DNA of 43,968 nucleotides, from the NCBI GenBank assembly GCA_017554605.1, contig JAFZIA010000035.1:1-43968 (forward strand), in the 5' to 3' direction. This stretch comes from Bacteroidaceae bacterium (GTDB taxonomy: Bacteria; Bacteroidota; Bacteroidia; Bacteroidales; Bacteroidaceae). Below the pieces are notes generated by a model that was not told the origin of the DNA, made no database searches, and saw nothing but the letters and a program-made list of their open reading frames with translations. Position numbers and translations under genes: made by a program. This document shows positions 1 to 43,968 of this stretch, piece by piece (positions within the stretch are counted from its first letter, which is position 1; each line of letters begins with the position of its first letter).

Positions 1-429
1 GTTCGCGCTTGTGGTCTCGAGCTCGGCTTGCCATACGACATGGTATACCGCCAGCCATTCCCTGGCCCGGGTCTTGGCGTACGCTGCCTCGGTGCAATCA
101 CACGTGACCGTCTTGAAGCATTGCGCGAGAGCGACGCAATTCTGCGCGAAGAATTCAAGAACGCAGGCCTTGACAAAACCGTATGGCAGTACTTCACCGT
201 AGTGCCCGACTTCAAGTCAGTTGGTGTACGCAACAATGCACGCTCATACGACTGGCCAGTAATCATCCGTGCCGTGAATACAGTGGATGCAATGACAGCA
301 ACCATCGAGCAGATAGAGTGGCCAATCCTACTAAAGATTACAGACCGCATACTCGCTGAAGTTCCAAACATCAACCGCGTATGCTACGATATGTCACCAA
401 AACCATCCGCAACAATTGAATGGGAATAA
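1..429 (+). CDS. guaA: GMP synthase (glutamine-hydrolysing), C-terminal part
   Basis: GMP synthase converts XMP to GMP using glutamine and ATP in purine synthesis in the cytosol. The reading frame is open from base 1, so the gene is cut by the window edge and only the last 142 residues are present. These are the C-terminal dimerisation/XMP-binding domain: the family motif RQPFPGPGLGVR lies near the start, and the protein ends in the usual SPKPSATIEWE, so the 3' end is intact. The stop codon sits inside a perfect 12-bp inverted repeat (426-457). The mobile island begins about 240 bases downstream, so guaA is the left chromosomal neighbour of the insertion and is not disrupted by it. Confidence 0.97.
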   Translation, partial: VRACGLELGLPYDMVYRQPFPGPGLGVRCLGAITRDRLEALRESDAILREEFKNAGLDKTVWQYFTVVPDFKSVGVRNNARSYDWPVIIRAVNTVDAMTATIEQIEWPILLKITDRILAEVPNINRVCYDMSPKPSATIEWE

Positions 430-457
430 TTTTTGCCCCAAATTAGGCAAAAATTAT
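426..457 (+). terminator. hairpin overlapping the guaA stop codon
   Basis: A perfect 12-bp inverted repeat (426-437 pairing with 446-457) with an 8-nt loop contains the guaA stop codon. No uridine run follows the right arm, so it may protect the transcript 3' end or end transcription only weakly. The stronger candidate terminator is at 567-601. Confidence 0.4.
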
Positions 458-458
458 C

Positions 459-536
459 GACAAGGCGAGTAGCAAAAGGTCGCACGAAGCGTGGGTAAAA
501 ATCACGCCGTGCGGGTTGCGAACAACGAGCCTTGTC
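459..536. repeat. structured intergenic repeat, copy 1
   Basis: Nested inverted repeats: outer arms GACAAGGC (459-466) and GCCTTGTC (529-536), inner arms CGCACG (481-486) and CGTGCG (508-513), and an apical stem GCGTG (489-493) with CACGC (503-507). The 3' shoulder GCGAACAACGA (518-528) recurs at 9564-9574, and the 5' shoulder TATCGA recurs at both copies near 9400-9574. The stem sequences differ between copies while pairing is kept, which suggests a conserved folded element. Identity unknown. Confidence 0.6.
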
Positions 537-566
537 AATGATAAAAACCATAAAACAAGCAACTTA

Positions 567-601
567 CAACCGCTTCAATACATTTCGTATTGAGGCGGTT
601 G
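567..601 (+). terminator. probable guaA terminator
   Basis: A 15-bp inverted repeat (567-581 with 587-601, one G-T pair, 5-nt loop) is followed by a short T-rich stretch (CTTTATATA). It lies between guaA and the left end of the island. Apart from this, the structured repeat at 459-536 and the attachment motif at 667-690, I see no gene in 430-867. Confidence 0.6.
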
Positions 602-666
602 CTTTATATACACACCCTCCAGAGTGTTCTAGAGGCATTTTTAATCGAAATGTTAATAAATGTAAT

Positions 667-690
667 TTGACACCACTTTTTGACACCAGT
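667..690. repeat. attachment-site-like repeat 1 (left end)
   Basis: Two tandem motifs, TTTGACACCAC (667-677) and TTGACACCAG (680-689), are spaced as in the three other copies. This copy sits 178 bases before the integrase start chosen here. It shares the following AGCA with copy 2, and GTTGCCA (695-701) resembles the GTTGCCA after copy 3. The first motif differs by one base (CAC for CAG). Confidence 0.65.
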
Positions 691-867
691 AGCAGTTGCC
701 ACCATTTGAGCAAATGAGATTTTCCAGATACCTTTGAAAAAAAATTAAAAAAAATTGCTTTTGCCCCTTGACTTTTCTATATGCCACCCATATACTTTAG
801 AAAATAATGAGTCAAAAACAGTTTTTATATGGTAGAAAATATTTTTTATATAGACCGTAAATTTACT

Positions 868-2157
868 ATGAGAGTCAATTTCAATCTCAAATCTGTAGGC
901 AACAAATCACAAATTTGGTTGACAACTACAATCGACAAGCAAAGAGCAAGAGTCTTTACTAAACTACTCATTGAGCCACAGTATTGGTTAAAGACAACAA
1001 GAACACAAGTAGGCGAAAAGGCAACAGAGGACACAAGCATTGGAGCAGTTCAGTTACGCTATAATAAAGGAGTGAACAAGGAACTGAAACAGATACTCTC
1101 CTACTGCGATGAATACGCAAAGGCAATCACAGAGGGCATACTTGAACACACGAAAGAGAACTTTGAGCACTACCTCAAGAACAAAATCAATGGCAAGGAA
1201 ACCGACATCAAGAAAAGACCTTTGACATTCATACAAGACTACATTGAACGCAAAAAGCAAATGGTAAACAAGACAACCCAACGCAAGATAGTCAGCGGTA
1301 CAATCTACAACCATTGCAACGCCTTGAAACGCTTGCAAGAGTTCTGCAACGACAATCGCCTTGCTTTTACTTGGCAACTGTTTGAGAATCGCCTTGAAGA
1401 ACGCTTGACTGCTTGGTTGTTGGGACAAGAGTATTCAGCAAACACCATTGCAAGTACATTCAGCATAATAAAGGCGTGGTTGAAAGAGACAGAACTTAAC
1501 AACATTGAGATAGACAAGTGCTATCACTCCTACACCACCAAATGCCAAGATGTTGAAAACATCTATCTCACAGAGGAAGAAATAAATCGCTTGTACGCTA
1601 TCAACTTTGAAGATGAGGCGGTCAAGGCAGTTGTCGGCAATAAAGCAAAGGTAGAGGAAACACGGGACCTGTTCATTGTCGCTTGTTGGACTGGACTACG
1701 CTTTGGCGATTGGCAAGACCTCTCAAATGTAGAGATAAGGAGTAACGACACTATGGTTGTCCACACTCGCAAGACAAACGCAACTGTCGTTATCCCAATG
1801 CACCCAATGGTTAAGGAGATATTCACTAAATACGGAGGCAGTTTCCCAAAAAGCGTGGACAAAACACATTGCTTGAAACATATCCGTCTGTGTGCTAAAC
1901 TTGCCAACATCAACGAAAGGACTACCCTATCCCGTGTAAAGGGTGGAAAGACAATCATCAACGACGGTGCCAAATATGAGTTCGTTATGAATCACACTGC
2001 AAGGCGTTCGTTTGCCACAAATATGTATCTCAAAGGTGTTCCAAGCATTAGTATTATGGCAATCACAGGACACACCACAGAGGACAATTTCCTCAAATAC
2101 ATCAAGGTAAACAAAGATGAACACGCAAGGATAGTAGCTCAAGCATTTGCAAGATAG
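868..2157 (+). CDS. tyrosine recombinase / integrase
   Basis: Site-specific recombinase that presumably integrates and excises the island. Numbering from the ATG at 868 (429 residues), the catalytic set is complete: Arg278 (WTGLRFGD), Lys302, His376 and Arg379 (HTARRSF), His402 (ITGHT) and the nucleophile Tyr411 (FLKYI). The N-terminus MRVNFNLKS is the usual start of the arm-binding domain in Bacteroidota integrases, followed by a SAM-like core-binding domain (about 120-220) and the catalytic domain (about 235-420). An in-frame ATG at 829 would add 13 residues; I prefer 868 on family grounds. It is the first gene inside the left attachment repeat, the standard position for an element's own integrase. 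Length is normal. Confidence 0.93.
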   Translation: MRVNFNLKSVGNKSQIWLTTTIDKQRARVFTKLLIEPQYWLKTTRTQVGEKATEDTSIGAVQLRYNKGVNKELKQILSYCDEYAKAITEGILEHTKENFEHYLKNKINGKETDIKKRPLTFIQDYIERKKQMVNKTTQRKIVSGTIYNHCNALKRLQEFCNDNRLAFTWQLFENRLEERLTAWLLGQEYSANTIASTFSIIKAWLKETELNNIEIDKCYHSYTTKCQDVENIYLTEEEINRLYAINFEDEAVKAVVGNKAKVEETRDLFIVACWTGLRFGDWQDLSNVEIRSNDTMVVHTRKTNATVVIPMHPMVKEIFTKYGGSFPKSVDKTHCLKHIRLCAKLANINERTTLSRVKGGKTIINDGAKYEFVMNHTARRSFATNMYLKGVPSISIMAITGHTTEDNFLKYIKVNKDEHARIVAQAFAR

Positions 2158-2285
2158 GTAACCCCTTTGAGGAAACCGTTTTGAGAGTCTATCTACTAAA
2201 GAACTGTTTTGTCTGTAAAATTTTCCTGAAAAAAATTCTACATTTTTTCAACCTACCTACTATTTATAGTAAAAAGGATAACACT

Positions 2286-2485
2286 ATGAATGAACAGACA
2301 AAACACAAAATTTCAATGGTGTTGCGTGGGAGAAAAAAGAGTGTGTTACACGCAAGAGAATTAGCCAAGCGATGCGTAAGTTACGCAAAAGCCCACAGCA
2401 CAAACAAGCCATAGCAGAGGCAATGAGAACTGTATGGCAAGAGAGAACTAATAAGAGTAATAATTTTAAAAGTAATGAAAAATGA
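2286..2485 (+). CDS. small NUMOD3-like basic protein, possible -1 frameshift product
   Basis: The zero frame from ATG 2286 runs MNEQTKHKISMVLRGRKK and on to a stop at 2412-2414. The -1 frame, entered at the A AAA AAG heptamer (2333-2339, correctly phased), continues ECVTRKRISQAMRKLRKS and ends at 2483-2485. Joined, they make a 66-residue basic protein whose pattern (HKIS...RGRKK...TRKRISQAMRKL) resembles nuclease-associated NUMOD3 helices better than either frame alone. The -1 frame overlaps the next gene's start by 11 bases, suggesting translational coupling. Either programmed frameshifting or a fixed one-base indel in the A run is possible. No nuclease domain is attached; a small DNA-binding role is only a guess. 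Confidence 0.5.
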
Positions 2486-3362
2486 AATTACACCAATTAT
2501 TGACAAGTTGAAAATCTGCTATACATTGGCAGAAAACAGTTATCTAAACATTTTAAGAGATAATCCAACAGAAGAATTTGAACACCCCGAATGGGGGTAC
2601 AGATTAAGGCAAGTGCAAGGCACTCACTTTAACTACATTTATGAAATAGTCTATCTTGACTATAAAGACAACACCTTCCAAGAGTTCACAGAGCAAGTCT
2701 TCGGCACGCTACAATGGGGATTGAAAGCAGACACCGATGAGGCTATGCAGTCGTTTGTATGGTTGCAAGTAGAAAATAAGCAATTCTACCTAAAACACGA
2801 TTGGCAACACAGCAGACTGTTGCACCTCGAATACATAGAAGATACTTTAGGACTTGTGTTTAACAACTTCACTCATTGGGACATCGCCATTGACAGCAGT
2901 TGCAATTATCCCAAGAAACTTATCCAACTGATACGGAACAAGGACTACACTCCTATAGTGAACGGCACCAAAATCACAGACAGGAAACAACTTATTGAGG
3001 ATATTCTCTATATTGGCGTTGGCAACCTCGACAGAATTAAGGAGTACAGCGTATTGGTGGCACAGAAGAACAAGAACATCAGCCTCAACGCTTACAACAA
3101 GAAACGAGAGATTGAGAGCAAGAGCCACAAACAATACATTTTAGACAACAAGGGCAACCCAAAGAAACTGTATCGTTTAGAGGTTAGGATAAACAGCGAT
3201 GTTCTCAAAGACTTTTTTACAAGGGAGCAGATAACATACAGCCCCAAGATATTTTTAGACAAGGATTGTCTTTTGTTTTTCTTTATGACATTCCTCGACA
3301 GAGTTCTGCGTTTCCAAGACAAGAACGGAAGAAAGAGTTACAGTATTTTAGAACTGTTGTAA
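2475..3362 (+). CDS. Rep_trans-like replication initiation protein (putative)
   Basis: 295 residues. The central and C-terminal parts resemble rolling-circle replication initiators and relaxase-like Rep_trans proteins: an acidic metal-site-like segment HWDIAIDSS (about 134-142), a tyrosine in the context LNAYNKKREIE (about 204-214) where the family has its nicking Tyr, and RLEVRINSD (about 234-242) as in the conserved RxE strand. It starts inside the small frameshifted frame and is followed by 342 bases holding four iterons, so initiation at or near that site is plausible. In an integrative element this would allow replication or mobilisation of the excised circle. The family call rests on motif pattern only. 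Confidence 0.55.
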   Translation: MKNEITPIIDKLKICYTLAENSYLNILRDNPTEEFEHPEWGYRLRQVQGTHFNYIYEIVYLDYKDNTFQEFTEQVFGTLQWGLKADTDEAMQSFVWLQVENKQFYLKHDWQHSRLLHLEYIEDTLGLVFNNFTHWDIAIDSSCNYPKKLIQLIRNKDYTPIVNGTKITDRKQLIEDILYIGVGNLDRIKEYSVLVAQKNKNISLNAYNKKREIESKSHKQYILDNKGNPKKLYRLEVRINSDVLKDFFTREQITYSPKIFLDKDCLLFFFMTFLDRVLRFQDKNGRKSYSILELL

Positions 3363-3549
3363 TTGCGTGGCAAGGTATTAGTAAACTACCTTGCCATTAC
3401 ATATATATAGACATAACATATTGATAATAAAACCACTTATTGTAATATAAAATCTTACATTTTCTTACAAGGGTGGTAATGAAGAAAAAAACATATTTTT
3501 CGTAAATAGTTGAAAATAAATCCAATCTTATATATATCCTCTTTATACC

Positions 3550-3619
3550 GTATTCAATATTTAATTGTATTCAAATAAATCTGTATTCAATCAAAAAAAA
3601 TATGTTTTTCTGTATTCAA
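3550..3619. repeat. four GTATTCAA iterons, possible replication origin or res site
   Basis: The octamer GTATTCAA occurs in the same orientation at 3550-3557, 3567-3574, 3583-3590 and 3612-3619, in very AT-rich DNA between the Rep-like gene and the serine recombinase. Spacings of 17, 16 and 29 bases put the first three about 1.5 helical turns apart. This resembles an iteron origin or a recombinase binding array. The rest of 3363-3704 holds only a candidate promoter. Confidence 0.5.
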
Positions 3620-3639
3620 AATTTTCTTTGATATTTTTG
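3609..3639 (+). promoter_or_regulatory. candidate promoter of the serine recombinase
   Basis: TATTTTTG at 3632-3639 matches the Bacteroidota -7 consensus TAnnTTTG. TCTG at 3609-3612, 19 bases upstream, is one base off the -33 TTTG. The last iteron lies between the two boxes, so an iteron-binding protein could repress this promoter. Confidence 0.4.
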
Positions 3640-3704
3640 ACTCTGGAGCTTGCAGGAGCAGGACTTTCCTGGTACATTAGCCAGTGAATTAAAGAGATAG
3701 CAAT

Positions 3705-4337
3705 ATGAGTACAGCAGTTATTTACGCAAGAGTTTCATCAACCAACGACAGACAGAACACCCAAAGACAGATAGAGGACTTGACACGCTTCGCCAATAGC
3801 AACGACTACAGCATTGTAGGAACATACGAAGAACACATAAGCGGAGCAACCAAGAACGAGAACAGGACTGTCCTTATGGAGTGCATCAACTACTGTATAG
3901 CAAACAAGGTTAACTATATCCTACTGTCGGAGTTGAGTCGTTTAGGTCGTTCCACCTTGCAAGTATTGAAATCGCTTGAAATGTTGCACGAAGCGGGAGT
4001 ATCTGTATATATCCAAAACCTTGGCATTTACACCCTGAACGCCACAGGAGAGGCGAATCCAATCGCCAGCATAATGGTAACAGTTCTTGCAGAAATGGCG
4101 AACATAGAGCGTTCTAACATCGTTTACAGACTCAATTCGGGGCGTGAGAGTTACATTGCAAATGGTGGCAAGTTAGGTCGCAAGAAAGGCAGTGTAAAAA
4201 CCACAGAGCAGAAGAAAGAGGAATACAAAGAGGTTATTTCATTCTTGAAGCGTGGTTACTCTGTACGAAACACAGCAACCCTCTCAAATGTAAGCGTTAG
4301 CACAGTACAGAGGGTAAAGAGAGAGTTTGGTATTTAA
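3705..4337 (+). CDS. serine recombinase (resolvase/invertase family)
   Basis: A 210-residue small serine recombinase of normal length. The catalytic domain starts YARVSS with nucleophile Ser11 or Ser12 and Arg9; the second active-site cluster is SRLGRS (78-83). The long E helix (about 118-145) leads to a linker GGKLGRKKGS and a C-terminal helix-turn-helix (about 170-210). It could resolve dimers or invert/delete units of the island. The last 24-70 codons recur in diverged, broken form at 6230-6519 and 7432-7608. A strong hairpin terminator follows immediately, after which the first cargo gene begins. This is the only intact resolvase copy in the window. Confidence 0.93.
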   Translation: MSTAVIYARVSSTNDRQNTQRQIEDLTRFANSNDYSIVGTYEEHISGATKNENRTVLMECINYCIANKVNYILLSELSRLGRSTLQVLKSLEMLHEAGVSVYIQNLGIYTLNATGEANPIASIMVTVLAEMANIERSNIVYRLNSGRESYIANGGKLGRKKGSVKTTEQKKEEYKEVISFLKRGYSVRNTATLSNVSVSTVQRVKREFGI

Positions 4338-4359
4338 TTTCAAAGCATATTTCATTCAT

Positions 4360-4396
4360 AAGTTGTTGCTCCAGGCGTAGCCGGGAGCAACAACTT
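4360..4396. terminator. cassette-border terminator, unit 1
   Basis: A 13-bp perfect inverted repeat (AAGTTGTTGCTCC, 4360-4372, pairing with 4384-4396) with an inner GC/GC pair. Homologous hairpins follow both resolvase remnants (6520-6556, 7609-7645). There the stem has TATTGC/GCAATA instead of TGTTGC/GCAACA, a paired G-C to A-T change that keeps the fold. Confidence 0.85.
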
Positions 4397-4513
4397 TGTT
4401 TATATACAAAAAGTCCAATCTCGGTAACATTAAAAGAATTATCAAAAATTTATTCTGTAATATTATTAGATTGCACTATATTTGTTAAATAGAATTCTAT
4501 TTATTGATTGCGT

Positions 4514-6196
4514 ATGGCAAAAGAAAATCCTTACTCTGCGTTTCATCTTCAAAAGGTTGAAGATGTTGATAAATTAGTTCTTTTGATAAAGTCAAAAGGG
4601 AAATTTCAAATAGAAGATTATAATAGAATAATAAAAAAAGCAGAAAAAAGTTCGCAGCCAACAAGAATACGCAGAAGATTGATTAAAGAGGTACACCCAT
4701 TAATCAGTTATTTCTTTTCTGAAATTACAGATACTCCTTTACTATCTAATGATACTAACCAACATAATGCCATTGATAATTTATTTTGGAAGAAAGATTA
4801 CAAAGCCTCTGATTTTGTTATAAGTGATGGAAAAATCACATTAGGAGAATTCTACTTAAAATCAGCAAGAATTCACAAAGTTCACAAATCTTGGCTTGAA
4901 GATATTGAACACATCTTTCACATCGCACCTGAATACAACAAGGATGGAGAGATTATACCCAACAGATTCCATTTTGTCCCCTATAATGATTTATCTTTTT
5001 TACTGAACAGCATTTCCGAACAAATGGATGCTCAATACAAAAGAAAATCAATAGATAAAATTTATAGAGAATGGAACGACACCCTACTTAAACATTTACA
5101 CATAAGAGGTATAAGAGCATTCTTCAAAAAGTTAAATAGAATAGGTGTACATACTGTTTCAGATGATTCAGAGATACTAGTTTGGGACAAAACCGATAAT
5201 ATCAACCCCAACATTAGTGTCCCAATGACAGATGTAACTGTTGATGATGGATATATAACAGTTTCAACCAAGAACATAAAATTCACAAAGCAAGCATACT
5301 ACAAACGCTATGTAAACATTGATTATTTAGCGTATGAGGAAATTATACAGCCTAATGAAAACGGATACCAAGAAACACCATCTTGGGAAAGTTTTTATGA
5401 AATTCTATTAAGCAAATACAATGCTTCAATTATAAACGAAATCACAGATGATTTAAAAGACAAATACCAAATGAGCTGTAATGCACTCTTGCACTCCATT
5501 AAAAAAGAAAAAACAATATCATTTAAAACATATCAAAGCAAAAAACGCTTTTTAGAAAACAACAACGGCAGTTTCCTTTATCTGTTTTTAGATGAAAATT
5601 CCCATTTATGGTATCCTTTCAAATATTTCATATATATAAACACATACCGTTTTTATGATTTAATTTCTGACACATTTGAATATGACCAAACCACAGTTAA
5701 ACAAATTGCCCAAATTATAGATGATAATTGGGATATTATTAAAGAGAATTCAAGTTGGTTATTGTCAGATATAATACCATCTAAGAACAACACTAACAAA
5801 GACAACAATACAAAAATCCTCAAGAGTTTAATAGAAGACTATTGCCCTCGTCCTGAAATAACTTACCATAAGAATAAAGTCGTAACTTATTTTATTGAGG
5901 ACGCAAGTCATATTAGCGATTACACTACAGATTTTTTATACCAGAAAAATGCAGAAAAATTTATAACATATATGAAATGGTCAAAGGATAGGGATTCCAA
6001 TACCATATCATTAATACCAACAAATACAAAATACGCAAGCTATTTGTTTTTTGTTGACACATCTGCATATTCACTTGAAATTGCATCATATGTAATTTGG
6101 AGATATTTTACAAATAATCACTGTTGCAACAAAAGACAAGGTTTTAAGATTACAGAAACATTCAAACTATTTGGAATTTACGAAGTATACAAATAA
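4514..6196 (+). CDS. unrecognised 561-residue cargo protein
   Basis: I do not recognise a family. The chosen start is ATG 4514 (MAKENPYSAF); a TTG at 4508 is in frame. The protein is hydrophilic with no signal peptide or clear membrane span, rich in Lys, Asn, Ile and Tyr, with a basic N-terminal stretch (PTRIRRRLIKEVH, near residue 50). Codon use is far more AT-rich than in the flanking chromosome, a sign of transfer. It sits between the resolvase terminator and the second attachment repeat (gap 4 bases), the position where such islands carry accessory genes. An anti-phage or competition role is possible from position alone; nothing in the sequence shows it. Confidence 0.8.
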   Translation: MAKENPYSAFHLQKVEDVDKLVLLIKSKGKFQIEDYNRIIKKAEKSSQPTRIRRRLIKEVHPLISYFFSEITDTPLLSNDTNQHNAIDNLFWKKDYKASDFVISDGKITLGEFYLKSARIHKVHKSWLEDIEHIFHIAPEYNKDGEIIPNRFHFVPYNDLSFLLNSISEQMDAQYKRKSIDKIYREWNDTLLKHLHIRGIRAFFKKLNRIGVHTVSDDSEILVWDKTDNINPNISVPMTDVTVDDGYITVSTKNIKFTKQAYYKRYVNIDYLAYEEIIQPNENGYQETPSWESFYEILLSKYNASIINEITDDLKDKYQMSCNALLHSIKKEKTISFKTYQSKKRFLENNNGSFLYLFLDENSHLWYPFKYFIYINTYRFYDLISDTFEYDQTTVKQIAQIIDDNWDIIKENSSWLLSDIIPSKNNTNKDNNTKILKSLIEDYCPRPEITYHKNKVVTYFIEDASHISDYTTDFLYQKNAEKFITYMKWSKDRDSNTISLIPTNTKYASYLFFVDTSAYSLEIASYVIWRYFTNNHCCNKRQGFKITETFKLFGIYEVYK

Positions 6197-6200
6197 CCAT

Positions 6201-6229
6201 TTCGACACCAGTTCTTGACACCAGTAGCA
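6201..6229. repeat. attachment-site-like repeat 2
   Basis: Doubled motif TTCGACACCAG (6201-6211) and TTGACACCAG (6215-6224), followed by TAGCA as in copy 1. It begins 4 bases after the stop of the first cargo gene, and the resolvase remnant begins directly at its right edge. Confidence 0.65.
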
Positions 6230-6519
6230 TATATCGTTTACAGACTCAATTCGGGCAGAGATAGTTATATTGCCAATGGTGGAAAGTTAGGTCGCAAGAA
6301 AGGCAGTGTAAAAACCACAGAGCGCAAGAAAGAGGAATACAAAGAGGTTATTTCATTGCTCAAACGAGGTTACTCTGTACGAAACACAGCAAAGTTTTGT
6401 TTCACGAACCCACTACCGCTCGGCAAAGTAAATAAATTTTCTTTACACTCGCTTAATCGTAGCTTTCAAGCGTAAGCGTTAGTACAGTACAAAGAGTGAA
6501 AAGAGAGTTTACATTATAA
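6230..6519 (+). pseudogene. truncated serine recombinase 3' end, remnant A
   Basis: Homologous to codons from about Ile139 to the end of the intact recombinase at 3705-4337 (VYRLNSGRDSYIANGGKLGR, then RNTA). The N-terminal catalytic domain is absent. After RNTA a foreign stretch of roughly 70-80 bases interrupts the gene and brings a stop at 6473-6475. Homology then resumes (GTAAGCGTTAGTACAGTACA) to the original 3' end at 6517-6519. The same insertion is present in remnant B but not in the intact gene, so the remnants derive from a different lineage. Not expected to make a working recombinase. Confidence 0.85.
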
Positions 6520-6556
6520 AAGTTATTGCTCCTGGCGAAGCCGGGAGCAATAACTT
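6520..6556. terminator. cassette-border terminator, unit 2
   Basis: A 13-bp perfect inverted repeat (6520-6532 with 6544-6556) follows remnant A. The stop codon of the minus-strand cargo gene (6555-6557) overlaps its right arm, so it can end transcription from both sides. Stem substitutions relative to unit 1 are compensatory. Confidence 0.85.
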
Positions 6557-7163
6557 ATGATTTTAATTTAATAAGGCAATCATCATTGCTGACTATATTT
6601 TGTAATGTCATATTCATTTTTTCAGCGTCTAAAGGTTCATTAGCTTTTATACCTGAATATTTAGGAGAAGGCGCTTCATCACGTGGTTCAAAGCCCAAAG
6701 ACTTTAATTTTTTTATGGGTGCATAGTCATCACAAAAGGTTTCCAATCCAATTTTGGGTTCAAATACAACACGAATAATAAAATTCAACACTACAGAACT
6801 TAATATAGTAATAAGAATAGAAGGCAAACAAGCTATTAAAACATTATTCCAATTTCTTTCAACATTATCAGTATCTGCAAACACTCCACTCATCACATAT
6901 ACAGAAGCAATAAACACTAATAACGATAAAATTAACACAATACCACTCAATTTAGCGTCTTTCTTTGCACACTCTTTGCAAGATGGAACTAACACATCTA
7001 CCATCTTATATGTATACTTATGATATACTCCAGTAAGATGAAACACCTTTTCAAAATAAAAACATTTACGAGTTGTTTCAACTCCCTCCACAGCATCATT
7101 CTTTTTACAAAAATGACATTTAGGATTTTTTGTGTAATCAGGTTTGATTTCAATATGTGCCAT
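6555..7163 (-). CDS. CxxC-containing two-span membrane protein
   Basis: The start is taken at ATG 7163 (MAHIEIKPDYTKN), 202 residues; the frame runs further upstream but without a good start. The N-terminal part has two CxxC pairs (CHFC near residue 16 and CKEC near 63), which suggests a zinc ribbon. Two hydrophobic segments follow (about 72-93 and 107-130), then a soluble C-terminal tail of some 70 residues (FEPRDEAPSPKYSG). Both termini would be cytoplasmic if the two spans form a hairpin. I do not recognise the family. It is the only gene of island unit 2 and is strongly AT-rich. Its stop abuts the border terminator. Confidence 0.75.
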   Translation of the reverse strand: MAHIEIKPDYTKNPKCHFCKKNDAVEGVETTRKCFYFEKVFHLTGVYHKYTYKMVDVLVPSCKECAKKDAKLSGIVLILSLLVFIASVYVMSGVFADTDNVERNWNNVLIACLPSILITILSSVVLNFIIRVVFEPKIGLETFCDDYAPIKKLKSLGFEPRDEAPSPKYSGIKANEPLDAEKMNMTLQNIVSNDDCLIKLKS

Positions 7164-7180
7164 AAAATTTACATTTAATG

Positions 7181-7188
7181 CAAAAATA
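7181..7188 (-). promoter_or_regulatory. candidate -7 box for the unit 2 membrane protein
   Basis: On the minus strand the bases read TATTTTTG, a full TAnnTTTG match, ending 17 bases before ATG 7163. No convincing -33 TTTG is seen 19 bases upstream. The implied 5' leader is about 10 bases. Confidence 0.4.
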
Positions 7189-7262
7189 CAATTTATTTGT
7201 TTTGAATAAATAAAATAACTACAAATAATTACTGACAATTATAATGAATAGCAAACTTTCTC

Positions 7263-7292
7263 TTTGACACCAGTTTTTGACACCAGTTGCCA
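7263..7292. repeat. attachment-site-like repeat 3
   Basis: Doubled motif TTTGACACCAG (7263-7273) and TTGACACCAG (7278-7287), followed by TTGCCA as at copy 1. Right of it lies an 81-base block matching the DNA right of copy 4, so this looks like a former right end. Confidence 0.65.
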
Positions 7293-7300
7293 TTTTACAA

Positions 7301-7381
7301 GGCAAAAATTAGAGTTAAAGTATTGATAATTAAGTTAAAAATTTTAGCAATAATTTAACAGTTCTAGTCGAGTGGGAGTAA
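7301..7381. repeat. duplicated right-flank block, internal copy
   Basis: Matches 9294-9374 along its length, with TTAAAGTATTGATAAT and AACAGTTCTAGTCGAGTGGG identical and scattered changes between. Each copy stands just right of an attachment repeat. It is either duplicated target DNA or a conserved element end. Confidence 0.7.
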
Positions 7382-7407
7382 TAAAAACCCCTTTTTAAGC
7401 ATATTTG

Positions 7408-7440
7408 AATAACCTCTGCCCTCAAAAAGCAGAGGTTATT
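7408..7440. terminator. hairpin at the start of remnant B
   Basis: A perfect 12-bp inverted repeat (AATAACCTCTGC, 7408-7419, with 7429-7440). The right arm runs directly into recombinase codons at AGAGGTTATTTCATT, so the junction lies in shared sequence, as expected for a microhomology-mediated deletion. Confidence 0.55.
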
Positions 7441-7608
7441 TCATTGCTCAAACGAGGTTACTCTGTACGCAACACTGCAAAACTTTGTTTTCACGAACCC
7501 ATTACCGCTTGGCAAAGCAAATAAATTTTCTTTACACTCACTTAATCGTGGCTTTCAAGCGTTAGCGTTAGTACAGTTCAAAGGGTAAAAAGAGAGTTTT
7601 CATTATAA
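7432..7608 (+). pseudogene. truncated serine recombinase 3' end, remnant B
   Basis: Encodes EVISLLKRGYSVRNTAK (the helix-turn-helix region of the intact recombinase), then the same foreign insertion as remnant A with a stop (TWQSK equivalent region, AAATAA), then resumed homology to the original 3' end at 7606-7608. It is more truncated than remnant A, starting some 110 bases later in the gene. Closely similar to remnant A in the insertion, with small indels. No function expected as a protein. Confidence 0.8.
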
Positions 7609-7645
7609 AAGTTATTGCTCCTGGCTAAGCTAGGAGCAATAACTT
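7609..7645. terminator. cassette-border terminator, unit 3
   Basis: A 13-bp perfect inverted repeat (7609-7621 with 7633-7645), with an inner TGGC/GCTA extension differing from units 1 and 2 but still largely paired. The stop of the DUF2335 gene (7646-7648) abuts its right edge. Confidence 0.85.
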
Positions 7646-8143
7646 TTATAATACATCTTGGTCTTTAGATTTCTTTTTAAGGTCTCTCTTTATTTCACTT
7701 TTGCCATTTAAAAACAATCCAAGCAATATAACCATTGTTACAGAAAGAAATGTAGCGGCAAATTTTAACATTTCAAATTTTATTGCAAAAAATACAGCAA
7801 CAGCCACACACAAGAAAACTATAATAAAACCAAAGATTTGTCCTCTTTTACTTTGTTCAACTTGACCAAAAATAGCTTTTTTTTCAAGCAACATTCTATG
7901 GTCTTGTTGTTTCTCAGCCATTTTCAATATTCTATCTGCTGCACCTGGTTGTATTTGCTCATACTCTGCCAAAGCTTTTGGCGGCGGTATTGGCCCAGAA
8001 TACGTTTCACTTCTTATTATCATTAAGGCTTCTTTGACTTCTTCCTTTTTATTTTCAGGTACAGCCTCAAGAATAACTTCTACAGGGTTTTCTTTATTAT
8101 TAGTTTCGCTATCTAAATTATTATGCGGTTTATCACTTGACAT
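7646..8143 (-). CDS. DUF2335 family membrane protein
   Basis: 165 residues. The hydrophilic, acidic N-terminus is followed by the DUF2335 signature SGPIPPPKALAEYEQI...PGAADRILKMAEKQQDHR (about 49-84), a basic segment, and two close hydrophobic spans (about 103-123 and 127-146) before a Lys-rich tail. DUF2335 proteins are short predicted membrane proteins of unknown function, often found on mobile DNA. The gene lies 7 bases downstream of a second small membrane gene on the same strand, so the two form an operon running toward the border terminator. Full family length. Confidence 0.85.
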   Translation of the reverse strand: MSSDKPHNNLDSETNNKENPVEVILEAVPENKKEEVKEALMIIRSETYSGPIPPPKALAEYEQIQPGAADRILKMAEKQQDHRMLLEKKAIFGQVEQSKRGQIFGFIIVFLCVAVAVFFAIKFEMLKFAATFLSVTMVILLGLFLNGKSEIKRDLKKKSKDQDVL

Positions 8144-8150
8144 TTTTCAC

Positions 8151-8354
8151 TCATTTATATAGTTCCAAAGATTTATATATATCCATTCCAATTGTTCCAA
8201 AATCAGATTCAATAGCTGTTTTATCAGCTTGTAAAGAAGACCTTGAAGCGTTAAAGGTATAATATGACGAAAAAACACTCAAAATACTACCAATTCCCAT
8301 TATAAAAGAATTCGTAGCAAATAGATAATCTGTTCTATAAAATGATTTTTTCAT
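8151..8354 (-). CDS. small membrane protein paired with DUF2335
   Basis: 67 residues: a short basic N-terminus (MKKSFYRTDYLF), one hydrophobic segment (about 10-30, FATNSFIMGIGSILSVF), then a soluble helix-forming tail (QADKTAIESDFGTIGMDIYK). It ends 7 bases before the DUF2335 start, so the two are almost certainly co-transcribed and probably act together at the membrane. I recall similar small proteins next to DUF2335 genes in other bacteria but cannot verify this here. Function unknown. The 8355-8598 gap upstream is AT-rich with nothing else I can name. Confidence 0.7.
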   Translation of the reverse strand: MKKSFYRTDYLFATNSFIMGIGSILSVFSSYYTFNASRSSLQADKTAIESDFGTIGMDIYKSLELYK

Positions 8355-8598
8355 AACTTTATTATATATGAAAATTATGCAAAAACAAAGCTTGGCAACT
8401 TTATGTTACTAATATACAATCAAAGGAACGAATTTGTTGTATTTAAAAAACTATTTAATGTTTAATTAGTAATTATTCACAAATTTACATATAAAAGAAT
8501 ATATTCTATTCCTATATATAGAATCATACAAACTCAATTTTTATTGGCAAATATAATCAATTATAGGAGGAAAAGCAACAAATATTTAGTTTTTTTGA

Positions 8599-8606
8599 TA
8601 TATTTG
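8599..8606 (+). promoter_or_regulatory. -7 box of the structured RNA
   Basis: TATATTTG matches TAnnTTTG exactly and ends 4 bases before the first paired base of the RNA (8611). Transcription should therefore begin at about 8611-8614. A -33 TTTG is not evident. Confidence 0.55.
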
Positions 8607-8611
8607 CAACG

Positions 8612-8803
8612 TGTTCGGGTTAATCCGAGTACAAGACATATGATTTTTGCTCAAGGCAGTCTGAATCACCACCTCGGAACACAACGAGCAAAACAGTAGT
8701 TCTATTGAGAGTAAGCACTTTCAGTGCAGACTTTCACATATAGAACTATGGCTTGTGGTGAGCCAAGACTGCGTATGACGGGAGTCTGCGCTTTTCTTTT
8801 TTA
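8612..8803 (+). ncRNA. structured RNA of about 190 nt with pseudoknot, unknown family
   Basis: There is no credible ORF, but promoter, fold and terminator are all visible. Main rod: 8656-8662 with 8766-8772 (GCAGTCT/AGACTGC), 8666-8672 with 8755-8761 (TCACCAC/GTGGTGA), 8697-8705 with 8740-8748, 8707-8712 with 8730-8735, apical GCACT/AGTGC (8715-8719 with 8723-8727). The 5' side pairs back into the rod's internal loop: GTGTTC (8611-8616) with GAACAC (8677-8682) and TTTTGCTC (8645-8652) with GAGCAAAA (8686-8693), giving crossing helices. Terminator 8771-8791 is followed by TTTTCTTTTTT. AGACT at 8766 can pair with AGTCT upstream (8658) or downstream (8783), a possible switch. Not recognised as 6S RNA, tmRNA or a known riboswitch. 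Confidence 0.65.
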
Positions 8804-8865
8804 TAGTTAAGCAAAAGACCTAAACAAGCAAGCTTAACTTATGTTTAACTATAAATTCAATCATT

Positions 8866-9249
8866 ATGAAAAAAGTACTATTAATGTTAACTTGTGTATT
8901 ATGCTTGTCTTCTTGTGGCACATTATTCACACCTAGCAAACAGCCCATAACATTTATGGGAATGCCTGAAACCCGAATATACGACAACGGTAAAAAACTT
9001 GGCGAAATCGCCGAAGGCGGAACAACTACTATTAAAGTTAGAAAAAAACTTTCTAACAAGACCTTGATTGCTAAAAAAGATGGATACAAAAACACTCCAG
9101 TTACACTTGATGCAACATTCAATCCTGTGTCTATCATAAATCTTACTAACATATTAGCTTGGGCTATTGATTTGGGTACAGGCAAATGCTGTAAGTGGGA
9201 TACAGATGTCGTTGAAATTGAAATGGAAAAATCAGAAACAGAAAAATAA
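8866..9249 (+). CDS. small lipoprotein
   Basis: 127 residues with a lipoprotein signal peptide: basic MKKV, a hydrophobic core, and lipobox LSSC with Cys17 as the lipidated residue. The mature part has a PEGA-like beta pattern (RIYDNGKKLGEIAEGGTTTIKV, then LIAKKDGYKNTPVTL), a short hydrophobic stretch (IINLTNILAWAIDLGTGK) and an acidic-basic tail. Bacteroidota carry many such small lipoproteins, sometimes annotated through weak matches to IF-2. It is the last gene before attachment repeat 4 (8-base gap) and lies 62 bases after the structured RNA terminator. It may be anchored in the inner or outer membrane. Confidence 0.75.
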   Translation: MKKVLLMLTCVLCLSSCGTLFTPSKQPITFMGMPETRIYDNGKKLGEIAEGGTTTIKVRKKLSNKTLIAKKDGYKNTPVTLDATFNPVSIINLTNILAWAIDLGTGKCCKWDTDVVEIEMEKSETEK

Positions 9250-9256
9250 CAAATAT

Positions 9257-9285
9257 TTCGACACCAGTTCTTGACACCAGTTCGA
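9257..9285. repeat. attachment-site-like repeat 4 (right end)
   Basis: Doubled motif TTCGACACCAG (9257-9267) and TTGACACCAG (9271-9280), spaced exactly as in copy 2. It marks the right limit of the island; the DNA beyond has the duplicated flank block and chromosomal structured repeats. Confidence 0.65.
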
Positions 9286-9293
9286 TAAATTAA

Positions 9294-9374
9294 GGACAAA
9301 AATTTGTGTTAAAGTATTGATAATAAAGTCAAAACAATTAGCAACAAATTAACAGTTCTAGTCGAGTGGGAGTA
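9294..9374. repeat. duplicated right-flank block, outer copy
   Basis: Partner of 7301-7381. It ends with AGTTCTAGTCGAGTGGGAG in both copies. The rest of 9250-9686 holds two structured repeats and a perfect inverted repeat; I see no protein gene. Confidence 0.7.
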
Positions 9375-9394
9375 AAAAACTGCGTTTTTTACGA

Positions 9395-9474
9395 CTATCG
9401 AGCCAATCGGAGAGCCATTGGTCAAGCGTAGTGCTGGCGAAGGCAGCACCGCTTGGGTGGCGCTTGCGTAACAA
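9395..9474. repeat. structured intergenic repeat, copy 2
   Basis: After CTATCGAGC comes a perfect nested hairpin CAAGCG (9423-9428), GTGCTG (9431-9436), CAGCAC (9444-9449), CGCTTG (9450-9455), then a GGTGGCGCTTGCGTAACAA shoulder resembling the GGTGCGAACAACGA of copy 3. Same architecture as 459-536 with different stem bases. Confidence 0.55.
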
Positions 9475-9498
9475 ATGCGATTGGGTCAATGGGAACAA

Positions 9499-9574
9499 CT
9501 ATCGAGCAACCTTTTGAGCAGTTAGTCGCGTGCAGCACTGACGAAGATAGTGCCACGCGGGGTGCGAACAACGA
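9499..9574. repeat. structured intergenic repeat, copy 3
   Basis: CTATCGAGC shoulder, then CGCGTG (9527-9532), GCACT (9535-9539), AGTGC (9549-9553), CACGCG (9554-9559) and the 3' shoulder GCGAACAACGA (9564-9574), identical over 11 bases to copy 1 (518-528). Confidence 0.55.
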
Positions 9575-9604
9575 CCACAGCCAATAAAGACACAGGCAAC
9601 AAAC

Positions 9605-9640
9605 AAGTCGCGTTAACCCGTTGCTGGGTTAACGCGACTT
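9605..9640. terminator. perfect 15-bp inverted repeat before the secreted protein gene
   Basis: AAGTCGCGTTAACCC (9605-9619) pairs perfectly with 9626-9640 around a 6-base loop. A T-run follows neither arm, so it may be an operator or an mRNA hairpin in the leader of the 9687 gene rather than a simple terminator. Confidence 0.5.
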
Positions 9641-9686
9641 TACACACAAAACCAACACATTCTAAAAAAAACAAGACACCGACATT

Positions 9687-10151
9687 ATGAAAAAAATCAT
9701 ACTATTGCTTTTTGCACTTGTATTCACATCGGGTCTGACATACGCCCAAGAAGAAACAAAACTTATTATCCTGGAAGCAAAGATTGACAAAGCCGATTAC
9801 ACCGACATATACCTGCAAAACCAAGCATTCTTAGTATTCTACTACACCGACGACGAACAGTTGAATATGGCTAACGTATTCCCCAAAGAAGAGTCGCAAT
9901 CGTACGGCAAAGTATCTATGTGGACCGAAGAAAAGGAGAACCCCGATACCCCCGAAGGATATAAGACAGAATCATTCGTTTTCCGTTGGAGCTACATCAA
10001 CACCTACGACACCAAGACTGGCTCCGCCGTATGCAACCTAAAGAAGATATACAAGCCCAGCGCAATAGCATACGAATTGTATATGCTCACCGAAGATGCC
10101 AGCACACTGGAATTCAAAGGCTACATAGACGGTACATTAAAGAAATACTGA
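9687..10151 (+). CDS. secreted protein of unknown function
   Basis: 154 residues with a clear Sec signal peptide (MKKIILLLFALVFTSGLTYAQ, cleavage near residue 20). The mature domain is acidic, rich in Tyr, Asp and Thr, with alternating beta-like strands, and has a single Cys, so no disulphide. No family recognised. It stands alone: upstream is a perfect inverted repeat and downstream a long bidirectional terminator shared with serB. Base composition matches the chromosome rather than the island, so it is probably native. A periplasmic or surface-exposed location is likely. Confidence 0.8.
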   Translation: MKKIILLLFALVFTSGLTYAQEETKLIILEAKIDKADYTDIYLQNQAFLVFYYTDDEQLNMANVFPKEESQSYGKVSMWTEEKENPDTPEGYKTESFVFRWSYINTYDTKTGSAVCNLKKIYKPSAIAYELYMLTEDASTLEFKGYIDGTLKKY

Positions 10152-10174
10152 TAGACATTTGTTTATATTCAATC

Positions 10175-10228
10175 CCATAGCAAAATCTCCTGCAAGCGTA
10201 AAAGTTTGCAGGAGATTTTTTGCTATGG
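10175..10228. terminator. bidirectional terminator between secreted protein gene and serB
   Basis: A long inverted repeat: CCATAGCAAAATCTCCTGCAA (10175-10195) pairs with 10205-10228 around a 9-base loop, with one small asymmetry. T-runs in the right arm (plus strand) and in its complement (minus strand) suit both convergent genes. Confidence 0.85.
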
Positions 10229-10243
10229 ACAGCAGAAAAGAGC

Positions 10244-11473
10244 TTATTCCCTACCCTTCTCGTCGAGATAAGAGTCCTTGAATCCAAGGAAGTACAATAC
10301 TCCGTCGAGACCTATTGTATTAATCGACTGCTTGGCATTTGCCACCACACGCGGTTTGGCGTGGAATGCTATACCCAATCCAGCCTCGCTGAGCATAGGA
10401 AGGTCGTTGGCACCATCGCCCACGGCAATTGTCTGTGCAATATCCACCTTCTCCACCTGCGCGATGAGCTTCAGCAGCTCGGCCTTGCGACGTCCGTCGA
10501 CAACCTCGCCCAGGTAACGGCCCGTGAGCTTTCCATTCTCGTCGATTTCGAGTTCATTGGCATAGACATAGTCTATTCCGTATTTCTTTTGCAGATACTC
10601 GCCAAAGTAAGTAAATCCGCCCGAGAGGATTGCAATCTTGTATCCGTAGCGCTTGAGCACGTACATCAGACGGTCGACACCCTCGGTTATAGGCAGTTTC
10701 TCGGCAATGTCCTGCATAACCGATGCGTCGAGTCCCTTGAGCAGCGCCACACGCTCGGCAAAGCTGCTCTTGAAGTCGAGCTCGCCACGCATCGCCCTCT
10801 CGGTAATCTCCTTAACCTTGTCGCCCACACCCGCACGCATTGCAAGCTCATCGATAACCTCGGTCTGTATGAGGGTTGAGTCCATATCGAAACATATGAG
10901 CCTGCGCATACGGCGGTACATATTGTCTATCTGGAACGAGCAGTCCATTCCCATCTCGCTCGACAGGCGCATCAGCTCCGACTGTATAAAACCGCGGTCG
11001 CGCGGAGTGCCACGAAGCGAGAACTCTATGCAGGCGCGCACGTTCTTCGAGGGCTCGGCAATGGAAATACGTCCCGAGAGGCGGCGTATGGAGTCTATAT
11101 TCAGTCCCTGGTCGGCAATGAGTCGCGTTACAGCCTCAATCTGCTCGGCCGACAGCTTGCGTCCCAGCAGTGTAAGAATGTACCTGTTCTTTCCCTGGCG
11201 CTTTACCCACGCCTCGTAGTCGTCGGCATCGACGGGGAAGAACTTGATGTTCACGCCGAGCTCGCTTGCCTTAAAGAGCAGTTCCTTCATCACGTGTCCC
11301 GAGCGGTCCTCGGTAACACGCACAAGGATACCCAAAGAGAGCGTGCTGTGAATGTCGGCTTGCCCAATATCGAGGACTGTAACGTCGTACCGCGAGAGGA
11401 TTGACATCACGGAGGCTGTAAGACCTGGACGGTCCTCTCCTGTTATTCTTATAAGTATCAATTCTTTTGCCAT
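10244..11473 (-). CDS. serB: phosphoserine phosphatase with N-terminal ACT domains
   Basis: Dephosphorylates O-phosphoserine, the last step of serine synthesis, in the cytosol. With the start at ATG 11473 (MAKELILIRITGEDRPG) it has 409 residues, the usual Bacteroidota length; a 26-residue upstream extension in the same frame looks untranslated. Two ACT-type regulatory domains cover about 1-170. The HAD phosphatase domain has motif I DMDSTLIQ with Asp196 (nucleophile) and Asp198, motif II LSGGF (about 283-287), and motif IV GDGANDLPML (about 352-361). All catalytic residues are present. Monocistronic, ending in the bidirectional hairpin at 10175-10228. Confidence 0.97.
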   Translation of the reverse strand: MAKELILIRITGEDRPGLTASVMSILSRYDVTVLDIGQADIHSTLSLGILVRVTEDRSGHVMKELLFKASELGVNIKFFPVDADDYEAWVKRQGKNRYILTLLGRKLSAEQIEAVTRLIADQGLNIDSIRRLSGRISIAEPSKNVRACIEFSLRGTPRDRGFIQSELMRLSSEMGMDCSFQIDNMYRRMRRLICFDMDSTLIQTEVIDELAMRAGVGDKVKEITERAMRGELDFKSSFAERVALLKGLDASVMQDIAEKLPITEGVDRLMYVLKRYGYKIAILSGGFTYFGEYLQKKYGIDYVYANELEIDENGKLTGRYLGEVVDGRRKAELLKLIAQVEKVDIAQTIAVGDGANDLPMLSEAGLGIAFHAKPRVVANAKQSINTIGLDGVLYFLGFKDSYLDEKGRE

Positions 11474-11754
11474 AGGTGTTAATCTATTTTTGAGGATAGA
11501 CGATGGTTGCTTTTCTATTACAACCGCAAAATTATTATTTTCTTTTGACAATAAAAGATAAGGAGAGGAATTTTATCCTAATGAACACATAAAACAGCAG
11601 CAAAAGTTGCCTGTCTATTAGCATTTGCATATAGATATTTGACAAGCAATCTTTTACTGATGTCATTTTGCGTACATTACAAGCGAGACTATAAGGAAAG
11701 CAATGTGATACTATAAAAAGCTGCCACAATAGCCCCTATTGCAAACCGACGGGG

Positions 11755-12081
11755 TTACTCCTTAGTAAGAATATCTATTGCATCGGCCACAGCAGTATTA
11801 AGCGGTGGAACGCTCGAAGGTAAGTCAAAATCACTCTTCTTGAGCGGACGCTGTGCTCGGTACATACCTTGTGCACCCAAAAGTTCTGCGGTGTCTACGT
11901 AAAACACCCCTCTCTGCTTGTCGGACTCGATAATTACAAAGCCGTCATACACAAGTTCGTTCTCATACACCTTACGCAAGAACTCAGCCCTGTCGCTAAT
12001 ACGCATACACCTATTGCCACTCTCCTGGATTGTCTTTTCGAAGCTCTCGAACAGACGGTTCAATACTTTCTCGTTAATCAT
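11755..12081 (-). CDS. hypothetical protein, 108 residues
   Basis: The start is taken at ATG 12081 (MINEKVLNRLFESFEKTI); the longer frame to 12273 runs through an intergenic repeat and is unlikely to be coding. No signal peptide or membrane span. The pattern is a helical N-terminus, a short beta region (YDGFVIIESDKQRGVFYVDT) and a Pro-rich C-terminus (SSVPPLNTAVADAID). I do not recognise the family. It lies alone between serB (281 bases away) and a 750-base gene-poor stretch. Codon use is typical of the chromosome, and it is probably a real lineage-restricted gene. Confidence 0.65.
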   Translation of the reverse strand: MINEKVLNRLFESFEKTIQESGNRCMRISDRAEFLRKVYENELVYDGFVIIESDKQRGVFYVDTAELLGAQGMYRAQRPLKKSDFDLPSSVPPLNTAVADAIDILTKE

Positions 12082-12172
12082 AATAACTTTAGTTAATGGT
12101 TTATAAATAAGAAGCTGCTTAATTTTAGGTAATAATATAGATGTTGACCCGCAGCTCACTTTCTTCGCGGAC

Positions 12173-12273
12173 TTGTCATCCTGAACGGAAGTGAAGGATC
12201 TCAAAATCACGTAAAAAAGAGATACTTCGCTTTGCTCAGACGTGTTGTTGAGGGCTTGCCCGAAAAATGACAA
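12173..12273. repeat. imperfect palindromic intergenic repeat (TGTCATCCTGAAC type)
   Basis: It begins TTGTCATCCTGAACGGAAGT and continues GAAGGATCTC; about 20 bases on comes GAGATACTTCGCTTTGCTCAG and it ends AATGACAA, forming an imperfect long hairpin. This TGTCATCCTGA...GAAGGATCTC pattern is a widely scattered intergenic repeat in Bacteroidota genomes (from memory). The remainder, 12274-12772, is AT-rich with nothing I can name. Confidence 0.65.
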
Positions 12274-12772
12274 ATGATATTTGGGTCAACTGCTATATTG
12301 TTGCTTAATTTTATTTGCCAATAAAAGATACTGCATCACCCCTACTACATTTAGAAATAATTGACACTGCTTTCTCACAAATATATAACCTCGAAGTGCC
12401 GTTTTCCACAGATTAACAGACAAAAATTAATTTTGTTTTAAAAAATTTTTATTTTAACATTTTCAACAATCGGCCAATGACGCAAAACAAAACAGCACCG
12501 TACAGCAAAATCCTTGGCTACGGTAGAAACCACAGGCACTATTACATTTTCAAGAGAGAATAATTGTGAGCATCATTCAATTTTCCGACACAACCGCATT
12601 TTTTTAACATTTGGACTGAGAAAAAAATTATAGGATTAGAAGGCGATTTAATTTCTAAGAAATATTTTCTTACAGTGCAGTTCACATTTCACCGTTATTT
12701 ATATTCAAAAACGTATGTTTCTTTATTGCTGTTGCATAACTTTTTCTATGCCTCCTTACCCCCATAAATAAA

Positions 12773-12803
12773 AAAGGTAAACTCCTCGACGGAATTTACC
12801 TTT
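12773..12803 (-). terminator. terminator of the hemolysin III-family gene
   Basis: AAAGGTAAA (12773-12781) pairs with TTTACCTTT (12795-12803). On the minus strand the second arm runs into a T-rich tract complementary to 12767-12775. Confidence 0.7.
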
Positions 12804-12829
12804 ATAATTGAATGTTACAAAGCCTTGCC

Positions 12830-13486
12830 TTATATTATCCCCACACATTGCAGAATCTTCCACACTGCAATAATATGGCAGACATCGCCAAGCAGCACAA
12901 AGAAATGGAACACCGAATGGATATACTTCACCTTGTGGAAACTGTAGAGCACTGCACCAGTTATGTAGCTCACACCCTCGGCAAGTACCCAGAAGAATGT
13001 CCAACCGTCTACACGGACGTAAAAATGCTTTATTGCAACAAGTATCACAAGCCCCATAAGCACAAAGCAGGCAGTCTCGATGTAGTTGTGTTTCTTGAGC
13101 GAGAAGAGGCTCAGAAAAGTGCCTACAATAGCACAGAGCCAGCAGAAAGCAAAGATACCCCACCCCCAATAGTCAGCATCGCGCATAACGATAAGAGTGA
13201 CAGGCGAATAGCTTCCGGCAATATGCCAATATATTGCCGCGTGGTCGAACTTGCGCAGCCACTGTTTTTTGGGCGAATCGGCAGGAGCGCTATGATAGAG
13301 CGTGGAGAAAAGATAGGAACTCACTACTCCAAACATATACAGCCACAGACTGAGTTGTGTCACGGCATCGCCATTGACAGTTCCCTTGATAATGAAAAAC
13401 GCGCATATCACTACTCCCATCACCACTCCAATAGCGTGCGACAAAGAGTTTATCTTCTCCTCTTCTTTTGTATATCTCTTGCCCAT
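12830..13486 (-). CDS. hemolysin III / PAQR-like membrane protein
   Basis: 218 residues, the normal length of the hemolysin III (YqfA, PAQR-related) family: an integral inner-membrane protein with about seven spans and a conserved zinc-site pattern. Visible motifs are the Ser/His cluster FSTLYHS (Ser61, His65), FDHAAIYWHIAGSYSP (Asp81, His82, His88), and HSVFHFFVLLGDVCH near 190-204 supplying the C-terminal histidines. The N-terminus EEEKINSLSHAIG is typical. Bacterial members are linked to membrane homeostasis; haemolysis is an old name and not implied. The gene is alone, with a hairpin terminator about 30 bases after the stop. Confidence 0.93.
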   Translation of the reverse strand: MGKRYTKEEEKINSLSHAIGVVMGVVICAFFIIKGTVNGDAVTQLSLWLYMFGVVSSYLFSTLYHSAPADSPKKQWLRKFDHAAIYWHIAGSYSPVTLIVMRDADYWGWGIFAFCWLCAIVGTFLSLFSLKKHNYIETACFVLMGLVILVAIKHFYVRVDGWTFFWVLAEGVSYITGAVLYSFHKVKYIHSVFHFFVLLGDVCHIIAVWKILQCVGII

Positions 13487-13660
13487 AAGTTTTGTCTGTT
13501 ATTAAATTTGCAATAATTACGCAAAGGTAACTCAAATTCATCACATATAAACAAACAAGAATCTTATTTGTATTTAATTAACAGTAATAGAAATTAAAAA
13601 GAGATTTGATTTTTTCTTATTGATAATGTGAGTGAATTGGATTCAAGTGCATAGATAACA

Positions 13661-13690
13661 AAAAAATCCAGCTTTTCTGCTGGATTTTTT
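13661..13690 (-). terminator. terminator of the glycogen operon
   Basis: AAAAAATCCAGC (13661-13672) pairs perfectly with GCTGGATTTTTT (13679-13690). It is 25 bases past the glgP stop and has T-runs on both strands, so it also blocks read-through from the plus strand. Confidence 0.9.
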
Positions 13691-13714
13691 TGTTTATATT
13701 CGTTTGCAGTTCTA

Positions 13715-16279
13715 TTAAGCAAGCCACTTAACAAATGCAAAGTCCTGACGGTGAGGAAGCTCCTCGTGTTTGGGGAACATACGGAAGCAGATTCTGAAGC
13801 TACCTGCGTTGTTCATCACATACTCGGTGTGGAATGTGAAGATGTCACCCTCGCGCTTAACAACCTCAAGAGGCTGAACCGAGAATACATAGTCGCGACC
13901 GTCCTTGTCTGTTGCAAGTGTCACGAGCTCAATGCCCACTGCGTCGTCGAGACCCTTCTCGTCTACCTTGAAGGTGATGCTGTACTTGTTACCAGCGTTA
14001 ATGACACCAGCCTCAACGTTTGTATCGCGCTCAGCCGAAATAACCTCAATCTCGTTCCACTTAGCTGCAACAGCCTCTTTCCAAGCTGCGAGCTCACGAG
14101 CAACCTTGCTGTCGTTAGCAACGAGGTGATGGTAACGCTCGCCCAACTTACCGTAGAACTTGCTGTAGTAGTCATCGAGCTGACGCTTCATTGTGAAGTG
14201 AGGTGCGATGCCTGCGATAGAGTTCTTGATGTACTGTACCCACTCGTCGCTGTAAGCCTTGTCGCCACGGTTGTAGTACAAGGGAAGAATCTCGCTCTCG
14301 AGGAGAGTGTAGATTGTAGCAGCATCGAGCTGATCCTGGAACTCCTGGTTCTGGTATGTACGCTTCTCCTTGAGCGCCCAACCTGCACCGGGCTTGTAGC
14401 CCTCGCACCACCAACCGTCGAGCACCGAGAAGTTGAGTACACCGTTCATAAGAGCCTTCTCGCCCGATGTACCCGATGCCTCGAGAGGACGTGTAGGTGT
14501 GTTCATCCAAATATCAACACCCGAAACGAGCATCTTAGCAAGCTGCATATCGTAGTTCTCGAGGAAGATAATCTTGCCTACGAACTCGGGACGACGTGAA
14601 ATGTCGATGATACGCTTGATGAGTCCCTGACCTGCACCATCGTGGGGGTGAGCCTTACCTGCAAAGAGGAAGATGATGGGACGCTTCTCGTTGTTAAGAA
14701 TCTTAGAGAGACGCTCAAGGTCGGTGAAGAGAAGGTGTGCACGCTTATAAGTAGCAAAACGGCGTGCGAAACCAATTACAAGAGCATCGGGGTTAATCTT
14801 GTTAACGATGTCAACGATGCGCATAGGATCGCCCTGGTTCTTGAGCCAGTTCTCGCTAAATGCCTTACGGATGTGCTCGATAAGACGCTTCTTGAGAGCT
14901 ACACGTGTCTCCCAAATTGTATCGTTCGATACATTCTGGATAGCCTCCCAAATTGACTCGTTAGACTGGTCGCCAATGAAGCTTGCATCGAAGTGCTTGT
15001 CATAGAGCTCTCTCCACTCACGTGCTGCCCAAGTGGGGAAGTGAACACCATTAGTTACATAACCAACGTGGTTCTCGGCGGGGAAGTAACCTTTCCAAAT
15101 GCCTGCAAACATATCCTTAGACACCTTACCGTGGAGGCGGCTCACACCGTTGATCTCCTGGCAAGTGTTGCAAGCGAATGTTGACATACAGAAACGCTCG
15201 GTGTTGTCGCCAGCGTTGATGCGGCCAAGGTTCATAAGGTCGTCCCAAGTGATGTTGAGCTGTGCAGCATAGCCCTTCATATACTTACCGAAGAGGTTAG
15301 CATCGAAGTAGTCGTGACCTGCGGGCACGGGAGTGTGTACTGTGTAAAGGCTCGAAGAACGAACAATCTCGAGTGCCTCCTCGTAGCTGTAACCCTCCTT
15401 GATGTACTGTGTCAGACGGTAGAGGTTGCAGAGTGCTGCGTGACCCTCGTTACAGTGGTAGATGTCCTTCTTGATGCCGAGTTTCTCGAGCATAATCATA
15501 CCACCGATACCGAGAAGAATCTCCTGCTTGAGACGGTTTTCCCAGTCGCCACCGTAGAGCTTGTGAGTGATAGGACGGTCGAACTCGCTGTTCATCTCGA
15601 AGTCTGTGTCGAGAAGGTAGAGCGATACGCGACCTACATTCACTCTCCAAACGTTAGCGTGTACAAAGTAGTCCATAAAGGGAACGCTCACTACCATAGG
15701 AGTGATGCCGTCTGCCTCGTAAACACGGTCGAGGGGAAGTGTATTGAAGTTCTGCGCCTCGTAGTTGGCAATCTGTGAGCCGTCCATTGAGAGCGACTGC
15801 GAGAAGTAGCCGTAACGGTAGAGGAAACCTACTGCACACATATCCACGTTTGAGTCCGAAGCCTCCTTGAGGTAGTCACCAGCAAGAATACCAAGACCAC
15901 CCGAATATATCTTGAGTACGTGTGAAAGACCATACTCCATACAGAAGTAAGCTACAGAAGCACGCTCTGCGTTGGGCTTAACGTCCATATAAGCACGGAA
16001 CTGCGCATATACCTCATCGAGTTTTTTAAGTACATTCTTGTCCTTTGCAAGCTCATCGAGCTTCTCTACGCCCAATTTCTCGAGCAAAAGAACAGGGTTT
16101 TCTACACACTCCTCATAGAGTTTTGCATCGAGCATACGGAACAGATCCTTAGCGTCGTGGTTCCACTCCCACCAGAGGTTGTGTGCCAATTCATCGAGCT
16201 TCACAAGAGGCTCGGGGATGTAAGATTTTACATTAATCGCTTTCCAAGCGGGTTGATTTGAATTACTAATTGCAATCAT
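13715..16279 (-). CDS. glgP: alpha-glucan (glycogen) phosphorylase, GT35
   Basis: Releases glucose 1-phosphate from glycogen or maltodextrin with inorganic phosphate, using pyridoxal phosphate, in the cytosol. 854 residues, the shorter bacterial alpha-glucan phosphorylase type, with an N-terminal DUF3417-like region ([19 protein letters not shown]). Family motifs: [21 protein letters not shown] (about 114-134), HCNEGHAAL near 280, the phosphate/glucan loop [12 protein letters not shown] (about 500), and the PLP-region motif [14 protein letters not shown] near 605 with its Lys. It follows the GT3 glycogen synthase by 108 bases on the same strand, so synthesis and breakdown are co-encoded. No truncation seen. 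Confidence 0.95.
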
Positions 16280-16387
16280 ATTTTTAATATATGGTTATTG
16301 TTTTTCTATAATTTTACACAAAACTACATTCACCCTACCGTCGATTGTAAACCGTAGCAGGATGAAGTGTTGAGTTTTTTCGTTTCT

Positions 16388-18049
16388 TTATTTCCTATCC
16401 GAAGCCGCCTTCAAAGCACAATCGTATGCACGCAAGTAATTGTTTATAAAGTGCTTCCAAAGAGCTTTCTCGGCAAGTTTAGAGACTTTTTGTCTGCGCT
16501 CGACAACCTCTTTGTCGGAAATTTGTGCAAAGTTACAAATAATTTTTGTAATTACATCGGCTGCATCGAAATAGTTGCTATCATTTCTTTCAACAACCTC
16601 TACTCCATCGCTCAAAGTGCCTCTGCGACCGAGTACCGAATTCACCCACAAACCAAAGCCTGCAAGGTTTGTTGTGATTGTAGGAATGTGGAATGCAGCA
16701 CTCTCGAGCGGAGTATATCCCCAAGGCTCGTAGTACGAGGGGTATATGCTGAGGTCGTTACCGATGAGTATATCGTAATAGTCCTTGTCGAAAATACCGT
16801 CGTTACCCTTGAGGTAGCAGGGTACATAAATTACCTTGACACGACCCTTTCCATCGTAGTTGGCAAGCCCCATACGACGGATAGACACAGCTATTGCATC
16901 GTCGTTGAAGTTGCACAGATGGTGTGTGAGATAAGGGTCGGCAAGCGGTGTATTCCACTCCTGGTCGGTTGTTGCAAGACGCTTCTGGAGGTCGCCACGA
17001 CCATAATCGGACCAAGCGGGAACGTCGATAAAGGCAACGACGTCGCGAGTGAGTTCCTCGCACGCATTGAGTCGCGCCATTGTCTCGAGGTACATATCAA
17101 TACCCTTGTTACGCATCTCCATACGTCCACCGATACCTATGATAAGAGCGTCATCGGAAATTGTACTGCCGGTAAGGGCGCGTGCCACACGAAGACGCAA
17201 GGCGCGTGCCTCGGCTCTGCGCTTGTCGAACTCTTTTCCTGTGGGAACAAAATCCTCCTCGAAACCGTTCTCAAGAATAACGTCAATATCGCGCTCAATG
17301 AGTTGCTTGCACTCCATTGCTGTGAGCTCGCTCACTGTGGTGAAGCAGTCGACATTGTGAGCCGATTGTTTCTCGATTGAGTGTTTCGACTGTACGTTCA
17401 GCTCGTCGGCCATCTGATCGCCGTTATAACCCTCGAAGAAGTCGTACAAGGGCTTTCCGTTCGATGCGATTGAGCGTCCTATGCTTGTTGCGTGGGTTGT
17501 AAATATTGTTCCCACAGCAGGAAGATTTTTCTTCAGATAAAGTGCCGCGCTACCGCTCTGCCACTCGTGTGCCTGAACAACCACATTATCCTTTTCGCTG
17601 AGGTGGAACTTATAGAAGCTCTCTATCACACGTCCTACCGCGTAGCCGAAGAGCACCGAGTCGTCGTAGTCGCCATACGCGTGCAGCGAGTCTACCTTGA
17701 AATTATCCCACAGCATATAGTAGAACTCCTCCTTCTCGCCGAAGAACTCGTCAAAATCGACAAGAATCACCTTGGGACGGCCGGGTATCTCCCAATGTCC
17801 GCAACGTACCTTGAACTTCTCATCTACAATGCTGTTGCGCCACTTTTTCCACAAACGCTTATCCTCGGTAAATAAAGGATTTTCCTTTCCTTCCCAAAGG
17901 TCAGGACCAATGTAAACGGCATTTATACTCTCTATTTTGGACAGCGTCTCAGCCTTTGTAGAGAGAACTGTATATATACCGCCCACCTTGTTACATACCT
18001 CCCAGCTAATCTCGAAAAGATAGTCGGGGAGCATCATTTGTTTTTTCAT
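16388..18049 (-). CDS. glycogen synthase, GT3 (eukaryote-like) family
   Basis: Adds glucose from a nucleotide sugar to glycogen. 553 residues. The sequence is of the GT3 type found in Bacteroidota and eukaryotes rather than the common bacterial GT5 GlgA: N-terminal FEISWEVCNKVGGIYTVLST (12-31) for donor binding, HAYGDYDD (123-130), AHEWQSGSAAL (160-170), TTHATSIGRSIA (184-195), GIGGRMEMRNKGID (305-318) and the C-terminal Glu motif YYEPWGYTPLES (439-450). All expected landmarks are present. First gene of the two-gene glycogen operon. Upstream lie 139 bases with a weak hairpin that probably ends the V-ATPase operon. Whether it prefers UDP- or ADP-glucose is not visible. Confidence 0.93.
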   Translation of the reverse strand: MKKQMMLPDYLFEISWEVCNKVGGIYTVLSTKAETLSKIESINAVYIGPDLWEGKENPLFTEDKRLWKKWRNSIVDEKFKVRCGHWEIPGRPKVILVDFDEFFGEKEEFYYMLWDNFKVDSLHAYGDYDDSVLFGYAVGRVIESFYKFHLSEKDNVVVQAHEWQSGSAALYLKKNLPAVGTIFTTHATSIGRSIASNGKPLYDFFEGYNGDQMADELNVQSKHSIEKQSAHNVDCFTTVSELTAMECKQLIERDIDVILENGFEEDFVPTGKEFDKRRAEARALRLRVARALTGSTISDDALIIGIGGRMEMRNKGIDMYLETMARLNACEELTRDVVAFIDVPAWSDYGRGDLQKRLATTDQEWNTPLADPYLTHHLCNFNDDAIAVSIRRMGLANYDGKGRVKVIYVPCYLKGNDGIFDKDYYDILIGNDLSIYPSYYEPWGYTPLESAAFHIPTITTNLAGFGLWVNSVLGRRGTLSDGVEVVERNDSNYFDAADVITKIICNFAQISDKEVVERRQKVSKLAEKALWKHFINNYLRAYDCALKAASDRK

Positions 18050-18104
18050 TTAGAAGCTATTAAAGTTTCTGTTTCTAACGTTGTTATTCAATAATATCCA
18101 TAAA

Positions 18105-18137
18105 CGGGGGCATCAGCATAATTTGTTGACACCCTCG
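18105..18137 (-). terminator. possible V-ATPase operon terminator
   Basis: An imperfect inverted repeat (18105-18115 with 18127-18137, with G-T pairs and one mismatch) stands between the last ATPase gene and the glycogen operon. The T-run after it on the minus strand is short, so read-through into the GT3 gene is possible. Confidence 0.4.
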
Positions 18138-18188
18138 TCTATATATCCTTATTTCATCTCGAATATTACAACAAATATCTTTTCTTAT

Positions 18189-18662
<474 letters not shown>

Positions 18663-18686
18663 TTATTATTTAGTTTATATTTTCTC

Positions 18687-20510
18687 TTATTTGAAAGGCT
18701 TGTAAGCTGTACCGCCACCCTCGTATCCTGCATTCTTAAAGAACTCCACGAATGTCAATCGAATGGGGTGTACAAATGCTCCAAGCGTATTCATAAATAT
18801 ATTCAAACTGTGACCGAATAGGAATATCAATATTGTAACTATCGCACCAAATACAGGTTGTTCGGGACTCATCTGCACTGCAATATTGTTGAATACTGTC
18901 GCAAGCACTCCGCCCGAAAGACCAAGCGCAAACAGACGGATATACGAGAGCATATCGCCCAATAGTCCAGTTGCCATATTATAAGCGTCCCACAGTCCAA
19001 GACCTATATTAAGAAATACATTCTTTCCTGGAGAGTTATAGAGCAATGCTGCTGCTCCACCAATGCCAAAGAGGGCATATACCACATTCTTGGGTATAGC
19101 AGGAAGGAACATCATTGCCACCGCAGCCAAAATTATAACGAGCCAGCCTATTGTAGCAACGGCATACTTGAAACCAAGCTGTATAATTTGGTTGGCAATC
19201 TTAAGACACATAGCATACACTATCTGTATGCCTCCCAAAATCAATGCCAAATTGAAAAGCATATCGTTGGGATCGTTCAGCTTACCAGTCTCGGGGTTCA
19301 TATATGCAAACGACACATTGTCGCGCCACCAGTCGAGCAACGGAATGTTCCACTCATACATATTGAAGCCAAAGAAAGTACCTGTGAGTGAACCGCAAAG
19401 CACGGTAGATAGTCCCAAGGTGAGTCCCAGGCGGGCATAGCCTATCATACTGTTACCTTTTTTCATAAACAGCAGCATTATTGCTGTTGCAATAGAAATC
19501 ACAAGACCATAACCTATGTCTCCCAAGCACAATCCGAAGAACAGCATATAGAAAGGTGCGAAGAACGGAGTAAGGTCGAGCTCATTGTATTTGGGCAACA
19601 TATAAAGCTCGCATATAGGCTCAAAGAGGCGGAAGAAAGCATTGTTCTTGAAGCGAACAGGCACATCGTCGCCAGGCTGAGGCGCTGTAATCTCGTAGAA
19701 TACAGGCTCGTTATCGAGCATAGACTGCAACTTGGTCTTGTCCTCCTCGGGAACCCAGCCCTGCAACAGCACAAGTTTCTCCTCGCCCAGTCTCTCGCCG
19801 CCCAGTACCACGCGCTTGAACTCCATATTCTGCTGAAGTTCGTGCATTGCTGCGCGCAACGACGGTAGCTTTTCCATTGCAAGAGAGGCTATCTGCTCTT
19901 CGAGCAATTTAATCTCTACACCCAGGCGCTCTTCCTCGGCAGTAAGTGCCGAAAGCGACTGCGAAGGCAGCTTAACAGGCTCTGCGTCAAGGAACGAGGC
20001 ATCGCAACTGTTTGCCACCGTCACAAAATATACCTTTGACGACTTTTGGGCAATTATCACAGCATTGTACTCCTGCTCCCACTGAGGGTCGAAGGCGCGT
20101 ACCGATGTCTGATAGAAATCGATGGCATAACCCTCGCCACGCAAACGCTCAACGAGCGCTGTGTCGAACTCACCCCACACCTGCATTGTGGCAACATCTT
20201 TTTCAACTGCCGCAAGCGCCTGCTTCATACGCTCGAGCCTTGCGAACATCTCTTCGATGCGTGCGGCAGCATCGGCTGCTCCATTGGAGTTTGTTGCAGT
20301 ATCCTTGCTGTCGGCAACCTTCTCAAGACTCTTCACCAATCTCATATAGCGGTTGTAGTCGGCAAGCATCTGCTGCAACTCGGGTGAATCGGCTGCACCG
20401 CTCTTGCATTGCTCGATATGTACCACACCAGCCTTGCGCAAATCATAAAGGAATTTCTCGTACTCCTTATGATACACAAGCGTGGTAACTTTAAACATTT
20501 TGCTTATCAT
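18687..20510 (-). CDS. ntpI: V-type ATPase subunit I (stator/ion channel, a-type)
   Basis: 607 residues, full length for the family. The N-terminal half (about 1-320) is soluble with coiled-coil stretches (LQQMLADYNRYMRLVKSLEK; EERLGVEIKLLEEQIASLAM) that join the peripheral stalks. The C-terminal half has about eight membrane spans, starting near LTPFFAPFYMLFFGLCLGDIGYG. The channel arginine lies in LSYIRLFALGLSGG near residue 530. It overlaps the preceding subunit D stop by 4 bases (start 20510, stop 20507), indicating coupling. The protein carries the ion half-channels facing the K ring. Confidence 0.96.
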   Translation of the reverse strand: MISKMFKVTTLVYHKEYEKFLYDLRKAGVVHIEQCKSGAADSPELQQMLADYNRYMRLVKSLEKVADSKDTATNSNGAADAAARIEEMFARLERMKQALAAVEKDVATMQVWGEFDTALVERLRGEGYAIDFYQTSVRAFDPQWEQEYNAVIIAQKSSKVYFVTVANSCDASFLDAEPVKLPSQSLSALTAEEERLGVEIKLLEEQIASLAMEKLPSLRAAMHELQQNMEFKRVVLGGERLGEEKLVLLQGWVPEEDKTKLQSMLDNEPVFYEITAPQPGDDVPVRFKNNAFFRLFEPICELYMLPKYNELDLTPFFAPFYMLFFGLCLGDIGYGLVISIATAIMLLFMKKGNSMIGYARLGLTLGLSTVLCGSLTGTFFGFNMYEWNIPLLDWWRDNVSFAYMNPETGKLNDPNDMLFNLALILGGIQIVYAMCLKIANQIIQLGFKYAVATIGWLVIILAAVAMMFLPAIPKNVVYALFGIGGAAALLYNSPGKNVFLNIGLGLWDAYNMATGLLGDMLSYIRLFALGLSGGVLATVFNNIAVQMSPEQPVFGAIVTILIFLFGHSLNIFMNTLGAFVHPIRLTFVEFFKNAGYEGGGTAYKPFK

Positions 20511-21109
20511 ACTGTCACCTCCTCTCTTTGCTCCAAGAGCGATTTCAGAATCTTCTGCGACGACTTCGAGAGGTTCTCCTCATCTTCCATAAAGCGCTTG
20601 ATCTTTCTTATGGCGTCCTGATAGCCAGGTATCTGCACTTTCTCGAAAAGGTTAACCTTTTGTGTTGTCTTTTTTCGTGCAACCTCGAGCAGACGCAGCT
20701 TGCGGTTCAGAAGGTCGCGGCTGATGGCTGTCATTGCCATTTTCTTGAGCAACTCAATTCCGTCGGCAAACCATTTGGGCGAGCCGAAGAGACTGTAAGG
20801 TGCAACCACAAACTCGGCATCTTCGAGCACGGGCACCATTACTCCTGCCACTTTCTTGCGTCCTATGGAGAGCTTTCCCGTCTTTACGAGCGAGGGGTTG
20901 AACTCGTTCCACAGCACAAAAAGGTCGCGGTACTGCTCAAGCAGACGTGCATACTCCTCGTCGTGCAGTTCCATCTCGTCCTTGCACTTTTTCACTTCGA
21001 CACGCAAAGCACTCTCCTTGCTTTTTATAATAGGGAGCGTCCTTTGTCGCATCTTGAGCTGTTTTTCGAGGTGCTGGAGCGATGTCTTATTATATTGGAA
21101 TGCAATCAT
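20507..21109 (-). CDS. ntpD: V-type ATPase subunit D (central rotor shaft)
   Basis: 200 residues, predicted as two long antiparallel helices forming the central shaft that turns inside the A3B3 ring. The N-terminus FQYNKTSLQHLEKQLKMRQRTLPIIKSK is typical of the family, as is the C-terminal helix VNLFEKVQIPGYQDAIRKIKRFMEDEE. It starts 12 bases after subunit B and overlaps subunit I. The partner F (NtpG) subunit that normally joins D to the c-ring base is not found in this operon. Confidence 0.95.
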   Translation of the reverse strand: MIAFQYNKTSLQHLEKQLKMRQRTLPIIKSKESALRVEVKKCKDEMELHDEEYARLLEQYRDLFVLWNEFNPSLVKTGKLSIGRKKVAGVMVPVLEDAEFVVAPYSLFGSPKWFADGIELLKKMAMTAISRDLLNRKLRLLEVARKKTTQKVNLFEKVQIPGYQDAIRKIKRFMEDEENLSKSSQKILKSLLEQREEVTV

Positions 21110-21121
21110 TCTGCTTATATA

Positions 21122-22441
21122 TTATTTTTTCCAGTAGGTTTCTATAAGTTCCTGACGAATGTTAACCTCCTCGGGCACAAAGTACTTGGAGAAGAGACCC
21201 CAAGTTACATCAAGCATCTCGATTGTATTGAGGTTGACATCAATCGCAAGAAGTTTGTCGGAGTACTCTTTTGCAAAGTCGAGAGTACGTCTGTCGTAGG
21301 GAGTAAGGTCGAAACCGTTCTCGAGCTTTGTCTTTGCGTTTGCAGCATCGGCATAAAGACGTACCGCCGCGTTCATCACCTGAGGGTGGTCCTTACGTGT
21401 CTTTTTACCTGCAACGAGCTGCTTTAGACGCGAGAGTGAACGGAAGGGGTCGACAATAACCTTACCGATGTCGCTGTCACGACGCAAGAAGAGCTGTCCC
21501 TCGGTGATATATCCTGTGTTGTCGGGTACAGCGTGTGTAATGTCGCCACCCGAGAGTGTTGTCACGGCAATGATGGTTATTGAACCGCCCGAGGGGAACT
21601 GCACTGCCTTCTCGTAGATTTTCGCAAGATCGGAGTACAGCGAACCGGGCATAGAGTCCTTAGAGGGAATCTGGTCCATACGGTTCGATACGATAGAGAG
21701 CGCATCGGCATACATTGTCATATCGGTGAGCAACACAAGCACCTTCTGATTCTTCTCCACAGCAAAATACTCGGCTGCGGTAAGTGCCATATCGGGGATA
21801 AGCAGACGCTCAACGGCAGGGTCCTCTGTGGTGTTCATAAAGCAGATGATGCGGTCGAGCGCTCCTGCATTCGAGAAGAGGTGCTTGAAGTAGAGGTAGT
21901 CGTCGTTTGTCATACCCATACCTCCAAGGATAATCTTGTCGGTCTCGGCGCGCATCGCAACATTTGCCATAACCTGGTTGTAGGGCTGGTCGGGATCGGC
22001 AAAGAAGGGAATCTTCTGTCCTGTCACCAATGTGTTATTGAGGTCGATACCAGCAATACCTGTCGCAATGAGCTCCGAAGGCTGCTTACGGCGCACGGGG
22101 TTCACCGAAGGACCGCCAATCTCAACCTCGGTTCCCTCAATTGCAGGACCGCCATCGATGGGGTCGCCGTACGCATTGAAGAAACGTCCTGCAAGCTGGT
22201 CGCTCACTTTGAGCGTAGGCGCCTTACCCAGGAACACCACCTCGGCATTTGTGGGGATACCACCTGTACCCTCGAACACCTGAAGTGTAACCTCGTCACC
22301 CATAATCTTTACCACCTGCGCAAGTTTTCCGTTTACAGTGGCAAGCTCGTCGTAGCCTACGCCTGTAGCCTTGAGCGAACAGGTAGCCTTTGTTATTGAA
22401 TTAATCTTTGTATATATTTTCTGAAAAGCTTCAGTTGCCAT
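21122..22441 (-). CDS. ntpB: V-type ATPase subunit B (regulatory)
   Basis: 439 residues, the non-catalytic partner of subunit A in the hexameric head. The N-terminal beta-barrel (about 1-75), the nucleotide-binding-like domain with SELIATGIAGIDLNNTLVTGQKIPFF (about 121-146) in place of a true Walker A, and RIICFMNTTEDPAVERLLIPDMALTAAEY near 205-235 are typical, as are SGGDITHAVPDNTGYITEGQ and SLSRLKQ. Length is somewhat short against the usual 460, mainly at the C-terminus. Lies 21 bases after subunit A. Confidence 0.96.
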   Translation of the reverse strand: MATEAFQKIYTKINSITKATCSLKATGVGYDELATVNGKLAQVVKIMGDEVTLQVFEGTGGIPTNAEVVFLGKAPTLKVSDQLAGRFFNAYGDPIDGGPAIEGTEVEIGGPSVNPVRRKQPSELIATGIAGIDLNNTLVTGQKIPFFADPDQPYNQVMANVAMRAETDKIILGGMGMTNDDYLYFKHLFSNAGALDRIICFMNTTEDPAVERLLIPDMALTAAEYFAVEKNQKVLVLLTDMTMYADALSIVSNRMDQIPSKDSMPGSLYSDLAKIYEKAVQFPSGGSITIIAVTTLSGGDITHAVPDNTGYITEGQLFLRRDSDIGKVIVDPFRSLSRLKQLVAGKKTRKDHPQVMNAAVRLYADAANAKTKLENGFDLTPYDRRTLDFAKEYSDKLLAIDVNLNTIEMLDVTWGLFSKYFVPEEVNIRQELIETYWKK

Positions 22442-22462
22442 AGTCTGTTATGGTTTTAATGG

Positions 22463-24220
22463 TTAAGCAATCTTCTTTGTTGCCACCAGCTCCTGAAGCT
22501 GTGCAACATAGTTGTTGTATGTCTCCGACTTGTACTCGGAATAGTTCATCTGCTTGCACAGATTGATAATCTTCTTGAAGAAGTCGGTAACCTCGAGGAA
22601 CTCCTCAAAATCAAACTCGGAACGGCAGATATCCGTCACCATACTGAGGATAGCCTGCTGGCGCTCAAGCGGTGTAACAGCATCGATGTCGTCAAAAGCG
22701 TCCTGCTGTAGGACAACAAAGTCTATGAGCTCCGATTTCCAGAATGTCACGTGATAGTCCACGGGCACACCGTCGTCACCAAGAATGTTAATCTGCTCGG
22801 CAATCTCTTTTCCACGCAACAGGCGTGTCTTTGCCTCGTTAACCATCTCGAGCCAGCCCTCACCTATGAGCGAGCTTATATAGTTGTCGAACTCGGGGTA
22901 CTCTATATATTTTGAGTATGAGTCGATGGGGTTTACGGCTGGATAGCGCTTTTTGTCGGCACGCTCCTGCTCAAGGGCATAGAAGCAACGTGCAACCTTC
23001 TTTGTATTCTCGGTCACGGGCTCCTTGAGGTTACCTCCAGCAGGCGACACTGTTCCGATGAATGTTATTGAGCCAGCCTCGCCGTTGTTCAGATAAACGT
23101 ATCCTGCACGGCTGTAGAAGTTGGCAATGATTGAAGAAATATCCATAGGGAAGGCATCGGGACCGGGAAGCTCCTCCATACGGTTGGACATCTCACGAAG
23201 AGCCTGCGCCCAACGCGATGTAGAGTCGGCCATAAGGAGCACTCTGAGACCCATAGCACGGTAATACTCGGCAATTGTCATTGCTGTGTAAACCGATGCC
23301 TCACGTGCCGCAACGGGCATATTTGATGTATTTGCGATGATGATTGTACGCTCCATAAGCTTGCGTCCTGTGTGAGGGTCGACAAGTTCGGGGAACTCGG
23401 TAAAGATTTCCACAACCTCGTTGGCACGCTCACCACAAGCTGCGATAATCACAATGTCGGCCTCGGCTTGCTTTGAGATTGCGTGCTGAAGCACAGTTTT
23501 TCCTGTACCGAAGGGGCCGGGGATAAATCCTGTTCCACCCTCGACAATGGGATTCATTGTATCTATTGTACGCACACCTGTCTCCAACAGTTTGAAGGGA
23601 CGGGGCTTCTCGCGATAATCCTCCATAGCCACACGCACGGGCCACTTCTGAATCATATTAAGCTGCTTCTCCTCGCCCTCGGCGTTAACTATAACCGCAA
23701 TTGTATCGGTAATGCGATAGTCGCCCTCGGCAACAATGCTCTTGACGCTCCACTCTCCTTTGAGTCCAAAAGGAGCCATAATCTTAAGAGGCTGGTGGTT
23801 CTCCTCGACGCTTCCTATCCACGCTGCTGCGCCCACCTTGTCGCCAACCTTTACAAGCGGCTGGAAATGCCATATCTTCTCCTCATCGAGGGGGTTGGTG
23901 TAATCGCCACGCTTGAGGAATACTCCCTCCATCTTGTCGAGGTCATTCTGCAATCCGTCGTAGTTCTTGGAGAGCATTCCAGGTGCCAACGACACCTCGA
24001 GCATATGTCCTGTAAATTCGGCCTCTTCGCCTATTTTCAAACGTCTTGTACTTTCAAATACCTGAACGTACACTTTGGCTCCGTTTATCTTTATGACCTC
24101 TGCCATCAAACGGTCGCCACCGGTCTTTATATAGCAAATCTCGTTCTGTGCTACAGGGCCGTCCACGGCCAAAAGCACCATATTTGCTATTACTCCGGTT
24201 ACTTTTCCTTTTGTTGCCAT
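22463..24220 (-). CDS. ntpA: V-type ATPase subunit A (catalytic)
   Basis: 585 residues. Hydrolyses ATP, or makes it in reverse, at the A/B interface. Walker A is GPFGTGKT (235-242), with Lys241; the A-type non-homologous region (about 110-190, PLVKVGDKVGAAAWIGSVEEN) is present, which separates it from F-type beta. Downstream motifs include ACGERANEVVEIF, LMADSTSRWAQALREMSNRMEE and SPAGGNLKEPVTENT, all standard. Third gene of the operon after E and a DUF2764 gene. Confidence 0.97.
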   Translation of the reverse strand: MATKGKVTGVIANMVLLAVDGPVAQNEICYIKTGGDRLMAEVIKINGAKVYVQVFESTRRLKIGEEAEFTGHMLEVSLAPGMLSKNYDGLQNDLDKMEGVFLKRGDYTNPLDEEKIWHFQPLVKVGDKVGAAAWIGSVEENHQPLKIMAPFGLKGEWSVKSIVAEGDYRITDTIAVIVNAEGEEKQLNMIQKWPVRVAMEDYREKPRPFKLLETGVRTIDTMNPIVEGGTGFIPGPFGTGKTVLQHAISKQAEADIVIIAACGERANEVVEIFTEFPELVDPHTGRKLMERTIIIANTSNMPVAAREASVYTAMTIAEYYRAMGLRVLLMADSTSRWAQALREMSNRMEELPGPDAFPMDISSIIANFYSRAGYVYLNNGEAGSITFIGTVSPAGGNLKEPVTENTKKVARCFYALEQERADKKRYPAVNPIDSYSKYIEYPEFDNYISSLIGEGWLEMVNEAKTRLLRGKEIAEQINILGDDGVPVDYHVTFWKSELIDFVVLQQDAFDDIDAVTPLERQQAILSMVTDICRSEFDFEEFLEVTDFFKKIINLCKQMNYSEYKSETYNNYVAQLQELVATKKIA

Positions 24221-24236
24221 ATTATATATGTTATTC

Positions 24237-25088
24237 TTACTTATTTTCGTTGTTTATCGCATCGGTAAATACCGCACCGCTCTTAAGTTCCTCTATCATA
24301 CTGTTGTACTGCTCCATTCCCTTGTCGGCGTCCATTATCGCCCAACGCTCTATAATATCGAGCTTTTGCAGGAACACATAGAGTTTCTCTACGCTGAAAT
24401 AGTTGAATGCCGAGTTGTCCTCGAGCCAAGCCCAACGCATCTCGTCGAGACGGTGCTCGCGCTCGTGAAGCTGGTCATCCTCGCTCAAACGCACAAGAGC
24501 ATCGAGATAGTCGACGCTGCCCGCCAAACCAAAATCCCTTGCATTGGAAGTGCGCAGTGCCTCGGCAACAGCGTTGTCTCCAACAACACACTCCGATACA
24601 TTGAGTTTGTACTTACGCGCGAGCAATGCAACCAGTATATTGTTCACATTTAGGTTGTACTCGAACCAAGCCGAGAGGAATTTGTTACGCACCGACATTG
24701 CATACCCGTAGTAGTGCGCCGAGAGTATGTCGCTCCACATATAACCGCCTTTCTCAACATTCTCGAAGTAGAACTCGAGAAAATCGTACATATATGCAGG
24801 AACACAGCCGTTGCGTTTGTCACCCTCCTTAGCCGTTGTAATTATCTCGGCCAACTGTGCTCTTGTATATGCTCCTTTATGCTGGAGTTCTGTCTCCATA
24901 CCATACTTGAGCATTTGTAGGATATTCTCGTTGTCCCTTGAGTGGAAAAAGAGATCAATAAGGCGTGCGTCTTTCGAGGAGAGCTGCGGATATATCTCTT
25001 CGCAGAATTTCTCGACAGAGTAATGCACCTTGCCGCCATCAAAAGCCACATCGGGCAGCCCGGCAACAAGGCAGTAGTAGTTACCCAT
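24237..25088 (-). CDS. DUF2764 family protein of the V-ATPase operon
   Basis: 283 residues, starting MGNYYCLVAGLPDVAFDGGK, a hallmark of DUF2764. It sits between subunits E and A (6 and 16 base gaps), the same place as in the chlamydial operon (E, hypothetical, A, B, D, I, K). No C (NtpC/d-type) subunit is encoded nearby, and this all-alpha-looking protein of similar size is a reasonable stand-in for the socket between shaft and ring. That role is inference from position and size; the family has no assigned function that I know. Confidence 0.85.
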   Translation of the reverse strand: MGNYYCLVAGLPDVAFDGGKVHYSVEKFCEEIYPQLSSKDARLIDLFFHSRDNENILQMLKYGMETELQHKGAYTRAQLAEIITTAKEGDKRNGCVPAYMYDFLEFYFENVEKGGYMWSDILSAHYYGYAMSVRNKFLSAWFEYNLNVNNILVALLARKYKLNVSECVVGDNAVAEALRTSNARDFGLAGSVDYLDALVRLSEDDQLHEREHRLDEMRWAWLEDNSAFNYFSVEKLYVFLQKLDIIERWAIMDADKGMEQYNSMIEELKSGAVFTDAINNENK

Positions 25089-25094
25089 TGTTTA

Positions 25095-25682
25095 TCAGAA
25101 TAATAGTTCTACAATTTGTGGACGGAGGAAACTTTTCAAGAAAGCCTCAAATTCCGCTTCACCGAAATTAACTTTATATGAACCATCGGCAGGAGCTATC
25201 GAGAACGAAGTCTTGAGACCGTTCACCTGCTCAATCTTCACACCCTTGTCGAGCAGTCCTTTTGCCTTTGCAGCAAAATAGGCCTTAAGTTCCTCTGCCT
25301 CTGAGGTAGAGATTACAAGAGGTTCGTCGGCACTCCAGCGCTCGGCTATCTTTACGAGAATATTCTTAAGTGCATCACCAGCAAGCGCCTCCTTGACTGC
25401 ATTCTTTACTATTGTATCGGTTACAATATTCGCAGTCTCCGATTTAAGCGCACCAACAGCCTGTGCACCAAACAATTTGAGTTCCGAGCGGGTGTTGGCA
25501 TTAATCTCCTCGGCATCTTTCTGTGCCTGTGCCACAATAGCAGCGGCATTCTCACGTGCCTCGTTCACAATTGCCTCGGCCTTCTTTTGTGCCTCTTCAA
25601 TCAAACGGGTTGCCTCGTTCTTACCTTTCTCTACACCCTCGTTAAAAATCTTCTCGGTTAATTCCTTAATTTTATTTTCCAT
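25095..25682 (-). CDS. ntpE: V-type ATPase subunit E (peripheral stalk)
   Basis: 195 residues. The N-terminal 110 residues form one long charged helix (KGKNEATRLIEEAQKKAEAI, then NEARENAAAIVAQAQKDAEE) that would pair with an H-type helix in the peripheral stalk; a globular C-terminal domain follows (LKAYFAAKAKGLLDKGVKIEQV). First gene of the operon, so the promoter should lie in 25683-26030, where I see no full TAnnTTTG match on the minus strand. An H/G-type partner subunit is not encoded in the window. Confidence 0.93.
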   Translation of the reverse strand: MENKIKELTEKIFNEGVEKGKNEATRLIEEAQKKAEAIVNEARENAAAIVAQAQKDAEEINANTRSELKLFGAQAVGALKSETANIVTDTIVKNAVKEALAGDALKNILVKIAERWSADEPLVISTSEAEELKAYFAAKAKGLLDKGVKIEQVNGLKTSFSIAPADGSYKVNFGEAEFEAFLKSFLRPQIVELLF

Positions 25683-26030
25683 TATATTTGTATATTTATT
25701 TTTCTTTCATTCAACCTACAAAAATAACAGAACCGCCCATCATTTACAATTATGGCAGTCTATCAAAAAATTGAAGTTACAAAATTACATCATTTTATTG
25801 TATTTATGCACTATTTCCCCATTAATATTTATCAAAAGGTTATTATTTTATATAAATAGGGATAAGAAACATCAATTATTCATATTTTTTGTCAAAAATA
25901 GACTACCTCACACAAACATAAAGAATGTTAACACAAGTAACAATTTTCAATTCTGTGCCGAAATACTAAGATATTCAGTCAACAGAGCATCAACTATCAA
26001 GGCAAGCACAGTACAGGTGCAAAAAAAAGA

Positions 26031-26061
26031 GAAAGGTGCATCATCGAGAGACACACCTTCC
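26031..26061 (-). terminator. terminator of the DUF4923 gene
   Basis: On the minus strand, GGAAGGTG pairs with CACCTTTC (one mismatch) and the second arm runs into TCTTTTTTTT. The remainder of the 25683-26088 gap is AT-rich without a gene that I can support. Confidence 0.75.
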
Positions 26062-26088
26062 TGTTCTTATACATCAAATAACCGATAT

Positions 26089-26775
26089 TTACTTTTTCAG
26101 TTTCATTCCAAGCATCATACCATCATAACTATCTAACAAAGACGATATTACGCCCAATGTAGCCGTTGCTGTTCCAAGCGAAGTTCCGCTGGTAGCACTA
26201 CCCGCTGCACCTGCCGAAGAAGCCACGTTCGACGACACATTTTTTATCAGTGTCAACAGTCTGTCGGCATCGAATACAATATTCATAGACGTCACATTGT
26301 ATGCTACGTGAGTAGTAAAGCTGAGTCCGCCATAGAAATAGAATACAATTTTCTTTTGCTCGGCATCGAGTGTATAGTTTCCCGCAATCTCATTCTTTCC
26401 AATCTTGAATACACAACTGTCGCTGCCGATAAATGTAAACGAGCACTTATTCTCCTTTACACCCACCTTTGCCAAATAGCCGTCGAGTTTCTTCTCTACC
26501 TTCTCGGCAACCACAGTACCGCCTATATCGGCAAGGGCTGCATCGCTCTCAAGCACACAGGCTGTACCCGAATAGTTCCAGGTTCCTTCGAGCAGTTTCT
26601 CGGAGAAAGGAACAGCCTCGCCCAACAACGAGCCAAGAACATTTGTCACTGTACTTGCAACATCGGAACCCGAAGAACTGCTGCCGAACAATTTACCAAA
26701 TACGCCCGACAAGCCTTGAGCCGACGCTGTTGTTACCATTGCAAACATTGCAACTGCCAGAAAAATCTTTCTCAT
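26089..26775 (-). CDS. DUF4923 family secreted protein
   Basis: 228 residues. The signal peptide MRKIFLAVAMFAMVTTASAQG has a cleavage site near residue 19. The mature part starts with a Gly/Ser-rich segment (FGKLFGSSSSGSDVAS), then a lipocalin-like beta domain with LLEGTWNYSGTACVLES and SFTFIGSDSCVFKIGKNEIAGNYTL, as in DUF4923 proteins of Bacteroidota. The C-terminal third has an Ala/Ser/Thr-rich low-complexity stretch before GMKLKK. Two Cys could pair in the periplasm. Function unknown. A MITE-like inverted repeat begins 4 bases upstream of its start codon and may carry or interrupt the promoter. Confidence 0.85.
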   Translation of the reverse strand: MRKIFLAVAMFAMVTTASAQGLSGVFGKLFGSSSSGSDVASTVTNVLGSLLGEAVPFSEKLLEGTWNYSGTACVLESDAALADIGGTVVAEKVEKKLDGYLAKVGVKENKCSFTFIGSDSCVFKIGKNEIAGNYTLDAEQKKIVFYFYGGLSFTTHVAYNVTSMNIVFDADRLLTLIKNVSSNVASSAGAAGSATSGTSLGTATATLGVISSLLDSYDGMMLGMKLKK

Positions 26776-26779
26776 AGTA

Positions 26780-26888
26780 AGAAGCTGTTTTAATTTCTAA
26801 AAATAGTTTCTTATAGAAGCTGATAGTTTCGCCGTTTTTTTGCTCTATAAAAAACTTGGCGCTATAAATAATTTTAAACAGCTTCTAA
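26780..26888. repeat. MITE-like element 1
   Basis: About 109 bases bounded by imperfect terminal inverted repeats: AGAAGCTGTTTTAATTTCT at the left (from 26780) and AATTTTAAACAGCTTCT at the right (to 26888). It contains TTTCTTATAGAA. A second copy of the family is at 32022-32117, and a single arm-like AAGAATCTGTTTAAATGTTC occurs near 27441-27460. No coding capacity. Confidence 0.55.
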
Positions 26889-26987
26889 AAACATATTGAA
26901 TTTTCTTGTGATATGCCCTATTTGCAAACGTACCCACAAAAAAAGGCGGAGCTCACAAACAAACCAGGCTCTACAATATCACTTATT

Positions 26988-27413
26988 TTACTCGGCAACC
27001 TCTTCCTCGGCAGCCTCTTCCTCAACTACAAAATCCACTACACCGTTTGCCACAAGGATATTGTACCAAGCATATATCTTCTTTATATGGGTAAGATATA
27101 CACGCTCGCGGTCATAGTCGGGCATAATACCCTCGAAATACTCAACAAGTTCCTCGGGAGTTGCCATCTTGAGGTCGAAAGGAATCACAGCCTGCTCCTT
27201 GTCGTATATTGCTTTAAATACATTGCGCAGGGGTACCTCCTCGGTATCGGTATATATTGCAATATCATCGAGCATCACCACTTTGTCGCTGTTATATACA
27301 GGCATACGCTTGTGCGATGCATCTACTGCCTCAACTACGAACATATTACGACCGCTCGAAACCAAGCGATAAAGACCGGGTTTACCGGAGATTGTCAAAA
27401 CTCTTTCAAACAT
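26988..27413 (-). CDS. DUF5606 domain protein
   Basis: 141 residues, beginning MFERVLTISGKPGLYRLVSSGRNMFVVEAVD, the DUF5606 N-terminal domain of Bacteroidota with an SH3-like beta pattern. The middle has MPVYNSDKVVMLDDIAIYT and VPLRNVF, then a helical region (TPEELVEYFEGIMPDYDRERVYLTHIKKIYAWYNIL). It ends in an acidic tail (EEEAAEEEVAE). Cytosolic, no signal peptide. Commonly found near coaE in this lineage, here 268 bases downstream of it on the same strand. Function unknown; the beta domain might bind nucleic acid or protein. Confidence 0.85.
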   Translation of the reverse strand: MFERVLTISGKPGLYRLVSSGRNMFVVEAVDASHKRMPVYNSDKVVMLDDIAIYTDTEEVPLRNVFKAIYDKEQAVIPFDLKMATPEELVEYFEGIMPDYDRERVYLTHIKKIYAWYNILVANGVVDFVVEEEAAEEEVAE

Positions 27414-27681
27414 ATTGATAAATTTTATTTTTTATATTATAAGAATCTGTTTAAATGTTCTTCTTAACAAAAAGCAGACACTGCTCTTTTCATTTTCCGA
27501 CGCGAAGATATAATATTGTTGTCTAAATTCAAAATTTTTATAATTATTCTGGGAGAATCTGAAAGCCAATTTTCGTGCTCATTTTCATCTATAAGAGAGG
27601 CAATAGAGGTCCATTCACTAACAGCACTGGTGAATATGCACCGATAAAGCCTCAACAATACCCCACCGACAACTGAAAGCA

Positions 27682-28308
27682 CTAAGCATTCCGCTCGGTC
27701 AATGTCCTTTTCATAGTATCGACAAATTCCATAACCTGCGGGAAGACAGGTTCATTGCCATCGTTGTGCACAGCGTAGTCGCACAACAGCAGAAGGTCGT
27801 CGAGCGACATCTGGTTGTTCATTCGGTTCTGCACACTCTGCCGTGTCATTCCGTTACGGTTCTCCACGCGCTTTATGCAGGTCTCGGCATCGGCCCACAC
27901 AAGCAGCACCCTGTCGACAACCTCGTTTAGTCCCGACTCAAAGAGTATGGCAGTCTCCACAGCAACCATCGGTACACGCTGTTGCTCGGCCCACGCATCA
28001 AAATCGGCTACCACACGAGGGTGCACAAGTGCATTCACACGCTCAATTGCTCCACGGTCGACAAATATGCGCGATGCGAGCCAGGAGCGGTTGAGACGCC
28101 CCGACACATCATAGCACTCCTCGCCAAACATACGTACAAGCCCTTGACGTATAAAAGAGTCGCTCTCCATAAGCATCTTTGCGCGGCTGTCGCAATCGTA
28201 AACCGGTATTCCCATAAGCGAAAGCAAACGCGATACTACCGATTTTCCGCTACCGATACCTCCTGTAACCGCTATTCTGAATGTCCTATCCATCATTTTT
28301 TTAATCAA
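27682..28308 (-). CDS. coaE: dephospho-CoA kinase
   Basis: Phosphorylates dephospho-CoA, the last step of coenzyme A synthesis. 208 residues. The P-loop is TGGIGSGKS (15-23), followed by VVSRLLSLMGIPVYDCDSRAK, RSWLASRIFVD, LVHPRVVADFDAW and ETAILFESGLNEVVD, all family hallmarks, and the lid motif with Arg in ENRNGMTRQSVQNRM. An alternative start at the sixth codon (MDRTFRIAVTGG) would be equally normal. No Shine-Dalgarno decides between them. It lies downstream of yajC and nusB with a hairpin in between, so it may have its own promoter. Confidence 0.95.
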   Translation of the reverse strand: MIKKMMDRTFRIAVTGGIGSGKSVVSRLLSLMGIPVYDCDSRAKMLMESDSFIRQGLVRMFGEECYDVSGRLNRSWLASRIFVDRGAIERVNALVHPRVVADFDAWAEQQRVPMVAVETAILFESGLNEVVDRVLLVWADAETCIKRVENRNGMTRQSVQNRMNNQMSLDDLLLLCDYAVHNDGNEPVFPQVMEFVDTMKRTLTERNA

Positions 28309-28404
28309 GGCAAGTTCTATAAATTATGTAATTTTTGTCTGGCAGGCAGACCTGTTACGACTGCATTGTGCCACAAACCCGTCATCAACAGACAAGAAAA
28401 GACC

Positions 28405-28437
28405 GAGGCTGACCAAAATCCACTCTTGACCAGCCTC
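28405..28437 (-). terminator. terminator after yajC
   Basis: GAGGCTG (28405-28411) pairs with CAGCCTC (28431-28437). On the minus strand the hairpin is followed by a T-rich tract (GTCTTTTCTTGTCT). It separates nusB-yajC from coaE. Confidence 0.55.
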
Positions 28438-28515
28438 AAATTCCCTTTCATTCGGTTCTGTGTATATATAGCATCTGCAACAAACAAGAATTACAGAATT
28501 GCTATCAGCAAAATA

Positions 28516-28806
28516 TTATCTGCCCTCCTGCTGAGCAACATCGCTGCTACCGTAGACAGCCGACTTGTCGACACGTACAACAACACCGTGTGCTACCTCT
28601 ACGTTTATGATGTTACCCTCTACGCTCTTTACCTTTCCGTAGATACCACCGCTTGTAACAACATCTTGTCCGGGCTGCAAACCGTTGCGGAAATTATCGA
28701 GCTCCTTCTGGCGCTTACGCTGGGGACGTATCATCATAAAATACATTATCAGTATGATAATGACAAACATAAAAATGGGGCTACCCAAAATCTGACTGAA
28801 ATTCAT
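28516..28806 (-). CDS. yajC: Sec translocon accessory protein YajC
   Basis: 96 residues. One N-terminal membrane helix (FMFVIIILIMYFMMI, about 12-27), then the signature RPQRKRQKELDNFRNGLQPGQDVVTSGGIYGKV and a small beta domain ending in VRVDKSAVYG. It associates with SecDF at the Sec translocon. 45 bases downstream of nusB, hence co-transcribed. In many Bacteroidota a YbbR-like gene follows before coaE; here only about 200 bases of non-coding DNA are seen. Confidence 0.95.
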   Translation of the reverse strand: MNFSQILGSPIFMFVIIILIMYFMMIRPQRKRQKELDNFRNGLQPGQDVVTSGGIYGKVKSVEGNIINVEVAHGVVVRVDKSAVYGSSDVAQQEGR

Positions 28807-28851
28807 ATATCAAAAATTTTATAAGTTACTTATTGCTTTTTTCTTTTAAGA

Positions 28852-29772
28852 TTATTCTATCCGTCCCTCTTGGCGGAGATTCTTTACTATACTATCAAGC
28901 ATACCGTTCACAAACGAGCTGCTCTTGGGGGTGCTGTAGTATTTCGCAATCTCGACATACTCGTTGAGTGTCACGCTTGCGGGAATATCATTGAACGACA
29001 GGAGCTCGGCCAATGCTATCTGCATTACAATGACGTCCATAAACGCAATTCGCGACAAGTCCCAGTTTTTAGTAGCGGCACTCATAAGGTTGCGATAATC
29101 CTCGGCATTGGCAAGGCTCGCTCTCAATAGACGGCGGGCATAATCCATATCATCGAGGTCCTTATACTCGGGCAGTATCAGCTGAGCGCTGCCTTTCTTC
29201 TGCTCGAAACGCTTTATTGTCTTTAAAACAAATGTATCGACAATTGGTTTATCATCATTCCAATAGAGGCTTATATCCTCGAGTATGGTGTCGAGTTCCT
29301 TATTCTCAAATACAAATGCCTTGTACAGCTTGCGCCACAGTTCACGGTCTTGCTCATACGAGGTTGTCTCATCGGCCATATACTCCTTATATATATCGCT
29401 CGCCTCAATCGACTCAAGCAGACGGCGCAAGAAATCGGAATGATCTATCCAGTTAAACTTGCTCTTCTCGTCGAACTTCACAAGCTGCTCATTGCAACGC
29501 ACCTGCGCAACAAAAAGATTGTCAACGAATTTACGGTTGGGGTTAAGGTCGCTCTCTGTGGGACGCAACTTTGTCTTGTTGAATTCGATACGGTCGGCTG
29601 CATAATGTGTAACTGCAGGCATCAGCAGCAACAGATGCTGATAAAGGTCGTATGCCTTTGATAAACTGAAAAACATCTCATCTTCGGCAGCTTTCAGACT
29701 CTTTCCACTGTTTTTGTAGTACGCATATACTATCTGCACCACCTTGAGACGAATAAGAACTCTATTAATCAT
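28852..29772 (-). CDS. nusB: transcription antitermination factor NusB, long Bacteroidota form
   Basis: 306 residues, about twice the size of E. coli NusB but normal for Bacteroidota, where an N-terminal helical extension precedes the NusB fold. It starts MINRVLIRLKVVQIVYAYYKN. The C-terminal NusB domain (about 170-300) shows FVLKTIKRFEQKKG, SRIAFMDVIVMQIALAELLSFNDIPASVTLNEYVEIAKYYS and SSFVNGMLDSIVKNL, the RNA-contact and S10-contact region. It acts in rRNA antitermination with NusE/S10. First gene of the nusB-yajC unit. Confidence 0.94.
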   Translation of the reverse strand: MINRVLIRLKVVQIVYAYYKNSGKSLKAAEDEMFFSLSKAYDLYQHLLLLMPAVTHYAADRIEFNKTKLRPTESDLNPNRKFVDNLFVAQVRCNEQLVKFDEKSKFNWIDHSDFLRRLLESIEASDIYKEYMADETTSYEQDRELWRKLYKAFVFENKELDTILEDISLYWNDDKPIVDTFVLKTIKRFEQKKGSAQLILPEYKDLDDMDYARRLLRASLANAEDYRNLMSAATKNWDLSRIAFMDVIVMQIALAELLSFNDIPASVTLNEYVEIAKYYSTPKSSSFVNGMLDSIVKNLRQEGRIE

Positions 29773-29965
29773 AAAACGCTGTTTGTGATTTTATTTTTAG
29801 GATATAGAAAAGACGTACTCCACGGGCAGCACCCTGCCCACCAGCACACCTTTTCCATAAAATTTGTGCAAAGGTCGCACTTTATTGCGACACTGACAAG
29901 AAAAAACCTACTTCTTTTTATAAAATTATCAATGATTAATACCCTATAGCTTTTTTTATGTTATG

Positions 29966-31408
29966 TTACATACATTTCTCAAGCACCAGCCTGTGCGTAA
30001 CAGTAGAAGGAGCATCGCACTCGTAATGCGACACAAATACGACACTCTTACCCCGACGGCGCGAGAAAGCCTCGACAATAGCCTTTACCCTTGCCTTGTT
30101 ATCATCGTCGAGCCCGTGCATTGGCTCGTCCAGTATAAGCAGCTGCGGGTCTTTGACAAAAGCACGCGCAAGGAGTGCCAAACGCTGCTCGCCACTTGAG
30201 ACACGCAAGAAAGAAGCCTCGGCAAGATGCCCAATACCGAACAAATCCATATAAAAACGGCAAGCCTCTATCTGCTCCTCTGTGGGACGGCGATAGAGAC
30301 CTATCGTATCAAAAAGTCCCGACGCGACAATCTCCTTTACTGGCAGATTACGCAAATAGGAGCGGTGCATCTCGGGGCTGACATATCCTATCCTCTTTTT
30401 AATATCCCAGATACTCTCGCCCGTACCCCTCTTACGCCCGAAGAGGGTTATATCACAGGCATACGACTGAAGATTGTCGGCACACACAAGACTCAGGAGA
30501 GTGGATTTTCCCGAGCCATTGGCACCGCCGAGCAACCACACCTCGCCACTCCGCACTTTCCACGATATGTTACGAAGTATTGTTCGGGTACCATATTTTA
30601 CCGATACATTATTAAAAGAGAGCACCTCATCTACCGTATCCTCTTGCACGACAGGTAACGATAGCAGCATTTGCTGAAGGTGAGCATTATCCACGTTCTT
30701 ATTTTGGGACTCACGCAACACAAAGCTTTCGCGCGCGACTTTCTTACCCACACGCATATCCTCGACAGGAATCACGCTATCCACAAACTGCGGAACATCG
30801 GCCAGCGACGACAGCAGTAGCATAATCTGCACACTGCCACTCACAGCAAGTGATGAGAGGAGCGCCGTGAGCATAGTGCGTGCATCGGCATCGAGCCCAA
30901 TGAACGGATTATCAAGAATCAGCAGACGCGGCCCGCAAGAAAGAGCCTTTACAATCTGCAATTTCCTTAGCTCACCGCTGCTTAGGGCAACCACTGGCTC
31001 ATTCATAATATATAAGATACCAAACTGCTGCAATAACTCCCGCACGCCTTCGTCTACACCAAGAACATCGGCAACAGTGGGAATATCTGTCTGCTCGTGC
31101 ACATTCCAGCGCAACTGGTAACAATAGTCTACCTCGGCCGAGCCATAAATGTCACGAAAAGAGATGAATTGCACATTCTTATATACAGCATTTGTGAGCG
31201 ACGGAGAAAAGTCGTACTCTACACTACCCTCGCGCAATGGATAGTGTCCCAAAAGTAACTCCACCAGCAGATTTTTACCACTGCCGTTTACACCTACAAC
31301 CGCAACGTGCTCGCCCCTCTCCACAACAACATCAACAGGAGCTTTCAGGCGCACCCTTGCGTCACGCGCAACAGCGCCACTCACATTTATCATATTTGCC
31401 ATAGCCAT
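29966..31408 (-). CDS. soluble double-ATPase ABC protein (ModF/PhrA-like)
   Basis: 480 residues, two ABC ATPase domains in one chain and no membrane spans. Domain 1: Walker A GVNGSGKN (39-46), signature LSSGELRKLQ, Walker B LLILDNPF. Domain 2: Walker A GGANGSGKST, signature VSSGEQRLALLARAF, Walker B LLILDEPMHGLDDD. In domain 1 the Walker A ends in Asn rather than Ser/Thr and the Walker B Glu is replaced by Asn, so site 1 may bind but not hydrolyse ATP. The layout resembles ModF/PhrA; no partner permease is next to it, so transport is uncertain. Monocistronic. Confidence 0.88.
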   Translation of the reverse strand: MAMANMINVSGAVARDARVRLKAPVDVVVERGEHVAVVGVNGSGKNLLVELLLGHYPLREGSVEYDFSPSLTNAVYKNVQFISFRDIYGSAEVDYCYQLRWNVHEQTDIPTVADVLGVDEGVRELLQQFGILYIMNEPVVALSSGELRKLQIVKALSCGPRLLILDNPFIGLDADARTMLTALLSSLAVSGSVQIMLLLSSLADVPQFVDSVIPVEDMRVGKKVARESFVLRESQNKNVDNAHLQQMLLSLPVVQEDTVDEVLSFNNVSVKYGTRTILRNISWKVRSGEVWLLGGANGSGKSTLLSLVCADNLQSYACDITLFGRKRGTGESIWDIKKRIGYVSPEMHRSYLRNLPVKEIVASGLFDTIGLYRRPTEEQIEACRFYMDLFGIGHLAEASFLRVSSGEQRLALLARAFVKDPQLLILDEPMHGLDDDNKARVKAIVEAFSRRRGKSVVFVSHYECDAPSTVTHRLVLEKCM

Positions 31409-31524
31409 ATATTCCTCACTAAAAAAACGGGGGCAAATTTACCCCAAATACCACTTTTTTCCAAAAAGGTAACACAAAATGTAAAATTTTCTTATTTTTT
31501 CCTTGATTTTTGATTTTATTTTTT

Positions 31525-31532
31525 CATATTTG
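31525..31532 (+). promoter_or_regulatory. candidate -7 box of the DUF3276 gene
   Basis: CATATTTG is one base off TAnnTTTG, with TTG 19 bases upstream. It leaves a leader of about 75 bases before ATG 31614. Confidence 0.4.
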
Positions 31533-31613
31533 CGGTTAATCGCGGATACATACTATGCCCGCAACAAAAAAATATTGAACAAAACTATTGACTAACACAA
31601 AATAAAAATCTTT

Positions 31614-31985
31614 ATGGAAGAATACAAGAAGTACGGAGAGAATGAAAAGGAGATAGTATTTTCCCAATCCATCAAGGCAGGTAAAAGAATCTATTACATC
31701 GACGTAAAGAAAAACAGGAAAGAGGAGATGTACCTCTCAATCACCGAGAGTAAAAAGATAGTAAACGGAGAGGGTGAGGACGCACAGGTATCATTCGAAA
31801 AACACAAGATATTCCTTTACCGCGAGGATTTTGAAAAATTCATAACAAGCCTACAAAAAGCCATAGGCTACGTTGTTGCCGAACAGGGCGAATACCAGCC
31901 CCGCACATACGAAGCGACAGCAGAGGCTGAAACCACGAACGCACCTGGGGAAGAAAACGAACTGAAAATAGACATCGATTTCTAA
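31614..31985 (+). CDS. PUR-alpha-like DUF3276 protein
   Basis: 123 residues. The core (EIVFSQSIKAGKRIYYIDVKKNRKEEMYLSITESKK...HKIFLYREDFEKFITSLQKAI) is the DUF3276/PUR-repeat fold: a beta sheet plus a helix that binds single-stranded nucleic acid. In spirochaetes a homologue (BpuR) regulates expression post-transcriptionally; an RNA- or DNA-binding regulatory role here is inference. An acidic C-terminal tail (TNAPGEENELKIDIDF) follows. Cytosolic. Monocistronic, with a MITE-like element 37 bases past the stop. Confidence 0.88.
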   Translation: MEEYKKYGENEKEIVFSQSIKAGKRIYYIDVKKNRKEEMYLSITESKKIVNGEGEDAQVSFEKHKIFLYREDFEKFITSLQKAIGYVVAEQGEYQPRTYEATAEAETTNAPGEENELKIDIDF

Positions 31986-32021
31986 ATTAGAAGAAGAAAG
32001 TGACAGAAAACGCACTGATTT

Positions 32022-32117
32022 AGAAGCTGTTTAAAATTTCTTTCGAAAATAAGTTTACATTATACGCGAGTTATGTTTCTATAAGAAAATATTTTATAGA
32101 AATTTAAACAGTTTCTT
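32022..32117. repeat. MITE-like element 2
   Basis: About 96 bases with terminal inverted repeats: AGAAGCTGTTTAAAATTTC at the left and GAAATTTAAACAGTTTCTT at the right, and an inner TTTCTATAAGAAA. Same family as 26780-26888. The rest of 31986-32328 contains the bL25 promoter. Confidence 0.55.
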
Positions 32118-32212
32118 ATTGCCGCGAACAAAAGTACAGAGAAATAAAATTCTATCATATATGCCGACGGGAGACAAAAATCAATCGTCGGTAAATAATT
32201 TGTGGCAACAAC

Positions 32213-32243
32213 TTGCATATTTCTACACAAAAGCGTATCTTTG
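32213..32243 (+). promoter_or_regulatory. promoter of the bL25 operon
   Basis: TATCTTTG (32236-32243) matches TAnnTTTG exactly; TTGC (32213-32216) stands 19 bases upstream in the -33 position. Transcription should start near 32250, giving a leader of about 80 bases. Confidence 0.65.
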
Positions 32244-32328
32244 CACCCGCTTTTAAGACATCGTGTGATGGCGAATTAAGCAAAAAAGAGAATCAACTTA
32301 ATTTAGAGTAACACAAATTTTACAAAAA

Positions 32329-32925
32329 ATGAAGACATTAAGCATCAGCGGCTCATCAAGAGCTACAGTTGGCAAGAAGTCAACAAACGCACTTCGCAAC
32401 GAAGGTAAAGTACCCTGCTGCCTCTACGGCGAGGCTAAGGACGAGAACGGCAAGCCCGTGAGCAAAGCATTCTACGTAACAGTAGAGAGCCTTCGCAAGC
32501 TCGTTTACACACCCGACATTCACGTTGTAGACCTTACAATTGACGACGTTACAGTTAAGGCTATAATGAAAGATATTCAGTTCCACCCTGTTAAGGACAA
32601 CATTCTTCACGTTGACTTCTACGAGGTGACAGAAACTAAGCCCATCGTAATGGCAGTTCCCGTTAAACTCGAGGGTCTTGCAGATGGTGTTCGCGCCGGT
32701 GGTAAGCTCGTTCAGCTCCAGCGCAAGCTCAAGGTAAAGGCAGTTTACAGCCTTATCCCCGAGAAGCTCTTTGTTGACGTTACTACACTCGGCCTTGGCA
32801 AGTCAATCAAGGTTGGTGAGCTCTCATTCGAGAACCTCGAGGTTGTAACAGCTAAGGAGTCACTCCTCTGCTCTGTTAAGACTACACGTGCATCACAGGC
32901 AGCAGCCGCAGCAGCAAAGAAATAA
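32329..32925 (+). CDS. rplY: ribosomal protein bL25, long Ctc form
   Basis: Binds 5S rRNA in the large subunit. 198 residues: an N-terminal L25 domain (about 1-95, with LRNEGKVPCCLYGEAKDENG and IHVVDLTIDDVTVKAIMKDIQFHPV) followed by the C-terminal TL5/Ctc beta domain (VKLEGLADGVRAGGKLVQLQRKLKV). It ends in an Ala-rich tail. Codon use is strongly biased (GTT, CTC, AAG), as expected for a highly expressed gene. 25 bases upstream of pth, so the two and the S4 gene likely form an operon. Confidence 0.95.
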   Translation: MKTLSISGSSRATVGKKSTNALRNEGKVPCCLYGEAKDENGKPVSKAFYVTVESLRKLVYTPDIHVVDLTIDDVTVKAIMKDIQFHPVKDNILHVDFYEVTETKPIVMAVPVKLEGLADGVRAGGKLVQLQRKLKVKAVYSLIPEKLFVDVTTLGLGKSIKVGELSFENLEVVTAKESLLCSVKTTRASQAAAAAAKK

Positions 32926-32950
32926 TCAGAACAGATTATAATACAACAGA

Positions 32951-33538
32951 ATGAAATATTTGATTGTCGGCTTGGGCAACATCGGCAGTGAATACGACGA
33001 TACCCGCCACAATATAGGTTTTACAGTATTGGATGCTTTTGCAAAAGCATCCAATACTGTTTTTGCAGACAAGCGCTACGGCTTTGTTGCCGAGACATCG
33101 GTTCGCGGACGCAAACTCATATTGCTTAAGCCATCAACCTATATGAATTTGAGCGGTAACGCTGTGCGCTATTGGATGCAACAGGAGAAAATACCCCTCG
33201 AGAATGTACTTGTGATTGTTGACGACCTTGCACTGCCCGTAGGTGCGTTGCGCCTGAAAGGACAAGGTAGCGACGGCGGACACAACGGACTAAAGCACAT
33301 TGCAAGCACGCTGGGAACAACCAACTATGCCCGCCTACGCTTCGGAATAGGAAACGACTTCGGCAAAGGTCATCAGGTAGATTTTGTTCTTGGCACATTT
33401 GACAGCGAGGAGCAGAAAGCCGTAGAGGCACAGGTTGAGACCGTAGGAGAGATAATAAAGAGCTTCTGCTTTGCAGGACTCGCCCGCACAATGAACCAGT
33501 TCAACAAGAAGGGCTCGGGAGGAGCAGGCAAGGAATGA
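32951..33538 (+). CDS. pth: peptidyl-tRNA hydrolase
   Basis: Frees tRNA from prematurely released peptidyl-tRNA. 195 residues. Active-site landmarks are Asn10 in VGLGN, His20 in DTRHNIGF, the motif [11 protein letters not shown] with its Asn, and [26 protein letters not shown] with Asp near 93. The C-terminus [14 protein letters not shown] is normal. Codons for [10 protein letters not shown] contain a perfect 38-nt palindrome followed by a T-run (33023-33064). The protein aligns without insertion there, so the palindrome is built from coding bases. Its stop overlaps the start of the S4 gene by 4 bases (ATGA). Confidence 0.96.
33023..33060. promoter_or_regulatory. perfect 38-nt palindrome inside pth, terminator-like
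   Basis: The left half ACAGTATTGGATGCTTTTG (33023-33041) is the exact reverse complement of 33042-33060, and TTTT follows at 33061-33064. In RNA it would form a hairpin of 17 or so pairs with a tiny loop, like an intrinsic terminator, 73 bases into the coding sequence. Confidence 0.6.
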
Positions 33539-33954
33539 GCGACCAGGCAAGAATAGACAAATGGCTGTGGGCCGTGCGCATATACAAGACACGCAGCATT
33601 GCCGCCGAAGCGTGCAAGAAAGGGCACATCTCCATTGGCGAGCGCACAGTGAAGCCATCGCACACAGTGCGCGTGGGCGACATTGTAAACGTAAAGAAAA
33701 GCCCCGTCACATACTCTTTCAGAGTACTCAAAGCTGCCGAGAACCGCGTCGGCGCCAAGCTCGTGCCCGAACTGATGGAGAATGTAACATCGCAGGAGCA
33801 GTACGAGATTCTCGAAATGAGCAAGATAAGCGGTTTTGTCGACCGTATGCGCGGCACGGGACGTCCCACCAAGAAGGAGCGTCGCGAGATTGACACTTTC
33901 ATCGAGAGCGGATACGACAGCGATTTTGACGAATTCGACTTTGACGAGCTGTAG
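33535..33954 (+). CDS. S4-domain RNA-binding protein (Hsp15-like)
   Basis: 139 residues. The S4 domain occupies about 4-65 ([47 protein letters not shown]), the Hsp15/HslR pattern; Hsp15 binds stalled 50S subunits carrying nascent chains. A C-terminal part rich in charged residues ([18 protein letters not shown]) ends in an acidic [10 protein letters not shown] tail. It overlaps pth by 4 bases; both act on stalled or aborted translation products, so co-expression makes sense. Gene symbol withheld because the specific orthology is not shown. Confidence 0.9.
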
Positions 33955-34020
33955 ACCCACACAGCATCGCCTTACACAATAAGGGTATGACTAAAATTTC
34001 AGTCAAACCCCAACAATATG

Positions 34021-34051
34021 AGGGTGGTCCATTTTACATTTGGACCACCCT
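34021..34051. terminator. convergent terminator after the S4 gene
   Basis: A perfect 11-bp inverted repeat (AGGGTGGTCCA, 34021-34031, with 34041-34051) between the plus-strand S4 gene and the minus-strand M56 gene. T-runs are weak on both sides. Confidence 0.65.
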
Positions 34052-34084
34052 CTACTATTTCACAGCAGATACGTTACATTTCCT

Positions 34085-36247
34085 CTACTGTAAACGATAC
34101 ATAACCGGCAAAGTAAAGTACACGTTCACATTCTCGCCACCCTGCTTTCCGGGAATCCACGCGGGCATAGCCTTTACAACGCGCATAGCCTCGGCGTCCA
34201 GGAGGTCGTTACCCGCGGATTTTACAACCTCAACGTCGCGTATAGCACCGTCCTTTGCAACAACAAAACGCACGTATGCCCTGCCCTGAATATTATTCTT
34301 GCGGCACTCATCGGGGTACTTCATATTATCGCGCATAAAAGCCATCAGCGCATTCATTCCACCGGGGAACTCGGGCTGCACCTCAACCACCTGATAGGCG
34401 TGCTCCTTGCTCTCATCGGCGTATGACACGGCTGAAACCTCGGGGAGCGAATTGTCGGAATCGGCCGCTACGTTCATCGAGGGTGAAGCGGGCACATTCT
34501 CGCCCTGCAGACGGAATATGACAGGCAACGTAAAGCGCACGTTCACTTCCTTGCCACACTGCTTGCCGGGAACCCAGGCAGGCATAGCTTTCACAACACG
34601 TACAGCCTCGGCATCCAAAAGGTCATCGCCCGACGTCTTTACAACGTCAACATCGCCAATAGAGCCGTTCTTTTTAATGACAAAGCCAACAAATACTTTT
34701 CCCTGAGAATTCCTCTGGCGCGACTCAGCGGGATATTTGATGTTTCTCATCAAATAACGCATAAGCTCGGCTGTTCCGCCGGGAAATACAGGAGGTTGCT
34801 CCACAACCTGATACACGCGCTCGCCGTTCTCCTGATTTTCTTTGAAGTTTACATCCAATGTTACAGGAAAATCTATCGGCAAGCCATCTTTCTGCGCAGG
34901 TTTCCACTTTGGCATTGTCGCGTAGAGTCTATCAGCAGCAGCAGAGAGTTTATCAATGAATCTGCCGCTCAACTGCTCTGCATTACCAACATTTTCACCG
35001 TTGCGCAAACCAACATTAAACATCGAAGCGGGATTCTTTTGTCGAATAGTACCATCCTTTTTAACCTCAAAGTAGAGCGTCAACGAATACCACATACCTG
35101 CATTTTCAATCTCTTCGTCCAAAGAACCCATAGCATCTTTTACCCACTGCTCGCAATTTTCACACAACGGTGGAGCATCGGGAATAACAGAACCCTCACA
35201 ATCGGCGTTCAACACTATTTCGCGCGAATTGGCAAAAGTTGTTTCGTTGTTTACAACTTTTTCACTACCTTTGTCACCAGTCGCATCTTGAGGCGACGAG
35301 AAGGTACAGGCGGCAACAACCGCCAACGGCAATATGTACAAAGCCTTTGCACATTGCCACAAACTTGATTTTTCTTTACACATCATAGTGATACGTTTTT
35401 TGGTTAAACTGTGATTAAAGCTGTTGGCAATTGAGTAGAGCCTTGCGCCAACGGCTTTTTTTATAATAAGTAGCTGATAGCTCTTAGCATCGACGCCGGC
35501 AGCCAACACCGCGCTATCCGCTTCATATTCGTGAATATCTTTCAGCAACCCCTTCATAATCCAAGCCATAGGGTTGAACCACTGAAGAACAATTACAATA
35601 TCGGCAAAGAGAATATCGAACGAGTGCCCACGCTGCACGTGCGCAGCCTCGTGCAGGAGTATTTCGTTTCCGCACTCTGCAAGGTCGGCACGCGAGATTG
35701 ACACCCACACGAACCAACTGAATGGTTTATATTGCCTGTCGTGCACAACAAGCCTTACGCTCTTATCCTTTATATTATATAAGGCAGCCTCTTCACGTTT
35801 GCCGCAACGCAATATTCCCAGAACCCGTGCATACATATACAGCAAACGCACAGCAAGCAGCAACGCAACAAAAACATATACTGCAAGCACCCAATGCAGG
35901 GCATCGAGCGAGGTCACCCGTTGCCACAGCGAGGGAGCAGTAACAGCATCACCGCCCGTAACAACCTGTGCCACAAAAGGCTCACCCCGGTCAAACACAA
36001 CAGCGGGAGCAAGCACCGGCTCATCGGCACCCTTTACCACCTGCTCAATGATGGAGGAGAAACGCGCCATTGGCGATGCAAGCGAGAAGCGAAGAGCCGG
36101 AACTGCGAGCGACAGCACTGCGAGCGTCAGCAACAGCAGGCGGTTGAGCCTATGAAAAGTCTCGCCCCTCATAAGCAGCATAAACAACGCCACACCTGCC
36201 GAGAGCAACAGCGACGATTTTATAAGATATATTACAAACTCGTACAT
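34085..36247 (-). CDS. M56 (BlaR1/MecR1-type) membrane metallopeptidase with two TonB-like domains
   Basis: 720 residues. Membrane helices at about 5-25, 35-52 and 117-135, and probably one near 300, surround a cytoplasmic zinc peptidase domain with HEAAH (199-203) and the third-ligand region HEYEADSAVLA (239-249). The C-terminal half is periplasmic. It has two copies of a TonB C-terminal-like domain (each starting YQVVE-PxFPGG, running through NIKYPAE or NMKYPDE, and ending in a KAMPAW-PGK strand), roughly 500-595 and 625-720. In BlaR1 systems the sensor activates the protease, which inactivates the BlaI repressor. Here the TonB-like repeats replace the beta-lactam sensor, a common Bacteroidota design of unknown signal. 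58 bases downstream of the repressor gene. Confidence 0.9.
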   Translation of the reverse strand: MYEFVIYLIKSSLLLSAGVALFMLLMRGETFHRLNRLLLLTLAVLSLAVPALRFSLASPMARFSSIIEQVVKGADEPVLAPAVVFDRGEPFVAQVVTGGDAVTAPSLWQRVTSLDALHWVLAVYVFVALLLAVRLLYMYARVLGILRCGKREEAALYNIKDKSVRLVVHDRQYKPFSWFVWVSISRADLAECGNEILLHEAAHVQRGHSFDILFADIVIVLQWFNPMAWIMKGLLKDIHEYEADSAVLAAGVDAKSYQLLIIKKAVGARLYSIANSFNHSLTKKRITMMCKEKSSLWQCAKALYILPLAVVAACTFSSPQDATGDKGSEKVVNNETTFANSREIVLNADCEGSVIPDAPPLCENCEQWVKDAMGSLDEEIENAGMWYSLTLYFEVKKDGTIRQKNPASMFNVGLRNGENVGNAEQLSGRFIDKLSAAADRLYATMPKWKPAQKDGLPIDFPVTLDVNFKENQENGERVYQVVEQPPVFPGGTAELMRYLMRNIKYPAESRQRNSQGKVFVGFVIKKNGSIGDVDVVKTSGDDLLDAEAVRVVKAMPAWVPGKQCGKEVNVRFTLPVIFRLQGENVPASPSMNVAADSDNSLPEVSAVSYADESKEHAYQVVEVQPEFPGGMNALMAFMRDNMKYPDECRKNNIQGRAYVRFVVAKDGAIRDVEVVKSAGNDLLDAEAMRVVKAMPAWIPGKQGGENVNVYFTLPVMYRLQ

Positions 36248-36305
36248 AGAATATCTATTTTACCAATTAACCACATCAGCCAAACTCACTGCAAAAAGCA
36301 GCAGA

Positions 36306-36662
36306 TTACTGCCTCTGCACCCTTTCAATAAGTTCCTTGAGCTCCTCTATCGATATTTGCTCCTCCTCGACAAGCGACGACACAACATTGAGATAGGAGT
36401 TATTGAAGTACTTTCCTACTACATTCTTTATAGAATGTTTTCCATACTCCTCCTCGCTTATCTGTGCAAAGTATTGGTAGGTAGGTCCGAACGACTTGTG
36501 CCCGATCAAACCCTTCTCCTCCAATCCGCGCACAATTGTCGACACTGTATTGAAGTGCGGCTTAGGCTCATCGAAAAATGCAAGCATCTCCTTTACAAAA
36601 AGCGGTCCGTTGGCCCACAGGATATTCATTATCTCCTCTTCGCGTTTGGTAAGTCCTTTCAT
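36306..36662 (-). CDS. BlaI/MecI/CopY family transcriptional repressor
   Basis: 118 residues, normal for BlaI. The winged helix lies at about 4-75 (LTKREEEIMNILWANGPLFVKEML, then PHFNTVSTIVRGLEEKGLIGHK) and the C-terminal dimerisation helices contain the usual protease-sensitive region. It should bind operators upstream of its own gene and be cleaved or released when the M56 partner is activated. Co-transcribed with that partner. Upstream, 36758-36819 carries repeated TTTAGTT motifs suited to be the operator. Confidence 0.93.
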   Translation of the reverse strand: MKGLTKREEEIMNILWANGPLFVKEMLAFFDEPKPHFNTVSTIVRGLEEKGLIGHKSFGPTYQYFAQISEEEYGKHSIKNVVGKYFNNSYLNVVSSLVEEEQISIEELKELIERVQRQ

Positions 36663-36757
36663 AATTACTTATTTTTATATCACCTTAATTCATATAACCT
36701 GGCAGAACGCAAAGGCAATCCGTTGCCTATTGTTCACAGCGCAAATAAACTATATTT

Positions 36758-36819
36758 TTTAGTTACACACAAATTTTATTTAGTTTTTCTTCTTTATCCA
36801 ACTAAAAAATTTAGTTACA
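36758..36819 (-). promoter_or_regulatory. putative BlaI-type operator region
   Basis: TTTAGTT occurs at 36758-36764, 36779-36785 and 36810-36816; TTTAGTTACA is repeated in full at 36758 and 36810. AACTAAA (36800-36806) makes a perfect 7-bp palindrome with the last copy. The region lies about 100-160 bases upstream of the repressor start. The rest of 36663-37004 holds the tRNA promoter. Confidence 0.5.
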
Positions 36820-36944
36820 AGAAAAACGGGCGCGCATTTTCAATATTTTTCTGTCATTATAGATAAATTTCACACACCACCCGCCCAACAGAACTTTTAT
36901 TTTATAAAAATTTACTGTCCGAGTGCAATTTTATTGCCCAAAAA

Positions 36945-36975
36945 TTTGCCAGTTCAAAATAAAGCAGTACCTTTG
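36945..36975 (+). promoter_or_regulatory. promoter of tRNA-Lys
   Basis: TTTG (36945-36948), exactly 19 bases, then TACCTTTG (36968-36975): a full match to the Bacteroidota primary sigma consensus. Transcription should start near 36982, about 23 bases before the mature tRNA. Confidence 0.8.
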
Positions 36976-37004
36976 CAACGCAATTCAGCGAAAGCAACAC
37001 AGAT

Positions 37005-37077
37005 GCGCTGTTAGCTCAGTTGGTAGAGCAATTGACTCTTAATCAATGGGTCCAGGGTTCGAGTCCCTGACGGCGTA
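37005..37077 (+). tRNA. tRNA-Lys (anticodon CUU)
   Basis: Cloverleaf: acceptor GCGCTGT (37005-37011) with ACGGCGT (37070-37076), two G-U pairs; D arm GCTCAGTTGGTAGAGC; anticodon arm TTGA-CTCTTAA-TCAA with anticodon CTT at positions 34-36; T arm CAGGGTTCGAGTCCCTG. Discriminator base is A (37077) and CCA is not encoded. A consensus promoter precedes it and a hairpin terminator follows 3 bases later, so it is a single-gene unit. Confidence 0.95.
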
Positions 37078-37080
37078 CAC

Positions 37081-37112
37081 AAGGAGACATCTTTAAGGTG
37101 TCTCCTTATTTT
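37081..37112 (+). terminator. tRNA-Lys terminator
   Basis: AAGGAGACA (37081-37089) pairs perfectly with TGTCTCCTT (37099-37107), followed by ATTTTTT. Confidence 0.9.
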
Positions 37113-37175
37113 TTATACAAAGATCCCCGTTCTTTCGATATAATTCATTTACTTTGTAAAAAAAAAGAAAAAGAT

Positions 37176-38312
37176 ATGGAAAAAGCAAAAGTATATTTTA
37201 CCGATTTTCGCACAAAAGCAAACGGCGACGGCCTGCCCACCAAACTCAAGAAACTGATAAAGAAAGCTGGCATAGCCAACCTCGACCTCGAAGGAAAGTT
37301 CGTGGCAATAAAGCTGCATTTTGGCGAGATGGGCAACATAAGCTACCTGCGCCCCAACTATGCACGTGCGGTAGTGGACGTTGTAAAGGAACTTGGCGGA
37401 AAGCCTTTCCTCACCGACTGCAACACAATGTACCCCGGCAGCCGCAAGAATGCGATAGAGCACCTCTACTGCGCCTGGGAAAATGGCTTTACCCCATTGA
37501 CCGTGGGCTGCCCCATCATAATAGGTGACGGACTGAAAGGCACCGACGACATTGAGGTCCCCGTCGTTGGCGGAGAATATGTGAAGAAGGCAAAGATTGG
37601 ACGCGCAATAATGGACGCAGATATTTTCATCAGCCTCACGCACTTCAAGGGACACGAGATGACAGGCTTCGGCGGAGCAATCAAGAACATAGGAATGGGC
37701 TGCGGCTCACGCGCCGGCAAGACCGAGCAGCACATAAGCGGACAACCCATTGTGGACGAGGAGCTGTGCCGGGGCTGCAAGAAATGTACGGCACAATGCG
37801 CCAACAACGGACTCATCTTCGACGAGGACAGACGCAAGATGCAAATAGACAAGGAACACTGCGTGGGCTGCGGACGCTGCCTTGGCGCCTGCAACTTCGA
37901 CGCGATAAACTTCGAGGATTTCCACGCGCCGCAACTGCTCAACCGCAAGATGGCCGAATACACAAAGGCCGTCATCGACGGACGCCCCCACTTCCACATC
38001 TCGCTGGTAGTAGACGTATCGCCCAACTGCGACTGCCACTGCGAGAACGACGCACCAATACTGCCCAACATAGGAATGTTCGTATCGGCCGACCCTCTGG
38101 CACTCGACCAGGCCTGCGTCGACGCCTGCCTTGCCGCCACACCTATGCCCGGCAGCCAGTTGCACGACCATATTCACGCACCCGGGTTCTGCGACAAGCA
38201 CGACCACTTCAGAAACTCCACCCCCGAGTCGGAGTGGCAATCGTGCCTTGAGCACGCCGAAAAGATAGGAGTAGGCACACGCAATTACGAGCTTATAAAA
38301 CAGGAGAAATGA
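37176..38312 (+). CDS. DUF362 protein with two [4Fe-4S] ferredoxin motifs
   Basis: 378 residues from ATG 37176; an upstream extension of the frame runs through the tRNA terminator and is not credible. The DUF362 domain occupies about 1-180 (KFVAIKLHFGEMGNISYLRPNYARAVVD; LTDCNTMYPGSRKNA; FISLTHFKGHEMTGFGGAIKNIGMG). Two CxxCxxCxxxC clusters follow: Cys198, 201, 204, 208 and Cys229, 232, 235, 239, each binding a cubane. The C-terminal part has extra Cys/His (NCDCHCENDAP). A cytosolic electron-transfer or maturation protein of unknown partner. It overlaps the LicD gene by 4 bases (ATGA). Confidence 0.92.
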   Translation: MEKAKVYFTDFRTKANGDGLPTKLKKLIKKAGIANLDLEGKFVAIKLHFGEMGNISYLRPNYARAVVDVVKELGGKPFLTDCNTMYPGSRKNAIEHLYCAWENGFTPLTVGCPIIIGDGLKGTDDIEVPVVGGEYVKKAKIGRAIMDADIFISLTHFKGHEMTGFGGAIKNIGMGCGSRAGKTEQHISGQPIVDEELCRGCKKCTAQCANNGLIFDEDRRKMQIDKEHCVGCGRCLGACNFDAINFEDFHAPQLLNRKMAEYTKAVIDGRPHFHISLVVDVSPNCDCHCENDAPILPNIGMFVSADPLALDQACVDACLAATPMPGSQLHDHIHAPGFCDKHDHFRNSTPESEWQSCLEHAEKIGVGTRNYELIKQEK

Positions 38313-39097
38313 GAGAGATAGGCACAGAAGAACTGAAGAGGATACAAATTGAGATACTCGACGACGTCGCAGCCTTTTGCCAACATCACAACCTGCGCTA
38401 CTACCTTGCCTACGGCACACTGCTCGGCGCTATACGCCACAAAGGATATATCCCGTGGGACGACGACATCGACATACATATGCCCCGCCCCGACTACGAG
38501 AAATTCCTGGAGCTGTACAACAGCGGGAGCAGTGCCAACCGCGCAGTATCGCACGAGCTCGACAACAAATACCGCGCAGCATTCGCAAAGGTCTACCGCA
38601 AAGGGACACTTGTGAAGGAGTTCCACTTTAAGCAGGACGTATTTGGAGTGTATATAGATATTTTTCCCCTCGACGGATACAAAGACGAGAAGCAGGCACA
38701 CCAGTGCGGAGAGATACGCCGGTATATGCACGTGAAGAACTCAATCTTCACAAGCAGTATGACAGCAATGCGCAAGATGCGCCTTACACTCACAAAGGCC
38801 ATACTGCTGCCCGTGACACTGCGCAGCCTGCAGAAGAGGATAAAGCGCATAGCCACACAATGCAGCTACGACAGCAGTGAACGCGTGTACAGCAGCTACT
38901 CGCGCCTGGCAGCACGAGAGACGTTCCCGCGCTCCATATTCGACAGCTACAAGATGGTTGCATTCGAGGGAAAGGAGTACCGCGCACCAATGGACTGCGA
39001 CTGCTACCTGCGCGCATTGTACGGGAATTATATGACCCTGCCCCCAAAAGAGAAACAGCAGTCGACACACAACTCGCAGGCATACTACACCGATTAA
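38309..39097 (+). CDS. LicD family phosphotransferase
   Basis: 262 residues. LicD proteins move phosphocholine, phosphoethanolamine or similar groups from CDP carriers to cell-surface glycans; they belong to the nucleotidyltransferase superfamily. The core motif AYGTLLGAIRHKGYIPWDDDIDI lies at 34-56, with the metal-binding Asp set DDDID (51-55), followed by MPRPDYEKFLELY. KVYRKGTLVKE and VYIDIFPLDGYKD are also family features, and the C-terminus DCYLRALYGNYMTLPPKEKQ is typical. Translationally coupled to the DUF362 gene. The donor could come from the nucleotidyltransferase fusion at 40078, one gene away (inference). Confidence 0.92.
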   Translation: MREIGTEELKRIQIEILDDVAAFCQHHNLRYYLAYGTLLGAIRHKGYIPWDDDIDIHMPRPDYEKFLELYNSGSSANRAVSHELDNKYRAAFAKVYRKGTLVKEFHFKQDVFGVYIDIFPLDGYKDEKQAHQCGEIRRYMHVKNSIFTSSMTAMRKMRLTLTKAILLPVTLRSLQKRIKRIATQCSYDSSERVYSSYSRLAARETFPRSIFDSYKMVAFEGKEYRAPMDCDCYLRALYGNYMTLPPKEKQQSTHNSQAYYTD

Positions 39098-39172
39098 TGG
39101 AGATAATAGCAAAATGAGAGCCGCGCGACACGCAACAACTGCAATATCAGCAAACAAAAAGAGCCGCAACAC

Positions 39173-39203
39173 TTGCGTATTACAACAAAAAGCATTACCT
39201 TTG
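39173..39203 (+). promoter_or_regulatory. promoter of rpsP
   Basis: TACCTTTG (39196-39203) matches TAnnTTTG; TTGC (39173-39176) stands 19 bases upstream, the same -33 variant as at the bL25 promoter. Confidence 0.65.
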
Positions 39204-39262
39204 CGCCGCCGATACGGGATATCGGCTAACTCAAATCATTAACCAATTAATACAAATTAAAA

Positions 39263-39808
39263 ATGGCAACAAAAATCAGATTGCAGAGAAGAGGTCGTAA
39301 GAGCTACGCATTCTACTCTATTGTGGTTGCAGATTCGAGAGCTCCACGTGATGGAAAGTTCGTTGAGAAAATCGGTACTTACAACCCCAACACCGACCCC
39401 GCATCAGTTGAGCTCAACTTTGAGCGCGCACTCTACTGGGTTAACAACGGTGCTATCCCTACCGACACAACACGCAACATTCTCTCTCGCGAGGGTATCT
39501 ATCTTATGAAGCACCTCCAGGGTGGCGTTAAGAAGGGTGCATTCGACGAGGCTACAGCACAGGCTAAATTCGAGGCTTGGAAGGCAGAGAAGGCAAACGC
39601 ACTCAACGGTATCAAGAGCAAGAACGAGCAGGCTAAGCGTGACGACAAGAAGGCTCGTCTTGAGGCCGAGAAGGAGGTTAACGCAGCAATAGCCAAGAAA
39701 GTAGCCGACAAGAAGGCTGCCGAGGCTCTTGCAAAGGCTGAGGCAGAGGCTGCTGCAGCAGCAGAAGGCGCAGAGGCTACCGTAGAGGAGACTGCCGCTG
39801 AGGCTTAA
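39263..39808 (+). CDS. rpsP: ribosomal protein bS16, with Bacteroidota C-terminal extension
   Basis: Small-subunit assembly protein. The S16 domain covers about 1-90 ([39 protein letters not shown]...[22 protein letters not shown]). The total length of 181 is twice that of E. coli S16 because of a Lys/Ala/Glu-rich helical tail, which is normal in Bacteroidota. Codon bias marks high expression. It has its own promoter and terminators, so it is insulated from LicD upstream and from the fusion gene downstream. Confidence 0.96.
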
Positions 39809-39824
39809 ATAGAGCAACCTCAAT

Positions 39825-39892
39825 AACAAGGCTTGTTTTAGGTCCTGTTTGTTGTTTCATTTGTTGTTAACGACCTGGAACAAGTTCTTGTT
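39825..39892. repeat. long imperfect inverted repeat after rpsP
   Basis: Arms AACAAGGCTTGTTTTAGGTC (39825-39844) and GACCTGGAACAAGTTCTTGTT (39872-39892) are near-perfect complements around a T-rich loop of about 27 bases. It may be the rpsP terminator or a 3' processing structure. Confidence 0.5.
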
Positions 39893-39922
39893 TAGTGTAA
39901 TGGCAAACAGATTGCTCAAATT

Positions 39923-39968
39923 AAAGGACAGACAACTTCCCATAAAAAAGAAGTCAAGTCTGTCCTTT
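39923..39968 (+). terminator. rpsP terminator
   Basis: AAAGGACAGAC (39923-39933) pairs perfectly with GTCTGTCCTTT (39958-39968) and the T-run continues. An inner stem ACTTC/GAAGT extends the hairpin. Confidence 0.85.
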
Positions 39969-40077
39969 TTTTATTTACAGAATATTGGTACTTTTGCAAG
40001 GACCTTCACAGCACCCCCCGCACCGGCGGGCACCGTCACTGAAGGACGCTTACTAAAAGAATAAATTAAGGAACAAT

Positions 40078-41901
40078 ATGCAAGCAATAATATTGGCAGC
40101 AGGAATGGGCAAGCGCTTGGGCGAGTTCACAAAGGAGAACACCAAGTGTATGGTACAGGTGAACGGAGAATGCATAATAGACCGTCTGCTCACACAGCTC
40201 ACCACCCTGCCCCTTGAACGCGTTATAATAGTCGTAGGCTACAAGGGCGACAAACTGATAGAGCACATCGGCAACCGCTACAGCCACAAACTGAAGATTG
40301 AATACATAGAAAATCCAATCTACGACAAGACCAACAATATATATTCGCTTGCACTTGCCAAGGAAGCATTGCAGCAGGACGACACGCTGCTGCTGGAGTC
40401 GGACCTCATATTCGACGACAACATATTGCAGTTGCTCACTAACGACGCACGTCCCAACCTTGCACTCGTGGCAAAATACGAAAGCTGGATGGACGGCACA
40501 ATGGTGTGCATCGACAACGACAACAACATTGTGAATTTTGTCTCAAAGGCAGCCTTTCGCTACGACGACATAGACAAATACTACAAGACCGTAAACATTT
40601 ACAAATTCTCCAAGGAGTTCAGCCGCACAAAATATGTTCCCTTCCTCGACGCCTACACAAAGGCGATAGGCAACAACGAGTACTACGAGAATGTGCTGCG
40701 CGTAATAACCCTGCTCGACGGCAAGGAACTCAAGGCACTGCCCATTATAAACGAAAAATGGTACGAGATTGACGACAAGCAGGACCTTGACATTGCCGAG
40801 GCACTATTTGCCGAGGAGAAGGACATTCTGCGCAAATACTACGGCCGCTTCGGCGGATTCTGGCGCTTTCCCAAGATGCTCGACTACTGCTACCTTGTGA
40901 ACCCCTATTTTGCACAGTCCAAGATTATGGACGAGATGCAGGCTAATTTCCGCACGCTTGTAATGGAATATCCCTCGGGAATGAAAGTAAATACCCTGCT
41001 TGCAAGCAAATGCTGGGGCATAAAGGAAGAGCACATCGTTCCCGGCAACGGAGCAGCCGAGCTCATAAAGGCACTTATGGAGCTGCTGCCAGGCAAGCTG
41101 GGAATAACACGCCCCACATTCGAGGAATACCCCAACCGCCGCGACAAGGAGTCGCTCGTCACATTCGTCCCGCACGACAGCGACTACCGCTACACAGCCG
41201 ACGATATTATGGCATTCTTTGCCAAGAACCGTGCAGATAGCATTCTGCTCATAAACCCCGACAACCCCACCGGAAATTTCATTCCCGTAAAGGACATACT
41301 GAGGCTTGCCCGCTGGTGCCAGGAGCAGGACATACGGCTCATTGTGGACGAGAGTTTTGTCGATTTCTGCCAGGACTGGAAGAACAACACACTGCTGCAC
41401 GACAGCATTCTCGAGGAGTACCCGCAGATGATAGTCATAAAGTCCATAAGCAAGAGCTATGGAGTACCGGGCATACGTCTGGGCATACTCTGTTCGGCCG
41501 ACAAGGAGATTGTGATGAATATAAAGAAGAGTGTGAGTATATGGAACATAAACTCATTTGCCGAGTTCTTTATGCAGATATATACAAAATACGAGGCCGA
41601 CTACTCCGTTGCGTGCGACAAGTTCATTGAGACACGCGACATTTTCGAGGAGCGGTTGCGCAGAATACCGTTCCTGCGTGTAATGCCCTCACAGGCAAAC
41701 TTCTTCCTTGCCGAGGTACTGCCGCCCCTCACAGCCAACAGGCTCGTACTCACAATGCTCAAGAGATTCAACATATTGCTGCGCGACTGCACCGGCAAAG
41801 AAGGATTCGACGGCAAACAATATATGCGCATAGCAGTACGCGGACACAACGACAATATGAGACTCATAGATGCTCTTGAACAAATAGAGGCTGAACAATG
41901 A
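40078..41901 (+). CDS. nucleotidyltransferase fused to a class I/II PLP enzyme
   Basis: 607 residues, two enzymes in one chain. The N-terminal domain (about 1-240) is a sugar-nucleotidyltransferase of the LicC type: IILAAGMGKRLGEFTKENTK (4-23), LLLESDLIFDD (102-112), with the metal Asp in ESD, and VNIYKFS. The C-terminal domain (about 250-600) is a fold-type I PLP enzyme of the HisC/CobD group: PGNGAAELIKALM, NPDNPTGNFIP, VDESFVDF, SISKSYGVPGIRLG (catalytic Lys near 460) and the terminal Arg in MRIAVRGHND. CobD-like members can act as decarboxylases as well as transaminases. A product such as a CDP-activated amino-alcohol is inferred. Overlaps the next gene by 4 bases. Confidence 0.85.
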   Translation: MQAIILAAGMGKRLGEFTKENTKCMVQVNGECIIDRLLTQLTTLPLERVIIVVGYKGDKLIEHIGNRYSHKLKIEYIENPIYDKTNNIYSLALAKEALQQDDTLLLESDLIFDDNILQLLTNDARPNLALVAKYESWMDGTMVCIDNDNNIVNFVSKAAFRYDDIDKYYKTVNIYKFSKEFSRTKYVPFLDAYTKAIGNNEYYENVLRVITLLDGKELKALPIINEKWYEIDDKQDLDIAEALFAEEKDILRKYYGRFGGFWRFPKMLDYCYLVNPYFAQSKIMDEMQANFRTLVMEYPSGMKVNTLLASKCWGIKEEHIVPGNGAAELIKALMELLPGKLGITRPTFEEYPNRRDKESLVTFVPHDSDYRYTADDIMAFFAKNRADSILLINPDNPTGNFIPVKDILRLARWCQEQDIRLIVDESFVDFCQDWKNNTLLHDSILEEYPQMIVIKSISKSYGVPGIRLGILCSADKEIVMNIKKSVSIWNINSFAEFFMQIYTKYEADYSVACDKFIETRDIFEERLRRIPFLRVMPSQANFFLAEVLPPLTANRLVLTMLKRFNILLRDCTGKEGFDGKQYMRIAVRGHNDNMRLIDALEQIEAEQ

Positions 41902-42920
41902 AAAGAATTTGTATCTGCGGAGGCGGTTCACTCGGACACGTGATTGCAGGCTATCTTGCAGCAAAAGAAAATGTACAGGCAGACATTCTGACCCGTCGCC
42001 CCGACGAGTGGTCGCACGAGCTCACAACATACACACCCGACGGCAAGGAGACAGTCTCTACCATCGGCACCATAAGCAACGACGCAGCCATTGTGGGCAA
42101 TGCCGACATCATACTGCTGTGCCTGCCGGGATACGCAATAAGGAGCGAACTGCAAAAGATTGCCCCACACATAAAACAGGGTACATTTGTGGGCAGCGTA
42201 TTCAGTTCCACGGGATTCTTCTTCGAGGCAATGGAGCTGCTTCCCGACAGCATCGCTCTATGGGGATTCCAGCGCGTGCCATTCATTGCACGCACCCAGT
42301 GCTACGGCAAAAGCGCGAACATACTGGGCTACAAGCCAAGCTACAATATCGCAGTGGAGAGATGCCCTGCGCAAGAAAAGGAAAAATTCAGAGCAACCAT
42401 AGAGACACTGTTCGACGCCCCCGTGCATCTGCTCAACAGCTACTACGAGGCAAGCTTCACAAACAGCAACCCCATACTCCACCCCTCACGCCTGTATTCA
42501 CTCTTCGGCAATTGGGACGAGAGCATATACTACCCCCGACAATACCTCTTCTACGAGGAGTGGGACGAGCGTGCATCGGAGCTGCTCATTGCAATGGACC
42601 GGGAACTCTTTGCAGTGCTCGCCAAGCTTCCCGTCGCACCCGACTATCTCACCCCCATTCTGCCATACTACGAGAGCAGCGATGCACAAAGCCTCACCGC
42701 CAAGATACGCTCAATACAGGGATTCAAAGGAATAAGGACCCCTATGACCGAACACCCCAATGGCTGGCAACCCGACCTCACGAGCCGCTATTTCCAGGAA
42801 GATTTTATGCACGGACTGCGCTACATCTACGACACCGCACACAAAATGGGAGTGGAGACACCCACAATAGACCGCATTTACAAGTGGGGAGAGGCACTTG
42901 CACAAAAAGGAAGGAAGTGA
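41898..42920 (+). CDS. NAD(P)-dependent octopine/nopaline dehydrogenase family protein
   Basis: 340 residues. The N-terminal Rossmann domain has CGGGSLGHVIAGYLA (7-21). The C-terminal opine-dehydrogenase domain has NSNPILHPSRLYSLFG (about 188-203), whose His is the family's catalytic residue, and an all-helical remainder. Such enzymes reductively join an amine to a 2-oxo acid to form secondary amines (opines). It starts within the stop of the fusion gene (ATGA), so both must work in one pathway: the PLP/NTase enzyme may make the amine, this enzyme may add a carboxyalkyl group. The substrate cannot be read from sequence. Confidence 0.88.
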   Translation: MKRICICGGGSLGHVIAGYLAAKENVQADILTRRPDEWSHELTTYTPDGKETVSTIGTISNDAAIVGNADIILLCLPGYAIRSELQKIAPHIKQGTFVGSVFSSTGFFFEAMELLPDSIALWGFQRVPFIARTQCYGKSANILGYKPSYNIAVERCPAQEKEKFRATIETLFDAPVHLLNSYYEASFTNSNPILHPSRLYSLFGNWDESIYYPRQYLFYEEWDERASELLIAMDRELFAVLAKLPVAPDYLTPILPYYESSDAQSLTAKIRSIQGFKGIRTPMTEHPNGWQPDLTSRYFQEDFMHGLRYIYDTAHKMGVETPTIDRIYKWGEALAQKGRK

Positions 42921-42957
42921 TATTATACGCGAACGCGAACAACGATTCTTCCAACAC

Positions 42958-43190
42958 GTTTCAATCCACGCACCCACATAAGGTGCGACTACGGTAAGTA
43001 TTCCAGCTAAATTAGCACCTCCCTTGTTTCAACCCACTCACCCGCAAGGAGTGCGACATCGATAGCCAACTGGTCATTCTCCACCATACATTCGTTTCAA
43101 TCCACGCACCCGCAAAGGGTGCGAATGAACGGCATTGTAAATGCCAACCTACAAACTTGTTTCAATCCATACACCTAATATAGACACGAC
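42958..43190 (-). CRISPR. short degenerate CRISPR array, type I-C-like repeats
   Basis: Four 32-base repeats at 42958-42989, 43026-43057, 43094-43125 and 43159-43190, all beginning GTTTCAAYCCA, with spacers of 36, 36 and 33 bases that are unrelated to each other. The typical form (GTTTCAATCCACGCACCC...GGTGCGAC) is the reverse complement of known type I-C repeats, so crRNA would be read on the minus strand. Repeats 2 and 3 carry point changes and repeat 4 has lost most of its hairpin. No cas gene lies in the window. The 11-mer GCGAACAACGA of the island-flanking repeats occurs just before the array (42935-42945). Confidence 0.85.
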
Positions 43191-43219
43191 AGTATTACCA
43201 TCAAAATTACTACAATACG

Positions 43220-43396
43220 CTAATTTAACAAACTATAATCAACATTAGGTATAGGGCTGACTCCAAAAATTGGAATGTCAGCCTTTTTGATTATCTTCTG
43301 CACCTTCTCAATGCTCTTCTTGCTTGACGTACGGCGACCTGTCAAATAATGGCTGTGCAGTCCTTGTGCGATACCAGTGATACCTACCCCGCCATA
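43220..43396 (-). pseudogene. possible C-terminal gene remnant
   Basis: The minus-strand frame reads GGVGITGIAQGLHSHYL, then TGRRTSSKKSIEKVQKIIKK and on to VDYSLLN with a stop at 43220-43222. It is open only to the 44-nt palindrome, where a stop appears, so any gene would be beheaded there. Not recognised; it may be chance coding potential. Confidence 0.3.
43255..43288 (+). terminator. hairpin terminator right of the CRISPR array
   Basis: GGCTGAC (43255-43261) pairs with GTCAGCC (43277-43283), with an inner CCAA/TTGG stem, followed by TTTTT (43284-43288). Confidence 0.65.
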
Positions 43397-43431
43397 TTGT
43401 TAATTTCTGCAGAAATTAACAATATGGCGGG
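43388..43431. repeat. perfect 44-nt palindrome
   Basis: The arm CCCGCCATATTGTTAATTTC plus TG (43388-43409) is the exact reverse complement of 43410-43431, with no spacer. A further TA-C/G-TA extension is possible with one bulge. It lies at the junction between two gene remnants. Confidence 0.85.
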
Positions 43432-43432
43432 T

Positions 43433-43540
43433 ATTAGGGAAAGGAGTGAGAACGGCACGTTGTGGATTCGCACCTCCCATAAAAAGACCAAAGTCGAATA
43501 TGAGGTTCCGCTCCTTGAAGTTCCCTTACATAAAGTTTAG
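43433..43540 (+). pseudogene. tyrosine recombinase fragment
   Basis: The frame encodes RERSENGTLWIRTSHKKTK and then VEYEVPLLEVPLHKV and a stop (43538-43540). The pattern NGTLWIRT-KTK-VPLLEVP matches the segment around the catalytic Lys in Bacteroidota tyrosine integrases. Only some 35 residues survive, without His-x-x-Arg or Tyr. The left edge coincides with the palindrome; the right edge is convergent with the DUF4143 gene (3-base overlap). Confidence 0.55.
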
Positions 43541-43968
43541 TCCAAGAACTCCTCTACTACATTGGAAATATTTTGAAGAAACATAATATAGTAAATAGGG
43601 AGATAGGTAATGCCATTATCGACAAAGACCTCTCTCTCATTTGATAAAACATATGCTTTCTTGATATTATAGTTATCGTTAGATATAAACTTATCCAAAG
43701 CACTATGGACTGTATAATCCTTTCCTGATTTCACTTCAATTGGGATATTTGAAAGATTGTCGGCATCATCAATCAAAAAATCAACCTCACCGTTTTTCTT
43801 ATTGTCATAATAGTATAGGTCATATCCGTGGGCTCTCAACTCCTGTGCTACGACAGTTTCATAAATGGAGCCGAGATTTATGCTCTTTACATCCGACAAA
43901 ACAGCCTTGATGTTGTTACGATAGAATATACCTGAGAGAATACCGACATCATTGAGATAGAGTTTTAA
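43537..43968 (-). CDS. AAA-type ATPase with DUF4143 domain, C-terminal part
   Basis: The frame is open to the window edge, so the 5' part is missing; 143 residues are visible. Upstream of the first in-frame start it continues LKLYLNDVGILSGIFYRN. The rest, NLGSIYETVVAQELRAHGYDLYYYDNKKNGEVDFLID and then PIEVKSGKDY, is the DUF4143 C-terminal domain, a restriction-endonuclease-like fold with GEVDFLI...IEVKSG as the usual acidic/Lys motif. Such proteins have an N-terminal AAA ATPase and are abundant accessory genes in gut Bacteroidota, role unsettled. The C-terminus looks complete. Confidence 0.85.
   Translation of the reverse strand, partial: LKLYLNDVGILSGIFYRNNIKAVLSDVKSINLGSIYETVVAQELRAHGYDLYYYDNKKNGEVDFLIDDADNLSNIPIEVKSGKDYTVHSALDKFISNDNYNIKKAYVLSNEREVFVDNGITYLPIYYIMFLQNISNVVEEFLD

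Follow-up and report, generated by a model that had tools for sequence, protein, structure and literature searches.

Integration at the 3' end of guaA has been described for GIsul2 of Proteobacteria, whose tyrosine integrase acts on the core 5'-GAGTGGGA-3' (PMC9376610). According to the account of the element in that paper, GIsul2 has a third, internal att site, and its integrase excises and inserts the integrase-less CR2-sul2 unit, which lies between attLR and attR; a table in PMC5704250 gives it RepA, RepC and IncP-type transfer proteins. Among the Dehalococcoides ssrA islands covered in PMC3146451, 16 have an integration module and 15 do not, and the passengers are termed cis-mobilisable there. 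For the accretion of CIMEs, ICEs and IMEs, PMC5704250 cites Pavlovic 2004 and Bellanger 2011. Our search of open-access full texts found no description of a guaA-specific element from gut Bacteroidota.

Here we describe three related mobile DNA units stacked at the guaA 3' end of a gut bacterium of the Bacteroidaceae, of which unit 1 is the only one to retain its own integrase. The window is the whole stretch of 43,968 nucleotides that was analysed, and its features are collected in Table 1.

Table 1. Features of the guaA island and its borders, in order along the window
Feature	Position	Strand	Basis or remark
guaA 3' part (GMP synthase), target gene	1..429	+	sequence; intact through stop; contig start falls inside gene
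Left core copy GAATGGGAATAA, attL	418..429	+	last guaA codons and stop; compared with right copies
Element left flank, 239 nt	430..668	+	126 nt in seven other integrase-type loci
Left doubled motif, 13-bp period, proposed arm-type integrase sites	669..690	+	motif scan
Tyrosine integrase, 442 aa	829..2157	+	PF00589, 3.4e-9
Small ORF, 43 codons, between integrase and Rep	2286..2414	+	read from sequence
Rep-like protein	2475..3362	+	only sub-threshold PF05144 match, E 0.054
Four GTATTCAA iteron-like repeats	3550..3619	.	read from sequence
Small serine recombinase, intact	3705..4337	+	PF00239, 1.1e-30
37-bp palindrome, cargo border of unit 1	4360..4396	.	sequence
Unit 1 cargo, ~560 aa	4508..6196	+	no family found
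Unit 1 right-type arm pair, fused with unit 2 left end	6204..6225	+	flanks and core between them missing
Unit 2 resolvase 3' stub, codon 139 onward	6233..6510	+	carries ~65-nt insertion
Palindrome of unit 2	6520..6556	.	sequence
Unit 2 cargo, 202 aa	6555..7163	-	two membrane stretches predicted by eye; no family found
Right arm pair of unit 2	7266..7287	+	motif scan
Conserved right flank of unit 2, 82 nt	7288..7369	+	alignment of right ends
Middle core copy GAGTGGGAGTAA	7370..7381	+	core comparison
Core and beginning of left flank	7370..7446	+	77 nt at 100% to integrase-bearing locus L031
Unit 3 resolvase 3' stub, codon 175 onward	7431..7599	+	insertion present; left arm pair lost
Palindrome of unit 3	7609..7645	.	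sequence
Cargo, DUF2335 membrane protein	7646..8143	-	PF10097 1.3e-19; phrog_3996 6.6e-38
Leader RNA preceding lipoprotein-like ORF	8609-8812		ORF at 8866..9249
Cargo, small lipoprotein-like ORF	8866..9249	+	3' of leader RNA
Right arm pair of unit 3	9260..9281	+	motif scan
Conserved right flank of unit 3, 82 nt	9282..9363	+	alignment of right ends
Right core copy GAGTGGGAGTAA, attR	9364..9375	+	core comparison

Boundaries of the units

The unit boundaries are the three copies of the guaA 3' end, GARTGGGARTAA (418-429, 7370-7381 and 9364-9375), and the core GAGTGGGA lies at the guaA 3' end and is duplicated at both ends of the island, the arrangement of a guaA 3'-end island. The fusion of units 1 and 2 at 6204, where both the repeat and its flanks have gone missing, leaves the window with two segments delimited by these copies (429-7381 and 7381-9375) instead of three. 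Across 19 core-anchored right ends, conservation per 10-nt block stayed at 0.71-0.99 up to the core, was 0.93 within it and fell to 0.39-0.64 past it. The post-core sequence aligned from its start region with the post-guaA sequence of another genome in 13 of the 19, three being tandem junctions, and 6 of the 19 post-core stretches gave no guaA-UTR match. Immediately 3' of the right core copy, host DNA resembling a guaA 3'-UTR matches L105 at 93% over 28 nt. The core, the boundaries, the target, the stacking and the deletion scars are demonstrated.

A sequence-only reading of this DNA had proposed that four doubled GACACCAGT motifs separate the units. The motifs themselves are real: the whole genome (2.48 Mb, 140 contigs, 87.6% complete) contains the 22-bp doubled form four times, every time in this island, with 0 occurrences of a backwards control, and the 9-mer, one mismatch allowed, reaches 17 occurrences in the window where 6.94 are expected, a count attained in 0 of 100 shuffles. 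In the pair at 669-690, the leading 9-mer is GACACCACT, with one mismatch. As boundaries the motifs did not hold, the crossover region being the guaA 3' end, with the motifs set into the element by 82 nt at its right end and by 126-239 nt at its left. All 20 right ends that could be measured place the doubled motif 82 nt from the right core. The left distance is variable: seven integrase-type loci have 126 nt and the window 239, and integrase-less units range over 225-258, with a single value of 861. Doubled motifs also stand beside integrases of 47-53% identity, and the two 9-mers are separated by 4 nt of variable sequence (TTTT, TTCT, TCTT, TCCT, TTAT). The doubled motifs look like arm-type integrase binding sites.

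Complete and decayed units

Unit 1 had been read as carrying an integrase, a Rep-like protein, iterons, a resolvase and cargo, and the PF00589 and PF00239 matches together with the four repeats bear this out, the Rep match being sub-threshold. The integrase adjoins attL and contains R291, K315, H389, R392, H415 and Y424, which we take to be the catalytic motif residues of a tyrosine integrase. The small ORF that follows it is a candidate excision factor. Of the 399 family genomes, 25 have relatives of the Rep-like protein. The region of the iteron-like repeats is conserved in L032, L033 and L048. Searching plasmids with the window protein gave no match; a distant Rep relative used as the query found a 4.1 kb circular plasmid with a Rep match at 30% identity, and solved structures offered nothing useful for the window sequence (best E 0.87). 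Unit 1 has its own excision and integration module. No relaxase family matched any of seven island proteins, even with E values as high as 1 admitted. We do not file the island as an IME because no relaxase family was found and the PF05144 match of the Rep-like protein is only sub-threshold. Among viral contigs, no Rep or integrase relative was confirmed; PADLOC returned no convincing defence-system match for the island proteins (best for cargo 0.00099), and Rfam on positions 1-12000 returned no family above the gathering score, with four sub-threshold matches all within 10102-10229.

In units 2 and 3 the resolvase survives only as a 3' stub, beside which stand a 37-bp palindrome and cargo, as the sequence-only reading had stated. 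Its picture of a three-unit island stands as regards stacking at one site and the loss of recombination genes from two units, and falls as regards the motifs as dividing insertion sites. As in CIMEs, integration and transfer genes have been lost from both, the resolvase stub alone remaining. With respect to att sites, unit 2 has the right core and arms, its left core having been lost in the 6204 fusion; unit 3 has both cores without left arms, and its left-flank piece (7370..7446) meets the stub at AGAGGTTATTTCATTG. L051 and similar relatives keep arms and cores on both sides.

Integrase-less stubs number 25, compared with 5 integrase genes. The stubs begin at codons 137-139 in 7 of 25 and at codons 166-167 in 5 of 25. 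An insertion shared among stubs was seen 10 times in 7 genomes, with differing cargo, and in 0 of 3 informative intact resolvase genes; a single founder of the 137-139 stubs is unproven because this class exists with and without the insertion. Cargo ORFs of at least 75 aa form 31 clusters across units, some of them doubtful, and include some restriction-like, HipA-like or HNH proteins. The DUF2335 cargo of unit 3 recurs in L103 at 98.6% nucleotide identity. In many units the cargo starts right after the palindrome and stops ~10-20 nt before the right arm pair.

Occupied, stacked and empty sites

A guaA match was obtained in 29 of 44 genus genomes. Genomes with none, one or two units, which the earlier reading had proposed to look for, were all found, as were three: there are no units in L107 and L110 over about 12 kb or in L096 over 4.9 kb, one for example in L051, L056 and L106, and two in L040 and also in G001, on two contigs (L103 and L036). 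Since unit number varies and the doubled form is confined to this island genome-wide, the locus displays neither of the two patterns that would tell against that reading, a block identical in all relatives and a motif common elsewhere. Most of the genomes compared are draft bins, and their contigs often stop at these repeats.

Outside the genus, L139 holds a single complete unit of 4.95 kb, and G063, from a third genus, has a complete 13.4 kb unit of the same layout between 15-bp direct repeats. Its congener G239 has an empty site, where guaA ends ACAATTGAGTGGGAATAA and leads directly into a terminator and nrdG, the gene that also lies downstream of the G063 unit; of the 8 loci compared with G063 in that genus, only 1 had guaA adjoining nrdG within the fetched flank. 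An empty site was also sought in six congeners of L139, which yielded no right-flank match beyond 41 nt. Relatives of the integrase were detected in ten of 399 genomes, nine of them at guaA, down to 34-36% identity. The tenth, in G041, targets another ORF ending TIEWE-stop, with the same last codons as guaA, the join being supported by ~25 shared bases.

In L043, L053, L056, L105 and L106, an ordinary terminator follows guaA directly and the stub lies a few hundred bases further on; a simple insertion model does not explain these left ends. The serB region, on the right side with the 9687 gene, had matches in six other genomes at 77-90% identity. Its matches and those of guaA were on a different contig or at a different place in all three genomes having both (G010, G013 and G016), so the right neighbour is unusable for an empty-site comparison.

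Transfer between species and alternative explanations

Nucleotide identity between the window and L031, from another genus, is 74.1% for guaA, 93.5% for the integrase and 97.9% for Rep. Integrase-less blocks behave similarly: L098 and L043 share 98.3% over 1834 nt (guaA 88.4%), L100 and L055 96.0% over 1194 nt (guaA 80.5%), and L103 and the window 98.4% over 1071 nt (guaA 78.8%). L104 and L106 are a weak case (93.0% vs guaA 83.7%), and L094 and L098 an opposite one (cargo 74.5% vs guaA 89.2%). From these comparisons, integrase-less units seem to have passed between species.

The near-identical blocks stop short of the left core, a pattern likewise expected from homologous recombination. That the integrase-less units spread when imported DNA recombines homologously at the conserved flanks, namely guaA, arms, stub and palindrome, is a serious alternative, albeit one we consider somewhat improbable. 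The blocks extend from within the stub or palindrome to the right flank, the arm pair or the leader RNA, not from core to core. The 6204 junction is a right-type arm pair fused to a left-type one, and a 16-bp microhomology marks the point at which unit 3 was shortened, so short repeats do recombine in this island. However, the flanks are short and guaA differs by 12-21% between species, which should hamper homologous exchange. The intact arm-flank-core-flank-arm junctions between units in L036 and L040 fit site-specific insertion instead, and in the laboratory work presented in PMC9376610 a related guaA integrase mobilises an integrase-less unit. An assembly artefact at repeated sequence, to which metagenome bins with contigs ending at repeats and the short G041 join might point, is extremely unlikely given the identical order in many bins of several genera inside contigs of 45-195 kb.

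Crossover at the doubled motifs themselves, the earlier reading, would fit their presence at every unit border, and the variable 4-nt spacer could be an overlap region. Yet the sequence outside the motifs is element-specific on both sides and conserved up to the guaA core, the direct repeat of G063 sits at the core with the motifs internal, and the empty site of G239 has the core and no such motif in the displayed post-guaA stretch; on right-end conservation, the G063 repeats and the G239 empty site we rejected this very improbable reading. We also consider unlikely an integron-like system with dedicated cargo capture between the palindrome and the right arm pair, perhaps by the serine recombinase. 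The number of cargo clusters and the location of the cargo borders relative to palindrome and right arms would agree with it, as would the persistence of the serine recombinase with Rep at ~30% Rep identity, even where other integrases replace the usual one. Nevertheless, no free cassette, attC-like site or multi-cassette unit within one arm pair was seen, exchange via common flanks accounts for the pattern, and the guaA-core architecture argues against integron membership.

Proposed mechanism

The island is very probably an accreted array of guaA-specific integrative elements whose decayed residents are cis- or trans-mobilisable passengers. The unit 1 tyrosine integrase would recombine a short core, the last guaA codons GAGTGGGARTRA, between attP and the chromosome, so that guaA remains intact at the left end and a copy of the core at the right, with the doubled 13-bp-period GACACCAST motifs flanking the core as putative arm-type binding sites. 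Newcomers would insert beside a resident core and so stack. Most residents have lost integrase, Rep and the resolvase 5' part; what they keep is arms, core, palindrome and a cargo of one or a few genes. Excision would proceed through a circle joining two guaA-end core copies, in place of the circles between any two of the four doubled motifs that the earlier reading had suggested looking for, and a helper integrase could move passengers in trans. Units 1 and 2 are predicted to exit together as a 6.95 kb circle, from core 418-429 to core 7370-7381, with the expected junction order arm-82 nt-GAGTGGGARTAA-left flank-arm. Unit 3, without left arms, is probably stuck or mobile only with its neighbours.

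More tentatively, the decayed units may constitute a standing, MITE-like class of non-autonomous islands. Such a class would live off rare complete guaA elements, inherit scars (the codon 137-139 or 166-167 stub and the shared insertion), keep arms and core as the mobility minimum, swap cargo between palindrome and right arms, and cross species without an integrase of its own.

Comparison with known systems

For a single island family whose cores and arm motifs are precisely located, complete, decayed, stacked and empty sites form a natural series across several genera. With this series one can test whether a decayed island is a dead relic or belongs to a stable class of passengers needing a helper integrase, and it indicates that a site behind an essential gene can turn into an exchange point for small cargo.

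The island shares the guaA 3' end target and core with GIsul2, the comparison covering site and layout; the cargo is unrelated, and the GIsul2 passages of PMC9376610 mention no doubled arm motifs. By analogy with GIsul2, where this was shown experimentally at the same guaA core, the island is best viewed as an accretion of putatively cis-mobilisable passengers. The Dehalococcoides islands resemble it in their tandem arrangement at one gene end with direct repeats of that end, but differ, as presented in PMC3146451, in the large serine recombinase DsiB, the ssrA target and the module. The CIME/ICE/IME accretion outlined in PMC5704250, in which decayed elements that keep attL and attR are stacked by later related insertions, resembles the stack of decayed units here; the cases treated there are mainly streptococcal, whereas here the decayed class outnumbers the complete one and scars are common across species. 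NBU1, NBU2 and Tn4555 likewise combine Bacteroidota hosts, a tyrosine integrase and small size, but in the entries of PMC5704250 they have MobP relaxases and are not at guaA, while no relaxase family was found in the island. Strand-biased circularising elements, characterised in PMC9345347 by two recombinase genes and inverted repeats at their ends, were set aside. The behaviour of such genomic islands is already known; for this family, in Bacteroidota and without a recognisable relaxase, we found no description.

Unit boundaries at the end of guaA

At every intact right-type motif the order is the same: the doubled motif, 82 conserved bases, the core GAGTGGGARTRA, which is the end of guaA and codes Glu-Trp-Glu-stop, and then unrelated DNA. 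We measured spacing at 24 of the 25 right-type sites, seeking the core at 60–110 nt, and determined that the distance is 82 nt in all 20 with a core in that range; the core is altered or absent in three others (L040:15110, L043, and L098), and a contig edge cuts the stretch off in L055. Outside the genus, the right spacing is 82 nt in locus L139 and 84 nt in genome G063. On the left, the core-to-motif distance is 126 nt in seven integrase-type loci (L031, L037, L040, L041, L046, L048, and L139, counting L037, whose contig stretch stops short of the integrase gene), 239 nt in the window, 225–258 nt in most integrase-less units, and 861 nt in L039. Of 19 stretches behind the right core, 13 are similar to sequence following guaA in another genome, three of them being left flanks of the next unit; the other six have no match to sequence behind guaA in other genomes. 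An intergenic palindromic repeat of the GTCACGCG...GCGTGGGTTGCG type, scattered through many genomes of the genus, also lies between guaA and stubs.

Coordinates of sites and candidate features in the window and compared loci
Feature	Sequence	Position	Remark
Doubled motifs	window	669–690, 6204–6225, 7266–7287, 9260–9281	
Cores	window	418–429, 7370–7381, 9364–9375	
Small ORF	window	2286–2414	between integrase and Rep
Core and left-flank start	window	7370–7446	100% identical to L031 over 77 nt
Leader RNA candidate	window	8609–8812 (+)	in unit 3
Palindromic repeat	window	9400–9567	
Strong palindrome	window	10172–10229	between the 9687 gene and serB; sub-threshold miRNA-family matches; probably a terminator
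Repeats ATTGAGTGGGAGTAA	G063 (oriented stretch)	8679, 22093	
Doubled motifs	G063 (oriented stretch)	8831, 21990	
ORF before insertion	L041 (G041)	10626–11003	unrelated, 125 aa

Doubled motifs, integrase relatives, and target choice

The sequence-only reading took four doubled motifs as dividers of a three-unit island, and a sequence search bore out their positions. The doubled 22-mer has four copies in its own genome, all inside the window (control, 0), and is carried by 18 of 150 genomes, its own included: 17 of these are among the 44 genomes of the genus, and one, a member of genus g21, is among the 106 searched outside. The identical motif adjoins integrases of 51% (G063) and 47% (G466) identity, and G075 and G054 have, as read by eye, another doubled motif of 13-bp period and GTACCC type in a similar position. 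Because motif type co-varies with the integrase among relatives, we propose that the doubled motifs are arm-type integrase sites, a term familiar from the lambda and CTnDOT integrases.

Public integrase relatives come from ruminant-rectum bins (Paraprevotella sp., Bacteroidaceae; 90–94% identity). Relatives at E up to 1e-60 occur in 10 of 399 family genomes and 8 of 30 genera, and the genus itself has five integrase genes in four genomes (window, L040, L041, L046, and L048). Nine of the ten lie directly behind guaA, three of them at 34–36% identity in local alignments. The exception is G041, where the element follows a different ORF ending TIEWE-stop and the shared stretch is ACTATTGAGTGGGAGTAA; this may be a secondary site, a chimeric join being the less likely reading. 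Neighbouring genes there resemble, by eye, a defence cluster.

Complete elements and an empty site

Locus L139 (G297, genus g9) holds a single complete unit of 4.95 kb, comprising the guaA end, motif, integrase, Rep, serine recombinase, two cargo ORFs, motif, flank, and core, with identities of 64% (integrase), 62% (Rep), and 84% (serine recombinase). G063 (genus g21) carries a 13.4 kb insert at the end of the longer guaA paralogue (542 aa), followed by nrdG; its serine recombinase is 62% identical, and no Rep match was found in the element. The congener G239 represents an empty site: its guaA closes with ACAATTGAGTGGGAATAA and is followed by a like terminator and nrdG; guaA was not seen in the fetched flank of the other seven congener loci with nrdG, and a like comparison for L139 recovered no empty site.

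Small ORFs placed like that between the window integrase and Rep occur in L155 and G063, and the window ORF is a possible excision factor. Family-wide, Rep-like protein and small serine recombinase stay close at ~30% Rep identity (e.g., L147, L149, L150, and L153), near a larger ORF that starts, judged by eye, like a serine recombinase; no match to the window integrase was seen in such loci.

Integrase-less units and their transfer

Of the 29 resolvase matches, four start at codon 1, although a contig end truncates one of these. The remaining 25 are stubs, including one at a contig edge that is possibly a cut intact gene. Stub starts recur at codons 137–139 (seven), 166–167 (five), and 181–183 (six, which may be mere alignment ends), and in nine cases a motif lies 2–12 nt ahead of the stub. 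A ~65-nt insertion occurs 10 times in 7 genomes and is absent from all three intact resolvase genes reaching that part. Cargo is diverse, with 31 clusters of ORFs of at least 75 aa, some doubtful; a scan of ten gave HSDR_N, HipA-like, HNH, cupin, PAD_porph, and BspA-type LRR above the cut-off, and weaker hits or none for four.

Between the window and L031, from another genus, guaA is 74.1% identical, the integrase 93.5%, and Rep 97.9%. Integrase-less units were compared in pairs with guaA on both contigs; two further pairs lacked guaA for such a comparison. Of the pairs with guaA, three are much closer in the unit than in guaA (98.3 versus 88.4%, 96.0 versus 80.5%, and 98.4 versus 78.8%), one is slightly closer (93.0 versus 83.7%, cargo alone), and one runs the opposite way (74.5 versus 89.2%). 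We infer that integrase-less units may be mobilised in trans by a helper integrase.

Formation of the window array

The expected inter-unit junction, seen in L040 and L036, is right motif, flank, core, left flank, and left motif. At window 6204, flank, core, and flank have been lost, since the right-type motif directly abuts unit 2 at its left end; such a loss would match the outcome of recombination between two motif copies. Behind the core and left-flank start of unit 3, the left flank joins the resolvase at AGAGGTTATTTCATTG; this stretch is found in both partners, so unit 3 has shed its left motif, integrase, and Rep through a microhomology deletion.

The candidate structured leader RNA in unit 3 is a separate observation. 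Its relatives occur in 19 of 44 genus genomes, both inside units and close to guaA genes that have no element (L107 and L110), with no Rfam match. The fold reaches −72.7 kcal/mol (z −5.6), and none of 200 shuffled sequences folded at so low an energy. With the structure derived from the same 19 copies, 81% of cells pair, a share that sliding brings down to 44% or less, and both partners change in 22 pairs (0 of 500 shuffles reach 22). Of 21 places examined, 20 have an ORF downstream, which by eye often resembles a signal-peptide protein or lipoprotein.

Comparison with known systems

According to PMC9376610, GIsul2 sits at the guaA 3' end with core GAGTGGGA and three att sites, and its integrase excises and integrates an integrase-less unit. 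PMC3146451 describes stacked ssrA islands, some with and some without integration modules, and PMC5704250 sets out the CIME accretion model. Within the mostly open-access literature covered, no description of such a guaA element in Bacteroidota was found. Islands at guaA and accretion are ordinary in principle; what is new here is the element family and how far stripped units have scars in common and pass between species.
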